From Cupriavidus respiraculi (GTDB taxonomy: Bacteria; Pseudomonadota; Gammaproteobacteria; Burkholderiales; Burkholderiaceae): a stretch of 64,000 nt of DNA. Each line of letters opens with the position of its first letter. Position 1 is the first letter of the stretch. Below are positions 1 through 64,000 of the stretch, piece after piece. Location of the stretch: positions 992,001-1,056,000 of the forward strand of contig NZ_CAJZAH010000002.1 of assembly GCF_914271545.1 (NCBI RefSeq), in the 5' to 3' direction. The notes under the pieces are model-generated. The model was given only the letters and a program-made list of their open reading frames with translations, was not told where the DNA came from and did not search any database. The position numbers and the translations under genes were made by a program.

Positions 1-912
1 TATGGCGAGTACGTGTTCGACTGGGCCTGGGCCGATGCGTATGCCCAGCACCGCGTGCCCTACTACCCCAAATGGCTCAGCGCCGTGCCCTTCACGCCCG
101 TGCAAGGCGCGCGGCTGCTGGCCGAGGACGGACTCGCGCGGCGGCACCTGCTGCGGATCGCGCTGGCGCTGGCCGAGGAAAGCGGCCTGTCCTCCTTGCA
201 CGTCCTGTTCCCGACCGACGACGAGGCCGCGCTGATGGACGAGGCCGGCATGCTGATGCGCCAAGGGGTGCAGTTCCACTGGACCAACCCCGGCTATGCG
301 GATTTCGAGGCGTTTCTTGCCACGCTGTCGCAGAAGAAGCGCAAGAACATCCGCGCCGAGCGGCGGCGGGTCGAAGAGGCCGGCATCTCGTTCCGGCACG
401 TGCTGGGGCCGCAAATCGGGGCCGACGACTGGCGCCTGTTCCACCGCTGCTATCGGCAGACCTATCGCGAGCACCATTCCACGCCGTATCTGAACCTGGA
501 CTTTTTCGAGCGCATCGGCGCGGCGATGCCCGAAAACCTGCTGATGGTCGTCGCCTTGCGGGAGGGACGGCCGATCGCGGCGTCGCTGCTGGTCTACGAC
601 GCGGACCCGGCGGTAAGCACCCTGTACGGGCGCTACTGGGGCGCGCTGGAACACCACCCGTGCCTGCATTTCGAGACCGCGTATTACCAGCCGCTGGCGT
701 TCTGCATCGCCCACGGCATCCGCACGTTCGAGGGCGGCGCCCAGGGCGAACACAAGATGGCGCGCGGCTTTCTGCCCGTCGCCACGCGCTCCGCGCACTG
801 GCTGGCGCATCCCGCGTTCGCCGATGCGGTGGAGCGCTTCCTGGCGCGGGAGCGGCAGGGAATCGATGCCTATCTGGATGAGTTGGGGGAACGGACGCCT
901 TATGCGCGGTGA
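1..912 (+). CDS. FemAB/GNAT-like acyltransferase family protein (DUF482, COG3146), 5' end missing
   Basis: The reading frame is open from base 1, so the start lies before the window. The first visible residues read YGEYVFDWAW, and a block of this kind is conserved in the COG3146 (DUF482, peptidogalycan biosynthesis/FemAB-like) family. About 303 codons remain, ending in TGA at 910-912. The motif EGGAQGEHKMARGF near the C-terminus is also typical. Family members have a GNAT-like fold and are assumed to transfer an acyl or aminoacyl group, but the substrate is unknown. The next gene, ppa, is convergent and the two share a bidirectional terminator. A GTG at 13 is an internal codon, not the start. 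Family call is confident; biochemical role is not. Confidence 0.85.
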   Translation, partial: YGEYVFDWAWADAYAQHRVPYYPKWLSAVPFTPVQGARLLAEDGLARRHLLRIALALAEESGLSSLHVLFPTDDEAALMDEAGMLMRQGVQFHWTNPGYADFEAFLATLSQKKRKNIRAERRRVEEAGISFRHVLGPQIGADDWRLFHRCYRQTYREHHSTPYLNLDFFERIGAAMPENLLMVVALREGRPIAASLLVYDADPAVSTLYGRYWGALEHHPCLHFETAYYQPLAFCIAHGIRTFEGGAQGEHKMARGFLPVATRSAHWLAHPAFADAVERFLARERQGIDAYLDELGERTPYAR

Positions 913-966
913 GGTTTTACAACTGTCGTGCTGACCGGGCGGTCACCCTCTGCCCACGTCCAAACA

Positions 967-1005
967 AAACATCCCCGCAAGGCCAAAGCCATGCGGGGAT
1001 GTTTT
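967..1005. terminator. Bidirectional rho-independent terminator
   Basis: A perfect 13-bp inverted repeat (AAACATCCCCGCA at 967-979, mirrored at 992-1004) surrounds a 12-nt loop. It is followed by T residues on the plus strand and by a GTTTTGTTTG run on the minus strand. It sits between the convergent acyltransferase-like gene and ppa and can serve both. Confidence 0.88.
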
Positions 1006-1038
1006 CCACCAGAGAACGCGCCAGACCGGCGCGCCCGC

Positions 1039-1566
1039 TCACTTCTTGTAATTCGCCACGCCGTCCGAGATTTCCTTGTGGGCTTCCTCGATGCCGGCCC
1101 AGCCTTCGACCTTGACCCACTTGCCGGCTTCGAGCGCCTTGTAATTCTCGAAGAAGTGCTTGATCTGGTCCAGCGTGTTCTGCGGCACGTCCGACAGGCC
1201 CTTCATGAAGGCGGTGGCGGGGCACAGCTTGTCGACCGGCACGGCGACCAGCTTGGCGTCCACGCCAGCCTCGTCCGTCATCTTCAGCATGCCCAGCGCG
1301 CGGCAGCGCACGACGGCGCCGGCCAGGATCGGGAACGGCGTGAGCACCAGCACGTCCACCGGGTCGCCGTCGCCCGACAGCGTCTGCGGAATGAAGCCGT
1401 AGTTGGCGGGATAACGCATGCCGGTGCCGATGAAGCGGTCGACGAACAGCAGGCCGGTGTCCTTGTCGGCCTCGTACTTCACCGGATCGCTCTGGGCGGA
1501 AATCTCGATGATGACGTTGAAATCGTTCGGGATGTCCTTGCCCGGCGAGACGAGATTGAAGCTCAT
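1039..1566 (-). CDS. ppa: Inorganic pyrophosphatase
   Basis: Cytoplasmic Family I soluble pyrophosphatase, which hydrolyses PPi to two phosphates and pulls biosynthetic reactions forward. The 175-residue product has the usual length. It carries the family signature DGDPVDVLV, whose aspartates bind Mg2+, and the block RYPANYGFIPQT. The frame is open upstream to 1824, but the ATG at 1564-1566 is chosen because it gives the conserved N-terminus MSFNLVSPGKD and has GGAGA upstream at good spacing. A perfect TATAAT lies 38 bases further upstream. The gene is monocistronic, divergent from the aldehyde dehydrogenase and ends at a strong terminator. Very sure. Confidence 0.97.
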   Translation of the reverse strand: MSFNLVSPGKDIPNDFNVIIEISAQSDPVKYEADKDTGLLFVDRFIGTGMRYPANYGFIPQTLSGDGDPVDVLVLTPFPILAGAVVRCRALGMLKMTDEAGVDAKLVAVPVDKLCPATAFMKGLSDVPQNTLDQIKHFFENYKALEAGKWVKVEGWAGIEEAHKEISDGVANYKK

Positions 1567-1603
1567 GCGATTCTCCAGAATGCTCTGTTTGCGGATGGCC
1601 GGC

Positions 1604-1630
1604 ATTATAGCGGGTCGGCCCTGACCGCAA
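1604..1630 (-). promoter_or_regulatory. Putative sigma-70 promoter of ppa
   Basis: Read on the minus strand, TTGCGG (1625-1630) and a perfect TATAAT (1604-1609) are separated by 15 bases. The spacer is shorter than the optimal 17, so the -35 assignment is weaker than the -10. It lies 38 bases upstream of the ppa start. Confidence 0.55.
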
Positions 1631-1696
1631 GCTGACGGCGACGCCCGGCCGCCGGGCTGCGCGATAATGCCGGTTCGTTGACGCCGGAGCCCCCCG

Positions 1697-3133
1697 ATGC
1701 ATGCCCAGCATTTTGTCGCCAATCGCCTGATCGCGCCGGATTCCGGCATGCGGATCAAGGTGTTCGACCCCTCCACCGGCGAGCCGTTCGCGGAGATCGC
1801 GCGCGGCAACGCCACCGATATCAACGCCGCGGTCTACGCGGCCCGGCAGGCCGCCGAGGGCGCCTGGGGCGCGATGTCCCCCGCCGAGCGCGTGCGGCTG
1901 CTCAACCGCGTGGCCATCGTGCTGATGGAGCACGAGGACGAGCTGGCCGCGCTGGAAGCGCGCGATACCGGCAAGCCGCTGCGCCAGGCCCGCGCCGACG
2001 CGCGCGCCGTGGCGCGCTATTTCGAGTTCTACGCCGGCGCCGCCGACAAGCTGCACGGCCAGACCATTCCCTACCAGACCGGCTACACGGTGCTGACCGT
2101 GCGCGAGCCGCATGGCGTGACCGGCCACATCATCCCGTGGAACTATCCGTTGCAGATCTTCGGCCGCAGCGTGGGCGCGGCGCTGGCCGCCGGCAATGCC
2201 TGCGTGGTCAAGCCCGCCGAGGATGCCTGCCTGTCGCTGCTGCGCGTGGCCGAGCTGGCCGCCGAGGCGGGCCTTCCCGACGGCGCGCTCAATATCGTGA
2301 CGGGCTACGGCCACGAGGCCGGCGCGGCGCTGGCCCGCCACGCCGGCATCGACCATATCTCCTTCACCGGCTCGCCGCAGACCGGCAAGCAGGTGGCCCA
2401 GATGGCCGCCGAGAACCATGTGCCCGTGACGCTGGAACTGGGCGGCAAGTCGCCGCAGATCGTGTTCGCCGATGCCGACCTCGATGCGCTGGTGCCCGTG
2501 GTGGTCAACGGCATCGTGCAGAACGCCGGCCAGACCTGCTCGGCCGGCAGCCGCGTGCTGGTCGAGCGGCCCATCTACAATGCGCTGCTGGACCGCCTGG
2601 CCTCGGTGTTCGAGTCGCTGCGCGTGGGCCCGTCCGAGCTGGACCTCGAATGCGGCCCGCTGATCAACCGCAAGCAGCAGCAGCGCGTATGGGACTTCGT
2701 CTCCGACGCGCAGCACGCCGGCATTCCGGCCATGGCACAGGGCCAGATCGTGGCGGAGGCGCCCGAGACCGGCTACTACCAGGTGCCGATGCTGTTCCGC
2801 GACGTGCCGCCCAAGCACCGGCTCGCGCAGGAAGAGGTGTTCGGCCCGCTGCTGGCCGCCATGCCGTTCGACAGCGAGGCCGAGGCGCTGACGCTGGCCA
2901 ACGGCACCGCCTACGGCCTGGTGGCGGGCGTATGGACGCGCGACGGCGGGCGCCAGCTGCGGCTGGCGCGCAAGCTGCGCGCGGGGCAGGTCTTCATCAA
3001 CAACTACGGTGCCGGCGGCGGCGTGGAGCTGCCCTTCGGCGGCACCGGCCAGTCCGGCTACGGACGCGAAAAGGGCTTCGAGGCCCTGTACGGCTTCACC
3101 ATTCTGAAAACCATCGCCATCAACCATGGGTAA
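1697..3133 (+). CDS. NAD(P)-dependent aldehyde dehydrogenase
   Basis: ALDH superfamily enzyme of 478 residues that oxidises an aldehyde to a carboxylate with NAD(P)+ in the cytoplasm. The catalytic machinery is visible: PWNY with oxyanion Asn149, the general base Glu247 in VTLELGGKSP, and the nucleophile Cys281 in NAGQTCSAGSR. The C-terminal ALDH motif FGGTGQSGYGREKG is present. It opens a same-strand run with a tiny membrane protein (8-nt overlap), an SDR dehydrogenase and an MFS transporter. This suggests uptake of a small acid or alcohol and its oxidation through an aldehyde. The substrate cannot be read from sequence; betaine-aldehyde or gamma-aminobutyraldehyde dehydrogenase-like enzymes are among the closest in appearance. 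Confidence 0.93.
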   Translation: MHAQHFVANRLIAPDSGMRIKVFDPSTGEPFAEIARGNATDINAAVYAARQAAEGAWGAMSPAERVRLLNRVAIVLMEHEDELAALEARDTGKPLRQARADARAVARYFEFYAGAADKLHGQTIPYQTGYTVLTVREPHGVTGHIIPWNYPLQIFGRSVGAALAAGNACVVKPAEDACLSLLRVAELAAEAGLPDGALNIVTGYGHEAGAALARHAGIDHISFTGSPQTGKQVAQMAAENHVPVTLELGGKSPQIVFADADLDALVPVVVNGIVQNAGQTCSAGSRVLVERPIYNALLDRLASVFESLRVGPSELDLECGPLINRKQQQRVWDFVSDAQHAGIPAMAQGQIVAEAPETGYYQVPMLFRDVPPKHRLAQEEVFGPLLAAMPFDSEAEALTLANGTAYGLVAGVWTRDGGRQLRLARKLRAGQVFINNYGAGGGVELPFGGTGQSGYGREKGFEALYGFTILKTIAINHG

Positions 3134-3368
3134 TATCAACTTCCTGTCCGTCGCCTTCGCCATCTTTTTTTTCTGGATGGGCTGGCACGTCAGAAACAAG
3201 CGCGCGACCAACCCGTCGGGCATGCCGCGCCTGCAGGTCTTCAAGCGCAAGTGGGGCGACAACGTGGGCGACCGCGTGCACTGGGCGCTCTACGTGGCCC
3301 TGCCCTTCCTGCTGGGCATCATGATGGTGGCCAATGCCGTGCGCGGCCGGGGACCGTTCTCCGGCTAG
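3126..3368 (+). CDS. Small membrane protein of unknown function
   Basis: An 80-residue protein with a hydrophobic N-terminal segment (about residues 5-20), a central basic stretch rich in Arg and Lys, and a second hydrophobic segment (about 54-71). This suggests a two-helix hairpin in the inner membrane. It overlaps the aldehyde dehydrogenase stop by 8 nt, so it is probably translated by coupling. I do not recognise the family. The position implies a role in the same oxidative module, perhaps membrane attachment, but that is only inference from context. Confidence 0.7.
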   Translation: MGNINFLSVAFAIFFFWMGWHVRNKRATNPSGMPRLQVFKRKWGDNVGDRVHWALYVALPFLLGIMMVANAVRGRGPFSG

Positions 3369-3430
3369 GCACGCGGCGCCGGCGCCCGCAGCGGCGCGCA
3401 TCGACAACCAACAACACAACGGAGACATCG

Positions 3431-4189
3431 ATGAGACTGGCGAACAAGGTGGCGGTGGTGACGGGCGGCGGTTCCGGCTTCGGCGAGGGCATCGCCCACG
3501 CCTTCGCCCGCGAGGGCGCGCGCGTACTGATCGCCGACCTGCGCGAGGACGCGGCGCGGCGTGTGGCCGACGCGATCCGCGGCGCGGGCGGCGAGGCGGC
3601 GGCGTGCCGCGCCGACGTCTCGCTCGGCGCGGACGTGGCCGCGATGCGCGACGAGGCGCTGCGGCGGTACGGGCATGTCGACATCGTGGTCAACAACGCC
3701 GGCACCACCCACCGCAACAAGCCCATCCTCGAGATCACCGAGGAAGAGTTCGACCTCGTCTACGCGGTCAACGTCAAGAGCATCTACTGGTCGGCGCGGC
3801 ACTTCATCCCGCATTTCCGCGAGCGCGGCGGCGGCGCCTTCGTCAACATCGCCTCGACCGCCGGCATCCGCCCCCGCCCCGGCCTGGTCTGGTACAACGG
3901 CAGCAAGGGCGCGGTGATCACCGCGAGCAAGGCCATGGCCGCCGAACTCGGCCCGGACAAGATCCGCGTGAACTGCGTCAACCCGGTCATCGGCGCGACC
4001 GGCATGCTCGAGCAGTTCATGGGCGTGCCGGACACGCCGGAGAACCGCGCACGCTTTCTCGCCACCATCCCGATGGGGCGCATGTCGACCCCTGCCGACG
4101 TCGCCAACGCCTGCCTCTACCTCGCATCGGACGAGGCGTCGTTCATCACCGGCGCCTGCATCGAGGTCGATGGCGGCCGCTGCGTCTGA
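3431..4189 (+). CDS. SDR family oxidoreductase (3-oxoacyl-ACP reductase/glucose dehydrogenase-like)
   Basis: Classical short-chain dehydrogenase/reductase of 252 residues. It has the Rossmann motif TGGGSGFG (residues 11-18), NNAG (88-91) and the catalytic set Ser142, Tyr155, Lys159 (YNGSK). Asp36 at the end of the second strand (LIADL) suggests preference for NAD(H). The end IEVDGGRCV is typical of family members that act on small alcohols. The ATG at 3431 follows GGAGAC. It lies 62 nt after the small membrane protein and ahead of the MFS transporter. Probable function is oxidation of an alcohol feeding the upstream aldehyde dehydrogenase; substrate unknown. Confidence 0.92.
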   Translation: MRLANKVAVVTGGGSGFGEGIAHAFAREGARVLIADLREDAARRVADAIRGAGGEAAACRADVSLGADVAAMRDEALRRYGHVDIVVNNAGTTHRNKPILEITEEEFDLVYAVNVKSIYWSARHFIPHFRERGGGAFVNIASTAGIRPRPGLVWYNGSKGAVITASKAMAAELGPDKIRVNCVNPVIGATGMLEQFMGVPDTPENRARFLATIPMGRMSTPADVANACLYLASDEASFITGACIEVDGGRCV

Positions 4190-4201
4190 GCGCCGCCTTT
4201 C

Positions 4202-4252
4202 CGGTTTTTTCGCTTCCCCGCTTTTCCGCTTTTCCGCTTTTCCGCTTTCCCG
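4202..4252. repeat. Short tandem repeat (8-mer GCTTTTCC)
   Basis: In the gap between the SDR and MFS genes, three exact tandem copies of GCTTTTCC are flanked by degenerate copies (GCTTCCCC before, GCTTTCCC after). The pyrimidine-rich tract is at odds with the surrounding high-GC coding DNA. It probably arose by slippage; copy number may vary between strains. No hairpin is formed. Confidence 0.75.
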
Positions 4253-4333
4253 CGTCTTTCCTCGCCGCGCGCGATGGCTTATCCCGCGGCACCCGATGGC
4301 AGCATCCACAAACAGAATTGCCAAGGAGACAGC

Positions 4334-5641
4334 ATGACAAGCACCGTGGTGAACGCCGGCACGAACGCCGCCGGCTACGAAGACGCGCTCTACCGCAAGG
4401 TGAGCTGGCGCCTGATTCCCTTCCTGCTGCTTTGCTACGTGGTGGCCTACCTGGACCGCGTCAACGTGGGCTTCGCCAAGCTGCAAATGCTCAGCGACCT
4501 GCAGTTCAGCGAGACAGTCTACGGGCTCGGCGCCGGCATCTTCTTCATCGGCTACTTCCTGTTCGAGGTGCCGAGCAACGTGATCCTGCACAAGGTGGGC
4601 GCGCGCATCTGGATCGCCCGCATCATGATCACCTGGGGCGTGATTTCGGCGGCGATGATGTTCGTCACCACGCCGACGATGTTCTACGTGCTGCGCTTTC
4701 TGCTGGGCGTGGCCGAGGCGGGCTTCTTTCCCGGCATCATCCTGTACCTGACCTACTGGTATCCGGCGGACCGGCGCGGGCGCACCACCACGTGGTTCAT
4801 GACCGCGGTGGCGCTGTCCGGCGTGATCGGCGGCCCGCTGTCGGGCTGGATCATGCAGAACTTCGACGGCCACAACGGCTGGGCCGGCTGGCAGTGGATG
4901 TTCCTGCTGGAAGGGCTGCCGTCGGTGCTGGTGGGCCTGTGGGTGCTGGGCTTCCTCGATGACCGCATCGCGCACGCGAAGTGGCTCACCGCCGAGGAAA
5001 AGGCCGTGCTCGAGCGCAATATCGCCGCGGAGGCCGTCACCAAGGAAGACCTCCCGATCCGCCGCGTGATGTCGAGCCCGCGCGTGTGGCTGATGAGCGC
5101 GATCTACTTCAGCTTCGTGATGGGGCTGTACGGCGTGAGCTTCTGGCTGCCGACCATCATCAAGCAGACCGGCGTCAAGGGCGCGCTGGACATCGGCCTG
5201 TTGACCGCCATTCCCTACGGCGCCGCCGTGATCGGCATGGTGCTGGTGGCGCGCAGCGCGGACCGCACCGGCGAGCGCCGCTGGCATATCGCCATTCCGG
5301 CGGTGCTCGGCGCGCTGGGTCTGGTGCTGTCGGTGCACTGGCACGGCAACACGGTGCTGGCGATGGTGGGACTGACGCTGGCGACCATCGGCATCATGAC
5401 CACGCTGCCGCTGTTCTGGAGCCTGCCTACGGCGTTCCTCGCCGGCACCGGCGCCGCGGCCGGCATCGCCATGATCAACTCGCTGGGCAACCTCGCCGGC
5501 TTTATCAGCCCCTATGCGGTGGGCTGGCTCAAGGACCTGACGCAGAGCACCAACTCGGGCATGTACCTGCTGGCGGTATGCCTGGTGGTGGGCGGCGCGC
5601 TGACGCTGTCGGTGCCCGCCGCGAGCGTGAACCGGCGCTGA
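4334..5641 (+). CDS. MFS transporter, anion:cation symporter (ACS) family
   Basis: A 435-residue inner-membrane secondary transporter with twelve predicted helices. The N-terminal motif YLDRVNVGFAKLQM is characteristic of the ACS family, which imports organic anions such as tartrate, phthalate, hexuronates or 4-hydroxyphenylacetate with protons. AKEGAC-type start context: the ATG at 4334 follows AAGGAGAC. It is last in the run with the aldehyde dehydrogenase, small membrane protein and SDR enzyme, and most likely imports their substrate. It converges on chpA with 48 nt between stops. Confidence 0.92.
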   Translation: MTSTVVNAGTNAAGYEDALYRKVSWRLIPFLLLCYVVAYLDRVNVGFAKLQMLSDLQFSETVYGLGAGIFFIGYFLFEVPSNVILHKVGARIWIARIMITWGVISAAMMFVTTPTMFYVLRFLLGVAEAGFFPGIILYLTYWYPADRRGRTTTWFMTAVALSGVIGGPLSGWIMQNFDGHNGWAGWQWMFLLEGLPSVLVGLWVLGFLDDRIAHAKWLTAEEKAVLERNIAAEAVTKEDLPIRRVMSSPRVWLMSAIYFSFVMGLYGVSFWLPTIIKQTGVKGALDIGLLTAIPYGAAVIGMVLVARSADRTGERRWHIAIPAVLGALGLVLSVHWHGNTVLAMVGLTLATIGIMTTLPLFWSLPTAFLAGTGAAAGIAMINSLGNLAGFISPYAVGWLKDLTQSTNSGMYLLAVCLVVGGALTLSVPAASVNRR

Positions 5642-5654
5642 GCCTGGGCGCGGC

Positions 5655-5680
5655 GCGCGGCGGGCGTTGCCCGCCCGCGC
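5655..5680. terminator. GC-rich hairpin between convergent genes
   Basis: Arms at 5655-5665 and 5669-5680 pair with a single bulge over a 3-nt loop. There is no T-run, so it is at best a weak or rho-assisted terminator. It lies in the 48-nt gap between the MFS gene and chpA, which converge. Confidence 0.4.
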
Positions 5681-5689
5681 CGCCGGCGC

Positions 5690-8600
5690 TCACTCGCGGG
5701 AGCCCTCCAGCATCTGCGCCACCGAACCGGCCGTGCCGGCGGCACGCTCGCCGATCAGCTGGTGCAGCGTCATCAGCAACTCGTCCTCGTTGTAGGGCTT
5801 GCCCAGGAACACGTTGACGCCGATCTCGCTGGCATAGCGGCGATGCTTGTCGGCCGTGCGCGAAGTGATCATCACGAGCGGCATGTGCGCGGTGCGGGCG
5901 TCGGCGCGCACGTTGCGGGTCAGGTCGAAGCCGTCCATGTGCGGCATCTCGATATCGACCAGCATGATGTCGGGCATCGTCTCCTGCAATTGCCTGAGCG
6001 CGTCCACGCCATCGCGGGCCAGCACCACCTGGTAGCCGGCGCGGGTCAGCAGCCGGTGCGCGGCCTTGCGCACGGTCAGCGAGTCGTCCACGACCATCAC
6101 GGTCGGCTGGGTCTGCAAGCCGTCCACCGGCGTCGCCGCGCCGCCGCCCGTGGCGCCGCCGAACTCGGCCACCGCGCCGTTGCCCTGCAAGGCGAACGGC
6201 AACGCCAGTGGCGCGGCCTCGCCCCGCTCGCGCACATGGCGCTGCGCCAGCACCACCGGGTTGTAGATCAGCACGATCTCGCCGTCGCCCAGCGTGGTGG
6301 CGCCGGCAATGCCTTCGAGCCGGGCCAGGTGCGGGCCGATATGCTTGACCACCACTTCGCGGTTGCCCACGATCTCGTCCACGTGCACCGCCACGCGATC
6401 CGCGCCGCTGCGCACGATGACGATGGGCGAGTACTTGCGGCCGGCGGCGATGGCCGAGGCCTCCTCGATCAGCGTGCCGAAGTAATGGAACGGCACGTCG
6501 CCCGCGGCGGTGGGAAAGCGGCCGCTGTTGTAGGCGTCCAGCAGCGCCGGCGAGCGCAGCTGCTGCACCTGCTCGATCATGCCGCTGGGCACCGCGAACA
6601 GCCGGCCGCCCTGCGCCACCAGCAGCACCTGCGTGATCGCGGTCGTCAGCGGCAGATGCATGGTGAAGCGCGTTCCCCGCCCCGGCTCGCTGGCCAGCGC
6701 GATGCGCCCGCCCAGGGCCACGGTCTCGGCACGCACCACGTCCATGCCGACGCCGCGTCCGGCCAGTTCCGACACCTGCTCGGCGGTGCTGAAGCCGGGC
6801 GAGAAGATCAGCTCGGTCAGGCGCGCATCGCTGGCGTCCTCGCCGGCCGCCAGCAGGCGGCGCTGCACCGCGCGCTCGCGGATGCGCGCGAGGTCCAGTC
6901 CGCCGCCGTCATCGACGAAATGCAACACCACTTCGTTGCCTTCCTGTTGCACCTCCAGCGTCAGCGCGCCGGTGGCGGGCTTGCCTGCGTGCCGGCGCAC
7001 CTCGGCCGGCTCGATGCCGTGCACGACCGCATTGCGGATCAGATGCTCGATGGGACCGGCCATGCGGTCGAGCACCGAGCGGTCGATCTCCACGGTGCCG
7101 CCCCGGATCAGCAGCCGCACTTCCTTGCCGGTTTCGTTGGCGGCCTGGCGCGCCACGCGGTACAGCCGCTCGGCCAGCGCATCGAACTGCACCATGCGTG
7201 CCTGCATCAGGCTGCGCTGCAGGCCGCGCGTCAGACGCGCCTGCGCCTCCAGGTCGCCGGCGGCGCGATCGAAGCCGCGTTGCAGGTTCTGCTCGACGGT
7301 GGCCACGTCGCCGACCGATTCCGCCATCAGGCGCGTGAGTTCCTGAAAGCGCGTGAAGCGGTCGAACTCCAGCGGATCGAAATCGCGCCGGTGCTCGACG
7401 TCGGCAATGCGCGAGGCCATCTGCGTCTCGGCCTGGATCTCGATCTCGCGCAGCTGGCCGCGCAGCCGCGCCACATTGGCGTTGAGTTCGCCCAGATAGG
7501 AGCGCAGCGCTTCCAGCTCGCTTTCCACGCGGGCGCGCGAGGCGCCCACTTCGCCGGCATCGGTGATCAGCGTATCGAGCGTGCGGGCCTGCACGCGCAC
7601 GAGCGCGCGCTGGCGCTCCGCGGGTTCGGGGGCGATGGCCGTTACCGCGGCGGCTTGCGCAGGGACGGTGGCGGGAAGGCGAGTGGCCGAGGCCGGCCCC
7701 GTCTCCACGGACGCCGCGGATTCCGCCGGCTCGGCGGCGTCCACGTCGCCGCCGGACATCTCGTCGCCTTGCGGCTGCCGCAGGCCGTTGACCGCATCGG
7801 CATCGTCCACCGGCAACAGCCGGCCCGCCTGCAGCGCTTCCGCATGGGCCAGCAGCCGGTCGTACCAGGCATACAGCCGCGCGAACACGGGCTGCCCCAT
7901 GCGCTGCCCGCGCACCGACGATTCCAGCAGGCTCTCCATTTCGTGCGCGGCCTGGCCCAGCGCCATCGCGCCCGCCATGCGCGCGCCGCCCTTGAGCGTA
8001 TGCAGCGCCCGCAGCATCGGGCCGGCGTGCCCGGCCTGCGCGGGGTCGGCTTCCCACGCGCGCAGCAGCTTGCCCAACTCGGGCAGGCTGCCGTGCGCCT
8101 CTTCGAGGAAGATGTCGACGAGCGCCTGGTCCAGCGGCGCGGCGGCGGCCGATGAGGACGCGGCGTCCGGAACGTCCGGAGCCGCAGGACCGTCCTGCGC
8201 GGCGGACGGTTTCAGTGCGATCACGTCGGCGGACCGCGCAGCCGGCCCGACGGGTCCGAACAGCATGGCGACGGGCGCGCCCGCTTCCGCCGGTGTCGCG
8301 GCCGGCGCCGCGGGCATGGCGATGCGCGGGCGCACCAGCGCGCGCTCCCCGAAGCCCGCGAGCTCGCGGCACATCACGGCGTCGGCCTCCGGCCAGATGC
8401 CGGCCGCGAACCGATGCAGCATGCCGCGCATGCGCTCCAGCGCCTGTTCCAGCAGCCGGAAATCGGCGGGATGCAGGGCGACGGGATGGGTGCTCAACTG
8501 CACCAGCAGGCGCTCCAGCGCCTCGGCCAGTTCGCGCACCGGCTCCAGTTCCACGGTGGCGGAGCTGCCCTGCAGCGTGTGGATCACGCGCAGCGCCAGC

Positions 8601-11600
8601 TCGCTCGGGCAGGGACGCCCTTCGTGCCGCCACTCGGACAGATCGGTGGCGAACTGCCGCACCAGCGTGTCCGCTTCCTGCAGATAGACGTTGTAGAGCG
8701 GCAGGCCGATGCGCAGGTGCCCGATACGCTTGACGTCTTCGTCCTCGGTGCCGGGTGCCGCGGCCAGCCGGAACGGCAGGACGGTGGCGTCCTCGGCGTC
8801 GTCCTCGGCGCCTTCCTGGGCGCCGTCATTGGCCTCGGGCTGTGCGTCGGCCTTTTCGTCGGCCGGTACATCCGCCTCGGCTTCGTTCCGCCCGCGTTGC
8901 GCATCGGCGCCAACCCCCACGGCGTTGTCGGCCACCGGCGCCTCGCCCGCGCGCACGGCCTGCGCTTCGGCCAGCAGGCCGCCGATGTCGCGGACGCTGC
9001 CGGGATCGCCGCGCAGCGCGACGGCCCACGCCGACAGCTCGCGATGCGCGCGCTCGAGCAGCGCCTGCAGCGCGGTGGCCGGGCCACGCGCTTCGGCGAT
9101 CCACAGGTTCAGCACCTGCTCCACCGCCCACGCCGCCTCGCCATAGCGCTGCAGGCCCACCATGCGGCTCGACCCCTTCAGCGTATGGAAGGCGCGCCGC
9201 AGGGTGTACACGGCCTCCTCCTCGCGCAGCCGGGCCGGGCCGGCGGCGAGGATGGCGCCGACGCCGGCGAGCATCGTCCCGGCCTCGCCGAGAAAGATCT
9301 CGAGCAGTTCGGCGTCGACGGCGTCCCCATCCGGGGGCATGGCCGCGGTCATGGCGGGTGCGATCGTGGCCTCGGCCGGCAGCGGCCCGCTCGGGGCGAG
9401 CGCGGCGGTCAGGCGCGCCGCGGCGCCGCTGCTGCCGGCGAGCCAGGCGTTGAGTTGCGTCACCGCTTCGTCGGCCTGGCGGCGCAGCGCGATGTCGTCG
9501 TCGATGGACGCCTGCTCGGCCAGCGCGCGCAGCGCGGCCCGCAGCGCGGCCACCCCGGCGGCGTCCGCGGCGGGGGACTGCTCCAGCGCCACGCGCGCGG
9601 CTTCGCGCGCCCGGGACAACAGGCTGTCCCCGTCCGCGGGAGCGGCCGCTGCGGCGACGGGGCTCAGCAGAGGCTCGGCGGCGGCCTCCCCCTCCACGGC
9701 CACGATGCGGCCGCGCTCCGGCGCGGTCTCGTTCGCCCCGAACTCCAGCGCATCGACGAAGGCATGCACTGCGCCCAGTTCGCCCGCGATGGCCGCCAGT
9801 TGCGGACCGCGCTCCACGGCGGATTCCCGCAGCGTGGCCAACCGCGCCGTCACGCCCTGCACCGCAGCCGCGACTGCGGCCGCCTCGGCGTGCAGCGCCG
9901 CGGGCAGCGCGCGCTGCTCGCGCAGGGTCCGCAGCGTGTCGTGCAGCGACGCGAAGGCCTGGCAGGCATCGCGCAGATGATCGGCCGCCTCGGCGCGCGG
10001 CGCCTCGCGGTCGTACGCATCCAGCCACGACTCGCCGCCATCGAGCAGGCCCCGCAGCTGCGCCACCGCGCTGGCGCGCAGCGCGTGCACCTGCGCCTGC
10101 TCCACCAGTTGCGCGAGCCATGCTGGCGCCCTGCCATGCGCACCGCCGGCCAGGCATTGCGACAGCTCGCGGCAGCGCGCGGCGAACTGCCGGGCCGCGG
10201 GATGGGCGGTGTGGCCGTGCACCCGCCACGGCAACGCGAGCGCCCGCGACAGGAACAGGGCGACGCCGGACGCGGTGACCCCGGCCGGCACAGCGGCATG
10301 GTCCCCGCCGCCATTGCGCCGCGCTTCGCCGGCGCCGGCCGGCAGCGCGGCCACGGCATACAGGCATTCGAGCAGGTCGGGTTGCGCCAGCGGCTGGGCC
10401 GCCTCGGCCAGCGCCGCCAGCGCGGTCTGCCAGCCGTGTTCGTCGCCGCTGCGGGCATTGGCGGCCTTGTCCAGCGCGGCCGCTGCCTGCTGCAGGTTGC
10501 GGGTGTCGATCGGGTCCAGCCAGCCGTGGTACCGCCGCGCCGGATCGGCGCGCACGACCGCATGGTCCGCATCGATGCGGAAAGCCTGCAGGCATTGGCG
10601 GATATCGGAGCGCAGCGCCAGCACGGCGTCGGTTTCGGGCAGCGCCGCCGGCCGCGCGAGCCCGGTGCGCACGAGCAGGAACACCGCGTCGTTGAGCAGG
10701 GCCTGCGGCACGCGCATCTGCCCCTGCAGGTAGTGCCGCAGCTGCAGGTGCGCGCGCGCGGCGAAGCGCTTGGCCAGCAGGTCGGCGGGCAGCAGGCCGT
10801 GGCCCAGCGCCGCGAACGCCAGCGCCATCACGTGCCACAGGTCGCGCTCGCCCTGCCCCTCCTCGCCGCGTTTGTCCTGCTCGCTGGCGCGAACGTCTTC
10901 CAGCGCCGATTCCAGCGGCAGGAACGCCTCGCGCAGCAACGCGGCATCGTCGCACGGCGACGGCAGCCGCAGCGCCTGCAGCAGCGCCGCCTCGAAGCGC
11001 TGTCGCGCGCGCGTGACCGAACCCTGCATGCGCGTACCCACCAGCACGCCGGGCAGCATGCGCAGTTCGTCCACCCACAGGTCGGCCGGATGCACGCGGT
11101 CTTCGCCCAGGCGCCCGAGCACGTCGGCGTAGGACTGGAACAGCCGCAGCGGCTCCTCGGCGTCGCCGGCCATCAGGTCGTCCACATACTCGGCCAGCGC
11201 CAGCACACCGCGCTGGAACACCGCGAAGGTCGCCTCGTCCGCGGGCACCGCGCCGCCATCGAGCGCCTCGAGCAGACGGCGCAATGCCTGGCAGTAGGGG
11301 TCCAGGCCGCGCAGGCCGACGATATGGACGGCGCCCGCGGCCTGGTGCAGATGCTGGCCGGCCAGCCGCAGCGACGTGGTATCGCGCGCGCCCAGCGCCT
11401 CCGGCGCCTGCCGGACTTCCTCAATGAAATGCCGCAGCTCTCCGGCCGCGTCGTCGAGCGCGGCGCGCAGGCTCGGTGCCAGCCATGCCAGCACCGACAG
11501 GTCGCGCCGCAACGCCGCCCCGTCGCCGGCCTGCGCCACAGTGCCGTGCAGCGGATGCGGGCCGGCTTGCGGCAGGACCGCAAGGTCCGGTTCGAAGGGG

Positions 11601-11638
11601 CTGTCCGCCGCTGGCGGGGCCGGGTGATTCAGTGGCAT
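5690..11638 (-). CDS. chpA: ChpA/PilL-type hybrid chemotaxis histidine kinase with multiple Hpt domains and receiver
   Basis: A 1982-residue cytoplasmic kinase of the Pil-Chp system that controls type IV pilus twitching. Hpt modules carry phosphorylatable His near residues 821 (FHTLKGSS), 1020 (IHTLQGSS) and 1213 (LHTLKGGARMAG). An early degenerate module lies near 98 (HLHQAAGAV). Then follow a CheA-type dimerisation and HATPase region (N box HLIRNAVVHGIE near 1533, GRGVGMDVV near 1628), a CheW-like domain and a C-terminal receiver with phosphoacceptor Asp near 1894 (VDIEMPHMDG). It is last in the operon after pilJ. Long Ala-rich linkers separate the Hpt modules. In Pseudomonas the homologue phosphorylates PilG and PilH. 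The ATG at 11638 is the first in frame. Confidence 0.95.
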   Translation of the reverse strand: MPLNHPAPPAADSPFEPDLAVLPQAGPHPLHGTVAQAGDGAALRRDLSVLAWLAPSLRAALDDAAGELRHFIEEVRQAPEALGARDTTSLRLAGQHLHQAAGAVHIVGLRGLDPYCQALRRLLEALDGGAVPADEATFAVFQRGVLALAEYVDDLMAGDAEEPLRLFQSYADVLGRLGEDRVHPADLWVDELRMLPGVLVGTRMQGSVTRARQRFEAALLQALRLPSPCDDAALLREAFLPLESALEDVRASEQDKRGEEGQGERDLWHVMALAFAALGHGLLPADLLAKRFAARAHLQLRHYLQGQMRVPQALLNDAVFLLVRTGLARPAALPETDAVLALRSDIRQCLQAFRIDADHAVVRADPARRYHGWLDPIDTRNLQQAAAALDKAANARSGDEHGWQTALAALAEAAQPLAQPDLLECLYAVAALPAGAGEARRNGGGDHAAVPAGVTASGVALFLSRALALPWRVHGHTAHPAARQFAARCRELSQCLAGGAHGRAPAWLAQLVEQAQVHALRASAVAQLRGLLDGGESWLDAYDREAPRAEAADHLRDACQAFASLHDTLRTLREQRALPAALHAEAAAVAAAVQGVTARLATLRESAVERGPQLAAIAGELGAVHAFVDALEFGANETAPERGRIVAVEGEAAAEPLLSPVAAAAAPADGDSLLSRAREAARVALEQSPAADAAGVAALRAALRALAEQASIDDDIALRRQADEAVTQLNAWLAGSSGAAARLTAALAPSGPLPAEATIAPAMTAAMPPDGDAVDAELLEIFLGEAGTMLAGVGAILAAGPARLREEEAVYTLRRAFHTLKGSSRMVGLQRYGEAAWAVEQVLNLWIAEARGPATALQALLERAHRELSAWAVALRGDPGSVRDIGGLLAEAQAVRAGEAPVADNAVGVGADAQRGRNEAEADVPADEKADAQPEANDGAQEGAEDDAEDATVLPFRLAAAPGTEDEDVKRIGHLRIGLPLYNVYLQEADTLVRQFATDLSEWRHEGRPCPSELALRVIHTLQGSSATVELEPVRELAEALERLLVQLSTHPVALHPADFRLLEQALERMRGMLHRFAAGIWPEADAVMCRELAGFGERALVRPRIAMPAAPAATPAEAGAPVAMLFGPVGPAARSADVIALKPSAAQDGPAAPDVPDAASSSAAAAPLDQALVDIFLEEAHGSLPELGKLLRAWEADPAQAGHAGPMLRALHTLKGGARMAGAMALGQAAHEMESLLESSVRGQRMGQPVFARLYAWYDRLLAHAEALQAGRLLPVDDADAVNGLRQPQGDEMSGGDVDAAEPAESAASVETGPASATRLPATVPAQAAAVTAIAPEPAERQRALVRVQARTLDTLITDAGEVGASRARVESELEALRSYLGELNANVARLRGQLREIEIQAETQMASRIADVEHRRDFDPLEFDRFTRFQELTRLMAESVGDVATVEQNLQRGFDRAAGDLEAQARLTRGLQRSLMQARMVQFDALAERLYRVARQAANETGKEVRLLIRGGTVEIDRSVLDRMAGPIEHLIRNAVVHGIEPAEVRRHAGKPATGALTLEVQQEGNEVVLHFVDDGGGLDLARIRERAVQRRLLAAGEDASDARLTELIFSPGFSTAEQVSELAGRGVGMDVVRAETVALGGRIALASEPGRGTRFTMHLPLTTAITQVLLVAQGGRLFAVPSGMIEQVQQLRSPALLDAYNSGRFPTAAGDVPFHYFGTLIEEASAIAAGRKYSPIVIVRSGADRVAVHVDEIVGNREVVVKHIGPHLARLEGIAGATTLGDGEIVLIYNPVVLAQRHVRERGEAAPLALPFALQGNGAVAEFGGATGGGAATPVDGLQTQPTVMVVDDSLTVRKAAHRLLTRAGYQVVLARDGVDALRQLQETMPDIMLVDIEMPHMDGFDLTRNVRADARTAHMPLVMITSRTADKHRRYASEIGVNVFLGKPYNEDELLMTLHQLIGERAAGTAGSVAQMLEGSRE

Positions 11639-11708
11639 GACGGCTTCCAGTGCAGTCGTGGCGTTCCGGGGCAGCCGCCGCCGGCGCCCCGCGCGACGAC
11701 GCTAACGC

Positions 11709-13919
11709 TCAGGCGATCTTGAATCGCGACACGGAATTGCGCAGTTCCTCGGTCAGCAGCGTCAGCTGCCGGACCGACAGCGCGGTCTGCCGCGTGCCGG
11801 ACGACGTCTGCTCGGTGACCTGCAGGATCCGTTCGATGTTGCGCGCCAGCGCCGTGGCCAGGCCCGCCTCGTGCGAGGTGGTCTGCGAGATCTGCTCGAT
11901 CAGCTCGGCCAGCTGGCGCGACACGCGGCCGATCTCGACGAGCGCCGTGCCTGCGTTGTCCGACAGCGCGGCGCCCTCCACCACGCCCTGCGTGCTGCGC
12001 TCCATCGCATGCACCGCGTCCTGCGTATCGGTCTGGATGGTGCGGATCAGCGCGCCGATCTGCTTGGTCGCCTCCGCCGAGCGCTCGGCCAGTCGCTGCA
12101 CTTCCTCGGCGACCACCGAGAAGCCGCGGCCCGCCTCGCCGGCCGAGGCGGCCTGGATGGCCGCGTTAAGCGCCAGCACGTTGGTCTGCTCGGTGATGTC
12201 GGAAATCAGCTCGACGATCTCGCCGATTTCCTGCGACGACTCGCCCAGCCGCTTGATGCGCTTGGCGGTCTCCTGGATCTGGTCGCGGATATCGTTCATG
12301 CCGACGATGGCGTTCTGCACCGCGTGCTGGCCCTGCTCGGCGGCGGCCAGCGAGGCGCGCGCCACGTTGGCCGACTCGGCGGCGCCGCGCGAGACCTGCG
12401 TGATGCGGTCCGCCATCTCGACCACCGACTCGCCGGTCTGGCGGATCTGGCGCGACTGCTCCTCGGACGCGGCCACCAGCCGCGTGGAGGTCTCCTGCAC
12501 CTGCCCCGATGCCTGCGACACCTCGCCGGCGGTCAGCTGCACGCGGCCCACCAGTTCGCGCAGTTCCTCCACCGTGTAGTTGACCGAGTCCGCGATCGCG
12601 CCGGTGATGTTCTCCGTCACGGTGGCCTGCCGCGTCAGGTCGCCGTCGGCGATGTCCTGCAACTCGTTCATCAGCTGCAGAATGGCCTGCTGCGTAGTCT
12701 CGTTGGTGCGGTGTTCTTCCAGCCGGCGCGCTTCGGCCTCGCGCTCGCGCGCCTCGGCTTCCAGCGCGCGCAGCCGCGAGTCGCGCAGGTACAGCGCGGC
12801 CAGGCCCGCCAGGAACAGCAGCGTGAACACCGCCGAGGCGATGGTCGCGCCCAGCGTCACCGGCCGGTAGCGCGCGGCCTGCGCATACGCGCCCTGCAAC
12901 GCGGCCAGTTCGCCGCGCAGCGCCTCGTTGTCGTTGAAGATCTGCTGCTGCGCACGTTTGGCGGCGATCAGGCCGGGCAGGTTCTGCAGGATCGTCTGCG
13001 TCGTCTTCTGGACTTCGTCGAAGCGGCGGGACAGCTGCTCCAGATAGCTGCGCGTCTCCGCATCGGTGGTGGCCGACAGGCGCAGCGCCTCGCTGCCGTT
13101 GGTCAGCCCATCCAGCGTTTCGCGGAAGGTGTTGGTGTCCTTGCCCAGCAGGAATGCCGTTTCCGGATTGACGCCCTCGCCCGCCAGGAACTCGTTCAGG
13201 TTCTTGCCCAGGCGCTGCGTCAGCATCACCAGTTGCGCGGAGGCCGCCACCTCGCGCGCGTTGGCGCCGGATTGCAGCTTGATCGCGGCCACCTGCTCGG
13301 CGGACTCCAGCAGCTCGGGGTTGGAGGCGTTGAAGATCTGCAGCGTCTTGCCGATGGTGATCAGGGTGGGCTGTTGCAGCAGCACGTCGGCGGCGCTCTT
13401 CTCGGTGCGCTGCCACGAGCCCATGGCTTGGTCCAGCAGGGGCGCGGCTTCTCCGGTGGTGGCCCGCACGCGCCTGTCGCCGCTGCCGTCGCGCAGCGCC
13501 TGGAGGTCGGTGGCCAGCTGCTCCTTGGACTGGCGCAGCTGGACGAAGGCTTGCGGATTGCCCAGCAGGGCCACGGGCACCGCCTTGGCCAGTCGCTGCG
13601 AATGCATCAGCATGTCGCCCGCGATCTCGATCTGCGCGGCCGCGTTGTTGGCCTGGCGATTGTCGAAATAGACGGACGCGAGCAGCGTCAGCAGCGACAG
13701 CACCACGCCGGCGGTCAATGCGCGCTGCCGGGTGGCGAACGGCAGGCGGGACAGCATGGCACCGACGCGGTCGGCCGCCGCGCGGCGCGGCTCGCGCGGT
13801 CCGCGCTTCGGCGCGGCATCGGCGGCCGCGCCGGCGGGTGCGGCGAACGCGCCCCCCACGTCGGCGGCGACGCTGGCCGCCGGCGCGCGGCGTCCCAGGC
13901 TCAACCCTTTGAAACCCAT
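11709..13919 (-). CDS. pilJ: PilJ, type IV pilus methyl-accepting chemotaxis transducer
   Basis: A 736-residue chemoreceptor that feeds surface or chemical signals to ChpA. An Ala/Pro-rich cytoplasmic N-terminus precedes a membrane helix (about residues 70-85). A periplasmic PilJ-type sensor region follows, then a second helix (about 355-375), a HAMP-like segment and a classical signalling hairpin whose tip reads [18 protein letters not shown]. The ligand-binding part resembles the PilJ N-terminal family (motif [10 protein letters not shown]). It is flanked by pilI and chpA on the same strand. The unusually long N-terminal tail before the first helix may be partly non-native if a later Met, such as residue 55, is the true start. 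Confidence 0.95.
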
Positions 13920-13989
13920 AGCACCCTCTGTCCGTTGTCGTTGTCGTCTTGATCGTTGCGGGGCGGCCGCCGTATGGTCGCGGCGCTCG

Positions 13990-14586
13990 CTACGCCGCGT
14001 GCGGCGCGCCGTGCCGGCTTACCTGCAGGAACGGCGGCGCGTCGAGCAGCCTGCGCACGTCGAGCACCTGCCAGTGCCGGCCATCGCGATCCGCGAGCCG
14101 CGGGCCTTCCCATTCGAGACCGGAGCCCGCCGTATCGCGGTACTGGCCCGGCGGCCCGCCTTCACCGTCCTGCACCGGCTCGGCCAGATCGGCCGCATGG
14201 CGCAGGCCCACCACGCGGGTGGCGAGGATGCCGCAGGCGCGCTCGACCTGGCGCGAGAGCACCACGATCTTGCTGCCCGGCAGCACCGGCGTGGCGCCTT
14301 CGCCGCAGAACAGCCCGAAGTCGATCACGCCGAGCAGATTGCCGCGCGCGTTGACCAGGCCCGCGTACCACGCCTGGGTCAGCGGCACGCGGCTGGGCTG
14401 GCGCATCTCGAGCACCTCGCCGGTATCCGCCAGCGGCAGCAGCCAGTGGCGCTGGCCGATCTGCAGGCCCAGGTAGCTGTCCGCGGCCGGCAGGCTGCGC
14501 GCCTCGCGCAGCTTGCGCGCGAGCATGGCCTGGTAGTCCTGCAGCCGGGTCTGGCGGGCGCGAATGTCCTGGCGCGGCGCGGTCAT
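13990..14586 (-). CDS. pilI: PilI, CheW-like coupling protein of the Pil-Chp system
   Basis: A CheW-domain protein of 198 residues that couples PilJ to ChpA. Typical features are the [21 protein letters not shown] core and the [18 protein letters not shown] motif. The frame opens at 14616, but the ATG at 14586 is preferred because GGAG lies six bases upstream, while the earlier ATG has no clear ribosome site. It lies between pilH and pilJ in the canonical order. Confidence 0.92.
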
Positions 14587-14632
14587 GGGCGGCTCCGTGG
14601 CGGGATGAGAAGGCATCCGGTAGGCGCGTCGC

Positions 14633-15001
14633 TCAGTGCGACAGCGCGGCGATCTTGGTGAGCAGCTCGTCGCCGTTCACCGGCTTGACGATGTAGTCGG
14701 CGGCGCCCTGGCGCATGCCCCAGATGCGGTCGGTGTCCAGGCCCTTGCTGGTGCACATGATCACGGGGATGTCCTTGAAGCGATCGTCGCGCTTGATCGC
14801 GCGCGTGGCCTGGTAGCCGTTCTGGCCGGGCATCACCACGTCCATCAGGATCAGGTCGAAGGGCTCGCCCTCAAGCCGGGCGAAGGCCTGGTCGCTGTTG
14901 CCGGCCACCGACACCTTGAAGCCGCTCTTGCCGAGCAGGTCCGACATGAAAAGCGCCTCGGTGGGCGAATCGTCGACGATGAGAATCTTGTGGATGGTCA
15001 T
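14633..15001 (-). CDS. pilH: PilH, twitching motility response regulator
   Basis: A stand-alone CheY-like receiver of 122 residues. It shows the acidic pair in LIVDDSPTE, phosphoacceptor Asp54 (LILMDVVMPG), the conserved Thr in MCTSKG, and the Lys in YIVKPV. It receives phosphate from ChpA; in Pseudomonas PilH acts on the retraction branch or as a phosphate sink. It is second in the operon and closely spaced to pilG and pilI. Confidence 0.95.
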   Translation of the reverse strand: MTIHKILIVDDSPTEALFMSDLLGKSGFKVSVAGNSDQAFARLEGEPFDLILMDVVMPGQNGYQATRAIKRDDRFKDIPVIMCTSKGLDTDRIWGMRQGAADYIVKPVNGDELLTKIAALSH

Positions 15002-15071
15002 GATGGATCGAGGTGGCGCTGTCGAATCGTGGTCGTGAACCGGCTGGTGCGCGGCGCGCTGGCGAGCAGCA

Positions 15072-15548
15072 CTACACCGGCATGGCAGCCTGCGCCGGCG
15101 TGCCCAGGCAGGCGTCCACCGCCCGCATCAGCGAGTCGCGGGTGAACGGTTTGGCGAGATGGTCGTGCGCGCCGACCAGGCGGCCGCGCGAGCGGTCGAA
15201 CACGCCGTCGCGGGAGGACAGCATGATCACGGGGATGGCGTGAAAGCGCGGGCTCTTCTTGATCAGCGAACAGGTCTGGTAGCCGTCGAGCCGCGGCATC
15301 AGGATGTCGCAGAAGATCAGGTCCGGCCGCATGTCGCCGACCTTGGCCAGCGCCTCGAAGCCGTCCTCGGCCAGCAGCACCTGGCAGCCGGCCTGCAGCA
15401 GGAAGATCTCGGCGGTGCGGCGAATGGTGCTGGAATCGTCGATGACCAGCACCTTGCGCGGCGCCGGATCGGCGCCCCTTGCCACCGTGGACCCGGCATT
15501 GACCACCGGGGTGACCCGAAAATAGTGTTCTGTTTGAGCGACCCGCAT
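15072..15548 (-). CDS. pilG: PilG, twitching motility response regulator
   Basis: A CheY-like receiver (LVIDDSSTIRRTAE, phosphoacceptor Asp81 in FCDILMPRLDG, Lys in HLAKPF) that activates pilus extension when phosphorylated. The ATG at 15548 gives 158 residues and has GGGAA upstream. An in-frame ATG at 15593 would add 15 residues but has no ribosome site. Either choice leaves a 30-45-residue tail before the receiver, longer than in typical PilG. First gene of the pilGHIJ-chpA operon, with a promoter about 240 bases upstream. Confidence 0.93.
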   Translation of the reverse strand: MRVAQTEHYFRVTPVVNAGSTVARGADPAPRKVLVIDDSSTIRRTAEIFLLQAGCQVLLAEDGFEALAKVGDMRPDLIFCDILMPRLDGYQTCSLIKKSPRFHAIPVIMLSSRDGVFDRSRGRLVGAHDHLAKPFTRDSLMRAVDACLGTPAQAAMPV

Positions 15549-15936
15549 AGTGTTCCCGCGACCGGCTGGGCCTGACGGCATGCCGGCATGCATTGGAGAA
15601 CATCCGCTCGCACCCGGCGCCCGAAGGAGCCTGGGGCGCGGACCCCGACTAGCACTTCCCAGAAAACACGCCGATAACCGCCGGCGCCATATCGGACGGC
15701 GCGTATTGCCGCGCCTGTCCCGCTCCGGTCTGTCGCGAGGGCGGACCTGCCCTTGCCGGCAGGTCTTTGCCTGCCAGAACCTGAAGCGTTATCAGTTTTG
15801 TAAAAGAGTGTGACAAGTCACCGGGGGGCCGTCAATGCGGATGTTCCGTATGGGGCGCTCCATCTGTCGCATTGGCGCGACGGGCGGCCGTTTGCGGGGC
15901 GGCCGCTTCGGCCGGGCATTGCGCCCGGCCACGGGC
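15549..15936. other. Intergenic leader between rubredoxin gene and pilG
   Basis: No convincing gene lies here. The part near 15780-15830 is AT-richer than its surroundings and holds the likely pil operon promoter, leaving an untranslated leader of roughly 230 nt before pilG. The leader itself shows no hairpin strong enough to call a riboswitch. Confidence 0.6.
15788..15816 (-). promoter_or_regulatory. Putative sigma-70 promoter of the pilGHIJ-chpA operon
   Basis: On the minus strand TTGTCA (15811-15816, 5/6 match) and GATAAC (15788-15793, 4/6) are separated by exactly 17 bases. The -35 lies inside a palindrome, GTGAC-N2-GTCAC (15810-15821), which could be an operator. Confidence 0.55.
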
Positions 15937-16119
15937 TCAGATGGCGACCATCTCGAAATCTTCCTTGCGCGCGCCGCACTCGGGACACGTCCAGTTGATG
16001 GGCACGTCTTCCCATTTCGTGCCCGGCGCGATGCCATCTTCCGGCGCGCCCTGTGCCTCGTCATAGATCCATCCGCAGATCAGGCACATCCAGGTTTTGA
16101 ATTCCGTGTTCTCGTCCAT
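15937..16119 (-). CDS. Rubredoxin
   Basis: A 60-residue electron carrier that binds one Fe through four cysteines, seen as CLIC (residues 12-15) and CPEC (45-48). The fold residues W10, Y19 and the APGTKWEDVP loop are also present. The ATG at 16119 yields the usual length; the frame is open to 16443 but the extra part is not rubredoxin. It lies between the pil operon and the divergent hemL, an order I recall from Ralstonia and Cupriavidus. A partner could be an alkane hydroxylase or another oxygenase elsewhere. Confidence 0.95.
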   Translation of the reverse strand: MDENTEFKTWMCLICGWIYDEAQGAPEDGIAPGTKWEDVPINWTCPECGARKEDFEMVAI

Positions 16120-16333
16120 AAGGCAGGCAGTCGTCGACTCTCTATTAAAATCAGCGCAGATGGTACAGAAACGGCGCCCGGCACGCCAGCCGCACGGGTT
16201 GCGCTGGCGCAAACTTGGCGCCTGTTCGACGGCAGATGTCAGGTCGTTGCGCGCCGTTTGACGGCGTGGACCTCCATCCGCCGCACCCGGCGGCCGACCG
16301 GCCCCCTCCCACTTTTCACGACTCCGCGACCAC

Positions 16334-17626
16334 ATGTCCAAAAACCAACAGCTCTTCGACCGCGCCCAGCAAACCATTCCCGGCGGCGTCAATTCGCCCG
16401 TGCGGGCCTTTCGCTCGGTGGGCGGCACCCCGCGCTTCATCACGCGGGCCGAGGGCGCCTATATGTGGGACGCGGACGGCCAGCAATACATCGACTACAT
16501 CGGCTCCTGGGGCCCGATGATCGTCGGCCACGCCCACCCCGAGGTGGTCGAGGCGGTGCGCCGCACGGCCTCGCAGAGCTTCTCCTTCGGCGCGCCGACC
16601 GAGGCCGAGATCGAGATGGCCGAGGAAATCTGCAAGCTGGTGCCGTCCATCGAACAGGTGCGGCTGGTGTCTTCCGGTACCGAAGCCACCATGAGCGCGC
16701 TGCGGCTCGCGCGCGGCTTCACCGGCCGCGACCTGATCGTCAAGTTCGAAGGCTGTTACCACGGCCACGCGGACAGCCTGCTGGTCAAGGCCGGCTCGGG
16801 CCTGCTCACCTTCGCCGACACCACGCAGAACGCGCCGTCGTCGGCCGGGGTGCCCGCGGACGTCACGCGCCACACCATGGTGCTCGAGTACAACAACGTC
16901 GCGCAGCTGGAAGAAGCCTTCGCCCGGCACGCCGGCGAAATCGCCGCGGTCATCGTCGAACCGGTGGCGGGCAACATGAACCTGGTGCGCGCTAGCCAGG
17001 CCTTCCTCGATACCATGCGCGCGCTGTGCAGCCGCGACGGCGCCGTGCTGATCTTCGACGAGGTGATGACGGGCTTCCGCGTGGCGCTCGGCGGGGCCCA
17101 GGCCCACTACGGCATCACCCCCGACCTGACGTGCCTGGGCAAGGTCATCGGCGGCGGCATGCCGGCGGCGGCCTTCGGCGGCCGGCGCGACATCATGGCC
17201 CGCCTGGCGCCGCTGGGCAGCGTGTACCAGGCGGGTACGCTGTCGGGCAATCCGCTCGCTGTGGCCGCCGGCATGACCACGCTGAAGCTGATCCAGGCGC
17301 CCGGTTTCCACGACCGCCTCGCCGCGCAGACCCGCAAGCTCGCCGATGGCCTGGCCGGCGCCGCGCGCGCCGCCGGCGTGCCGTTCGCCGCCGATGCCAT
17401 CGGCGGGATGTTCGGCCTGTATTTCCGCGAGGGCGTGCCGGCGAGCTTCGCCGAGGTGACGCAATGCGATACCGCGCGGTTCAACCGCTTCTTCCACGCC
17501 ATGCTGGCCGAGGGCGTGTATCTGGCGCCGTCCGCCTTCGAGGCGGGCTTCGTCTCGGCATGCCACGACGACGCGATCCTGGACGCGACCATCGAGGCGG
17601 CCCGCAAGGCGTTCGCGGCCGGCTGA
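16334..17626 (+). CDS. hemL: Glutamate-1-semialdehyde 2,1-aminomutase
   Basis: A PLP enzyme of 430 residues that converts glutamate-1-semialdehyde to 5-aminolevulinate, the last step of the C5 route to tetrapyrroles, in the cytoplasm. The PLP lysine is Lys270 (CLGKVIGGG). Other hallmarks are [12 protein letters not shown], the [15 protein letters not shown] phosphate-binding block and [10 protein letters not shown]. Length and start agree with the family. No strong Shine-Dalgarno sequence is seen before 16334. It diverges from rubredoxin. Confidence 0.98.
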
Positions 17627-17722
17627 CGCCCCGGCGGAAACCGGTCGCGCCCGGTGCCGCCGACTCCGGAAGCCGGCGGAGCGTGCGCTACACTGGCGTT
17701 CCGATGATTTCCGGAGTCACCG

Positions 17723-18358
17723 ATGCACGCGTCCCCTTCCCTGTCGTCGTCCGCCCGCGCCACCGCCGTACTTGACCGGGTATTCCGCGGGCTGCTGCTG
17801 GCGTGCCTCGCCAGCCTGCTGACCGCCTGCGGCTACAACGACTTCCAGGCCAAGGACGAAAACGTCAAGGCGGCATGGGGCGAGGTCATCAACCAGTACC
17901 AGCGGCGCGCCGACCTGATTCCCAATCTCGTCAACACGGTCAAGGGCTATGCCTCGCACGAGCGCGAGACCCTCGAGGCCGTGACCCGCGCCCGCGCCAC
18001 CGCGACCAGCATCCAGGTCACCCCCGAGACCCTGAACGACCCCGAGGCCTTCAAGCGCTTCCAGCAGGCGCAGGGCGAGCTGAGCGGCGCGCTGTCGCGG
18101 CTGCTGGCGGTGGCCGAGAACTACCCCCAGCTCAAGGCCGATGCCGCGTTCCGCGACCTGCAGTCGCAGCTCGAAGGCACCGAGAACCGCATCACCGTGG
18201 CGCGCCAGCGCTATATCGCGGCGGTGCGCGACTACAACGTGCTGGCCCGCAGCTTCCCCACCAACCTGACCGCGATGATGTTCAACTACGACGTCAAGCC
18301 GTCGTTCACCGTCGAGAACGAGAAGGCCATCTCGACGCCGCCTGCGGTCAAGTTCTGA
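17723..18358 (+). CDS. lemA: LemA family lipoprotein
   Basis: A LemA-fold protein of 211 residues. Its N-terminus has a lipoprotein signal with lipobox LTAC (lipidated Cys36), so it is probably anchored in an envelope membrane facing the periplasm. The family core DENVKAAWGEVINQYQRRADLIPNLV is clear, followed by long helices. LemA function is poorly defined; genes for it usually sit beside TPM-domain proteins, as here. The next gene starts 14 nt downstream. Confidence 0.95.
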   Translation: MHASPSLSSSARATAVLDRVFRGLLLACLASLLTACGYNDFQAKDENVKAAWGEVINQYQRRADLIPNLVNTVKGYASHERETLEAVTRARATATSIQVTPETLNDPEAFKRFQQAQGELSGALSRLLAVAENYPQLKADAAFRDLQSQLEGTENRITVARQRYIAAVRDYNVLARSFPTNLTAMMFNYDVKPSFTVENEKAISTPPAVKF

Positions 18359-18372
18359 CGACGGGCACGCCC

Positions 18373-19230
18373 ATGCGCCACGCATTCGCACGAGCGGCCC
18401 GTCCGGCGGGCTGGACGGTGCTGGCCCTGCTGCTGTGGCTGTTCGCCCTGCTGCCGCACACGGCGCGGGCGCAGGACGGCTTCGTGCCGGTGCCGGCGCT
18501 GACGCAGCGCGTGACCGATCTGACCGGCACGCTGTCGCCCGACCAGCGCGGCGCGCTCGAGAGCGTGCTGGCCGAATACGAGCAGCGGCGCGGCAGCCAG
18601 ATCTTCGTGCTGATGGTGCCCACCACCGAGCCGGAAACCATCGACGCCTACAGCATCCGCGTGGCCGACGCCTGGCGCGCCGGACGCAAGGGCATCGACG
18701 ACGGCGTGATCGTGCTGATCGCCAAGGACAATCCCGCGGGGCTGCGCAAGATGCGGCTGGAGGTGGGACGCGGCGTGCAGGGCTCGCTCACGGACGCCAT
18801 GTCGCGCCGCATCCTTCAGGACGTGATGGCCCCGCACTTCCGCCAGAACGATTTCTACGGCGGCCTCGCGGCCGGCATCTCGGCCATCCAGGCCACCATC
18901 GACAAGGAAGCGCTGCCGGGCCCGCAGCCACGCCGGGCGGCGCAACAGGACGACCTGTCCGACTGGGTGCCGGTGCTGTTCCCGCTCGCCATCATCCTGT
19001 TCTTCTTTGTCTCCGCCTCGCGCCGGCGCGGCCGCGGCATCGTGGTCGGGCGCGGCCGCGGGCGCGGCTGGGACGCCGCGGCCGGTGGGCTCGGCGGCCT
19101 CGGTGGGCTGGGCGGCTTGGGCGGTGGTTGGGGTGGCGGCCATCGCGGCGGTGGCGGCGGCGGATTCGGGGGATTCGGCGGCGGCGGCGGTGGCGGCTTC
19201 GACGGCGGCGGCGCCTCCGGCAACTGGTAA
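18373..19230 (+). CDS. TPM-domain membrane protein with Gly-rich tail (YgcG-like)
   Basis: A 285-residue protein: signal peptide with likely cleavage after ARA (about residue 33), a periplasmic TPM domain (VTDLTGTLSPDQRGALESVL to about residue 170), one membrane helix near 198-220 (VLFPLAIILFFFVSA), an Arg-rich cytoplasmic stretch and a C-terminal tail of glycine repeats ending GGASGNW. Such Gly-rich tails are usual in this family. TPM domains have been linked to phosphatase activity and photosystem repair in plants; in bacteria the role is open. It is in one operon with lemA and a second TPM gene. Confidence 0.92.
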   Translation: MRHAFARAARPAGWTVLALLLWLFALLPHTARAQDGFVPVPALTQRVTDLTGTLSPDQRGALESVLAEYEQRRGSQIFVLMVPTTEPETIDAYSIRVADAWRAGRKGIDDGVIVLIAKDNPAGLRKMRLEVGRGVQGSLTDAMSRRILQDVMAPHFRQNDFYGGLAAGISAIQATIDKEALPGPQPRRAAQQDDLSDWVPVLFPLAIILFFFVSASRRRGRGIVVGRGRGRGWDAAAGGLGGLGGLGGLGGGWGGGHRGGGGGGFGGFGGGGGGGFDGGGASGNW

Positions 19231-19247
19231 CCCGACGGAGCACGACC

Positions 19248-19757
19248 ATGCCCTCCATCGCCCGCGCCTGGCGCCATCTGCGCACCTCGCCCCGCACCGC
19301 CGGCAGGCATTTCCCCGAAGAGGCGCTCGCCCGGCTGCACGAGGCCATCACCGCTGGCGAAACGCGCCACCACGGCGAAGTGCGGGTGGTCATCGAGTCG
19401 AGCATGCCGGTGTCGCTCGCATGGTCCGGCACCACGCCGCGCGAACGGGCGCGCGCGCTGTTCGCGGCGCTGGAGCTGTGGGACACCGCCGACCATACCG
19501 GCGTGCTGCTCTATATCAACCTCGCCGACCACGCCGTCGAACTGCTGGCCGACCGCGGCATCGACGCGCGCGTCGACAAGGCGACCTGGCGCGCGCTGTG
19601 CGATGAACTGGCGCGCGGACTGGCCGCCGGGTTGTCCATCGAGCCGGTCCTGGCCACGGTGGGCAAGATCAACGATCTGCTCGCCCACCACTTCCCGCAT
19701 GTGGACGAACACGGCCACAATCCGAACGAACTGGACGACCGCCCGATCGTGCTGTAG
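19248..19757 (+). CDS. TPM-domain protein, cytoplasmic type
   Basis: A 169-residue TPM-fold protein with no signal peptide or membrane helix. The core GEVRVVIESSMP, ARALFAALELWDTADHTGVLLYINLADHAVELLADRGID is typical of the second TPM protein found after lemA and the long TPM gene. The ATG at 19248 follows CGGAG. The stop is 21 nt from the convergent M48 protease gene. Function unknown; probably works with the two upstream products. Confidence 0.9.
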   Translation: MPSIARAWRHLRTSPRTAGRHFPEEALARLHEAITAGETRHHGEVRVVIESSMPVSLAWSGTTPRERARALFAALELWDTADHTGVLLYINLADHAVELLADRGIDARVDKATWRALCDELARGLAAGLSIEPVLATVGKINDLLAHHFPHVDEHGHNPNELDDRPIVL

Positions 19758-19778
19758 TGCCGCGGACGCGGCGTCCGC

Positions 19779-20882
19779 CTAACGGCCGGTGGCGGCGGCG
19801 CCGCGCAGCGCCTCGATGCGCTCGCGCGTCAGCGGGTGCGTGGAGAAAAAGCTGCCCTCGTCCGCTGCCTGGCTGTCCTTGGCGCCGGCCGCCGCATCGC
19901 CGCGGTGATGCCGCTCCAGTCGTTCCAGCACGTCCGCCAGCGCGGTCACCGGCAAGCGGTTGCGACGCATGACGTCGACGGCATAGGCGTCGGCGGCGCG
20001 CTCGTGGTCGCGCGAGTAGCGCAGCGTCAGCAGGGCCGCCGGCACGCCCGCGAGCAGCGTCGAGACATCGCCGAACACATAGGCGGTGAAGGCCCCGATC
20101 GCCGACGCCTGCACCGCCTGCTGCAGGCCATGGCGCCCGGCGACGTGGCCCGCCTCGTGCGCCAGCACGCCCAGCAGGCCGGCACCGCTGCCGACGAGCG
20201 CGACCAGTTCGTCGGTGATGACGATGGTGCCGCCGGGCAGCGCAATGGCATTGGCGCCGAGCCGGCCGCCCTGGCGGAACAGCAGCCGATAGTCGTGGCC
20301 CGGGTCCGCCGGCAGGCTCAGCGCGGCGAACGCCGCGCGGATCTGCTGCTGCCGGGCCGCCGGCAAGGTGCTGGCTGTCAGCAGTCCTTCATCGAGGCTT
20401 CGCAGCGTGGCCTCGCCCAGGCGCGCCTCGACTGCGGCCGGCACGCTGAGCGCCACCGCGGCGGCGGTCCACGGCAGCAGCACGTAGTAGCCGAGCAGCA
20501 GCGCGACGATCAGCCCGGCCAGCGCCATGCCGACCAGCTTCCAGCTGTTCTGCGCCCGCGCGACCCAGCCCTCGCGGTGACCGGTGGCCGCCAGCAGCGC
20601 GTCGAGCGCGGCATGGTCGTGGATCTCGCAGAATGCCCCATCGTCGAACGTCACCAGCCGCGGCGCGCGCCGCACGCGCTCGGACACGCGCAGCGCCGAC
20701 AGCGGCGCGCGGCGCAGTTCGCGGCCATCGAGCGACTCCACCACCGCCGTCTTTCCGGCGACGGACACCGTGACGGCATGCGCGCGGGACGACTTGCCGT
20801 CGAAGTACGTGGCGGCGACGGGTGCGACAGGTGCGGCGGATGCCGCGGCCTGGGACGGTGGGCCTTGCATGTCTTGCGTCAT
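19779..20882 (-). CDS. M48 family metallopeptidase, membrane-anchored
   Basis: A 367-residue zinc peptidase. A cytoplasmic N-terminal region (to about residue 112) precedes a hydrophobic helix (115-137). The catalytic domain follows with HEAGH (zinc ligands His242 and His246, base Glu243) and the third ligand Glu294 in RDHERAAD. It resembles HtpX/Oma1-like M48 proteases that remove damaged envelope proteins. The ATG at 20882 lies 8 nt after the stop of the yjgN-like gene, so the two are co-transcribed. The open frame continues to 22400, but that part overlaps yjgN antisense-free reading and is not used. Substrate unknown. Confidence 0.93.
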   Translation of the reverse strand: MTQDMQGPPSQAAASAAPVAPVAATYFDGKSSRAHAVTVSVAGKTAVVESLDGRELRRAPLSALRVSERVRRAPRLVTFDDGAFCEIHDHAALDALLAATGHREGWVARAQNSWKLVGMALAGLIVALLLGYYVLLPWTAAAVALSVPAAVEARLGEATLRSLDEGLLTASTLPAARQQQIRAAFAALSLPADPGHDYRLLFRQGGRLGANAIALPGGTIVITDELVALVGSGAGLLGVLAHEAGHVAGRHGLQQAVQASAIGAFTAYVFGDVSTLLAGVPAALLTLRYSRDHERAADAYAVDVMRRNRLPVTALADVLERLERHHRGDAAAGAKDSQAADEGSFFSTHPLTRERIEALRGAAATGR

Positions 20883-20890
20883 GGGCGCGA

Positions 20891-21973
20891 TCAGAGCGCG
20901 ATATCGATGTCGTACCAGTCCGCGGCGGCGTCGCCCAGCGCGCCTACCTGCGCGGTTTCCTGCGCCACGAAGGCGTCGAGCGGGCCCGCGGCCATCATGG
21001 TGACGGCCTGCAGGCGGTAACGCGCGGCGCGCACCCGCGCGAACGGCAGGAACAGACCCAGCGTCAGCGCGATGCCCAACAGGTTGGTCACGTGGATCAG
21101 GAACAGGCGGCCGGCATTGACCTCGCTGCGGAACGTATGTGGCCCCAGCGTCGTGCGGTTCCACACGAGGTTCTGCAGCCGCGCGCCGAACACCGGCCCC
21201 ACCGCGAAGATGGCCAGCATCAGCGCCGCCACCGCGCCGGCGGGATGCACCGCCGCACCCGTTCCCAGGGCGCCCGCGACCACGGCCTGCAGCAGCAGCA
21301 ACGCGGCCGCGATGCCGATCACCACGCCGGCCACGCCGAGATACATGACATAGAACTGCCGCGCGGTGGCCGAGAACGCGAACGGCGCGGTGCCGAAGCG
21401 GGTGTGGCCGTGCTGGAATTGCTTGAAGCGCTGGTGCGCGAGCGGCGCCAACGTATAGAGCGACAACATGGTCAGCAGCGGCCACAGCAGAATGACCCGA
21501 TAGCCGTCGCGGTCGCCGCCCGAGAAGGAAAAGCGCAGGCCGCGGTAGCTGGAGTTGGCCATGCGGAAGCGCAGCGAGCGCACCAGCAGCAGCGGAAAGG
21601 CCACGGCCAGAGCGAGCGCCAGCACCACCGTGAGCCACGGGGAAACCTGGCTGCTGGACTGGAACAGCACGGCCAGCACTAGCACGATGGCCCGCCCCTT
21701 CAGGATCGCGAGCGGGCGGCCGTGGTAGTCGAACGTCGCGCCGTCGAGGCGCGTGTTCCGATAGAAATACTGCAGCGTGCGCACCTTGGCCCAGGCCGAA
21801 TAGATGCCCAGCGTGACGATCGTCAGCAGCGTGTTGACGATCCAGATGCGGAAATACTCCGACCCGGAGCCGGTAAAGGCCATACGCAGCGGCCGGGGAG
21901 CGGCATTTGCCGCGGTGGCGGACATCGGTTCCGCGCCGGCGGGTGAATCGCTGGCGAATGCGGTGTCGTTCAT
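20891..21973 (-). CDS. YjgN-like DUF898 membrane protein
   Basis: A 360-residue polytopic inner-membrane protein of the DUF898/YjgN family. Diagnostic blocks are FTGSGSEYFRIWIVNTLLTIVTLGIYSAWAKVR near the start and LRFSFSGGDRDGYRV in the middle. It has about six to eight hydrophobic helices. GGGAGA lies upstream of the ATG. It is followed directly by the M48 protease gene; the same pairing of DUF898 and M48 proteins occurs in other proteobacteria. Biochemical role unknown. Confidence 0.93.
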   Translation of the reverse strand: MNDTAFASDSPAGAEPMSATAANAAPRPLRMAFTGSGSEYFRIWIVNTLLTIVTLGIYSAWAKVRTLQYFYRNTRLDGATFDYHGRPLAILKGRAIVLVLAVLFQSSSQVSPWLTVVLALALAVAFPLLLVRSLRFRMANSSYRGLRFSFSGGDRDGYRVILLWPLLTMLSLYTLAPLAHQRFKQFQHGHTRFGTAPFAFSATARQFYVMYLGVAGVVIGIAAALLLLQAVVAGALGTGAAVHPAGAVAALMLAIFAVGPVFGARLQNLVWNRTTLGPHTFRSEVNAGRLFLIHVTNLLGIALTLGLFLPFARVRAARYRLQAVTMMAAGPLDAFVAQETAQVGALGDAAADWYDIDIAL

Positions 21974-22439
21974 TGTTGTTTTCTCCCTGTTCGAATGGTC
22001 GGCCGACGCGCCCGCATCGGCGCTGGTCTTGGCGCTTGTATCGATGATGCAACCGGGTTCGGCCCACGCTTCTGCGAGACCGAAAGTTCCCGCCTCTCAT
22101 CCAACTGGACGAGGCCGGCCTCGCGCTGTGCGCGGGGCGCCGCGCGGGCGGGCGCATTTTCCTACGCCATCTGGCGGCTTGCGCCGTGTCCATGCGGCGC
22201 GCGCTGCCCGGCGACGTCGCTGGCCGTCCCTTGGACCGCTCTTGCCACCGGAGCGGCGGACCCTCGCCCAGTATCAGACGTGCAACCTCGACGCTCTTCC
22301 ACCAACGTGCCGGGCGGCAGCGGCGCGCGACTTTTGGACGCTTCGCAGCCGCCATGCGCCGAGGCCGGCCAGACGGGTTTTTACGTGACATTCCGTCCAC
22401 TCCGCAAGTGCCAAAGCCGCCCCCGAATCACAAAACCGT

Positions 22440-22527
22440 CATGTGAACATGCCGCTACGGTCATAAAAGTGACGGCCTGTCGTAACGCCAAGGAAACATC
22501 CTGTTACATCCCATCGGCACTGTAACA
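22440..22527. promoter_or_regulatory. Cluster of three short dyads in an AT-richer segment
   Basis: Three inverted repeats follow each other: CATGT-N2-ACATG (22440-22451), GTCA-N6-TGAC (22460-22473) and TGTTAC-N14-GTAACA (22502-22527). They sit in a locally AT-rich patch 470 nt upstream of yjgN, and no downstream gene is clear. The pattern fits operator sites, but no regulator is indicated. Confidence 0.4.
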
Positions 22528-23111
22528 AGCCGGCGAAAGAGATCGGCCAGAAATTCAAGGACTTATGGTCGATGGCACGTTCGTCGCTCTATGCATCGTT
22601 ACAACCTGAAGGGGTTCCAACGAGGCCCTCCACCACCGCCGACACGGAACGGGCGCGAAAAGATGGCGACGGTGACGACGACGTGCATGGAAACCGGGGA
22701 AGTGAGGCGCCAGGCCAGGGCGACAAGACATGGCCCACACCAGCGCGACCGCAGCGGCGCGACGGCGATGACAGGGAGCACGCTGTGTTCAGGACGCGAC
22801 TGGATTTCCTGGGGAGGACAAATCGAGCCGCGGCGTCCGACGCGAAAGAATAAGCCGCTCAGCGGTGAACCGTCGCGGCGCGATGGTGCCAGCCGGCAAG
22901 CCGGCGGGCGCGTCACTGAGATCGGATGGCGCCGGGAGGTGCATCCGAGCGTTCCAACCGGGGGCGGCCGACATCCAGTCGGCCGTGCCCGGGTTCGTTC
23001 TTCCCCACAGCGCCCAACGCGCCGCCGACCGGCGCGGCACAACCACAAAACGTCCTGCCACCGGGGATAGCACCCCGCGCTGCCCAGGGCAACAAACGGG
23101 GAGCTAGCATC

Positions 23112-23375
23112 ATGACCACGAACAGACATCGCGGCGGCCAAATCGCGGCGCGCACGTCCTGCCCGCTTTCCACGGTACGGCTGGCCCGTCGCCGGGACGG
23201 CATTGCGGTCACCCTCGGCGCGCGCGCCGCCACCGGGACGCGCGCCAGCCTGCGCGCGGCGACCGCCAGCACGACAGCCTGGCATAGACGGTGCCGCCGC
23301 CCGGCCGCCGCGGCCGCCGTGCCTTGTCACCCGCCGCGGCGCGGCAGCGTGCCGCGCCCCTGCCGGCCCGCTTGA
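23112..23375 (+). CDS. Possible small hypothetical protein
   Basis: An 87-codon frame starting at ATG 23112 with GGGGAG eight bases upstream. The product is very rich in Arg, Ala and Thr and has no family I recognise. The last third (Arg/Pro-rich) looks like non-coding translation, so the frame may be spurious or damaged. It lies 57 nt ahead of the metallophosphoesterase gene on the same strand. Confidence 0.25.
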   Translation: MTTNRHRGGQIAARTSCPLSTVRLARRRDGIAVTLGARAATGTRASLRAATASTTAWHRRCRRPAAAAAVPCHPPRRGSVPRPCRPA

Positions 23376-23432
23376 CCGCGCGCCCGGCCTGCTGAACACT
23401 GCCATGCAGCCCACGCCCTGCATGGAGAGCCG

Positions 23433-24221
23433 ATGCGGATTCGAATCCTCAGTGACCTGCACCTGGAGCACAACCGCCCCGCCGACATTCCGCACTGCCC
23501 CGCGGACCTCGTCATCCTCGCGGGAGACATCGCCAACGGCGGAGCGGGCATCGACTGGGCCGCCCTGACCTTCGACTGCCCGGTGATCTACGTACCCGGC
23601 AATCACGAGTACTACGAGACCACGTTCCACCACGCCGACGCGCTGATGGCGGCCGCCGAGCAGGCCACGCGCCGGGTACGCCTGCTCAACGGTGGGGTGG
23701 CGACCTTCACCCCGCGCGGCGGCACGCCGGTGCGCGTGATCGGCACCACCTGGTGGACGGACTACATGCTGTTCGGCGCGGACCGGCGCGAGGCCAGCAT
23801 GCTCGCCTGCCGCGACGTGATGCTGGACCACCGGATGATCGGCATCGAGGACGAGGCCGGCCGCAAGCGGCGCTTCGCGCCGGCCGATGCGCTGGCGCGC
23901 CACGAGGCCGCCACGGCCTGGCTGGCCGCGCAGCTGGCCACGCCGTTCGACGGCAAGACCGTGGTGGTCACGCACCATGCGCCCGACATCGGCAGCCTGG
24001 ACCCGCGCTATGCCCACGATCTGGTGTCCGCGGGCTTCGTGTCCCGCCGGCCCGACCTCGTCGCGCAGGCCGACCTCTGGGTGCATGGCCACACCCATAC
24101 GAGCTTCGACTACCGGCTCGACGATGCGCGTGTGGTCTGCAACCCGCGCGGTTACATCCACCGCCAGAGCGGCGCGGCCGAGAACACGCACTTCGACTGG
24201 TGCAAGGTCGTGGAGCTCTGA
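23433..24221 (+). CDS. Calcineurin-like metallophosphoesterase
   Basis: A 262-residue cytoplasmic protein with the full dinuclear-metal phosphoesterase motif set: LSDLHLEH (DxH), LAGDIANGG (GDxxN-like), PGNHEYY (GNHE), VVVTHHAPDIGS and HGHTHTSFDY (GHTH). The likely activity is hydrolysis of a phosphomonoester or diester; the family (YpfB/Icc-like) gives no substrate. The ATG at 23433 follows GGAGAG. It converges on groL and shares a strong terminator with it. Confidence 0.93.
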   Translation: MRIRILSDLHLEHNRPADIPHCPADLVILAGDIANGGAGIDWAALTFDCPVIYVPGNHEYYETTFHHADALMAAAEQATRRVRLLNGGVATFTPRGGTPVRVIGTTWWTDYMLFGADRREASMLACRDVMLDHRMIGIEDEAGRKRRFAPADALARHEAATAWLAAQLATPFDGKTVVVTHHAPDIGSLDPRYAHDLVSAGFVSRRPDLVAQADLWVHGHTHTSFDYRLDDARVVCNPRGYIHRQSGAAENTHFDWCKVVEL

Positions 24222-24264
24222 GCGGCCCCGGCGTCCGGGACGCGCGCCGAACGGCAACGCCATG

Positions 24265-24300
24265 AAAAAACCCCCGCGGGTTCGCACCCGCGGGGGTTTC
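24265..24300. terminator. Bidirectional rho-independent terminator
   Basis: A perfect 14-bp inverted repeat (24268-24281 and 24286-24299) with a 4-nt TCGC loop. On the minus strand a run of six T follows, serving groL; on the plus strand TTTC follows, serving the metallophosphoesterase gene. Confidence 0.93.
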
Positions 24301-24340
24301 GTTACTGCCAGCTACTGGTCGCCGGAAGGCGGACCGGCAA

Positions 24341-25996
<1,656 letters not shown>

Positions 25997-26089
25997 CTAA
26001 ATCGGTACAGGGGGTATTTCGACAAGTTGCCGGGTCCCGCCTCGGGGATGCCCCGGCTGGCGCCGGACGACTGGCGTCCGGCCTTCGCC

Positions 26090-26380
26090 TTACTTGTTCA
26101 CCACGGCCATGATGTCTTCTTCGCGCATGACCAGCAGTTCCTGGCCATCCACCTTCACGCCTTGGCCGGCATACTTGCCGAACAGCACGCGGTCACCCAC
26201 CTTGACGTCCAGGGCGATGTTGGCGCCCTTGTCGTCCTTCTTGCCCGGGCCGACGGCCAGCACTTCGCCTTGATCCGGCTTTTCGGCAGCATTGTCGGGA
26301 ATCACGATGCCGGAAGCGGTCTTGGTTTCATTGTCCAGACGCTTGACGATCACGCGGTCGTGCAAAGGACGCAGATTCAT
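26090..26380 (-). CDS. groS: Co-chaperonin GroES (Hsp10)
   Basis: The 96-residue lid of the GroEL cage. It starts [16 protein letters not shown] and has the mobile-loop sequence [18 protein letters not shown], with end [16 protein letters not shown] precedes the ATG at 26380. A CIRCE operator and a strong promoter lie about 100 nt upstream. Confidence 0.99.
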
Positions 26381-26470
26381 ACGGACTCCTTAGTACTTGT
26401 GAGCAATGGTTCGCAAAAATGACCCGACAAGAACTGCGGGCCATTAAAATGGGACGTCGGGCAGGCGCTG

Positions 26471-26497
26471 TTAGCACTCTCACCCGACGAGTGCTAA
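26471..26497. promoter_or_regulatory. CIRCE element, HrcA operator of groESL
   Basis: TTAGCACTC (26471-26479), nine bases, GAGTGCTAA (26489-26497): a perfect match to the CIRCE consensus. It directly abuts and shares one base with the -10 hexamer, so HrcA bound here would block transcription start. HrcA itself is not in the window. Confidence 0.97.
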
Positions 26498-26526
26498 TTA
26501 TAGGGACGGCACATTGCCTTTTCAAG
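26497..26526 (-). promoter_or_regulatory. groESL promoter (sigma-70, possibly also sigma-32)
   Basis: On the minus strand TTGAAA (26520-26525) and a perfect TATAAT (26497-26502) are spaced by 17 bases. The -35 region reads CTTGAAA and the segment before the -10 is CCC, so it also resembles a sigma-32 heat-shock promoter (CTTGAAA, CCCNATNT). Confidence 0.85.
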
Positions 26527-26631
26527 ACACGAACTTGAGAAGGGTTTACCCTAGGCCGCGCAAAATCATCGCCGCGGGCCCTCTCCGGCCCCTCGCGCGC
26601 GCCCCTCTTTCCTTCCCTGCCGAGCCGAACG

Positions 26632-26973
26632 GTGACCGTTTCCCTGTCCTACGCCTATCTTTCCATCGCCATCGTCGCGGAGGTCATCGCCACCTCCGCG
26701 CTCGGCGCCTCCGCCAATTTCTCGCGGCTGTGGCCTAGCGTGGTGACCGTCGCGGGCTATGCCACGGCGTTCTGGTTCCTGTCGCTGGCGCTGCGCGGCA
26801 TGTCGATCGGCGTCGCCTACGCGATCTGGTCGGGCGTCGGCATCGTACTGATCTCGCTGGTGGGGTGGCTGCTGTTCAAGCAGCGGCTGGACGTGCCGGC
26901 CATCGTCGGCATCGGGTTGATCATCGCCGGCGTGGTGGTCATCAATGTGTTTTCCCGCTCCGTCGCGCACTGA
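26632..26973 (+). CDS. Small multidrug resistance (SMR) family transporter
   Basis: A 113-residue, four-helix inner-membrane antiporter of the EmrE/SugE family. The membrane-embedded Glu17 (IAIVAEVIATSAL), essential for proton and substrate binding, is present, as are GMSIGVAYAIWSGVGIVLI and the final helix VGIGLIIAGVVVIN. The start is GTG at 26632. EmrE-type (cationic drug) versus Gdx-type (guanidinium) cannot be fixed; the sequence around helix 3 is closer to the EmrE-type. It diverges from groES. Confidence 0.93.
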   Translation: MTVSLSYAYLSIAIVAEVIATSALGASANFSRLWPSVVTVAGYATAFWFLSLALRGMSIGVAYAIWSGVGIVLISLVGWLLFKQRLDVPAIVGIGLIIAGVVVINVFSRSVAH

Positions 26974-27010
26974 GCGGCACTGAGCGGCACCGAGCGGCAT
27001 TGAGCGCCGG
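26971..27010. repeat. 10-bp tandem repeat, four copies
   Basis: Copies of TGAGCGGCAC: two exact, then CGAGCGGCAT and TGAGCGCCGG. The first copy contains the TGA stop of the SMR gene, so expansion would not alter the protein. Confidence 0.8.
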
Positions 27011-27013
27011 ACG

Positions 27014-27039
27014 GCAAAAACCGCGGACGGGCCGCGGTT
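27014..27039 (-). terminator. Rho-independent terminator of the ArsR-like gene
   Basis: Inverted repeat AACCGCGG (27019-27026) and CCGCGGTT (27032-27039). On the minus strand it is followed by a run of five T. It lies 48 nt past the stop of the ArsR-like gene and may also stop read-through from the SMR gene. Confidence 0.75.
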
Positions 27040-27087
27040 CGGCGTGCATCGGAAGCGAGGGAGCGAGCGGCGCGGCGGCCGCCGTGG

Positions 27088-27378
27088 CTAGGACAACAGG
27101 CCGGAGCTGTCGAGGTAGCCGAGCGCCTCGCGCACCGCGCGGCGCGCCTTCAGGCTGTACACCACGCGCCGATCCTTGACGGTCAGCGCGAGGATATCGG
27201 CCTGCAGCAGCTCCTGGAAGACGCGGCTCGCGCGCGGCAGGCTCAGGCCCAGCGAGGCCGCCAGGTCCGCGGCGGGCACCCCTTCGTCGCCGGCCTCGAG
27301 CAGCGCGCGGCAGATGCCGACCCGGGCGGGTTCGGTCAGAAGGGCGTAGGTGAGGGTGCTTTCCTGGCTGGCGTCCAT
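27088..27378 (-). CDS. ArsR-type winged-helix regulator
   Basis: A 96-residue protein with the ArsR/SmtB wHTH fold: YALLTEPARVGICRALLEAG, the recognition region ADLAASLGLSLPRASRVFQELLQADILALTV, and a wing DRRVVYSL. No metal-binding CxC motif is present, so a non-metal signal (redox or oxidised thiol) or simple repression is likely. The gene stands alone, convergent with the SMR gene and ahead of the molybdenum oxidoreductase pair. Its target is unknown. Confidence 0.88.
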   Translation of the reverse strand: MDASQESTLTYALLTEPARVGICRALLEAGDEGVPAADLAASLGLSLPRASRVFQELLQADILALTVKDRRVVYSLKARRAVREALGYLDSSGLLS

Positions 27379-27564
27379 GTTGCTACATTAAGCGCGGCAC
27401 ACCTTGAAATCAACCGGGGAATCCCGGCCCGGCCCGGGCTTTGGCTTCGCAGCAACAGCCTCCGACCACCCCCGCTTTTCCACGCATCGACGCAAAAGGC
27501 CGCGTGCTAGGCTGTCGCGGCCCTGTCCCCGTCCGCCGTACGCGGTGTCGGCCGCGCCCCGGAT

Positions 27565-29793
27565 TCAGCCGAGCACGAACGGCAACTGCCGCTGACGGAC
27601 GCCGGTGAGCCGGAACAGCGCGTTGGCCACGGCCGGCGCGATGGGTGGCACGCCCGGCTCGCCCAGGCCCGTGGGCGGGTCTTCCGACGGCACGAAATGC
27701 ACGTCGACCACGGGCGCGTCGCCGATGCGCGGCGGCTCGAAGTCGGTGAAGTTGCTGTTCTTCGCCGCGCCGTTCTCGATCTCGATGGCAAACCCCGGGC
27801 GGATCATCGCCAGCCCGAACACGCAGCCGCCCTGGATCTGCGCCTGCGCCGAGAGCGGGTTGACGATGCGGTTGGCATGCACGCCGGCGGTGACGCGGTG
27901 CACGCGCGGCTGCCCTTTCGCCAGCGAGACCTCGGCGACGTAGGCCACCGCCGAGTCGAACGATTCATGCACCGCCACGCCCCACGCGCGGCCTGCCGGA
28001 AGCTTGCGCGTGCCGTAGCCCGACCTGGCCACTGCCAGTGCCAGCGCGGCCCGCTGGCGTGCCTGGCGCGTCCCCGACAGTCGCGCAAGCCGATAGGCCA
28101 CCGGGTCCTGCCCGGCCATCTGCGCCAGTTCGTCGACCAGCGTCTCCTTGACGAACGCCGTGTGGGTATGGCCCACCGAGCGCCACCACAGCACGGGCAC
28201 CTTCACCTCGGGATGGTGCACGGCCAGCCGCAGCGGAAAGCCATAGTCGTTGCCGACAATGCCCTCGGTCATGGTGGCGTCGATGCCGTTCTTCACCATG
28301 AAGCGCTCGAAGGGCGTGCCCGCGAGCAGCGACTGGCCCACGATGGTGTGGTCCCAGCCCAGCACCTCCCCGCTGTCGTCGACCGCGATGCGGGCCCGGT
28401 GCAGATGCAGCGGCCGGTAGTAACCACCGCGGATATCGTCCTCGCGCGACCACATCACCTTCAGCGGTTCGCTGTGGCCGTTGCCGATCCAGACGCGCAT
28501 CACGTGCGCCGCCTCGGCGACGTAGTCCGATGTCGCCACCGCGCGCCTGCCGAAGCCGCCGCCGGCCATCGTGGTGTACAGCGTCACCTGGGCCGGATCG
28601 AGCTCGAACACGCGCGCGATCGCGGCGCGGTCGACGGTCTGGAATTGCGAGCCGACCCACGCCTTGACGGACTGCGCGCGATTGCCGGCGATCCCGGCCT
28701 GCAGCGTGCAGTTCAGCGGCTCCATCGGCGCGTGGGCCAGATACGGAAAGCGGTAGTCCGCCTCGATGCTGCGCGAAGCGCCAGCCATGGCCTTCAGGTC
28801 CGCCGCCAGCGCGACGAGGCCGGGCAGCCCGGCCAGGCGCTCGTATTCCTCGAACAGCTTCGCGCTGGAAACCGTTGAGCCGCTGTCCTCCCATTCGATC
28901 TTCAGCGCGTCCCGGCCCAGCTTGGCGGGCCAGTACCCATCGGCGACCACCGCCACGCCGGTGCCGCCGCCGTCCACCGGCACCAGCATCACGTCGGCCA
29001 CGCCCCTGATCTTGCGCGCGGCGTCGCCGTCGAAGCGGGCGACCTTGCCGCCGAAGCGCGGCGGCCGCGCCACCAGCGCGACCATCGCGTCGCGGATCTC
29101 GACATCGATGCCAAAGCCCAGCGCGCCCTCCAGCTTGGCGCGCGCATCGAGCCGCGGCACCGGCTTGCCGACCAGCCGGAAACGGGCCGGGTCCTTCAGC
29201 ACGACCTCGGCCGGCACGGGCATCTCCATGGCCGCCGGCGCCAGTTCGCCGTAGGTGGCACGGTTGCCGCCCGCGGTGACCACGCCCTGCGCGGCCACGC
29301 AGTCCGCCGGCTCCACGCCCCATTGCCGCGCCGCCGCGGCGATCAGCATGGCGCGGGCGCGCGCGCCCAGTTCGCGGTATTGCTGGAAGGAATGCCTGAT
29401 CGCCGAGGAGCCGCCGGTCATCTGCAGGCCCATCAGCGGGTCCTTGTACGGGTCGCCGGCGGGCGCCAGCACGGCACGGACGTTGCGCCAATCCGCGTCG
29501 AGCTCTTCGGCCAGCGCCATCGGCAGGCCGGTATGCACGCCCTGCCCGAACTCGAGCCGGTTCACCGCGACCGTGACCGTGTTGTCCGGCGCGATCGAGA
29601 CAAAGGCCTGGGGCGGTGCAGGCGCGGCCTTCGCGCCGGCAGCGGCCACCTGGTCGGCCGACGCCGGCACCGCGCCGAGTGCGAAGCCGCCGCCCGCCAG
29701 GCCGGCGAGCTTGAGGAAGCTGCGTCGATCGAGCGTGGCCGGCGCCGCGGCATCGTCGCCGCCCGCCAGTGCCTGTAGCCGTTGCATGCGCAT
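27565..29793 (-). CDS. Molybdopterin-dependent aldehyde/isoquinoline oxidoreductase, large subunit (IorB-like)
   Basis: A 742-residue periplasmic subunit of the xanthine oxidase family that binds the molybdopterin cofactor. The N-terminus holds a twin-arginine signal ([10 protein letters not shown], Arg23-Arg24) for Tat export. Cofactor motifs such as [10 protein letters not shown] and [17 protein letters not shown] are visible, the latter with the catalytic Glu. It follows the [2Fe-2S] subunit gene with 15 nt between them. Electrons should go on to a c-type cytochrome. IorB-like enzymes oxidise N-heterocycles or aldehydes; the substrate is unknown. Confidence 0.93.
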
Positions 29794-29808
29794 GGCAGTC
29801 CGCGGCGC

Positions 29809-30267
29809 TCAGGCCAGCCTTCGCGCGGCGTCCTTGATGGCGGCGCGGATGCGTTGATAGGCGCCGCAGCGGCACAGGTTGCCCGCCATCGCGCGGTCGA
29901 TGTCCGCATCGGTCGGCCGTCGCTTGCCGCGCAGCAGGCCGACGGCGCTCATCACCTGACCGTTCTGGCAGTAGCCGCACTGCGCCACGTCGTGGCGTAT
30001 CCAGGCCTCCAGCACGGCGCGGCCGACGCGATCGTCGGGCATCGCCTCGATGGTGACCACCCGGGCGCCCTGCAGCGCCGAGATCGGCGTGACGCAGGCC
30101 CGGACCGGTTGGCCATTCACATGCACGGTGCAGGCGCCGCAGGCCGCCACGCCACAGCCGTACTTCGTGCCGGTCATGTGCAGATCGTCGCGCAACGCCC
30201 ACAACAGCGGCGTGGAGGGGTCGGCATCCGTCTGCTGCGGCTTGCCGTTGATGTCGAGGGTGATCAT
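29809..30267 (-). CDS. [2Fe-2S]-binding small subunit of molybdenum oxidoreductase (IorA-like)
   Basis: A 152-residue electron-transfer subunit. The N-terminal plant-type [2Fe-2S] centre uses Cys38, Cys43, Cys46 and Cys58; the C-terminal helical cluster uses CGYC and CRC. It lacks a signal peptide and is probably exported folded with the Tat-tagged large subunit. The ATG at 30267 is chosen because AAGGAG lies upstream. It is first in the pair with the large subunit. Confidence 0.94.
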
Positions 30268-30454
30268 GGGCGGGCTCCTTGGCGGAAGGGCGGGACGCAC
30301 CGAAAACTGTAGTCAGTTTCCCGCCGCCCGGCGGTGCCCCGGCCCCCACGTGGCGTCCCGGATGCGGCCTGGGAGACAGACTTTGAAACATCTTCGCGCC
30401 GAACTTCGCGGCCCGCGGGCGTGTCCCTTCCTGATTACTTCCGCCACGAGCGTA

Positions 30455-31612
30455 GTGTCAACGTCACTTTCCGTGCCCTCCGCGTCGGGCCCGCCGGGCC
30501 GCATCGCCACCCTCGACAGCATCCAGGCCCTGCGCGGCCTGGCCGCCGCCTTCGTGGTGCTCTATCACTCGGGCCTGCGGCTTGGCGGCGAGGGGAACGG
30601 CGGCGGCGTGCTGGCGTGGCTGACCACGCACGTGATCCAACGCGGCCATGTCGGCGTCGACGTGTTCTTCGTCATCAGCGGCTTCATCATCGCGTGGGTG
30701 GCCGTGCTGGCGCCGGCCTCGCCCGAGACGCCGGGCCGTTTCGCGATCCGCCGCCTGTGCCGGCTGGCGCCACCGTACTGGGTCATGTCGGCGGTGCACG
30801 CCGCGCTGCTCAATCCCGTCAGCCTGGCGGTGTTCGCCAGTTCGCTGGCCTTCCTCCCGGTCGCGCAGTCGGACGCGCCCTACTACGGCTACCCGGCGCT
30901 CTACGTGGGCTGGTCGCTGAACTACGAACTGGCCTTCTACGCGATCTTCGCGCTCGCGCTGTGGATGGCGCGGCGGCGCGCGCTGTGGGTGGTCGCCGCG
31001 GTGCTGGGCTTGACCACCATCGTGCTGCCGTGGCTGCGCTTTGGCGCGGTCGACCTGGATCCGACGCATCTCCACCCCTTCGCCTCGACCTGGCTGTCGA
31101 TGATCTCGAACCCGCTGGTGCTGGAGTTCCTGATGGGCTGCGCGCTGGCGTGGCTGTACGCGCGCACCCGCGACTTGCTGACGCCGGCGGTGGCGGCGCT
31201 GCTGTGCGCGGCCGGCACGACGGCCTTTGCCTGGTCGGTGGTGGCGGTGGAGCCGACCTTCAGCCTGAGCGGGCGCGGCCTGCCCGCCGCGGCGCTGCTG
31301 TTCGGCGCGCTGGCGGCGGAGCATTGCGGCCTGCTGCGCGTGCCGCGCGGGCTGATGCGGCTGGGCGAGCTGTCGTATGCCCTGTATCTCGTCCATCCGA
31401 CCGTGATCGAAGGCATCAAGCGCATGACGCCCGAGCTGCGGCCGGACCAGCCGGGCTGGCAATTGCTGCGCTTCGGCGTCAACGTGGCGCTGTCGCTGGG
31501 GCTGGCGATGCTGCTGCACCGCTGGGTCGAGCGCCCCGGCATGGCGTTCGGCAAGCAATGGGCGCTGCGCATGGGCGAGCCGCAGCCGGCACTGGCGCAG
31601 CGCGGACGCTGA
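30455..31612 (+). CDS. Acyltransferase 3 family membrane protein (exopolysaccharide/O-antigen acyltransferase-like)
   Basis: A polytopic integral-membrane acyltransferase of about 385 residues with ten predicted helices. Typical family motifs are IQALRGLAAAFVVLYHSGLR, HVGVDVFFVISGFII and LSYALYLVHPTVI, with the conserved Arg and His used to acylate sugars or lipids in the envelope. The start is unsure: GTG at 30455 is used; ATG at 30362 or GTG at 30473 are in frame, and none has a good ribosome site. The gene stands in reverse orientation between the Mo oxidoreductase pair and a cytochrome gene, with no evident functional link. Confidence 0.88.
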   Translation: MSTSLSVPSASGPPGRIATLDSIQALRGLAAAFVVLYHSGLRLGGEGNGGGVLAWLTTHVIQRGHVGVDVFFVISGFIIAWVAVLAPASPETPGRFAIRRLCRLAPPYWVMSAVHAALLNPVSLAVFASSLAFLPVAQSDAPYYGYPALYVGWSLNYELAFYAIFALALWMARRRALWVVAAVLGLTTIVLPWLRFGAVDLDPTHLHPFASTWLSMISNPLVLEFLMGCALAWLYARTRDLLTPAVAALLCAAGTTAFAWSVVAVEPTFSLSGRGLPAAALLFGALAAEHCGLLRVPRGLMRLGELSYALYLVHPTVIEGIKRMTPELRPDQPGWQLLRFGVNVALSLGLAMLLHRWVERPGMAFGKQWALRMGEPQPALAQRGR

Positions 31613-31625
31613 AGCGCCCCGCCCC

Positions 31626-32531
31626 TCAGCGCGAGGCCTGCGTGACCGGCAGCGCCTTCAGGTGCAGGTAGAGCGCGGTCAGATCGGTATCGCTCATCTT
31701 GGCAAGGCTCTCGAACGGCATGACCTTGCTGACCGGCGAGCCGTTGGGACGCATGCCGGTGCGCATCATCGCGATGAAGCGCTCCGGCGTGCCATAGCGC
31801 AGCATCACGGCACCGGGGCGCAGGTCGGCCGCCGGCGGCCAGTCCGGCGGCGCGCCGGGAATCTTTCCGCCGGCGAGATTGGCGCCATGGCAGCCGATGC
31901 AGGCGTTGGCCACATAGGCGCCGTAGGCAGCCGTGGGCGCGGGCGCCAGCGGCGGCGAGGGCGGCCGCCCGTGGTCGATCTTCTCCGCCGCGTCGGGAAT
32001 CTTGCCGTAGCCATAGAGCGCGCGCACGAGCAGCGGCAGACGCACCTCGCCGCGCCCGTCGCCCTCCGCGCCGTTGCCGGGCGGCAGGCTCCTGACATAG
32101 GCGATTACCGCGCCCAGGTCCTCGTCGCTGAGCTGGTTGTAGTCCTCGCTCGGCATGATCAGCAGCGGCCGGCCCGATGGCGCGACCCCGTGGCGGATGG
32201 CGCGGACCCAGTCGAGGTCGCCATAGCGGGCGATCTCGGGATTGCCGGCGGTGATATTGGTGGCGCGCACGAACACGCCGCCCGGATCGTCGATCACCAC
32301 CCGGCCCCGGCCGTCGGTGCCGTGGCATTCCATGCAGCCGCGCGATTCGTACAGATACTGGCCGCGCGCCAGCGATGCCGCGTCGGAGCGGTAGGCCACC
32401 GGCGCCACGTCGACCGCGATGTTGCGCATCGCCTTGCGCTGTCCCAGCACCACGCCGGTGGCCAGCACCAGTCCGGCGGCCAGCGCCAGGCCCGCCACCG
32501 CCATCAACCCGATTCGCACCACACGCTTCAC
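31626..32531 (-). CDS. Di-haem c-type cytochrome
   Basis: A 301-residue cytochrome with an N-terminal membrane anchor or signal (residues 6-30) and two haem sites, CMECH (66-70) and CIGCH (211-215). Each lies in a class I cytochrome c domain, and the protein is periplasmic. GTG at 32531 is preferred because GGGAG lies six bases upstream; an ATG at 32561 would add ten residues without a ribosome site. It is probably the electron acceptor of the IorAB-like oxidoreductase at 27565-30267, though usual gene order has them adjacent and here an opposed acyltransferase gene lies between. Confidence 0.9.
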   Translation of the reverse strand: MKRVVRIGLMAVAGLALAAGLVLATGVVLGQRKAMRNIAVDVAPVAYRSDAASLARGQYLYESRGCMECHGTDGRGRVVIDDPGGVFVRATNITAGNPEIARYGDLDWVRAIRHGVAPSGRPLLIMPSEDYNQLSDEDLGAVIAYVRSLPPGNGAEGDGRGEVRLPLLVRALYGYGKIPDAAEKIDHGRPPSPPLAPAPTAAYGAYVANACIGCHGANLAGGKIPGAPPDWPPAADLRPGAVMLRYGTPERFIAMMRTGMRPNGSPVSKVMPFESLAKMSDTDLTALYLHLKALPVTQASR

Positions 32532-32614
32532 GGCCCGCTCCCGCCCTGGCAAAGCCGACATTGCAGCGGGTGCGGCCGGCCTTCGTCTGTGGCCGACCGC
32601 ACATAGCCGAGGCG

Positions 32615-33025
32615 CTACAGGGCAAGCGCCCGGCCGCGCGTCGAGCGGCGCAGTCCGATCCACTGCAGCGCGCCGAACAGCAGCACGCCCCATGCCTGCA
32701 CCATGACGAAGACCCGTCCCGGCAGGGTCGGCGCGAGCCACCCGCCCACCAGCAGCAGCACGCAGTCGAGGGCCCACATCGCATTGCACGCGACCACCGC
32801 CCACACGGCGGCGCGCGGCAGCGCCGGGCGCGTCGCCAGGAACGCCACGATGGCGGCATACGGCAGCAGCGCCAGGCCCGCGTAGCGCAGCCAGGAAGCC
32901 GGAATGGCGAACCAGTGCTCGAGCAGCGGGGCGTCGAACACCATGGCCAGGCCCATCAGGCCCGTCACGGCGGCATCGGCGAGCAGCGCGTGGCGCAGCA
33001 GCGGGGCGGGAACGAAGCTTTGCAT
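32615..33025 (-). CDS. Small four-helix membrane protein
   Basis: A 136-residue protein with four hydrophobic helices, starting MQSFVPAPLLRHALLADAAVTGL. ATG 33025 has AGGAGA upstream, and the longer frame to 33196 is disregarded. I do not assign a family; the pattern is like small integral membrane proteins of unknown function found near redox genes. It lies 83 nt upstream of the cytochrome gene on the same strand and could be co-transcribed with it. Confidence 0.82.
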   Translation of the reverse strand: MQSFVPAPLLRHALLADAAVTGLMGLAMVFDAPLLEHWFAIPASWLRYAGLALLPYAAIVAFLATRPALPRAAVWAVVACNAMWALDCVLLLVGGWLAPTLPGRVFVMVQAWGVLLFGALQWIGLRRSTRGRALAL

Positions 33026-33439
33026 GATGATTCTCCTGTCAGGTGGCGGCCAGGCCGCCTCGGTTGGAACGTCATGGCTGCATGATGGCCGGCGCCATGG
33101 CGCCGCGCGATGACCAGCGAGGTAATCGCCATGCCTCTCATGCGTCCGTGTCCGGCCGCTTTCCGACCTTCCTTTGCCCTCCCTTTGCCCCTCCACCGCC
33201 CCTCACGCGCCCCTCACGCGCCGGTGCCTAGCGCAAATCGCGCCCGCGCGCCATCCCCTTAAGTGCAAACGTTTGCCCGCCTATTCGGGGGCTCGCTTTT
33301 CTGCCGGGCCGCTATAGTCGCCTGTCTGAAGATGGGCAAGGGCCCGCAACCGCCGCTCTCGCGCTCTTTGGCGTTGCGCCGTTTACCGCGCCCAACGAAG
33401 GCACCACCCCGTCCATACGCAGCACCAGCCCCACGCTTC
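33026..33439. other. Intergenic region with probable divergent promoters
   Basis: A 414-nt gap between the small membrane protein (minus) and the GGDEF-EAL gene (plus). A TATAGT hexamer at 33312-33317 could be the -10 of the plus-strand gene; no clear -35 partner is seen. Open frame continues upstream of the chosen start but without family similarity. Confidence 0.4.
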
Positions 33440-36400
33440 ATGACGCCAGACCAGGAAGTCCTGCCGCTGTCCGTAACCGCCCCGCTCACCACCGCCATGC
33501 CGCGCTGGCAGCGTGTCGCCCTTTCGTCGGTGCTGTTCTTCCTGCTGGCGCTGGGCTGCATCGCGCTGTCGCGCTATCCCGGCAACGCCGCCATGCTGTG
33601 GCTGGGCACCGCGTTCGGCATGGGCGTGGCCCTGCACCAGCCGCGCCGCGACGAACCCGCGGTGCTGGCCGGCATGCTGCTGGCCGGCCTGGCCGCCAAC
33701 GCGGTCTACGGCGACCCGCTGTGGGTGGCGGCGCTGCTGGCCGTCGCCAACGTGGCGGAGATCGTCTTCGCCACCCGGCTGGTGCGCGCGCTGGGCGCCG
33801 GCCTGGGGCACACGGGACCGGTCCGGCTGGCGCGCTTCGCGCTGATGATCGGCGCGACCTGCACGCTGGCGCCGGTGATCGGCGCCACCGTCGGCAGCCT
33901 GGCCGTGTCCTTCGCCTACGGCAGTCCTGTCGCCCGCGTGTGGTCGACGTGGTGGACCGCCGACGCGATGGGCATGCTGCTGCTGTTGCCGCTCGCCGTG
34001 TCGTACAACGCCGAACGGCTGAACCAGACCTTCCGCACGAGCGCCTGGCCCCGTCTGGCCGGGCTGCTGCTGCTGTGCGCCGTGGTCGGCGGCCTCGCAC
34101 TGCAACGCACCGAGGCGCCGTTCGTGGTGCTGTCGCTGCCGCTGGTGATCGTGGCGCTGCTGACGAATCCGTTCGCCACCGCCCTGCTGACGCTGCTGTC
34201 GATGGCATCCACGGTGCTGCTGGGGCTGCTGGCGGCGCGCATGGGACTGGTCGACGCGCACGCGTTCCTGGCCAGTTCCGTCGAGCTGTCGACGGGGCTG
34301 ATCCTGGTGTTCCCGATCTGCGTCGCCTACCTGACCGAGCAGAACCGGCGCGACCGGGTGGAGCTGCGCGTGAGCGAACGGCGCTTCCGCCAGGCCATGG
34401 AGCACTCCGCCATCGGCATGGCCCTGATCGGCCTGGACGGCCGCTGGCAGCAGTTCAACCGCGCCATCTGCGAGCTGACCGGGTACGACGCCGAGGAACT
34501 GGCCCGCATCAGCTTCCAGGACATCACGCATCCCGACGATCTCGAGGCGGACCTGCGCCAGGTGGCGCGCCTGCTGGCCCGCGAGATCGACTCGTACCGC
34601 ATGGAGAAGCGCTTCCGCCGCAAGGATGGCAGCTTCGTGTGGACGCTGCTCGCGGTATCGCTCGTGCGCGACGAGCACAGCGGCAAGCCGCTGCATTTCA
34701 TCAGCCAGCTCGAGGACATCGACGCGCGCAAGACCGCCCATCAGCAGTTGCAGGCCCTGTCCCGGCGCACCGAACTGGCGGTCGAGGCCGGTGGCGTCGG
34801 CATCTGGGAATGGACCCTCGAGGGCGACGCGGTGCTGTGGGACACACGCATGCATGCGCTGCACGGCACCGATCCGGCAAGCGGCCATCCCACGCTCGCG
34901 CAGTGGCGCGCGATGATCCACCCGGCCGACCTGGGCGGCACGCTGCGCGACATGCGCCGCGCAATGAAGGGCATTGCCCGCTTCGACACCGAATACCGGA
35001 TCCGCCGGCCGGACGGCGATCTGCGCCATATCCGCGCGATGGCGGTGGCGTCGCGCGCCGCGGACGGCTCCACCCACTCGCTGGTCGGCACCAACTGGGA
35101 CATCACCGAGCAGCGGCGCCTGACCGATGCGCTGTTCGAGGAAAAGGAGCGGCTGCACATCACGCTGCGCTCGATCGGCGATGCGGTCATCTGTACCGAC
35201 GCGGCGCTGGGCATCACGTTCATGAACCCGATCGCCGAGCACCTGACCGGATGGACCATGGCCGAGGCGATGGGCCAGCGGCTCGAATCGGTGTTCCGCG
35301 TCGTCGACGAGCTGACCGACGCGCCCATCACCAATCCCGTGGCGCAATGCCTGCAGACGCTGCGGCCCGTCTACCTGCAGGATGGCGCGGTGCTGCTCAG
35401 CCGCAGCGGCGAGCGGCACGACGTGCAGGATTCCGCCGCCCCCGTGCGCACCGCCAGCGGCCACGTGATCGGCGCCGTGCTGGTGTTCCAGGACATCACC
35501 GGCGCGCGGGCGCTGCAGCGTGAACTGGCGCACTCGGCCACGCACGATGCGCTGACGGGGCTGCCCAACCGCGTCTGGTTCGAGAAGCACCTGCGCGACG
35601 CCTGCGACAGCGCCCGCCAGCACGGCCAGCACCATGTGCTGTGCTTTATCGACCTGGACCGCTTCAAGATCGTCAACGACACCGCCGGCCACGCGGCGGG
35701 CGACGTGCTGCTGCGCGAGCTGGGGCACGTCATCCGCAGCCAGGTGCGCCCGCGCGACCTGCTGGCGCGCCTGGGGGGCGACGAATTCGCGTTGCTGCTG
35801 CTCGACTGCAGCATCGACCAGGGCGAGCGCGTCTGCCGCAAGGTCATCGACGCCATCAGCGACCGCCGCTTCCCTTGGGACGGGCGCGTCTACGACGTCG
35901 GGGCCAGCGTCGGCATCACCGCCATCGACAGCGAGGCGGCCCCGGTGGGCGAGCTGATGAGCCGGGCCGACGTGGCGTGCTACGCCGCCAAGGCCGCGGG
36001 CCGCAGCCGCGTCTCGGTGTACCGCCGCGACGAAAGCGACGCCAAGCGGCACCACCAGGAATTGCAGGTGGCCGCCGGCATCCACTCGGCGCTCGACGGC
36101 AACCGCTTCCGTCTGTTCGCGCAGGAGATCCGCGCGCTCAAGCCCGGCGAGGCGCACACGGTCCATATCGAGATCCTCGTGCGCATGGTGGACGAAGAGG
36201 GCGAGCTGATCATGCCGGGCGCCTTCATTCCCGCGGCCGAGCGCTACGACCTGATGGGGCACATCGACCGCTGGGTGATCCACCACGTATTGCGCGACTA
36301 CGGCGCGGCGCTGCAGGCGGTGCCCGGGCTGACGGTGGCGGTCAACCTGTCGGCCAATTCGCTGGGCGAGCCGTTCCTGCTGCCCTTCCTGCATGCCGAG

Positions 36401-36838
36401 CTGCGCGCCTCGCCGCTGCCGGCCAGCCGCATCCAGCTGGAGATCACCGAGACCGCGCTGATCAACAACATGGCCGCGGCCAGCCGGCTGGTGGGCGACA
36501 TGCGGCGCGCGGGCTGCACCGTGGCGCTGGACGACTTCGGCGCGGGGCTGTCCTCGTTCGCCTATCTGAAGCAGTTCCCGGTCGACTACCTGAAGATCGA
36601 CGGCAGCTTTATCCGCCAGCTGTCGATCAGCGCGGTGGACCGGGAGATCGTCAGCTCGATCAACGACATCGGGCGGCGCCTGGGCATCCGCACCGTCGCG
36701 GAATCGGTGGAGGACGAAGCCACGCTGGACGTGCTGCGCGCGATCGGCGTCGACTACGCCCAGGGCTATGCCATCGGCCGTCCGATGCCGCTGGAGCAGT
36801 ACCTGGAGCAGCACGGGGCGCTGCCCCCCGCCGGCTGA
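33440..36838 (+). CDS. MASE1-PAS-GGDEF-EAL cyclic-di-GMP signalling protein
   Basis: About 1132 residues. An N-terminal MASE1-type membrane sensor of eight or more helices (residues about 20-290) is followed by three PAS modules (about 315-700). The GGDEF domain has its intact motif near 778 and the inhibitory RxxD site (RPRD) five residues before it. The EAL domain reads EIL instead of EAL at about 909, but keeps NLSANS, EITETALI, DDFGAGLSSFAYL, KIDGSFI and AESVE. So both synthesis and hydrolysis of c-di-GMP are possible. The start is uncertain because no ribosome site is strong; ATG 33440 is used, and the frame opens at 33263. Confidence 0.92.
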   Translation: MTPDQEVLPLSVTAPLTTAMPRWQRVALSSVLFFLLALGCIALSRYPGNAAMLWLGTAFGMGVALHQPRRDEPAVLAGMLLAGLAANAVYGDPLWVAALLAVANVAEIVFATRLVRALGAGLGHTGPVRLARFALMIGATCTLAPVIGATVGSLAVSFAYGSPVARVWSTWWTADAMGMLLLLPLAVSYNAERLNQTFRTSAWPRLAGLLLLCAVVGGLALQRTEAPFVVLSLPLVIVALLTNPFATALLTLLSMASTVLLGLLAARMGLVDAHAFLASSVELSTGLILVFPICVAYLTEQNRRDRVELRVSERRFRQAMEHSAIGMALIGLDGRWQQFNRAICELTGYDAEELARISFQDITHPDDLEADLRQVARLLAREIDSYRMEKRFRRKDGSFVWTLLAVSLVRDEHSGKPLHFISQLEDIDARKTAHQQLQALSRRTELAVEAGGVGIWEWTLEGDAVLWDTRMHALHGTDPASGHPTLAQWRAMIHPADLGGTLRDMRRAMKGIARFDTEYRIRRPDGDLRHIRAMAVASRAADGSTHSLVGTNWDITEQRRLTDALFEEKERLHITLRSIGDAVICTDAALGITFMNPIAEHLTGWTMAEAMGQRLESVFRVVDELTDAPITNPVAQCLQTLRPVYLQDGAVLLSRSGERHDVQDSAAPVRTASGHVIGAVLVFQDITGARALQRELAHSATHDALTGLPNRVWFEKHLRDACDSARQHGQHHVLCFIDLDRFKIVNDTAGHAAGDVLLRELGHVIRSQVRPRDLLARLGGDEFALLLLDCSIDQGERVCRKVIDAISDRRFPWDGRVYDVGASVGITAIDSEAAPVGELMSRADVACYAAKAAGRSRVSVYRRDESDAKRHHQELQVAAGIHSALDGNRFRLFAQEIRALKPGEAHTVHIEILVRMVDEEGELIMPGAFIPAAERYDLMGHIDRWVIHHVLRDYGAALQAVPGLTVAVNLSANSLGEPFLLPFLHAELRASPLPASRIQLEITETALINNMAAASRLVGDMRRAGCTVALDDFGAGLSSFAYLKQFPVDYLKIDGSFIRQLSISAVDREIVSSINDIGRRLGIRTVAESVEDEATLDVLRAIGVDYAQGYAIGRPMPLEQYLEQHGALPPAG

Positions 36839-36847
36839 CGGGAGCGC

Positions 36848-36865
36848 CCCGGACTCGGGTCCGGG
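36848..36865. terminator. Hairpin after the GGDEF-EAL gene
   Basis: Perfect 7-bp inverted repeat CCCGGAC/GTCCGGG with a 4-nt loop, ten bases past the stop. No T-run follows, so termination is uncertain. Confidence 0.4.
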
Positions 36866-36911
36866 ACTCAAGCGCCTCCCTCCCTCGTTTTCCCTCTTCG
36901 CAACGGACTCT

Positions 36912-36965
36912 GCCGTTCGGTTTTCCGAACGGCGACGCGTCACGCCCGTTCGGCCAGCCGAACGG
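36912..36965. promoter_or_regulatory. Tandem dyads, candidate DctD enhancer sites (UAS)
   Basis: Two near-identical inverted repeats in a row: GCCGTTCGG-N4-CCGAACGGC (36912-36933) and CCGTTCGG-N4-CCGAACGG (36946-36965), with centres about 33 bp apart, three helical turns. They lie 70-125 bp upstream of the sigma-54 type promoter of dctA. Together with dctB and dctD downstream, this suggests binding sites for phosphorylated DctD. Confidence 0.7.
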
Positions 36966-36997
36966 TCCTTTACCTTCCCGCAACATTTTCCTTTTGA

Positions 36998-37010
36998 TAT
37001 CAACCGGTTG
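36998..37010 (+). promoter_or_regulatory. Consensus IHF binding site
   Basis: TATCAACCGGTTG matches WATCAANNNNTTR at every defined position. It lies between the candidate enhancer dyads and the -24/-12 promoter, where IHF bending is known to bring the activator to sigma-54 polymerase. Confidence 0.7.
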
Positions 37011-37035
37011 CGTATCGCTTCCCGGTCCGGTGCGG

Positions 37036-37052
37036 CTGGCACAGCTCCTGCG
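37036..37052 (+). promoter_or_regulatory. Sigma-54 (-24/-12) promoter of dctA
   Basis: CTGGCAC (37036-37042), five bases, then CTGC (37048-37051). The GG (37038-37039) and GC (37050-37051) are separated by exactly ten bases, as required by RpoN. Only the first T of the TTGC block differs from consensus. Expected start is near 37063, giving a leader of roughly 78 nt. Confidence 0.8.
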
Positions 37053-37140
37053 ATAAAGGGCGCCACCAAGGCCCCGGCGCCGTCCTGGCGCCGCCATAAC
37101 AGGCCGTTCCCGCCCAAAACAGCCACGACACCGAGGAAAC

Positions 37141-38445
37141 ATGCCCCGACTGCCCACCCTGATCCTGCTGGCGATGCTCGCCGGCGTGCTCGCCGGCACC
37201 GCCGCGCATCACCTGGCCCCCGACGCGGCCGCCGCCAAGGCCATCGCCGATCATCTGTCGATCCTCACCGACATCTTCCTGCGCATGATCAAGATGATCA
37301 TCGGGCCGCTCGTGTTCGCCACGCTGGTGTCCGGCATCGCCAGCATGGGCGACGGCAAGGCGGTGGGCCGCATCGGCATCAAGGCGATGGGCTGGTTCGT
37401 GGCGGCCTCCGTCACCTCGCTGCTGCTCGGCCTGGTGATGGCCAACCTGTTGACGCCCGGCCACGGCATGGCGCTGCCGCTGCCGCCGGCGGACGCCACG
37501 TCGAACCTGAAGACCGGCGCGCTGAACCTGCGCGACTTCATCGCGCACATGTTTCCCAAGAGCTTCGTCGAAGCGATGGCGCACAACGAGATCCTGCAGA
37601 TCGTGGTGTTCTCGCTGTTCTTTGGCTTCGCGCTGGGCACCGTCAAGGACGGCATCGGCAAGCCGCTTCTCGCCGGCATCGAGGGGCTGGCCCAGGTGAT
37701 GCTCAAGATCACCAACTACGTGATGGCGTTCGCGCCGGCCGGCGTGTTCGGCGCCATCGCGGCGGTGATCACGGCCCAGGGCCTGGGCGTGCTGGTGGTC
37801 TACGCCAAGCTGCTCGGCAGCATGTACGTGTCGCTGGCGCTGCTGTGGGTGGCGCTGATCGCCGGCGGCTACTGCTTCCTCGGGCGCGACGTGTTCCGCC
37901 TGCTCAAGACCATGCGCGCGCCGCTGATGATCGGCTTCGCCACCGCCAGCAGCGAATCGGCCTATCCCAAGGTGATCGACCAGCTCACGCGCTTCGGCGT
38001 GAAGGAGCGCATCACCAACTTCGTGCTGCCGCTGGGCTACTCCTTCAATCTCGACGGCTCCATCATGTACACCTCGTTCGCCGCGCTGTTCGTCGCGCAG
38101 GTGTACGGCGTAGAGCTGAGCCTGGGCCAGCAGATCACCATGCTGCTGGTGCTGCTTGTCACGAGCAAGGGCATCGCCGGCGTGCCGCGCGCCTCGCTCG
38201 TGGTGGTGGCCGCCGTGCTGCCGATGTTCGGGCTGCCGGAGGCCGGCATCCTGCTGGTGCTCGGCATCGACCATGTGCTCGACATGGGCCGCACCGTGAC
38301 CAACGTGCTCGGCAATGCGATTGCCACGACCGTCGTCGCCAAGAGCGAGGGCGCGATCGGCGCGCCGGTGGCCGAAGAGGTGGACGAACCCACCGCCGAC
38401 GGCCACCCTGTCCTGACACCCGTTCAGGTCGTCGCGAGCAAGTAG
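37141..38445 (+). CDS. dctA: Dicarboxylate/amino acid:cation symporter (DctA-like)
   Basis: A 434-residue DAACS-family transporter with eight helices and two re-entrant loops. Family signatures are RMIKMIIGPLVFATLVSGI, the Ser-rich hairpin TASSESAYPKVI, NLDGSIMYTSFAALF and NVLGNAIATTV. It probably imports C4-dicarboxylates such as succinate, fumarate and malate with protons or Na+. GAGGAAAC precedes the ATG. It is driven by an enhancer-IHF-sigma-54 type promoter and followed by a terminator, then the dctB-dctD genes. Substrate could differ (for example other organic acids), but the regulator pair supports dicarboxylates. Confidence 0.93.
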   Translation: MPRLPTLILLAMLAGVLAGTAAHHLAPDAAAAKAIADHLSILTDIFLRMIKMIIGPLVFATLVSGIASMGDGKAVGRIGIKAMGWFVAASVTSLLLGLVMANLLTPGHGMALPLPPADATSNLKTGALNLRDFIAHMFPKSFVEAMAHNEILQIVVFSLFFGFALGTVKDGIGKPLLAGIEGLAQVMLKITNYVMAFAPAGVFGAIAAVITAQGLGVLVVYAKLLGSMYVSLALLWVALIAGGYCFLGRDVFRLLKTMRAPLMIGFATASSESAYPKVIDQLTRFGVKERITNFVLPLGYSFNLDGSIMYTSFAALFVAQVYGVELSLGQQITMLLVLLVTSKGIAGVPRASLVVVAAVLPMFGLPEAGILLVLGIDHVLDMGRTVTNVLGNAIATTVVAKSEGAIGAPVAEEVDEPTADGHPVLTPVQVVASK

Positions 38446-38473
38446 CCTCCCTGCTGTCTCGCCAGCGTGCCAG

Positions 38474-38507
38474 GGCCCGGCCGCCGATCAGGCGGCGGGG
38501 CCTTTTT
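38474..38507 (+). terminator. Rho-independent terminator after dctA
   Basis: Twelve-base arms (38474-38485 and 38491-38502) with one mismatch, a 5-nt loop and five T immediately after (38503-38507). It separates dctA from dctB, implying a separate promoter for dctBD. Confidence 0.9.
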
Positions 38508-38575
38508 CATTGCAGGGCCCGCGAACGGCGCTGTGGTAAAAGATATGGGCATCGACCCCGGTCCCGCACGGGACC

Positions 38576-40451
38576 ATGAACGCAACACGCCACACCGTGC
38601 CTCACTCCCCGTTTTTCCACGGCCGCCGCGGCCTCGCCGCCCTGGGCCAGCTGGCCGCCCTGCTCGCGCTCGCGGGCCTGGTCGCGCTGGCAGGCTGGCT
38701 CGGCTACCGCAATACCTACGACAGCGCGCTCGCACGCCAGGCCGAGCGCGGCCAGGCCCAGCTGCGCCTGTACAGCCAAACCCTGTCGAGCGAACTGGCC
38801 CGCTACGATTTCGTGCCCAGCCTGCTGTCGCTGGACGAGCGCATCGGCGCGCTGCTGGCGCGGCCCACCGATCCCGCCCGCGTGGCCGCGGCCAACGCGC
38901 ACCTGGCCGCGGTCAACGCGCGCGCCGGCACGCTGGTGGTCTACGTGCTGGACCGCGGCGGCATCGTGCGCGCCACCAGCAACTGGCAGCGCCCCGACAG
39001 CTATCTCGGCGAGGACCTGGGCTTTCGCCCCTACTTCCAGGCCGCCATCGAGGGACAGCTTGGCCGCTTCTACGGCGTGGGCACCACCAGGGGCGAGTCC
39101 GGCTACTACCTGTCCGCGCCGCTGGGCGAGCGCGACCGGCCCAGCGGCGTGGCGGTGGTCAAGATCGCCCTCGAACCGCTCGAGCAGCGCTGGCAGGGCG
39201 CGGACACGCACATGCTGCTGTCCGACGAGAACGGCGTGATCATCCTGGCCTCCGAGCCGTCGTGGAAACTGTCCGCGCGAGAGCCGCTGTCCCCGGCCCA
39301 GCGCGAGCGGCTGGACCGCAGCCTGCAATACAACCGCGCGCCGCTGCCTCTGCTGGAACTGAAGCCGGTGCGCGAACTGGCGAACGGCGATGCGCTGGTG
39401 CGCCTGCGCGGCGGCCCGCCGATGCTGGCGCAGAACACCATGCTGCCGGGCACGGAGTGGCGCCTGACGCTGCTGTCCAACACCGCGCAGGCGCGCATGG
39501 CCGCGCTCAACACGGCGGCGCTGTGCGCCGTTCTGGCCGCCTTCGTGCTGCTGCTGGCGGCCGCGTGGAACGTGCGCCGGCGCATCGTCAGCGAACGGCT
39601 GGCGGCGCGCGCGGCGCTGGAAGCCGCCAACAGCGAGCTGGAACGCAAGGTGGCAGAGCGCACCGCTGACCTGACCGGCGCCAACGCGCGCCTGCAGGCC
39701 GAGGTCGCCGAGCGCATCCGCGCGGAGGCGACCCTGCGCCAGGCGCAGGACGGCCTGCTGCAGGCGGGCAAGCTGGCGGCCGTGGGCCAGATGTCGACCG
39801 GCATCGCGCACGAGCTGAACCAGCCGCTGGCCGCGCTGCGCACGCTGTCGGGCAACACGCAGAAATTTCTCGCGCGCGGCGACCACGACAGCGCCCAGGC
39901 CAACCTGACCACCATCATCGGACTGGTCGAACGGATGGGGCGCATCACCGGCGCGCTCAAGTCGTTCGCGCGCAAACCCCGCAACGGCCGGCGCAGCGCA
40001 GTGCTGGCCGAGGCGGTCGACAACGCGCTGTTCCTGCTCGATACCCGCGTGCAGGCCCTGCAGCCACGGCTGGTGCGCGACATCCCCGCCGACCTGGTGG
40101 TGGCGTGCGATCCCAACCGGCTCGAACAGGTGCTGGTCAATCTGATCGGCAACGCACTCGATGCCATGGCCGGCCACCCCGATCCGCAGCTGGAAATGCG
40201 CGCGCTGCTCGCCGGCGGCATGGTCCGCTGCACGATCCGCGACAACGGCGGCGGCCTGACCGAGGAAGCATTCGCACGCCTGTTCGAACCGTTCTTCACC
40301 ACCAAGCCGGCGGGCCAGGGGCTGGGCCTCGGGCTGACGCTGTCGGCCGGCATTCTGGACGAATACGGCGGCACGCTGTCCGCCAGCAATCATCCGGACA
40401 GCGGCGCCTGCTTCACGCTGGTGCTGCCGCCCGCCAACCAGGAGCACGCAC

Positions 40452-40462
<11 letters not shown>
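38576..40462 (+). CDS. dctB: DctB-type sensor histidine kinase for C4-dicarboxylates
   Basis: A 628-residue inner-membrane kinase: helix at about 21-43, a periplasmic double-PAS/Cache sensor (45-310, motif SYLGEDLGFRPYFQAAIEG), second helix at about 310-335, a coiled-coil linker and a HisKA domain (H box GIAHELNQPLAALRTLSGNT). The HATPase shows NLIGNALDAM, DNGGGL and GQGLGLGLTLS. It phosphorylates DctD. The N-terminus may start at a later Met, but no better ribosome site is seen. It overlaps dctD by 11 nt, so the pair is co-translated. Confidence 0.95.
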
Positions 40463-41771
<1,309 letters not shown>

Positions 41772-41806
41772 GTGGCGGGTCGGGGCGCACCGCCCGCACT
41801 CGCACG

Positions 41807-42313
41807 TCAGCGCTCGAAATAGGCCCGGGTATTGGCGTGCACCTCCGGGTCGGCCAGCAGCTCGGCCGGCGCCATCCAGCGATAGGCGCCGTGCTGCGCC
41901 TCGGGCAGCGCGGCCGTGGCCTGCTCCAGCGCCATCTCGTAGGCAAGCACCACATAGTGGGTCGAGGCGCCCTCCTCCCCGGCGAAATTGATGTCGTAGA
42001 AGTGCTCGTAGGCGCCGCGGAACACGGCCGCGCCCACGCGCGTGCCGCCGCCCAGCTCCTCCTCGCACAGCCGTTGCAGGGCCTGGGCCAGGCGCTCGTC
42101 CTTGCGGATCCTGCCGCCGGGCACGAACCAGCTGCCGCGGGCGGGCGGATTGCGCCGCCGGCCGACCAGGTAGCGGCCGTCGCCATCGCGGACCAGCAGA
42201 TCGATGGCCACCAGCGGCGTGCTGGCCACGACGGTGCGGAAGGTCTCGGGGGGCAGATGGGCGGGGGACGGATGGGCGGGACGGGCGGCCGGCTCGGCGG
42301 ACATGGCGGTCAT
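41807..42313 (-). CDS. GDP-mannose mannosyl hydrolase-type Nudix protein
   Basis: A 168-residue Nudix hydrolase with the modified box GGRIRKDERLAQALQRLCEEELG, where the usual RE is RL, as in Gmm (NudD) enzymes that act on GDP-mannose and GDP-glucose. YEHFYDINFAGEEGASTHYVVLAYE is also Gmm-like. The ATG at 42313 is used, ATG 42304 being equally possible; no strong ribosome site helps. Convergent with dctD with 35 nt between. No polysaccharide genes are near. Confidence 0.85.
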   Translation of the reverse strand: MTAMSAEPAARPAHPSPAHLPPETFRTVVASTPLVAIDLLVRDGDGRYLVGRRRNPPARGSWFVPGGRIRKDERLAQALQRLCEEELGGGTRVGAAVFRGAYEHFYDINFAGEEGASTHYVVLAYEMALEQATAALPEAQHGAYRWMAPAELLADPEVHANTRAYFER

Positions 42314-42656
42314 GGATTTGGCGGATGAGCGGGAAAACGGGACGGACGGTGGACGGACAATCCCGAACGATACCCCGATGGCACGCCCCAAAGGCGTCGG
42401 AGATGCGCGTTTAGCTACAGAAATGTCTGGCAACCCACAGAAGCGCGGCACAGCGGCCGGAACAATCTGACCCGTGGCGTCCATGCGCGTCCGTCCCGCA
42501 TGCCGCTCGCCCGCCCCGGCCGATCACGCCGGCCCATCACGCCGGATTCCGATCGACACGACCCTGTAATACCCGCCTCCGATGCGCCCGCATGCCAGCG
42601 CCGCGCCGGTCGCTGGCTTTGGCGCATTTCACCGCGAGCCTGTCCGCGAGACCATC
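42314..42656. other. Intergenic region between Gmm-like and HTH regulator genes
   Basis: A 343-nt divergent gap. A near-perfect direct repeat, ATCACGCCGG at about 42523-42532 and 42536-42545, lies between the two genes. Otherwise no promoter can be assigned. Confidence 0.35.
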
Positions 42657-43271
42657 ATGATCACCAAGCTCCAACCCGCCGACAAAACCTACTACACCAC
42701 CCGCGCCGCGGCGCGCCTGCTGAACGTGTCGCCGGGCACCGTCCAGAAGATGGTCGAGCGCGGCGAACTGGGGGCATGGAAGACCAACGGGGGCCATCGC
42801 CGCATCCACAAGGAGACCGTGCACCGGATGCTGATCGCGCGGGCCGAAGCCCACATTCCGCCCACGCGCCACGACCTGGACCTGGTGGTGTTTCATCCCG
42901 ACCGCGTCGAGGCACAGCGCATTCCGGCCCAGCTGGCGCGCTGGGGCATGCCCGTCAGGAGCACCGTGGTGGCGGACGTGCTCGACACGGTCATCGCCTC
43001 GGTGAGCGCCCGTCCCCGCGTCGTGCTGTACTACGTGCACGAACTGAGCGACGCCGAGACCGAGGTCATCCAGAAGCTGCAGAACTTCTTTCACGCCCAG
43101 GGCGTCGTATTCGCGGTGATTACGGACCGCCAGGCCTACGACGGCGTGGCCGACGCCCTGCAGCACTGGGGCATCATGGTGTTCCTGAAGACCCCCACGC
43201 TGGACGAGATCAAGGGCTTCCTGCGCGCGCAGATGACCATGCGCGGTGCGGCGCCTCCCAATATCCTCTGA
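42657..43271 (+). CDS. Excisionase/MerR-type HTH regulator with C-terminal pseudo-receiver-like domain
   Basis: A 204-residue protein. The N-terminus (about 12-60) is an excisionase-type winged helix, YYTTRAAARLLNVSPGTVQKMVERGELGAWKTNGGHRRI, the class seen in MerR and BldC regulators. The second half reads like a response-regulator receiver that lacks the acidic pocket: the usual phosphoacceptor region is VVLYYVHELSD, but the C-terminal Lys region MVFLKTPTLDEIKGFL is conserved in form. So it may be a stand-alone regulator that no longer takes phosphate. It has no clear partner gene; targets unknown. Confidence 0.85.
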   Translation: MITKLQPADKTYYTTRAAARLLNVSPGTVQKMVERGELGAWKTNGGHRRIHKETVHRMLIARAEAHIPPTRHDLDLVVFHPDRVEAQRIPAQLARWGMPVRSTVVADVLDTVIASVSARPRVVLYYVHELSDAETEVIQKLQNFFHAQGVVFAVITDRQAYDGVADALQHWGIMVFLKTPTLDEIKGFLRAQMTMRGAAPPNIL

Positions 43272-43306
43272 GTCCCGCGGGGAATGCCGGCGGGGAAACG
43301 GCGCCG

Positions 43307-44410
43307 CTAGCCCGCGGCGACCCCCTGCCGCCGCAACGCGCACGCCACCGCGGCGGTCGCGTCCCTCGCGGGGCCCGCGCCCATCATCCACCCATACAGG
43401 TCCCGCGAATCGGCCGGGGCCGCCACCAGTTCGATGCGCCGCCCGGCGTCCCGCGCGCTGGCGCAGGCGTGCAGCCAGCGCAGCGCGGCATAGTCCTCCA
43501 GCGCGAAGCCCACCGAATCGAAGAGCGTGATGTCGTCCGCCGCCGTGCGTCCGGGCTCGTCGCCGGACAGGATGCGCCACAGCTCGGTCACCGGAAAATC
43601 GCCGGGCAATTGCTGGATCTCGCCCTCGATACGGGTCTGCGGCGCGTATTCGACCGCCACCCGCGCGTGCCGGACGACATCGGCATGCAGTTCCGTCTTG
43701 CCGGGACAGTCGCCGCCCACGGCGTTGATATGCACGCCGGGCGCGATCATGTCGGGCGTCAGAATGGTGGCGCGCGCCTTGTCGGCCGTGACCGTGGAAA
43801 CGATGTCCGCGCCCGCGACGGCCTCGCGCACGGAAGCGGCGGGCACCACCGCCAGCCCGGGCACATGGGCGAGATTGCGCCGCAGGCGCGCGGTGGCGGC
43901 GGCATCGACGTCGTAGGCGCGGACCTCGCGGATGCCGAGCATGCCGTGAAAGGCGAGCGCCTGGAATTCTGCCTGCGCGCCGTTGCCGATCAGCGCCATC
44001 GTGTCGGCGCCGGGACGCGCCATCGCCCGCGCCGCCAGCGCGCTCGTCGCCGCGGTGCGCAGCGCGGTGGCCAGCGTCAGGTCGGCCAGCAGCACCGGCA
44101 GGCCCGTGGAGACCTCGGCCAGCACGCCGAACGCCATGACGGTGGGCAGACCATGCCGTGCGTTGCGCGGATGGCCGTTGACGTACTTGAACGCGTACTG
44201 CGTGCCGTCGGTGACCGGCATCAGCTCGATCACTCCCACCGGCGAATGGCTCGCCACGCGCGCGGAGGTTTCGAACTCCCGCCAGCGCAGGAAATCCGTG
44301 CGGACCTCGTCGGCCAGCTGCGCCAGCGCCTTGTCGGGGCCGATGCCGCGCACCAGGGCGGCAACGTCTCCCGCATCGAGAAAGCGTGTCATCGCGGTCT
44401 TGCTCATCAT
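43307..44410 (-). CDS. Ornithine cyclodeaminase family protein
   Basis: A 367-residue enzyme of the OCD/mu-crystallin family with a Rossmann NAD site (MALIGNGAQAEFQALAFH) and TALRTAATSALAARAMARPG upstream. The C-terminal DSVGFALEDYAALRW block and GGDCPGKTEL are typical. It converts L-ornithine to L-proline and ammonia with NAD. GGAGGGG precedes the ATG at 44410. It follows the arginine-dihydrolase-like gene in one operon, so the pair can turn arginine into proline. Members may also act as ketimine reductase or alanine dehydrogenase. Confidence 0.92.
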   Translation of the reverse strand: MMSKTAMTRFLDAGDVAALVRGIGPDKALAQLADEVRTDFLRWREFETSARVASHSPVGVIELMPVTDGTQYAFKYVNGHPRNARHGLPTVMAFGVLAEVSTGLPVLLADLTLATALRTAATSALAARAMARPGADTMALIGNGAQAEFQALAFHGMLGIREVRAYDVDAAATARLRRNLAHVPGLAVVPAASVREAVAGADIVSTVTADKARATILTPDMIAPGVHINAVGGDCPGKTELHADVVRHARVAVEYAPQTRIEGEIQQLPGDFPVTELWRILSGDEPGRTAADDITLFDSVGFALEDYAALRWLHACASARDAGRRIELVAAPADSRDLYGWMMGAGPARDATAAVACALRRQGVAAG

Positions 44411-44433
44411 GGTCCCCTCCTGCGGCCGGTCGC

Positions 44434-45333
44434 TCATGCCGCAGCCGTGGCGACAGACGGCATCGCCATGGGGGCGACGTCCGCGCTGCGGCGGTCCAGC
44501 CGCAGCGTCATGCAATACGCGCCGCCGCCGGACAGCATGAACGGCGTCAGATCCACCTCGCGCAAGCGGTAGCCGCGCTCGCCCAGCGCCGTGCGCAGAT
44601 GCGGCGTGGTCCGGGTCATCACCACCTGGTCGTGCAGGTTGACCGCATTGACGCTGAAGTGGCGCAGGTCGTCGGCATCGGCCTCGATGCGCAGGTGGGC
44701 CGGCACGCGCGCGCGCAGTTCGCGCAGCGATGTCTCGGCCAGCGCGGGCGGGTAATACAGGATCTCGCCGCCGGCCAACGGGCAGAAGCAGACGTCGAGG
44801 TGGTAGCTCTGCGCGGTCGCCAGCTCCAGCGCGACGACCTCCTTGCCGAAGTAACGCGCCATCACGCCGGCGGCCTCGCGCGACGAACGCGGGCCGAAGC
44901 CCGCCCAGAAATGGCCGCGCGCGGCATCCCAGATGCAGTCGCCCGCGCCCTCCTGGTAGCAGCCTTCGGGCAATACGCTGACGTGGTCGAGCACCCCGCG
45001 CGCGCGCAGCCCCTCGAACACGCGGGCGAACGGCACTTCCTCGCCCTGGCGCTGCGGATAGCGAAAGCGCGCCAGCATGGCGCGGCCGTCGAGCACCACG
45101 GCGGCATTCGCCGGAAACACCATATCCGGCAAACCGGGTTCGCCACTGGCGATTTCGAGCGCGAAGCCGGCCCCCTCCAGCGCAGCGCGCAGCTGGTCGA
45201 AGGCGCGCAAGGCGCTGCCATGCATGCCGCGCGGGTCGCTGGCCCAGCGCGACGGGTCCATCCACGGATTGATGCTGTAGGAGACGTCGTAGTGGGTCGG
45301 GGCGACCAGCAGGATGGTGGGACGGTCGATCAC
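44434..45333 (-). CDS. Arginine deiminase-superfamily hydrolase (arginine dihydrolase/DDAH-like)
   Basis: A 299-residue guanidino-group-modifying enzyme of the amidinotransferase fold. The catalytic Cys274 (SGGGAYCMTL), His178 with Asp180 (YHLD), Asn76 in PANAAVV, and the motif INPWMDPSRW are visible. An Asn at the position of Asn76 and the NPWM motif resemble ArgZ arginine dihydrolase, which makes ornithine, CO2 and ammonia directly from arginine; DDAH-like activity is the alternative. The downstream ornithine cyclodeaminase gene starts 23 nt after the stop. Divergent Lrp-type regulator suggests induction by an amino acid. Confidence 0.88.
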   Translation of the reverse strand: MIDRPTILLVAPTHYDVSYSINPWMDPSRWASDPRGMHGSALRAFDQLRAALEGAGFALEIASGEPGLPDMVFPANAAVVLDGRAMLARFRYPQRQGEEVPFARVFEGLRARGVLDHVSVLPEGCYQEGAGDCIWDAARGHFWAGFGPRSSREAAGVMARYFGKEVVALELATAQSYHLDVCFCPLAGGEILYYPPALAETSLRELRARVPAHLRIEADADDLRHFSVNAVNLHDQVVMTRTTPHLRTALGERGYRLREVDLTPFMLSGGGAYCMTLRLDRRSADVAPMAMPSVATAAA

Positions 45334-45443
45334 AGTGGCTCCTTAGGTATCGCTTGCCCCGGGCGGGGCGGCACGGTATGCATTGTGGGAGACACGCGCG
45401 CCAGCCAAAAGCCAGCAGACTGACCATATTGCCGCGGGGATGT

Positions 45444-45503
45444 GCCAGAATGCGAGCGCAAACTGGCGAAACGCCAGTACGTCACGTTTTTGTTGATTCT
45501 GGC
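45444..45503. promoter_or_regulatory. GCCAG/CTGGC repeat cluster, candidate Lrp operator
   Basis: In the 214-nt divergent gap lies CTGGC-N5-GCCAG (45463-45477), flanked by GCCAGAAT (45444-45451) and its inverse ATTCTGGC (45496-45503). The nested symmetric arrangement centred near 45472 is what Lrp/AsnC-type multimers often bind. Confidence 0.55.
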
Positions 45504-45547
45504 GACTCAAGCGGATTTGTCGCTTTTGCGCCCTACCCGCCCCGGCC

Positions 45548-45970
45548 ATGGACGATATCGACCGGCAACTGCTCGCCCTGCTGCGCGACAACGCGCGCAC
45601 CCCGGCCACCGCGCTGGCCAAGTCCCTGCGCGTATCGCGCGCCACCGTGCAGAACCGGATCGACAAGCTGGAGCAGGCGGGGCTGATCGTGGGCTATACC
45701 GTGCGCCTGAAGCCCGAAGCGGAGGCGCACCGCATCCGCGCCTGGACCACCATCGCGGTGGAGGGCAACAAGGTGGGCAAGGTCCTGCAGGCCTTGCGCG
45801 GCGAGCCCAACGTGCAGACGCTGCACACCACCAACGGGCGCTGGGACATCATCGCGGAGCTGCGGGCGGACACGCTGGAAGCCTTCGACCGGACCCTGGA
45901 CCGCATCCGGCTGATCGACGGCATCGGCGCCACCGAGACCAGCATCCTGCTGTCGACGTACAAGCTGTGA
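45548..45970 (+). CDS. Lrp/AsnC family transcriptional regulator
   Basis: A 140-residue regulator with an N-terminal HTH (MDDIDRQLLALLRDNARTPATALAKSLRVSRATVQNRIDKLEQAGLI) and C-terminal RAM ligand domain (TIAVEGNKVGKVLQAL...GRWDIIAELRADTLEAFDRTLDRIRLIDGI). It is divergent from the arginine dihydrolase-like and ornithine cyclodeaminase pair and probably controls it in response to arginine, ornithine or proline. The ATG at 45548 fits the family start. Confidence 0.94.
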   Translation: MDDIDRQLLALLRDNARTPATALAKSLRVSRATVQNRIDKLEQAGLIVGYTVRLKPEAEAHRIRAWTTIAVEGNKVGKVLQALRGEPNVQTLHTTNGRWDIIAELRADTLEAFDRTLDRIRLIDGIGATETSILLSTYKL

Positions 45971-46121
45971 TTCGGTCCCCGCGGCGTTTTCCGATATATT
46001 CGGGAAGTCCCCGGGCCGGGACGGCCGCGGGGAACGCTTTTCGACGATGCCCGCTCCAACCGGGCGAGCCAACCGTCAGCGGGCTCCCCGCCCGCCGCCC
46101 CGCCCGGCGGACCCGCCAAGC

Positions 46122-46778
46122 ATGAACGAGACTGCCGCCACCGCATCCGACCCCCGCCATCCCGAGCGCGCCGAACTGGACCGCCTGGTGGCCTGCGAGT
46201 ATTGCGACGCCGTGTACCGGCGCATGCCGATCTCGCCGGGCGAACGCGCGCAGTGCGTGCGCTGCGGCGGCGAGCTGTACCACGAGAGCCGCCGCGCCTA
46301 CCGGCGACTGCTGCCGCTCGTGGTGACCGCGCTGATCCTGTTCATCGTCTCCAACGCCTATCCGATCGTCGAGATGGACCTGCGCGGCGTGCGCACGCAG
46401 ACCACGCTTTGGGGCGCGGTGCAGGCGCTGTACGCCGACGACATGACGCTGGTCGCGGTGCTGGTCTTCGCCACCACGATCCTGTTCCCGCTGACGGAAA
46501 TGCTGATGATGCTCTATCTGCTGGTGCCGATGGCGGAGAACCGCATGCCGCGGGGCTTCGACCGCATCGTGCGCGGCATCCGCCAGACCCGTCCGTGGGG
46601 CATGATCGAGGTCTTCATGATCGGCGTGCTGGTGTCGCTGGTGAAGCTGTCGACCATGGCCGAGGTGCTGCCCGGCATTGCGCTGTGGTCGTTCGGCGCG
46701 CTGGTCGTCGTGCTCGCCGCGATGCTCTCGTTCGATCCGCGCGACCTGTGGCGCTATCTGGAGCGGCCGCCGCGATGA
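46122..46778 (+). CDS. pqiA: Paraquat-inducible protein A, first half-type unit
   Basis: A 218-residue inner-membrane protein of the PqiA family with an N-terminal zinc ribbon (CEYC...CVRC) and four membrane helices. E. coli PqiA has two such units in one 417-residue chain; here the units are separate genes. It works with PqiB and PqiC in lipid transport between the membranes. The ATGA overlap (46775-46778) couples it to the second unit. It is the first gene of the four-gene operon. Confidence 0.92.
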   Translation: MNETAATASDPRHPERAELDRLVACEYCDAVYRRMPISPGERAQCVRCGGELYHESRRAYRRLLPLVVTALILFIVSNAYPIVEMDLRGVRTQTTLWGAVQALYADDMTLVAVLVFATTILFPLTEMLMMLYLLVPMAENRMPRGFDRIVRGIRQTRPWGMIEVFMIGVLVSLVKLSTMAEVLPGIALWSFGALVVVLAAMLSFDPRDLWRYLERPPR

Positions 46779-47578
46779 GCGCACCGCCGCCACCGCAACA
46801 GAGCCGCCGCGACCGCGCCGCGGCGCGGCAGGCCGCGCTGCGCCGCTCGCGCGAGCTGGCCGCCGGCGTCGTGGCGGGCCTGGCCGACGACGACGAGCGC
46901 GTACCCATTCCCAACGTTCCGACCGCGACCTCGATGGGCCTGGTGTCCTGCCACGCCTGCGACGCGGTCAGCCCCCGAGAGCTCGAGGGCACGCCGTGCC
47001 CGCGCTGCGGCGCGACGCTGCACCGGCGCAAGACCGACAGCCTGGCGCGCACCTGGGCCTTCCTGCTGGCGGCATTCATCCTCTATATCCCGGCCAACGT
47101 GCTGCCGATCATGGTGACGCAGTCCATCCTCGGCACGCAGGAGGACACCATCATGTCGGGCGTGATCTATCTGTGGGTCACGGGCTCCCATCTGCTCGCC
47201 ATCGTGGTGCTGATCGCCAGCATCGTGGTGCCGCTGCTGAAAATGATGATTCTGACGTTCCTGCTGTTGTCGGTGCATTTCCGCTCGACGTGGCGACTGC
47301 GCCAGCAGACGCGGCTCTACACCCTGGTGGAGCTGATCGGCCGCTGGTCGATGCTCGATATCTTCGTGGTCGCGCTGCTGGCGGCGCTGGTGCGCGCCGG
47401 CGCGCTCGCCACGGTCATTCCGGGCAGCGGCGCCGCCGCCTTCGGCATGGTGGTGGTGCTGACCATGCTGGCGTCCCTGTCCTTCGATCCGCGCCTGCTG
47501 TGGGACGCGCACGACGCGCGCGCGACGCTGCCCTCTCCGACGAGCTCCGGCTCCCATCCCCATCCCAACGATGCCTGA
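46775..47578 (+). CDS. pqiA: Paraquat-inducible protein A, second unit
   Basis: A 267-residue PqiA-family protein. After an Arg-rich cytoplasmic tail comes a zinc ribbon (CHAC...CPRC, about residues 59-77) and four helices (about 90-250), with SILGTQEDTIMSGVIYLWVTGSHLLAIVVLI typical of the second PqiA domain. It overlaps the upstream gene by ATGA and the downstream pqiB by 8 nt, so all are translationally coupled. Confidence 0.92.
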   Translation: MSAPPPPQQSRRDRAAARQAALRRSRELAAGVVAGLADDDERVPIPNVPTATSMGLVSCHACDAVSPRELEGTPCPRCGATLHRRKTDSLARTWAFLLAAFILYIPANVLPIMVTQSILGTQEDTIMSGVIYLWVTGSHLLAIVVLIASIVVPLLKMMILTFLLLSVHFRSTWRLRQQTRLYTLVELIGRWSMLDIFVVALLAALVRAGALATVIPGSGAAAFGMVVVLTMLASLSFDPRLLWDAHDARATLPSPTSSGSHPHPNDA

Positions 47579-49205
47579 TCCCGACCTGAACCCGTCCTTT
47601 CCCCCGCCGGTACCCGACCCGGTGCGCCGGCGCCGGGCGCGCTGGCTGCCCTCGGTGGTCTGGCTGATTCCGATCGTGGCCGCGGTCGTGGGGCTGTCGC
47701 TGCTCGCGCGCACCCTGTCCGAGCGCGGGCCGGACATCCAGGTCACCTTCCGCACCGCCGAGGGCCTGGTCCCAGGCAAGACGCCGGTGCGCTACAAGGA
47801 TGTCGATATCGGGCTGGTGAAATCGGTGCGGCTCGCGGCGGACCGTTCGTATGTGGTCGCCAATATCGCGCTGACCAAGGACGCGGAAGGCTTCGCCGTC
47901 AAGGACTCGCGCTTCTGGGTGGTGCGTCCGCGGCTGGCCGTCAGCGGCGTATCGGGGCTGGAGACGCTGCTGTCCGGCTCCTACGTCGGGGTCGACGCGG
48001 GCAAGTCCGAAGAAGAGGTCAGCGTGTTCACCGGCCTGGAGGAACCGCCGGTGGTCACCACCGATTCGTCGGGCAAGCAGTTCGTGCTGCGCGCGGCGGA
48101 CCTGGGCTCGCTCGATATCGGCTCGCCGGTCTACTACCGCCGCGTGCAGGTGGGCCAGGTGGTGGCCTACCAGCTCGAGCCCAACGGCCGCGACATCACG
48201 CTGCGCGTGTTCGTGAACAAGCCGTACGACACGCTGGTGACCGCCGACACGCGCTTCTGGCACGCCAGCGGTGTGGACCTGAAGCTGGACGCGGGCGGCT
48301 TCAAGCTCTCCACGCAATCGCTGGTGACGGTGCTGCTGGGCGGCGTGGCCTTCCAGGCCCCGGACGATTCGCCCGCGCGCGATCCCGTGGCGGAGAACAC
48401 GCAGTTCCTGCTCGCTGGCGACCAGACCGAGGCGATGCGCGCGGCCGACGAACTGGCTCCGACCCTCGCGGTGCTCAACTTCGACCAGTCGGTGCGCGGC
48501 CTGTCGCCGGGCGCGCCCGTGGACTTCCGCGGCGTGGTGGTCGGCCAGGTGCGCTCGATCGGCATCGACTATGTCCGCGAAACGCGGTCGTTCCGGCTCC
48601 CCGTGGTGGTCGAGCTCTATCCGGCGCGCATGGGTTTCAAGCTGGACGACGTGGAGAACCAGCAGCGCGCCCGGGTCATCGTCGAGAACATGATCAAGCG
48701 CGGATTCCGCGCGCAGCTGCGCACCGGCAATCTGCTCACGGGGCAACTCTACGTCGCGCTGGACTTCTTCCCGAAGGCCGGCCCGGCTAACGTCAACCTC
48801 GACGCGCCGATCGCCGAACTGCCGACCACGGCGGGCGCGCTCGACGAACTGCAGGCCAAGCTCGGCGACATCGTCACCAAGCTCGGCAAGGTGCCGTTCG
48901 ACGAGATCGGCCAGGACCTGCGCAAGACGGTCGCCTCGCTGAACACCACGCTGGCCAGCGCGGACAAGCTCGTGCGCCAGTTGCAGGGCGACGTCGCGCC
49001 GGAGGTGCTGGCGGCGCTGCAGGATGCGCGCAAGACGCTGAACGCGGCCAACGGCACGCTGTCCTCCGACGCGCCCCTGCAGCAGGACACGCGCCGCATG
49101 ATGCAGGAACTGACGCGCACCGCGGTCTCGCTGCGGGCGCTGACCGACTACCTCGAACGCCATCCCGAAGCGCTGCTGCGCGGCAAGACGGAGAAAGACA
49201 AGTGA
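47571..49205 (+). CDS. pqiB: PqiB, MCE-domain (MlaD-like) transport protein
   Basis: A 544-residue protein with one N-terminal membrane anchor (about 22-44) and three tandem MCE domains. Each repeats the pattern FRTAEGL, (V/L)RAADLG..GSPVYYRRV, and FDQSVRGLSPGAPVDFRGVVVGQV. The final part is a long amphipathic helix region. PqiB forms a periplasm-spanning tube for lipids. PqiA units supply the inner-membrane base and PqiC the outer-membrane lipoprotein. Confidence 0.95.
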   Translation: MPDPDLNPSFPPPVPDPVRRRRARWLPSVVWLIPIVAAVVGLSLLARTLSERGPDIQVTFRTAEGLVPGKTPVRYKDVDIGLVKSVRLAADRSYVVANIALTKDAEGFAVKDSRFWVVRPRLAVSGVSGLETLLSGSYVGVDAGKSEEEVSVFTGLEEPPVVTTDSSGKQFVLRAADLGSLDIGSPVYYRRVQVGQVVAYQLEPNGRDITLRVFVNKPYDTLVTADTRFWHASGVDLKLDAGGFKLSTQSLVTVLLGGVAFQAPDDSPARDPVAENTQFLLAGDQTEAMRAADELAPTLAVLNFDQSVRGLSPGAPVDFRGVVVGQVRSIGIDYVRETRSFRLPVVVELYPARMGFKLDDVENQQRARVIVENMIKRGFRAQLRTGNLLTGQLYVALDFFPKAGPANVNLDAPIAELPTTAGALDELQAKLGDIVTKLGKVPFDEIGQDLRKTVASLNTTLASADKLVRQLQGDVAPEVLAALQDARKTLNAANGTLSSDAPLQQDTRRMMQELTRTAVSLRALTDYLERHPEALLRGKTEKDK

Positions 49206-49840
49206 CCCATCGCATCGTTTCGCCGCTGCCGCGCCACGCCCGCTGGCTCAGCGCCATCGCGGCCGCCACGCTGCTTGCCGCGTGCGCTTCGCCGGAACCC
49301 CGGCTCTATACGCTGGCGGCCGGCGCCGAGCCTGCGTCCGCGGCCGCCACGGCAGCGTCCCCCACAGCCGCGCAACCGGTCTGGATCGAGGTCGCACCCG
49401 TGCGCGTGCCCGAGCGCCTCAACCGCAAGCAGCTGGTGGTGCGGGACGGAGGCGGCGATGCGCTGACCCTGCTGGAGCAGTCGCGCTGGTCCGCGCCGTT
49501 GCCGGACGAACTGCGCGATGCGCTGTCGCAGCGCCTGCAGGTGGTGCTCGGCGCGGTCGATGTCTATCAGCAGGGTCTGTCGGACGTGCAGCCGCTGTAC
49601 CGCGTCACCACCGAGGTCATCCGCATGGACGCCGAGCTGGGGCAGCGCGCGGCGGCCACCATCAACTGGACCGTGCGGCGCCTGCCGGACGGCAAGATGG
49701 TCGCGGGCCGCACGCAGGCCGACTTGCCCGCGCCCGGCGGCGCGGAAGGCGTGGTGGCGGCGTATCGGCAGGTGGTGAACAACACGGCCGCCGATATCGC
49801 TGCGGCGATGGACGGGTTGCGATTGAACGCGGCGCGTTGA
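49202..49840 (+). CDS. pqiC: PqiC-like lipoprotein (ABC-type transport auxiliary)
   Basis: A 212-residue protein with a lipoprotein signal ending LLAAC (lipidated Cys near 29) and an ABC_trans_aux-type domain starting RLYTLAAG. It matches PqiC (YmbA), which anchors the PqiB tube at the outer membrane. It overlaps pqiB by ATGA-like 4 nt and ends the operon. Confidence 0.93.
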   Translation: MTHRIVSPLPRHARWLSAIAAATLLAACASPEPRLYTLAAGAEPASAAATAASPTAAQPVWIEVAPVRVPERLNRKQLVVRDGGGDALTLLEQSRWSAPLPDELRDALSQRLQVVLGAVDVYQQGLSDVQPLYRVTTEVIRMDAELGQRAAATINWTVRRLPDGKMVAGRTQADLPAPGGAEGVVAAYRQVVNNTAADIAAAMDGLRLNAAR

Positions 49841-49858
49841 GCGGGCGTTCGGTTTGCT

Positions 49859-49884
49859 CCCCTCTCCCCCTCGCGGGAGAGGGG
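49859..49884. repeat. Hairpin-forming GC-rich intergenic repeat
   Basis: Perfect 10-bp arms CCCCTCTCCC and GGGAGAGGGG with a 6-nt loop, followed by CGGGGGTGAGGGTG. This pattern is a common extragenic repeat in proteobacterial genomes and may also act as a terminator for pqiABC. Confidence 0.7.
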
Positions 49885-49965
49885 CGGGGGTGAGGGTGAC
49901 GGCGCGCCACGCCGCAAGCGCCGAGCCCACCCCCGCCCACCTCCCGCATCGCAACACACAACCTC

Positions 49966-49995
49966 CTTGACGCACCATCGACGCGCTATGTATAA
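49966..49995 (+). promoter_or_regulatory. Putative promoter of the amidohydrolase-UbiD operon
   Basis: TTGACG (49966-49971, 5/6) and TATAAA (49990-49995, 5/6) separated by 18 bases, 233 nt before the first amidohydrolase gene. Confidence 0.55.
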
Positions 49996-50227
49996 AGAGC
50001 GCGTGGGTAGAAGCGGTCGATTGAACAGCAGCGGTGCAATGCCGCGACGTTCAACTGGAGATTGCTCACTGACGGAGTGTTTCGTCGGTGGCGCGATTTC
50101 CCAACGGCTCCCCTGACAAAGACTCCCGATAGCAGCATGCACCGACGACCCGTCCGGATGCCCCCTGGCCTCCGGCGCGCGCCATCGCGCATGCGTGTCC
50201 AACCTAGTCATTGTTAGGGGATCTCCC

Positions 50228-51130
50228 ATGATCATCGACACCAGCTGTTATCCGACGAACCTGGTGGACCTGGCCTGGCGCCACGATGGCGACCCGTTCA
50301 CCGGCGAGCGCCTGATCCAGATGATGGATGGCCCGTTCACGATCAACGGCAAGCCGCGCCGCATCGACAAGGCCTTTATCCAGCCGCCGCAGGGCAACAC
50401 GATCTACACCTTCACCGACGGCGAGAAGTCGGGCGCCGAATCGATCGACGCGTACATGGCCTACACCGTCGAGATGGTGCGCAAGTACCCGGACCGGCTG
50501 ATCGGCTGCTTCGTCTACAACCCGCGCTGCGGCGTGGAGAACGGCGTCAACGCGATCGAGCACTACGTCACGAAGCTCGGCTTCAAGATGGTCCAGTTCC
50601 AGGCCAACATGCACGCCTACCGGCCGGATCGCGCGCTGGACTGGCTGCGCCCGGCGCTGCAGAAATGCGCCGAGCTCGGCGTGCTGGTCAAGCTGCATAC
50701 CGGCGACGGTCCCTACAGCATTCCCACCGAATGGGTGCCGATGATCAAGGAATTTCCCACGGTCAATTTCATCATGGCCCACTTCGGCGTGCAGACCGGC
50801 GGCGTCTACTGCTTCGAGCCGTTCCAGATGGCGATGGACATGCCCAACGTCTATTGCGAATCGGCCTGGTGCCTGCAATCGCGCATCGTCGAGTTCGCCA
50901 AGGTGCTGCCCAAACACAAGATCCTCTTTGGTTCCGACACCCCGCCCAACGAACCGGGCATGTGGCTGCGCCTGCTGGAAGTGCTGTGTTTCGAGCCGCC
51001 GCAGGGCCTGAACCTGGACGAAGACACGCTGGAGGACTACCTGGGCAACAACCTGGCCCGCATGATCGGCCTGGAGCCGACGCCGGTACCGCGCACGCTC
51101 GAAGAAGCGCAGGCGCGCCTGGCGGCGTGA
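50228..51130 (+). CDS. Amidohydrolase-2 family protein with altered metal motif
   Basis: A 300-residue protein of the amidohydrolase-2 (ACMSD/decarboxylase-like) family, an alpha/beta barrel. The usual N-terminal HxH metal ligands are absent: MIIDTSCYPT replaces the paralogue's MIIDTHLHPT, so His6 and His8 become Ser and Tyr. Later ligands are kept: His in LHTGDGP, His in MAHFG, Asp in GSDTPP. It resembles the next gene closely along its whole length. It may be a partner subunit or have a changed catalytic site. ATG 50228 is used; an upstream frame start is not supported. Function in a decarboxylation/hydrolysis step is inferred. Confidence 0.92.
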   Translation: MIIDTSCYPTNLVDLAWRHDGDPFTGERLIQMMDGPFTINGKPRRIDKAFIQPPQGNTIYTFTDGEKSGAESIDAYMAYTVEMVRKYPDRLIGCFVYNPRCGVENGVNAIEHYVTKLGFKMVQFQANMHAYRPDRALDWLRPALQKCAELGVLVKLHTGDGPYSIPTEWVPMIKEFPTVNFIMAHFGVQTGGVYCFEPFQMAMDMPNVYCESAWCLQSRIVEFAKVLPKHKILFGSDTPPNEPGMWLRLLEVLCFEPPQGLNLDEDTLEDYLGNNLARMIGLEPTPVPRTLEEAQARLAA

Positions 51131-51185
51131 GGCCGGCGCACGTGCGCCACGCCCGCGCCAACGACAACGGATCCGGAGACACGAC

Positions 51186-52100
51186 ATGATCATCGATACC
51201 CATCTGCACCCCACCAATCTCGTCGACGAGGCCTGGCGCCACACCGGCGAGCCCTTCACCGGCGAACGCCTGCTCAAGATGATGGACGGCCCGTACATGA
51301 TCAACGGCAAGCCGCGCCGCATCGACATGGGCTTTATCCAGCCGCCGCCGGGCAACACCGGCTACCGCGACGGCAACCGCCGCGGCCGCGAAGGCATTCG
51401 CGACTACATGGCCTATGTCGCCAGCCTGTGCCAGAAGTACCCCGACCGCTTCATCGGCAACTTCACCTTCAACCCGCGCTGGGGCCCGGAGGAAGGCGCG
51501 CAGGAGCTGGAATTCCATATCCGGGAATATGGCTTCAAGATGGTCAAGCTGCATGCCAACATGCACGGCTACCGGCCGGACCGTGCGCTGGACTGGCTGC
51601 GTCCCGCGATGAAGGTCTGCGCCAAGTACAACACGGTCGTGCTGATTCACACCGGCGACGGGCCCTACACCATCCCGACGATGTTCTACCCGGTGATCCG
51701 CGAATTCCCGATGGTCAATTTCATCATCGGGCACTTCGGCATCCAGACCGGCGGCAACTATTCGTTCGAGGCGTTCTGGATGGCGATGGACACGCCCAAT
51801 GTCTATTGCGAATCGGGCTGGTGCTTCCAGTCGCGCATCGTCGAGTTCGCGCGGCAGCTGCCGCGCAACAAGATCGTGTTCGGCACCGACACGCCGCCCA
51901 ACGAGCCGGGCATGTGGCTGCGCGAGCTGGAGATGCTGTGCGGTCCGGCGCCGCAGGGCATGGACCTGGACGAGGACGGGCTGGAGGACTACATGGGCAA
52001 CAACATCGCCCGGCTGGTCGGCATCGAGCCGACCGCTCCGCCGAAGACGCAGGAGGAGGCCCAGGCACGGCTCAAGGACACCTACGCCAGTACGCGGTAG
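51186..52100 (+). CDS. Amidohydrolase-2 family protein (metal-dependent hydrolase/decarboxylase)
   Basis: A 304-residue paralogue of the preceding gene with the intact metal set: DTHLHPT (His6, His8), HTGDGP, IGHFG and GTDTPP. The family includes non-oxidative decarboxylases such as ACMSD, gamma-resorcylate decarboxylase and isoorotate decarboxylase, and lactone or C-C hydrolases. With UbiD and a molybdenum hydroxylase nearby, a role in breakdown of an aromatic or heteroaromatic acid is likely. RBS GGAGAC precedes the ATG. A zinc chaperone (CobW-like) lies at the cluster end. Confidence 0.93.
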   Translation: MIIDTHLHPTNLVDEAWRHTGEPFTGERLLKMMDGPYMINGKPRRIDMGFIQPPPGNTGYRDGNRRGREGIRDYMAYVASLCQKYPDRFIGNFTFNPRWGPEEGAQELEFHIREYGFKMVKLHANMHGYRPDRALDWLRPAMKVCAKYNTVVLIHTGDGPYTIPTMFYPVIREFPMVNFIIGHFGIQTGGNYSFEAFWMAMDTPNVYCESGWCFQSRIVEFARQLPRNKIVFGTDTPPNEPGMWLRELEMLCGPAPQGMDLDEDGLEDYMGNNIARLVGIEPTAPPKTQEEAQARLKDTYASTR

Positions 52101-52179
52101 CCCTTCTCGCCGCTCCAGCAGTTCCTTTCGCAGTTCTTTCCGCAGGCAGGCATGGCACGGTGGCCGGGCGATCCGGCCG

Positions 52180-52200
52180 CCGGGGCAGCCTTCGCCCCGG
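52180..52200. other. Intra-operon hairpin before the UbiD gene
   Basis: CCGGGGC (52180-52186) and GCCCCGG (52194-52200) over a 7-nt loop. No T-run, so it may protect or attenuate the message rather than terminate it. Confidence 0.4.
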
Positions 52201-52225
52201 CAACCCCAGAGCACAGGAGCCGAGC

Positions 52226-53677
52226 ATGAACTCGCCCACCGCGCCTCGCCCCGTCCAGGCCCCGCCGGCCGCGGCATCCCCGCCGTTCCGCGATACCTCG
52301 CAGGACTTCCATCAATTCCTCGCCGCCTATCGCGAGGCCTTTCCCGACGACGTCCTGCATATCCGCGAGCCGGTGGGCGCCAACCAGGATCCCACCGCAC
52401 TGGTGTGGGCGCTGGCCGCGCAGGGCCGCCATCCCGCGCTGGTCTTCGACCGCGTCGACGGCCTGGGCGCGCCGCTGGTGACGAATCTGTTCGCCTCGCG
52501 CGAACGCGTGGGCCGCATGCTGGGCGGCGTGCCGCCGGCGGGCATCCACGCGGAATACCAGGCGCGCAGCCGCCGCATGGTGGCGCCGCGCGTGCAGGAC
52601 AGCGGCGCGGTCACGGCGCGCGTGCAGACGCACGACATCGACCTGCGCGGCATTCCCGCGATCCAGCATTTCGCCAGCGATCGCGGGCCGTACATCACCA
52701 ACGCCATCCTGATCGCCGAGGACCCGGACACGGGCATCGGCAACGCCAGCTATCACCGCTCGATGCTGCACTCGCCGACGGAGATCGCCACCAGCCTGCA
52801 TTCGCGCGGCCACCTGTGGCGCATGTTGCAGCGGGCCACCGAACTCGGGCGGCCGCTGCCGGTGGCGATGGTGATCGGGGCCCATCCGCTGTTCATGCTG
52901 GCCGGCGCCGCGCGGCTGCCTTTCGGCGTCGACGAGCGCCACGTGGCCGGCGGCCTGTTCGGCGCGCCGCTGGAGGTCGTGCGCACGCCGTGCCACGGCA
53001 TCCTCGTGCCGGCGCACGCGGAGATCGTGCTCGAAGGCGTGATCGATCCGCACGCGCGCGTCGACGAAGGTCCGTTCGGCGAGTTCACCGGCTATTCGTC
53101 GGACCGCTCCACCAACAATCTGCTGCGGGTGCAGAGCGTGATGCGGCGCGCCGATGCGTGGCTGGTCGACGTGGTCGGCGGCAATTCCGCCGAGCACCTG
53201 AACCTCGGGCGCATTCCCCGGGAATCGGAGATGGTGGAGAAGCTGCGCGAGCGCTTCCCCGGCGTCACCGCCGTGCACTACCCCAGCTCGGGCACGCATT
53301 TCCACGCCTACGTCGCGCTGCGGCAGACGCGTCCGGGCGAGGCGCGCCAGGTCATGCTGGGCCTGCTGGGATGGGATCCCTACCTGAAGACGGTGGTGGC
53401 GGTCGACGAGGACGTGGACATCACGCGCGACGAGGAAGTGCTGTGGGCCATGGCCACGCATCTGCAGCCGCACCTGGACGTGGTGGTGATCGACGGCCTG
53501 CCCGGCAGCGCGCTCGACCCATCCGCCTCCGGCGTGGGCACCACGTCCCGCATGGGGCTGGACGCCACGCGCGGGCCGTCGTTCGACGGCGTGCGCGCGC
53601 GCATCGACGGGGCGGCCATGGAACGGGCCGCGGCGCTGCTGGCGCGGCTGGACCGTGGCGGCGCGCACGGACCCTAG
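52226..53677 (+). CDS. UbiD family (prenyl-FMN-dependent) decarboxylase
   Basis: A 483-residue enzyme of the UbiD superfamily, which uses prenylated FMN to decarboxylate unsaturated or aromatic acids. The signature EGPFGEFTGYSSD with the catalytic Glu and the cofactor-loop region ITNAILIAEDPDTG are present, as is LEGVIDPHARVD. RBS AGGAG precedes the ATG at 52226. The needed UbiX-type synthase is encoded at 60939. HmfF-like or phenolic-acid decarboxylases are relatives; the actual substrate is not clear. It follows the two amidohydrolase genes. Confidence 0.93.
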   Translation: MNSPTAPRPVQAPPAAASPPFRDTSQDFHQFLAAYREAFPDDVLHIREPVGANQDPTALVWALAAQGRHPALVFDRVDGLGAPLVTNLFASRERVGRMLGGVPPAGIHAEYQARSRRMVAPRVQDSGAVTARVQTHDIDLRGIPAIQHFASDRGPYITNAILIAEDPDTGIGNASYHRSMLHSPTEIATSLHSRGHLWRMLQRATELGRPLPVAMVIGAHPLFMLAGAARLPFGVDERHVAGGLFGAPLEVVRTPCHGILVPAHAEIVLEGVIDPHARVDEGPFGEFTGYSSDRSTNNLLRVQSVMRRADAWLVDVVGGNSAEHLNLGRIPRESEMVEKLRERFPGVTAVHYPSSGTHFHAYVALRQTRPGEARQVMLGLLGWDPYLKTVVAVDEDVDITRDEEVLWAMATHLQPHLDVVVIDGLPGSALDPSASGVGTTSRMGLDATRGPSFDGVRARIDGAAMERAAALLARLDRGGAHGP

Positions 53678-53694
53678 GGATAACCCCCTTGAAA

Positions 53695-53733
53695 CGGCGG
53701 ATTCATCGTTAAACCCGATCGATAAATCCGCCG
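53695..53733. promoter_or_regulatory. Long inverted repeat upstream of the permease, LysR-type operator candidate
   Basis: CGGCGGATT (53695-53703) and AATCCGCCG (53725-53733) form perfect 9-bp arms over 21 bases; allowing mismatches, the match extends to 13 of 16. The right half, CGATCGATAAATCCG (53716-53730), recurs as CGATCAATTAATCCG at 57203-57217 in front of the molybdenum hydroxylase genes. Confidence 0.65.
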
Positions 53734-53906
53734 CGACCGTTGTACCCTCCCGCCGCGGCTGCAATGCTGGACTCAGCGACGACACAGGCGCGGGCATCGC
53801 GACAAGGATGGCGACGACCATCCCGCACAGGAAACCGCCGGCGATACCGAAGGGCGACGAGACGCACCGCGGCGCGACCGGCGTGGTACCGACCAAAGGA
53901 GACAGC

Positions 53907-55298
53907 ATGAACCCCACCATGCCCGCGCAAGGGACGAGCCCCGTGCATCCCGTCGACGAAGTCCTGCCACCCACCCGGTTGCTCGCCCTCGGGTTGCAGC
54001 ACGTGTTGGTCATGTACGCCGGCGCCATCGCCGTGCCCATGATCATCGGCGGCGCACTCAAGCTGCCCAAGGACCAGATCGCCTTTCTGATCGCCGCGGA
54101 CCTCTTCTGCTGCGGCCTCGTGACGATGATCCAGAGCATCGGCATCTGGAAGGTCGGCATCCGCCTTCCCGTGATGATGGGCGTGACCTTCACCGCCATC
54201 GCCCCGATCATCGCCACCGGCTCCAACCCCGCGCTGGGCCTGCCGGCCGTCTTCGGCGCGGTGATGGTCGCCGGCATCTTCACCTGCATCGCCGCGCCGT
54301 ACGTCGGCAAGATGGTGCGCTGGTTCCCGCCGGTGGTGACGGGCACGGTGGTGCTGGTGATCGGCATCTCGCTGATGCGCGTGGGCATCAACTGGGCCGC
54401 GGGCGGCAATCCGACGCTCAACACGGCGGCCGGTCCCGTGCCCAATCCGGAGTTCGGCGTGCCCGCGAACATCGCCATCGCCACCGCGGTGCTGTGCACG
54501 GTGCTGGCGCTGGTGGCCTTCGCGCGCGGCTTCCTGTGCAACGTGGCGGTGCTGATCGGCATCGGCGTGGGCTTCGCCATCGCGCTGTCGCTGGGCAAGG
54601 TCAGCTTCGACGGCCTGCACAACGCGCGCTGGGTCGAGTTCATCACGCCCTTCCACTTCGGCTGGCCGACCTTCGACGCCATGACTGCGGTCACGCTGTG
54701 CGTGGTGATGATGGTCATCATGATCGAGGGCGTGGGCCAGTTCCTCGCGCTGGGCGAGATCGTCGGCCGGCGGATCGGGCCGGACGATCTGGCACGCGGG
54801 CTGCGGGCGGACGGGGTGGGCGCGCTGGTCGGCGCCGTCTTCAACACCTTCACCTACACCTCCTACGCGCAGAACGTGGGACTGGTGCAGGTCACCGGCG
54901 TGCGCAGCCGCTGGGTCTGCGCCACGGCCGGCGGCCTGCTGGTGGTGCTGGGGTGCCTGCCCAAGCTGGCTTTCTTCGCCGCCTCGATCCCGCAGTACGT
55001 GCTGGGCGGCGCGGCGCTGGTGATGTTCGGCATGGTGGCGGCGACGGGCGTGCGCATCCTCGGCCATGTGGACTTCGTCGAGAACAAGAAGAACGCCTAC
55101 ATCGTCGCGGTCAGCGTGGCGCTGGGCATGATCCCGCTGGTCTCGGACAAGTTCTTCTCGAAGATGCCGGAGCTGCTGGCCAAGTTCTGCCAGAACGGCA
55201 TCCTGCTCGGCACGCTGACGGCGGTGCTGCTGAACCTGCTGTTCAATGCGCGCTCGCCCGCGCCGCAGCCCCACGCGCTGGCCAAGGAAGCGGCCTGA
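53907..55298 (+). CDS. NCS2 family nucleobase/aromatic permease (xanthine/uracil permease-like)
   Basis: A 463-residue inner-membrane symporter with fourteen expected helices and the NCS2 pattern: GLQHVLVMYAGAIAVPMIIGGAL, QSIGIWKVGIRLPVMMGVTFTAI, NTFTYTSYAQNVGLVQVTGVRSRW. NCS2 members take up purines, pyrimidines, ascorbate or urate-like heterocycles. AAAGGAGAC precedes the ATG. Together with UbiD and the molybdenum hydroxylase it suggests that a ring compound related to a nucleobase or heteroaromatic acid enters the cell here. A LysR gene follows after 7 nt. Confidence 0.93.
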   Translation: MNPTMPAQGTSPVHPVDEVLPPTRLLALGLQHVLVMYAGAIAVPMIIGGALKLPKDQIAFLIAADLFCCGLVTMIQSIGIWKVGIRLPVMMGVTFTAIAPIIATGSNPALGLPAVFGAVMVAGIFTCIAAPYVGKMVRWFPPVVTGTVVLVIGISLMRVGINWAAGGNPTLNTAAGPVPNPEFGVPANIAIATAVLCTVLALVAFARGFLCNVAVLIGIGVGFAIALSLGKVSFDGLHNARWVEFITPFHFGWPTFDAMTAVTLCVVMMVIMIEGVGQFLALGEIVGRRIGPDDLARGLRADGVGALVGAVFNTFTYTSYAQNVGLVQVTGVRSRWVCATAGGLLVVLGCLPKLAFFAASIPQYVLGGAALVMFGMVAATGVRILGHVDFVENKKNAYIVAVSVALGMIPLVSDKFFSKMPELLAKFCQNGILLGTLTAVLLNLLFNARSPAPQPHALAKEAA

Positions 55299-55305
55299 GC
55301 GCGCC

Positions 55306-56208
55306 ATGCTGCATCCGCCCCGTGTGTATCTGTACCTGGACGCCGTCGCGCGCTGCGGCTCCATCCGCAAGGCCGCCGAGCAGCTGCACGTGGCCTCGAC
55401 CGCGCTGAACCGCAAGATCCTCGAGGTCGAGGAACACGTGGGCACCGCGCTGTTCGAGCGGCTGCCGCGCGGCGTGCGTCCGACCGCCGCCGGCGAAGTG
55501 CTGGTGGCCACCATCCGGCGCGGGCTGGCCGACCTCGATGCGGCGGCCACGGAGATGGAGCAGTTGCGGGGACTGGTGCGCGGCACCGTGCGGGTGGGCT
55601 CGGTGGAATCGGTGGCCGCCGACTTCCTGCCCGAGGCCATCGGCTGTTATCAGGACCAGCATCGCGGTGTGCGATTCCACGTCGCCGTCGGCGGCACCGC
55701 CGAGCTGCTGGCCGCGCTGCGCGAGGACGAAGTCGACCTGCTGCTGGCGCACGACCCGCCTCCCTCGCCCTTCCTGCACGAGCTCGCGGTCTCGTCGCAG
55801 CCATTCTGCGCGATGATGCGGCCCGACCATCCGCTGGCCGGCCGGCGCGGGCTGCACCTGGCCGACTGCCAGCCCTATCCGGTGGCGCTGGGCCCGGAGT
55901 CCTTTGGCAGCCGCCGCGCGATCGAGGCCATCTGCGCGCGCAACCGGCTGAACCTGCGCGTCATGCTGGAGGCCACCACGGTGGAAATGCTCAAGGGCTT
56001 CGCGCGCCGGACCGGCGCCATCTGCTTCCAGTTCCACGCCGGCACCCTGCGCGAGGCGCGCCAGGGCACGCTGATTTCGGTGCCGCTGTCCGACCCCGAG
56101 CTGTCGATGGGCCGGCTGGTGCTGGGCGCACGCACCGGGCGCGCATTGCCGCCCGCCGCGGCCGCGTTCGCCGAGCACCTGAAGGCCGCGATGGAGGGGC
56201 TGCGCTAG
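55306..56208 (+). CDS. LysR family transcriptional regulator (cluster, downstream of permease)
   Basis: A 300-residue LysR regulator. HTH is at 5-65 (YLYLDAVARCGSIRKAAEQLHVASTALNRKILEVEEHVGTALFER), though GSIRKAA is less canonical, and the effector domain covers residues 90-300. It starts 7 nt after the permease stop, so it is co-transcribed with it, an unusual position for a LysR gene. Its stop overlaps the convergent second LysR gene by 4 nt. It probably senses a pathway compound. Confidence 0.92.
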   Translation: MLHPPRVYLYLDAVARCGSIRKAAEQLHVASTALNRKILEVEEHVGTALFERLPRGVRPTAAGEVLVATIRRGLADLDAAATEMEQLRGLVRGTVRVGSVESVAADFLPEAIGCYQDQHRGVRFHVAVGGTAELLAALREDEVDLLLAHDPPPSPFLHELAVSSQPFCAMMRPDHPLAGRRGLHLADCQPYPVALGPESFGSRRAIEAICARNRLNLRVMLEATTVEMLKGFARRTGAICFQFHAGTLREARQGTLISVPLSDPELSMGRLVLGARTGRALPPAAAAFAEHLKAAMEGLR

Positions 56209-57119
56209 CGCAGCCGGCCCCGTTCGCGCATCAGCAGGTCGCGAAAGCGCTGCGCCGGCGGCGACAGCGAACGGTCCGCGTGCACCAGCAGCGAGATCTC
56301 GCGCTCGATCACCGGGTCGCTCGGCATGACGGTGGCCAGCCCCAGCGCGGACGTCAGTCGCGTCACCGCCGCGCTCATCACGGCGATGCCCAGGCCCGCA
56401 TCCACCATGCCCACCATGGTCAGCGGCAGCAGCACCTCGTGCAGGCGCGACAGCGTGATGCCGCGCGCGGCGAGCGCCGCATCGAGGCAGTCGCGGATCG
56501 GGTTGCCCTTGTGCGGGCCGATCACCGGAATGGCCGCCACATTCTCCCAGCGCAGCGCCTTGCGCCGCAGCAGCGGATGGTCCGCCGGCATCACGATCAC
56601 GAAGGGGTCGGTCATCAGCCGGTGCGCGCTCAGGTCCGGCTGCCCTTCCGGAATGGTGCCGATGCCGAAGTCGACTTCGCCCGAACTGACCATCTTGGGC
56701 ACCTCGTGCTCCGACACGTCGTGCAACTCCACCTTGACGCCGGGATGGCCCACGCAGAACTCGCGGATAAAGCGCGGCAGCATGAGCGCCGCCTGGATGG
56801 ACGAGGCCGCGATCGACACGCGCCCCCTGCCCAGCGTGCGCAGCTCGCTGGAGTTCTCGATCACGCTGTCGATATCGGCCACGGCCTTCTTGACCAGCGG
56901 CAGCAGCTCGGCGCCGGCCTGCGTGATATGCAGCTGGCGGGTATGGCGGTCGAACAGCCGCAGTCCCAGATTGCCTTCGAGTTCGTGGATGAGCGCGCTG
57001 ACCGAGGACTGCGACAAGTCCAGCCGCTCCGCCGCGCGCGTGAAATGGCGCTCCTGCGCCACGGCGATGAACGCGCGCAGCTGGCGCAGCGACACGTTCA
57101 TGTTGCTCAGTTGGGGCAC
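56205..57119 (-). CDS. LysR family transcriptional regulator (divergent from molybdenum hydroxylase operon)
   Basis: A 304-residue LysR regulator with a good HTH (LRQLRAFIAVAQERHFTRAAERLDLSQSSVSALIHELEGNLGLRLFDR). GTG 57119 is preferred because GGAGGAG lies five bases upstream; ATG 57101 has no ribosome site. It is divergent from the FAD-binding subunit gene with about 200 nt between, the classical LysR position, and this gap holds the motif shared with the permease promoter. It is the likeliest controller of the cluster. Confidence 0.94.
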   Translation of the reverse strand: MPQLSNMNVSLRQLRAFIAVAQERHFTRAAERLDLSQSSVSALIHELEGNLGLRLFDRHTRQLHITQAGAELLPLVKKAVADIDSVIENSSELRTLGRGRVSIAASSIQAALMLPRFIREFCVGHPGVKVELHDVSEHEVPKMVSSGEVDFGIGTIPEGQPDLSAHRLMTDPFVIVMPADHPLLRRKALRWENVAAIPVIGPHKGNPIRDCLDAALAARGITLSRLHEVLLPLTMVGMVDAGLGIAVMSAAVTRLTSALGLATVMPSDPVIEREISLLVHADRSLSPPAQRFRDLLMRERGRLR

Positions 57120-57202
57120 GGTGTCTCCTCCGTGGTATCGGGATGCGCGCTCTGTGCGGGCGAATGCCATATCGCGCGGCGCGTCTGATTCAGAGGGTAA
57201 CA

Positions 57203-57217
57203 CGATCAATTAATCCG
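57203..57217. promoter_or_regulatory. LysR box candidate before the molybdenum hydroxylase operon
   Basis: CGATCAATTAATCCG matches CGATCGATAAATCCG at 53716-53730 in 13 of 15 positions. It sits in the divergent gap between the LysR gene and the hydroxylase genes and contains the palindromic core ATTAAT. Confidence 0.6.
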
Positions 57218-57317
57218 TTTCGCTCCCTTTACCGATGTAGCGCGCCCGCCCATCATCGACTCGACGGTGCCCGGCGACATACCACGCCGCGCCCGGCGGC
57301 AACGAGGGGGAGAAGCG

Positions 57318-58190
57318 ATGAGAGCGTTTGACTATTTCGAACCGGCAACGCTGGCCGAGGCCTCGGCCATGCTGCACCGGAGCGGCGGCCGGGCCAGCGT
57401 GCTGGCGGGCGGCACCGATCTGCTGGTGCAGATCAAGGAGTCGGTACGCGCGCCGGCGCAGGTGATCAACATCAAGAAGATCCCGGGCATGGACATGCTG
57501 GCCTTCGATGCCGCCGCCGGGCTGCGCATCGGCGCGCTGGTGACCACGCGCGCGGTCGAGACGAGCGGCTTCGTGCAGCGCCACTATGCCGGCCTTGCAC
57601 GCGCGGTAACGGACTTCGCCTCGATCCAGGTGCGCCATCGCGCGACCGTGGTGGGCAACGTCTGCCGCGCGTCGCCGTCCGCGGATTCGCTCGCGCCGCT
57701 GATCGCCGATGGCGCCTCGGTCCATCTGTACGGCCTGTCGGGCTCGCGCGCGATGCGGATCGAGGACTTCGTCACCGGCGCGGGCCGCACCGCCATCGCC
57801 GCGGACGAGATCGCGACGCGCCTGACCGTGCCGGCACCGGCGCCGCATACCGGCAAGGTCTACCTCAAGCATGGGCGCCGCGTGCAGATGGAGCTCGCGA
57901 CGGTGGGCGTGGCGGTATCGCTGACTGTCAACGAAGGCCGCTGCACCGAGGTCGGCATCGTGCTGGCCGCCGTCGGGCCCACGCCGGTACGCGCGGTCCA
58001 CGCCGAGCAGTTGCTGCGCGGACAGCGCGTGACCGACGCGCTGATCCTGCAGGCGGCACACGCCGCCGCCGGTGACGCGCGACCGATCAGCGACGTGCGC
58101 GCCAGCGCATCGTACCGGCGGCAGATGGTCGGCGTGCTGACCCGCCGCGCCCTCGAACAAGCCATGGAGGCCGCCACATGCGCACCATGA
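57318..58190 (+). CDS. Molybdenum hydroxylase, FAD-binding medium subunit
   Basis: A 290-residue subunit of the CoxM/HbcrB type. The FAD sites are AGGTDLL (about 34-40) and TVVGNVCRASPSAD (about 111-124), followed by the C-terminal CO-dehydrogenase flavoprotein domain. It passes electrons between FAD and the [2Fe-2S] subunit. ATG 57318 follows a GA-rich ribosome site. It overlaps the small subunit gene by 13 nt, so expression is coupled. Confidence 0.94.
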   Translation: MRAFDYFEPATLAEASAMLHRSGGRASVLAGGTDLLVQIKESVRAPAQVINIKKIPGMDMLAFDAAAGLRIGALVTTRAVETSGFVQRHYAGLARAVTDFASIQVRHRATVVGNVCRASPSADSLAPLIADGASVHLYGLSGSRAMRIEDFVTGAGRTAIAADEIATRLTVPAPAPHTGKVYLKHGRRVQMELATVGVAVSLTVNEGRCTEVGIVLAAVGPTPVRAVHAEQLLRGQRVTDALILQAAHAAAGDARPISDVRASASYRRQMVGVLTRRALEQAMEAATCAP

Positions 58191-58669
58191 TCCAGCTGGT
58201 CATCAACGACGAGCCGCGCGAACTGGCGGTGGAGCCCCACGGCACGCTGCTGGACGCGCTGCGCAACGACGCGTGCCTGACCGGCACCAAGAAGGGCTGC
58301 GACGTCGGGGAATGCGGCTCGTGCACCGTCATCGTGGACGGCCGCCCGGTGAACGCGTGCCTGATGCTCGCACCCGAGGCGCACGGCTGCCACGTGACCA
58401 CCATCGAAGGCGTGCAGCCCGCGCCCGGCGCCGTGCATCCGATCCAGGAGCAGTTCATGCAATGCGGCGCGGCCCAGTGCGGCTTCTGCACGCCGGGCTT
58501 CGTGGTCATGTCCAAGGCACTGCTGGACGAGAACCCGCATCCGACCCGCGACGACATCCGCTTCGCCATCGCCGGCAATATCTGCCGCTGCACCGGCTAC
58601 ACCAAGATCGTCGAGGCCATCGAGAAGGCCGCCGCGGCGATGGCCGGCACCGGCAAGGAGGCATCATGA
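58178..58669 (+). CDS. Molybdenum hydroxylase, [2Fe-2S] small subunit
   Basis: A 163-residue iron-sulfur subunit. The plant-type cluster is bound by Cys41, Cys46, Cys49 and Cys61; the helical cluster by Cys101, Cys104, Cys136 and Cys138 (CGFCTPG, CRCTGY). It is cytoplasmic and lacks a Tat signal. Overlap of 13 nt with the upstream gene and ATGA with the next. Confidence 0.96.
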   Translation: MRTMIQLVINDEPRELAVEPHGTLLDALRNDACLTGTKKGCDVGECGSCTVIVDGRPVNACLMLAPEAHGCHVTTIEGVQPAPGAVHPIQEQFMQCGAAQCGFCTPGFVVMSKALLDENPHPTRDDIRFAIAGNICRCTGYTKIVEAIEKAAAAMAGTGKEAS

Positions 58670-60942
58670 GCCACGCCGTGATCGGACACAGCGTCAAGCG
58701 CACCGACCTGCTCGACAAGGTCACCGGCAACGCCAAGTACGTCGCCGACATGCCGTTCCCCGGACTGCTGTTCGGCAAGCTCAAGCGCTGCGACGTGGCG
58801 CACGCGCGCATCCGCCGCATCGACGCCACGCGCGCGCTCGCGCTGCCGGGAGTCAGGGCGGTGCTGACGCACGAGAACGTGCCACGCGTGCTGCATGCGG
58901 GCTCGCCCCACCCGCGCTCCGCGTCGGTGACATGCGACCAGTACATCCTCGACGACAAGGTGCGCTACTGGGGCGAGGGCGTGGCCGCGGTGGCCGCCGT
59001 CAGCGAGGAAGTCGCCGCGCGCGCCGTCGAACTGATCGAGGTCGAGTACGACGTGCTGCCGGCGGTGTTCACCACCGACGATGCCGAGCGCCCGGAGGCG
59101 CCGCGCATCCACGACCGCGAACCGGGCGGCAACCTGGTGCTGCCGCCGGTGATCGTGCGTCGGGGCGACGTCGAAGCGGGCTTCGCCGAGGCCGACCTGA
59201 TCGTGGAAGGCGTCTACGAAGGCGGCCGTCCCACGCCGGCCTACATGGAGCCCAATGTCTGCACCTGCAACTGGGACGGCAACGGCAACCTCACCGTGTG
59301 GATCTCGACGCAGACCGCCTTCATGGTGCGCGGCATCATGGCCGAGGTGCTGGGCCTGCCGCTGCACAAGGTGCGCGTGCTGGTCGACCACATGGGTGGC
59401 GGCTTCGGCGCCAAGCAGGACCTCTTCCAGCACGAGTTCCTGTGCGCGCTGCTGGCGCGGGAGACGCGCCGGCCCGTGCGGATGGAATACACGCGCGAGG
59501 AAACGTTCGTCGGCGGACGCACGCGCCACCCGGCCAGGATCTGGCTGAAGCAGGGCTTTCGCCGCGACGGCACCATCACCGCGCGCCAGGCCAGGGTCGT
59601 CTTCAACTCCGGCGCCTACGGCTCGCATGGTCCCGGCGTGACCAATGTCGGCACCGCGGCGCTGGTGTCGCTGTACCGCTGCGACAACGTGCTGCTGGAG
59701 GGGCGCTGCGTCTACACCAACAGTCCCATCGCGGGCGCGTTCCGGGGCTACGGCGTGGTACAGACGTATTACGCGCTCGACGTGCAGATGGACGAGGCCG
59801 CCGCGCAGCTCGGCATGGATCCCGCCGAGCTCAAGCTCCGGAACGCGGTGCGCGATGGCGATATCGCACCGTCCAACCATCCGCTGATCGGCCACGGGCT
59901 CGAAGCCTGCATCCGCAAGGGCATGGAGATCGTCGACTGGCCCGCGCTGCGGCGGCGCCCGCGCGAGACCGCGGGGCCCATCCGCACCGGCTGGGGACTG
60001 GGCTGCGAGATGCATGGCAGCAGCGCCTACCCCGGCATCAAGGAGCAGGGCAACGCCATCATCAAGATGAACGAGGACGGCACCGTGGTGCTGCTGACCG
60101 GCGCGGCGGGCCTGGGCACGGGCGCCCATACCGCGCTGGCGCAGATCGTCGCCGAGGAACTGACGCTGCCGTTCGAGGCGGTGTCGGTGGTCCACGGCGA
60201 CACCGACGTGGTGCCGTGGGACATCGGCGCCTTCGCCAGCCACACCACGTACATGGTCGGCAAGGCAGCGCAGATGGCGGCGGGCGAGATCCGGCGCCAG
60301 CTGTTCGAGCGCGCGGCGAAGCTGCTCGAGTGCGAACCCGACGCGCTGACGCTGGCCGCCGGGCGGATCGCGGTGCGCGACCGCGAGGGGCCGGCGCTGA
60401 CGGTGCGCGAGGCGGTGATGCCGCGCAAGGGCATTCCGGCCGCGCAACTGGTGGGCACCGCGACCTACCATCCCACCAAGTCGTACTCGTTCGCCGCGCA
60501 CTTCGTCGAGGTGGCCGTCGATACCGAGACCGGTTTCATCACCGTGCGCCAGGTGGTGCCGGTGCACGACGTGGGCAAGGTCATTCACCCCGTCGCCGCC
60601 GCCGGCCAGATCGAAGGCGGCATCCAGCAGGGCATCGGCCATACGCTGTACGAGGACTACCAGATCGACATGCGCACCGGCCGCTCGCTGAACGCCAACT
60701 TCGTCGACTACAAGATGCCGCTGGCGATGGACATGCCGCCCATCCACACCGTGCTGCTCGAGGCAGCCCCCGACCCCGGCGGCCCGTTCGGCGCCAAGGG
60801 CGTGGGCGAGGACCCCATCGTCGCGATCGGCCCGGCCATCGCCAACGCGGTGTTCGATGCCATCGGTGTGCGGTTCCGCCACTACCCGATCCGGCCGGAG
60901 CAGGTGCTGCAGGCGCTGGCCGAACAGGCGGGCGCGCGATGA
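58666..60942 (+). CDS. Molybdenum hydroxylase, large catalytic subunit
   Basis: A 758-residue subunit that binds the molybdopterin cofactor and hydroxylates a ring or acyl-CoA carbon with water-derived oxygen. Motifs: GGGFGAKQD, GAFRGYGVVQ, and the catalytic Glu in GAKGVGEDP near residue 710. The subunit architecture is that of CO-dehydrogenase, 4-hydroxybenzoyl-CoA reductase and nicotinate or furoyl-CoA hydroxylases. CODH's AYRCSFR loop is absent, so CO is not the substrate. No CoA ligase is near, so a free heteroaromatic acid or nucleobase-like compound is more likely. Confidence 0.95.
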   Translation: MSHAVIGHSVKRTDLLDKVTGNAKYVADMPFPGLLFGKLKRCDVAHARIRRIDATRALALPGVRAVLTHENVPRVLHAGSPHPRSASVTCDQYILDDKVRYWGEGVAAVAAVSEEVAARAVELIEVEYDVLPAVFTTDDAERPEAPRIHDREPGGNLVLPPVIVRRGDVEAGFAEADLIVEGVYEGGRPTPAYMEPNVCTCNWDGNGNLTVWISTQTAFMVRGIMAEVLGLPLHKVRVLVDHMGGGFGAKQDLFQHEFLCALLARETRRPVRMEYTREETFVGGRTRHPARIWLKQGFRRDGTITARQARVVFNSGAYGSHGPGVTNVGTAALVSLYRCDNVLLEGRCVYTNSPIAGAFRGYGVVQTYYALDVQMDEAAAQLGMDPAELKLRNAVRDGDIAPSNHPLIGHGLEACIRKGMEIVDWPALRRRPRETAGPIRTGWGLGCEMHGSSAYPGIKEQGNAIIKMNEDGTVVLLTGAAGLGTGAHTALAQIVAEELTLPFEAVSVVHGDTDVVPWDIGAFASHTTYMVGKAAQMAAGEIRRQLFERAAKLLECEPDALTLAAGRIAVRDREGPALTVREAVMPRKGIPAAQLVGTATYHPTKSYSFAAHFVEVAVDTETGFITVRQVVPVHDVGKVIHPVAAAGQIEGGIQQGIGHTLYEDYQIDMRTGRSLNANFVDYKMPLAMDMPPIHTVLLEAAPDPGGPFGAKGVGEDPIVAIGPAIANAVFDAIGVRFRHYPIRPEQVLQALAEQAGAR

Positions 60943-61526
60943 ACCGCCTGGTGGTGGCCATCACCGGCGCGAGCGGCGCGGTCTACGGCGTGCGGCTGCT
61001 GCAGGCGCTGGCCGCGCTGGACGGCTGGCAGACGCATCTGGTCTGCTCGCCGTCCGGCCTGCTGACCGCACATCACGAGCTGGGCATGCAGCGCCCGCAG
61101 ATCGAGGCGCTGGCCGATGTGGTGCACAACGTGCGCGATATCGGCGCGACCATCGCCAGCGGCTCGTTCCGCTGCGACGGCATGGTGGTGGCGCCGTGCT
61201 CGATGCGCACGCTTGCGGCCATCGCCACCGGCATGGCCGACAACCTGGTCACCCGCGCCGCCGACGTCATGCTCAAGGAGCGGCGCCGCCTGGTGCTGCT
61301 CGCGCGCGAGACGCCCCTTCATCTGGTGCACCTGCGCAACATGACCACCGTCACCGAGATGGGCGCCATCGTGCTGCCGCCGGTGCCGGCCTTCTACGCG
61401 CACCCGCGCACCGTGGACGACATCGTCGACCACACCGTGGGGCGGGTGCTCGATCTGTTCGACGCGCCGCACCAGGGACTCGTGCGGCGCTGGCAGGGCC
61501 TGCGGTCCGAGGCCGGCGCAGCCTGA
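60939..61526 (+). CDS. UbiX-type flavin prenyltransferase
   Basis: A 195-residue enzyme that makes prenyl-FMN, the cofactor of UbiD enzymes, from FMN and dimethylallyl phosphate. The signature ITGASGAVYGVRLLQAL, MVVAPCSMRTLAAIATG, DNLVTRAADVMLKERRRLVLLARETPLHL are all family hallmarks. It overlaps the molybdenum hydroxylase large subunit by ATGA, an odd coupling given that its client, UbiD, is 7 kb away in the other arm of the cluster. It is likely dedicated to that UbiD. Confidence 0.95.
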   Translation: MNRLVVAITGASGAVYGVRLLQALAALDGWQTHLVCSPSGLLTAHHELGMQRPQIEALADVVHNVRDIGATIASGSFRCDGMVVAPCSMRTLAAIATGMADNLVTRAADVMLKERRRLVLLARETPLHLVHLRNMTTVTEMGAIVLPPVPAFYAHPRTVDDIVDHTVGRVLDLFDAPHQGLVRRWQGLRSEAGAA

Positions 61527-61578
61527 ACAACCTTTCGCCTCGCCGCGGCGAGGAACGCAGCACCAACCGGGAGATCCC

Positions 61579-62703
61579 ATGCAACCCTCCACCGTCGCCA
61601 CCCAGCGGCCCGTCCCCGTCACGATCCTCACCGGCTTTCTCGGCGCGGGCAAGACCACGCTGCTGAACCACATCCTGACGCAGAAGCACGGCCACCGCAT
61701 CGCCGTGATCGAGAACGAGTTCGGCGAGGTCGATGTCGATTCCGATCTCGTGATGACCTCCGACGAGGAGATCTACCAGATGACCAACGGCTGCATCTGC
61801 TGCGTGGTGGACGTGCGCACCGACCTCGTGCGCATCCTGCAGACGCTGCTGGAGCGCCCCGAGCGCTTCGACCACATCCTGGTGGAGACCAGCGGACTGG
61901 CCGACCCCACGCCGGTGGCGGCCACCTTCTTCATGGACAACGAGGTGGCGCGGCAGGTAGCGCTCGACGGCATCCTGACGCTGGTGGACGCCGTCCATAT
62001 CGAGGACCATCTCGACGATCCGCAACTGAGCGGCTTCGACAACCAGGCGGTGGACCAGATCGTGGCCGCGGACCGCATCATCCTGAACAAGACCGACCTG
62101 GTCGACGCGGACCGGCTCGATGCGCTGGAGGCGCGGCTGCACCGGCTGAACGAAGGCGCGCACATCCTGCGCTCGAACTACGCGCAGGTGGACCTCGGAA
62201 AGATCCTTGGCATCGGCGGATTCATGCCCGGCACGGCACCGGTGCAGGCGCACGGCGGAGCCGATGATCACGATCACGAACACGAACACGATCACGACGA
62301 CCACGACCACGACCACGGGCACGTCTGCGACGAGCATTGCGCACACGCCGGGCACCTGGACGGCGACGACGAACCCCATGGCCATCGCCATGACCCCTCG
62401 GTGACCTCCGTCTCGCTGGTGTTCGACCGGCCCTTCGACCGTCAGCGCCTGGAACACGGCCTGAAGGCGCTGCTGGCCGCGCAGGGCGACGATGTGTTCC
62501 GCATGAAAGGCATCGTCGCCATCGAGGGCGATGAACGCCGCCATGTGCTGCAGGCCGTCCACCGGCTGATGGACTTCCAGCCGGGCGCGCCTTGGGGCGG
62601 CGAAGCCGCGCACAGCAAGTTCGTCTTCATCGGCCGGCATCTGGACAGGCTGCGCCTGCAGGCGCTGCTGCAGGTGTGCCTGCCGGTGGCGCAAGCGGCC
62701 TGA
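61579..62703 (+). CDS. CobW/COG0523 family GTPase with His-rich loop (metallochaperone)
   Basis: A 374-residue G3E GTPase. Walker A is GFLGAGKTT (19-27), the metal motif GCICC (Cys72, Cys74, Cys75), base motif NKTD (170-173), and a His/Asp-rich loop (about 225-271) typical of zinc or nickel chaperones. A C-terminal CobW domain follows. Its place at the end of a cluster with metal-dependent amidohydrolases suggests it loads their zinc; other chaperones of this family serve nitrile hydratase or cobalamin synthesis. RBS GGGAG precedes the ATG. Confidence 0.93.
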   Translation: MQPSTVATQRPVPVTILTGFLGAGKTTLLNHILTQKHGHRIAVIENEFGEVDVDSDLVMTSDEEIYQMTNGCICCVVDVRTDLVRILQTLLERPERFDHILVETSGLADPTPVAATFFMDNEVARQVALDGILTLVDAVHIEDHLDDPQLSGFDNQAVDQIVAADRIILNKTDLVDADRLDALEARLHRLNEGAHILRSNYAQVDLGKILGIGGFMPGTAPVQAHGGADDHDHEHEHDHDDHDHDHGHVCDEHCAHAGHLDGDDEPHGHRHDPSVTSVSLVFDRPFDRQRLEHGLKALLAAQGDDVFRMKGIVAIEGDERRHVLQAVHRLMDFQPGAPWGGEAAHSKFVFIGRHLDRLRLQALLQVCLPVAQAA

Positions 62704-62718
62704 ACGGCGCGGCGGCGG

Positions 62719-63717
62719 TCAGGGGCGCTGCGCGAGCAGCGTCTGCGACGGCAGCTCGCCGAACTCGCGCCGGTACTCGCGCGAGAACAGGCTCAGATGG
62801 GTAAAGCCGTGCGCCAGCGCGATCGCGCTGACCCGCCCCTTCTCCGGACGCGAGCGCAGCAGGTCCGCCCGCGCGCCATGCAAGCGCAGCAGCCGCAGAT
62901 AGGCCATCGGCGAGGTGTTCTTGGTCTTGCGGAAGCCCAGTTGCAACGTGCGCGCGGAGACGCCGCAGTGCGCGGCGATCTGTTCCAGCGTCAGCGGCTC
63001 GCCCAGGTGCGCGCGCAGATAGGCGATCGCGCAGCGCATGTAGTCGGGCAGCACCGCCTCGAAACGGCGCGGCAGCAGATCGCCGTCGGCGGCGAAGCGG
63101 TCCAGCAGCAGCGTCGACAGCACGATGCGCTCGATGCCGCCGTCCAGCGCCGGCATCTGCTTGCCCAGCTCGCCTTGCCTGAGCGCGCTCTCCGCGCGCA
63201 GGTAGTCCACCAGCGCGCGCCAGCGCGCCGCCCGGCCATCGTCCGCCACCGGCTGCATCGCGAATTCGATCGGCGCGGGCGGATCGAAGCTGAAGTGCTC
63301 GCGGAACGCCTGCTCGATCGCCTGCCGGCGGATCACTACGCTGAAGCGCTCGCAGCCGGCATCCAGCGACAGCCGGGCCGGCACGGTCGGCGAAAACACG
63401 AAGGTCGCGCCGGGCGGCATCGCCATGGTCCCGCACGCGGTCTCGACGCGGCACGTTCCCGCCAGCACGGTCTGGATCACGAACTCGTCCTTGCCCCACT
63501 GCGGCTCGATCTGCACCGCCTGGTTGTAGGCGATGGTGACCAGCCGCAGCCGTCCAATGGCGCAGGCATCGATGCGCGCATCGAGCGCGGCGTCGGCCTG
63601 CGCAGCGCGCAGGCGCACCGGCCCGAACACGCGCCCGGACAGCGACTGCACGCGCTCGACATCGCCCGCGCGGGGGGCGCCATGCCGTGCTGCGGACGGG
63701 GTGGAGACTGGAGTCAT
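62719..63717 (-). CDS. AraC family transcriptional regulator
   Basis: A 332-residue regulator with an N-terminal ligand-binding domain (AraC_binding_2-like, VTIAYNQAVQIEPQWGKDEF) and two C-terminal HTH motifs (LTLEQIAAHCGVSARTLQLGFRKTKNTSPMAYLRLLRLHGARADL and VSAIALAHGFTHLSLFSREYRREFGELPS). It is convergent with cobW and reads away from the window end, probably controlling a gene that starts just past 64000. Confidence 0.93.
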   Translation of the reverse strand: MTPVSTPSAARHGAPRAGDVERVQSLSGRVFGPVRLRAAQADAALDARIDACAIGRLRLVTIAYNQAVQIEPQWGKDEFVIQTVLAGTCRVETACGTMAMPPGATFVFSPTVPARLSLDAGCERFSVVIRRQAIEQAFREHFSFDPPAPIEFAMQPVADDGRAARWRALVDYLRAESALRQGELGKQMPALDGGIERIVLSTLLLDRFAADGDLLPRRFEAVLPDYMRCAIAYLRAHLGEPLTLEQIAAHCGVSARTLQLGFRKTKNTSPMAYLRLLRLHGARADLLRSRPEKGRVSAIALAHGFTHLSLFSREYRREFGELPSQTLLAQRP

Positions 63718-64000
63718 GTGGGGGGCACCGGTAGCGTCGCCATCCTAGGGTCGGGAGGCCGCCGCGCGCAAGTTGAGGGAAACCCCTGAGGCGATTTCCG
63801 GGCCAATGCGCCGCCCCGTTGCGGACGGATTCCATCGGCTTCGCTTTCGCGCTATCCGCACGCGGCGCGCCTCCCTATCGTCCATCCATGCGCCGGCCAG
63901 CGTGCCGCGCATGGCACCGTGACGGATCGAGCCCGGCGACGCAAGACCGGGCCAGCCGCCGCCGGCACGGCGCCCTTTTCCCCGGACGCGGCAGGAGACG
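63718..64000 (+). promoter_or_regulatory. Upstream region of a gene that begins beyond the window
   Basis: A 283-nt gap with no gene. The last bases, GGCAGGAGACG, are a typical ribosome site, so a plus-strand gene very likely starts within a few bases of the window end, divergent from the AraC regulator. Confidence 0.6.

Follow-up and report, generated by a model that had tools for sequence, protein, structure and literature searches.

A conserved gene cluster of Cupriavidus respiraculi that combines UbiD, a molybdenum hydroxylase and paired amidohydrolases: a possible pteridine catabolic module

Which compound is degraded by a gene set that unites two amidohydrolases, a UbiD-family decarboxylase with its UbiX partner and a molybdenum (Mo) hydroxylase? 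The question is raised by a locus in the 64 000-nucleotide stretch of Cupriavidus respiraculi DNA analysed here (the window), whose genes carry no annotation beyond 'amidohydrolase family protein' and 'UbiD family decarboxylase' in bacteria that are common in soil and the rhizosphere. Our tentative answer is that the cluster could well be a pteridine catabolic module that delivers xanthine to purine breakdown.

Gene content, extent and recurrence of the cluster

Eleven intact genes, each a full open reading frame with start and stop, lie between positions 50228 and 62703, and all genes of the initial annotation were recovered in the order and on the strands it gave. The end that it placed at 62703 has to be moved: next come an AraC-family regulator, another NCS2 permease of the xanthine type and then a COG0402 deaminase, encoded 1.4 kb past the window end, and the cluster extends to approximately 66780 in window numbering. 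The features are:

50228..51130, + strand: AH1, Amidohydro_2 protein, cog2159-type (Amidohydro_2 profile, 4.8e-34)
51186..52100, + strand: AH2, Amidohydro_2 protein with HLH metal motif (Amidohydro_2 profile, 2.5e-46)
52226..53677, + strand: UbiD-family prenyl-FMN decarboxylase (Pfam domains, TIGR00148)
53907..55298, + strand: NCS2 permease a, pbuX/xanthine type (TIGR03173, above cut-off)
55306..56208, + strand: LysR regulator 1 (family match)
56205..57101, - strand: LysR regulator 2 (family match)
57318..58190, + strand: MoM, Mo hydroxylase FAD subunit, XdhB-like (family match)
58178..58669, + strand: MoS, Mo hydroxylase 2x[2Fe-2S] subunit, XdhC-like (family match)
58666..60942, + strand: MoL, Mo hydroxylase molybdopterin subunit, XdhA-like (family match, motifs)
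60939..61526, + strand: UbiX flavin prenyltransferase (TIGR00421 and PRK06029, above cut-off)
61579..62703, + strand: CobW-domain metallochaperone-type GTPase (Pfam cobW, 4.3e-57)
62719..63717, - strand: AraC-family regulator, between the two halves of the cluster (family match)
63888..64000, + strand: NCS2 permease b, pbuX type, start only in the window (runs on to L120:3363)
L120:3368-4780 (genome C2:1057368-1058780), outside the window, after NCS2 permease b: gene of the isoxanthopterin-deaminase clade

The two LysR genes are convergent, their ends sharing 4 bp, and LysR 2 diverges from the Mo hydroxylase operon across 216 bp; within that operon the genes for MoM, MoS, MoL and UbiX overlap successively by 4–13 bp. 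Both permeases exceeded the TIGR03173 cut-off of 414 bits (a, 538 bits; b, 474 bits). The CobW GTPase scored below the cut-offs of the NCBIfam CobW, PRK11537 and ZigA equivalog models and bears a CICC motif and a His/Asp-rich stretch; we propose it as a metal supplier to AH2 or the deaminase.

Among the groups in which AH1/AH2 and UbiD were found again are Cupriavidus, Burkholderia, Pseudomonas, Oxalobacteraceae, Paracoccus and Sinorhizobium. A search for the same gene set in other genomes, suggested with the initial annotation, took the form of an AH2 scan from which 80 named loci were retained (AH2 being present in 80/80 by construction), and each of the four partners recurs in 74–80 of them: AH1 in 79, UbiD in all 80 (two at 41–42% identity), UbiX in 74 and CobW in 76, a grouping beyond chance. 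Those two divergent UbiD genes belong to Rhodoplanes loci with no UbiX nearby, and UbiX is also missing from locus L076. Within a spread of 50 of the 124 plasmid records, amidohydrolase identities drop from 77% directly to 30% or less, so the AH clade appears rather isolated.

A deaminase of the linked type, defined by a 66% identity line chosen after the data were seen, was found in 62 of the 64 family genomes with AH2 (299 examined; the exceptions are G137 and G229), 57 times on the same contig at 5.4–17.1 kb from AH2 and five times on another contig. Only one of the 299 genomes had the deaminase, as a partial gene, without AH2 (Fisher 1.2e-60, kinship between genomes ignored). In a sample of the phylum, AH2 occurred in four of 398 genomes, the same four holding the deaminase at at least 68% identity, and seven others held only relatives of 46–60%. 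Deaminase and twins lie on different contigs in both Rhodoplanes genomes and in Paraburkholderia caffeinitolerans (L051), and the search of two plasmid records, one from Sinorhizobium (L116) and one from Paracoccus (L114), showed no deaminase of the isoxanthopterin clade on either. A cytosine-deaminase-like amidohydrolase, below NCBIfam cut-offs, stands beside the Sinorhizobium module. In Caballeronia and relatives an arylmalonate-decarboxylase-family gene, with no role in the scheme proposed below, adjoins the module.

Six of the 64 loci with at least 20 kb showed no Mo hydroxylase of either kind. Lineages exchange this enzyme and rearrange UbiX-CobW, which in some genomes (e.g. L049 and L115) lies directly behind UbiD and not behind the Mo hydroxylase; this indicates that both arms belong to one pathway.

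Substrate indications from the deaminase and the Mo hydroxylase

The linked deaminase matched PRK12393 with 790 bits (cut-off 543). Its nearest PDB entries were 2PAJ (9.5e-136, 457 bits), which we take to be isoxanthopterin deaminase, and 3HPA (2.7e-88, 300 bits), presumably an 8-oxoguanine deaminase. It shares clade as well as family with 2PAJ: the tree unites the two and separates them from 3HPA (100/100), and linked deaminases from Oxalobacteraceae and Variovorax likewise join 2PAJ (96/92). Degradation of 8-oxoguanine was set aside, the linked deaminase falling outside the 3HPA clade. Enzymes of the 2PAJ kind deaminate isoxanthopterin and pterin-6-carboxylate according to PMC5270733; this paper and PMC11121863 cite Hall et al. 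2010 on isoxanthopterin deaminase.

A deaminase of this clade as a frequent neighbour indicates pteridines. The actual orthologue of 2PAJ in the genome is an unlinked paralogue at C1:1701704 (721 bits, 69% identity), and the linked enzyme is its sister with 50% identity to 2PAJ, so that its substrate may differ. The genes around the orthologue (contig 1, L143) encode ABC-transporter parts, a LysR regulator and a ferredoxin-domain protein, and gave no pathway clue.

The deaminase also bears on the initial annotation, in which the cell takes up a heteroaromatic acid of pyridine, furan or similar type, hydroxylates it, removes its carboxyl group with UbiD and opens the ring with the amidohydrolase. 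Its enzyme types agree in outline with the cluster, as does a UbiD nearest to HmfF, but the co-occurring COG0402 deaminase and the xanthine-type permeases are left without a role, and the scanned genes, which run from 50228 up to the deaminase, include neither a CoA ligase nor a ring dioxygenase; we regard this model as very unlikely. What survives of it is what appears to be a single catabolic system, in which an imported N-heterocycle is hydroxylated by the Mo enzyme, decarboxylated with the help of prenyl-FMN and acted on by amidohydrolases; a pyridine- or furan-type acid as the import is not supported, and a pteridine is the more probable substrate. The routes for picolinate, nicotinate and isonicotinate were rejected, with no maleamate-type module among the scanned genes and the deaminase unexplained; to our knowledge none of them accounts for it.

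By family profiles, the FAD, 2Fe-2S and Mo subunits form an enzyme of the xanthine-oxidase family. The CoxMSL-type comparison made previously needs correction, E. coli-type XdhA giving 657 bits against 311–368 bits for CO dehydrogenase. MoL nevertheless remained below the cut-offs of both curated xanthine dehydrogenase large-subunit models (657 bits, cut-off 780; 312 bits, cut-off 849.5), and the genome encodes elsewhere a full-score xanthine dehydrogenase (1354 bits, cut-off 849.5), with an OHCU decarboxylase gene approximately 13 kb from it. The window enzyme was therefore rejected as the cell's xanthine dehydrogenase. It shares the subunit layout of XdhABC and keeps the GVGE glutamate and the AFRGYG arginine, but its MoL reads GGGFGAKQ where the cell's own xanthine dehydrogenase reads GGGFGGKE.

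Amidohydrolase and UbiD chemistry

AH1 and AH2 both contain the Amidohydro_2 barrel, of ACMSD/IDCase type in the predicted structure of AH1. Described earlier as twins, they are not equivalent: the HxH metal motif is intact in AH2 (HLH in 67/67 distinct rows of the alignment) and lost in AH1 (SCY in 76/76), which carries the N-terminal motif DTSCYPT and keeps the later His/His/Asp. The cog2159 amidohydrolases ACMSD, isoorotate decarboxylase, gamma-resorcylate decarboxylase and 2-pyrone-4,6-dicarboxylate hydrolase are 10–22% identical to AH1/AH2, a further difference being the loss of the HxH motif from AH1. AH1 alone had no match among PDB sequences at 0.001. Fold neighbours of the pair are mostly decarboxylases (ACMSD, isoorotate, dihydroxybenzoate), with no cycloisomerase in the 50 matches listed, which counts against the pteridine reading. 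An alternative is a cog2159-type decarboxylase heteromer, including an AH1 devoid of HxH, with UbiD removing a second carboxylate from a purine- or pyrimidine-like acid and the deaminase acting on some other 2-amino-4-oxo heterocycle. Such a reading is improbable: 2-pyrone-4,6-dicarboxylate hydrolases and a hydratase also share the fold, which is thus not decisive for the reaction, and two decarboxylases with one Mo hydroxylase match no heterocycle that we can name.

The N-terminal, middle and C-terminal Pfam domains of the window UbiD are all above cut-off, as is its TIGR00148 score (277 bits, cut-off 244.85). Its closest solved relatives are 6H6X/6H6V (HmfF, furandicarboxylate decarboxylase), followed by AnInD, and act on acids of five-membered heteroaromatic rings. 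R178, E281 and E286 align with identical residues in HmfF and, by motif, probably form the conserved E(D)-R-E network of the UbiD family, which PMC8988006 names. Against the pteridine reading counts the inactivity of the UbiD enzyme HudA on imidazole-2-carboxylate (PMC7976604), an analogue of xanthine-8-carboxylate.

A route through pterin-6-carboxylate, in which the deaminase yields lumazine-6-carboxylate, the Mo hydroxylase oxidizes C7, the 6-carboxylate is lost through UbiD and the ring is then hydrolysed open by the amidohydrolases, would need no decarboxylation of an imidazole-2-type carboxylate, and its starting compound is also accepted by the enzymes that Hall et al. 2010 described (PMC5270733). 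We nonetheless consider it unlikely; it requires a second hydroxylation if xanthine is the end point, leaves no decarboxylase for the later xanthine-8-carboxylate, and sits poorly with the five-membered rings used by the relatives of UbiD.

A proposed route from pteridines to xanthine

From the gene content, linkage and conservation observed, the deaminase clade and the xanthine dehydrogenase and OHCU decarboxylase genes of the genome, we infer all substrates, the sequence of the steps and the division of roles between AH1 and AH2 in the pteridine route that we favour. Pterin or lumazine would be imported by the NCS2 permeases and lose its 2-amino group to the COG0402 deaminase, and the three-subunit Mo hydroxylase would oxygenate the pyrazine ring, taking 7-oxylumazine to 2,4,6,7-tetraoxypteridine. 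AH1/AH2 would then open the pyrazine-dione at an amide bond, re-closure as an imidazole giving xanthine-8-carboxylate of the same formula (EC 5.5.1.3). UbiD, with prenyl-FMN from UbiX, would release xanthine for the cell's own xanthine dehydrogenase and urate pathway, the carboxylate that it removes thus arising inside the pathway and not by import. CobW would supply metal and the LysR/AraC proteins regulation. More doubtful is the stronger version, a widespread pteridine-to-purine route in which AH1 and AH2 form a heteromeric ring-contracting enzyme and UbiD is the first prenyl-FMN purine decarboxylase, acting at an imidazole-2-type carbon; here AH2, with its intact metal site, might hydrolyse one amide of tetraoxypteridine and AH1, strictly conserved apart from the lost HxH, might perform the cyclodehydration to xanthine-8-carboxylate.

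The step from tetraoxypteridine to xanthine-8-carboxylate is the reaction of tetrahydroxypteridine cycloisomerase (EC 5.5.1.3). The activity is ranked 'difficult' in Table 5 of a 2004 survey of orphan activities (PMC1940265), so its sequence was not known in 2004, and no later assignment was found in the mainly open-access literature searched. In agreement with the initial annotation, which could name no pathway, our searches gave none described with this gene set, nor a bacterial pteridine catabolic gene cluster or an assay for any of the enzymes encoded here, among the open-access matches listed. If correct, the proposal would give an orphan gene set a function, turning pterins (from folate breakdown, insect pigments and cofactors) into xanthine and nitrogen, and would name candidates for the genes behind an activity that the survey counts as orphan. 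It would also provide an example of ring contraction within the amidohydrolase superfamily, bring a purine into the range of prenyl-FMN chemistry and add to the conserved twins whose metal site is altered.

Among known systems, the hmf cluster for 5-hydroxymethylfurfural and furoate, which we take to combine the HmfABC Mo hydroxylase with HmfF/HmfG as UbiD/UbiX, resembles the present one in its UbiD, UbiX and three-subunit Mo hydroxylase. The furoate pathway has a linked CoA ligase, the absence of which from the scanned genes led us to reject it, and the window cluster differs further in its paired amidohydrolases, xanthine-type permeases and purine/pterin-type deaminase. A second parallel may be the degradation of isoxanthopterin and 7-oxylumazine in Alcaligenes faecalis, reportedly worked out by McNutt in the 1960s and involving tetrahydroxypteridine cycloisomerase: that scheme runs through a deaminase, a hydroxylase, an amide-opening isomerase and a decarboxylase to xanthine, one step for each enzyme type of the cluster.

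Gene content of the cluster

Every gene that the initial annotation had listed at 50228-62703 was found, and every one was intact. The genome that contains the window measures 5.59 Mb, and the cluster comprises the following features (AH1 and AH2 being the paired Amidohydro_2 proteins, of which AH2 alone has the HxH metal motif):

50228-51130, AH1
51186-52100, AH2
52226-53677, UbiD
53907-55298, NCS2 permease
55306-56208, LysR
56205-57101, second LysR, convergent
57318-60942, Mo-hydroxylase FAD, FeS and Mo subunits
60939-61526, UbiX
61579-62703, CobW-domain GTPase
62719-63717, AraC-family gene

The Mo subunits and UbiX are coupled through 4-13 bp overlaps. Directly upstream of AH1 lie paraquat-inducible type membrane genes with PqiA, MlaD and ABC_trans_aux domains (46047-49840, forward strand). 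The reverse strand carries a second molybdopterin-binding protein with two MoCoBD domains about 20 kb from the cluster (27565-29793), whose layout we read as IorB-like, and a CheA/Hpt-type hybrid histidine kinase of 1982 aa with CheW and receiver domains and three Hpt stretches (5690-11638).

A linked deaminase beyond the window

The cluster of a Caballeronia plasmid relative (locus L115) includes a deaminase that is closest, among PDB chains, to 2PAJ, which we take to be isoxanthopterin deaminase; this, plus known chemistry, led to the pteridine idea. The genome that contains the window was then searched, and a 66% match was detected at 1057410-1058768 of contig C2, 1.4 kb beyond the window end. 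In this region (locus L120) the AraC-family gene is followed by a second xanthine-type NCS2 permease and, directly behind it, by the linked deaminase, for which 2PAJ is the closest solved structure (9.5e-136). A nucleoside 2-deoxyribosyltransferase-domain protein lies immediately behind the deaminase (L120:4801-5304, reverse strand), and ModA, the molybdate ABC transporter binding protein, lies about 7 kb past it (L120:12081-12884), which fits a Mo-dependent region.

The linked deaminase was ruled out as the 2PAJ orthologue, a copy on contig 1 of the same genome being closer (721 bits, 69% identity to 2PAJ); the linked deaminase is a 50% sister. A maximum-likelihood tree with 28 rows, two loci being entered twice, separates these two proteins and 2PAJ from 3HPA with full support and places the linked deaminases from Oxalobacteraceae and Variovorax with 2PAJ (96/92), the branching order inside the group not being settled. 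Two branches of the deaminase clade thus accompany the same module, which favours a pteridine as substrate without fixing which one. According to PMC5270733, the deaminases described by Hall et al. (2010) act on isoxanthopterin and pterin-6-carboxylate. The module probably acts on a pteridine or a near relative.

Co-occurrence and conservation of the module

Within the family, AH2 was present in 64 of 299 genomes and the linked-type deaminase (at least 66% identity) in 63, leaving out 12 other genomes with only 49-55% paralogues. Both occurred in 62, AH2 alone in two (G137 and G229) and the deaminase alone in one (G089, a partial gene); Fisher's test gave 1.2e-60, with kinship ignored and the 66% line chosen after the table was seen. 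The two genes share a contig in 57 of the 62 genomes, 5.4-17.1 kb apart, and lie on separate contigs in five. In the phylum sample, AH2 was detected in 4/398 genomes, the same four encoding the deaminase at 68% or more, and seven further genomes had 46-60% deaminase relatives and no AH2. Twelve loci hand-picked for a wider look lead to 10 whole genomes, all with a family deaminase (49-68% identity), and to two single plasmid records, from Paracoccus and Sinorhizobium, in which none was found. Deaminase and twins occupy separate contigs in three of these genomes (both Rhodoplanes and that of locus L051). A cytosine-deaminase-like amidohydrolase adjoins the module on a Sinorhizobium megaplasmid (L116:26644-28038) and might stand in for the deaminase.

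Scanning genome contigs with AH2 returned 241 relatives, the nearest named loci being Cupriavidus (the window's own genome is possibly absent from the list). Among the best 80 of these 241, some of which end at contig ends, AH1 was found in 79, UbiD in all 80 (two at only 41-42% identity), CobW in 76 and UbiX in 74. The window-type Mo hydroxylase occurred in 21 and a different, two-subunit one in 48 (some being partial matches at the locus edge); no locus had both, and 11 had neither within the DNA covered per locus. The deaminase was seen in 47 of the 64 loci of at least 20 kb from this set. The 17 without it comprise four from Paraburkholderia/Caballeronia/Burkholderia, two from Rhodoplanes and 11 of Cupriavidus type (one of them bearing the label Ralstonia sp. 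25mfcol4.1), in which the sequence stops 10 kb from AH2; such genomes have the deaminase 13-17 kb off.

The position of UbiX and CobW differs by lineage: the two genes immediately follow UbiD at the loci of Burkholderia, Caballeronia, Paraburkholderia, Ralstonia and Pseudomonas, and at most Cupriavidus loci they follow the Mo hydroxylase. This shift ties together the AH1-AH2-UbiD and Mo hydroxylase-UbiX-CobW arms, as the initial annotation had proposed in treating them as one system; its interpretation is partly supported, with the substrate redirected from the heteroaromatic acid it envisaged to pteridines. At L068, the one Oxalobacteraceae locus inspected, no NCS2 permease was seen, and between CobW and the deaminase lies an ABC transporter whose binding protein is of Bmp/PnrA type (NCBIfam 'B6' models score under their cut-offs). 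The twins are also present on plasmid records of Paracoccus, Sinorhizobium, Ensifer and others. Behind the deaminase, many clusters from Burkholderia, Caballeronia and Paraburkholderia carry an arylmalonate-decarboxylase/Asp-Glu racemase family protein (L115:22761-23549 and orthologues).

Proposed route and comparison with known enzymes

The proposed route would run from 7-oxylumazine through tetraoxypteridine and xanthine-8-carboxylate to xanthine, by Mo hydroxylase, AH1/AH2 and UbiD in turn. The Mo subunit is XdhA-like, with a score under the cut-off. Among what are presumably purine-binding and catalytic residues, the GVGE/GIGE glutamate is retained in 21/21 orthologue hits and the AFRG arginine in 20/21, while the residue after GGGFGGK, a Glu in this genome's own XDH, is replaced by Gln in 20/21; in each of the latter two cases the remaining hit yielded no motif. 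Tetraoxypteridine is an isomer of xanthine-8-carboxylic acid (C6H4N4O4 for each, formulas by hand), and the ring contraction is proposed by reasoning from formula and known chemistry: the N8-C7 amide of tetraoxypteridine would be hydrolysed, an amidohydrolase-type reaction, and the freed amine would attack the adjacent carbonyl with loss of water (cyclodehydration), giving an imidazole ring with a C8 carboxylate. Xanthine could then be consumed, since the genome encodes a full-score xanthine dehydrogenase and an OHCU decarboxylase. We regard the full scheme, taken as a whole, as tentative.

The nearest relative of UbiD is HmfF (235 bits), followed by AnInD (164 bits), for which PMC8988006, in its passage on substrates, names furandicarboxylic acid and indole-3-carboxylic acid respectively. 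According to the passage on HudA in PMC7976604, that enzyme did not turn over imidazole-2-carboxylate, yet formed a prenyl-FMN adduct at imidazole C2; this inactivity counts against decarboxylation of xanthine-8-carboxylate by UbiD. That AH1/AH2 act as a hetero-twin isomerase and UbiD decarboxylates a purine is, as a joint reading, unlikely, and neither it nor the substrate or scheme is proven by sequence alone. Conversion of tetraoxypteridine to xanthine-8-carboxylate is the activity EC 5.5.1.3. This number stands in the orphan-activity table of a 2004 survey, with the rank 'difficult' (PMC1940265).
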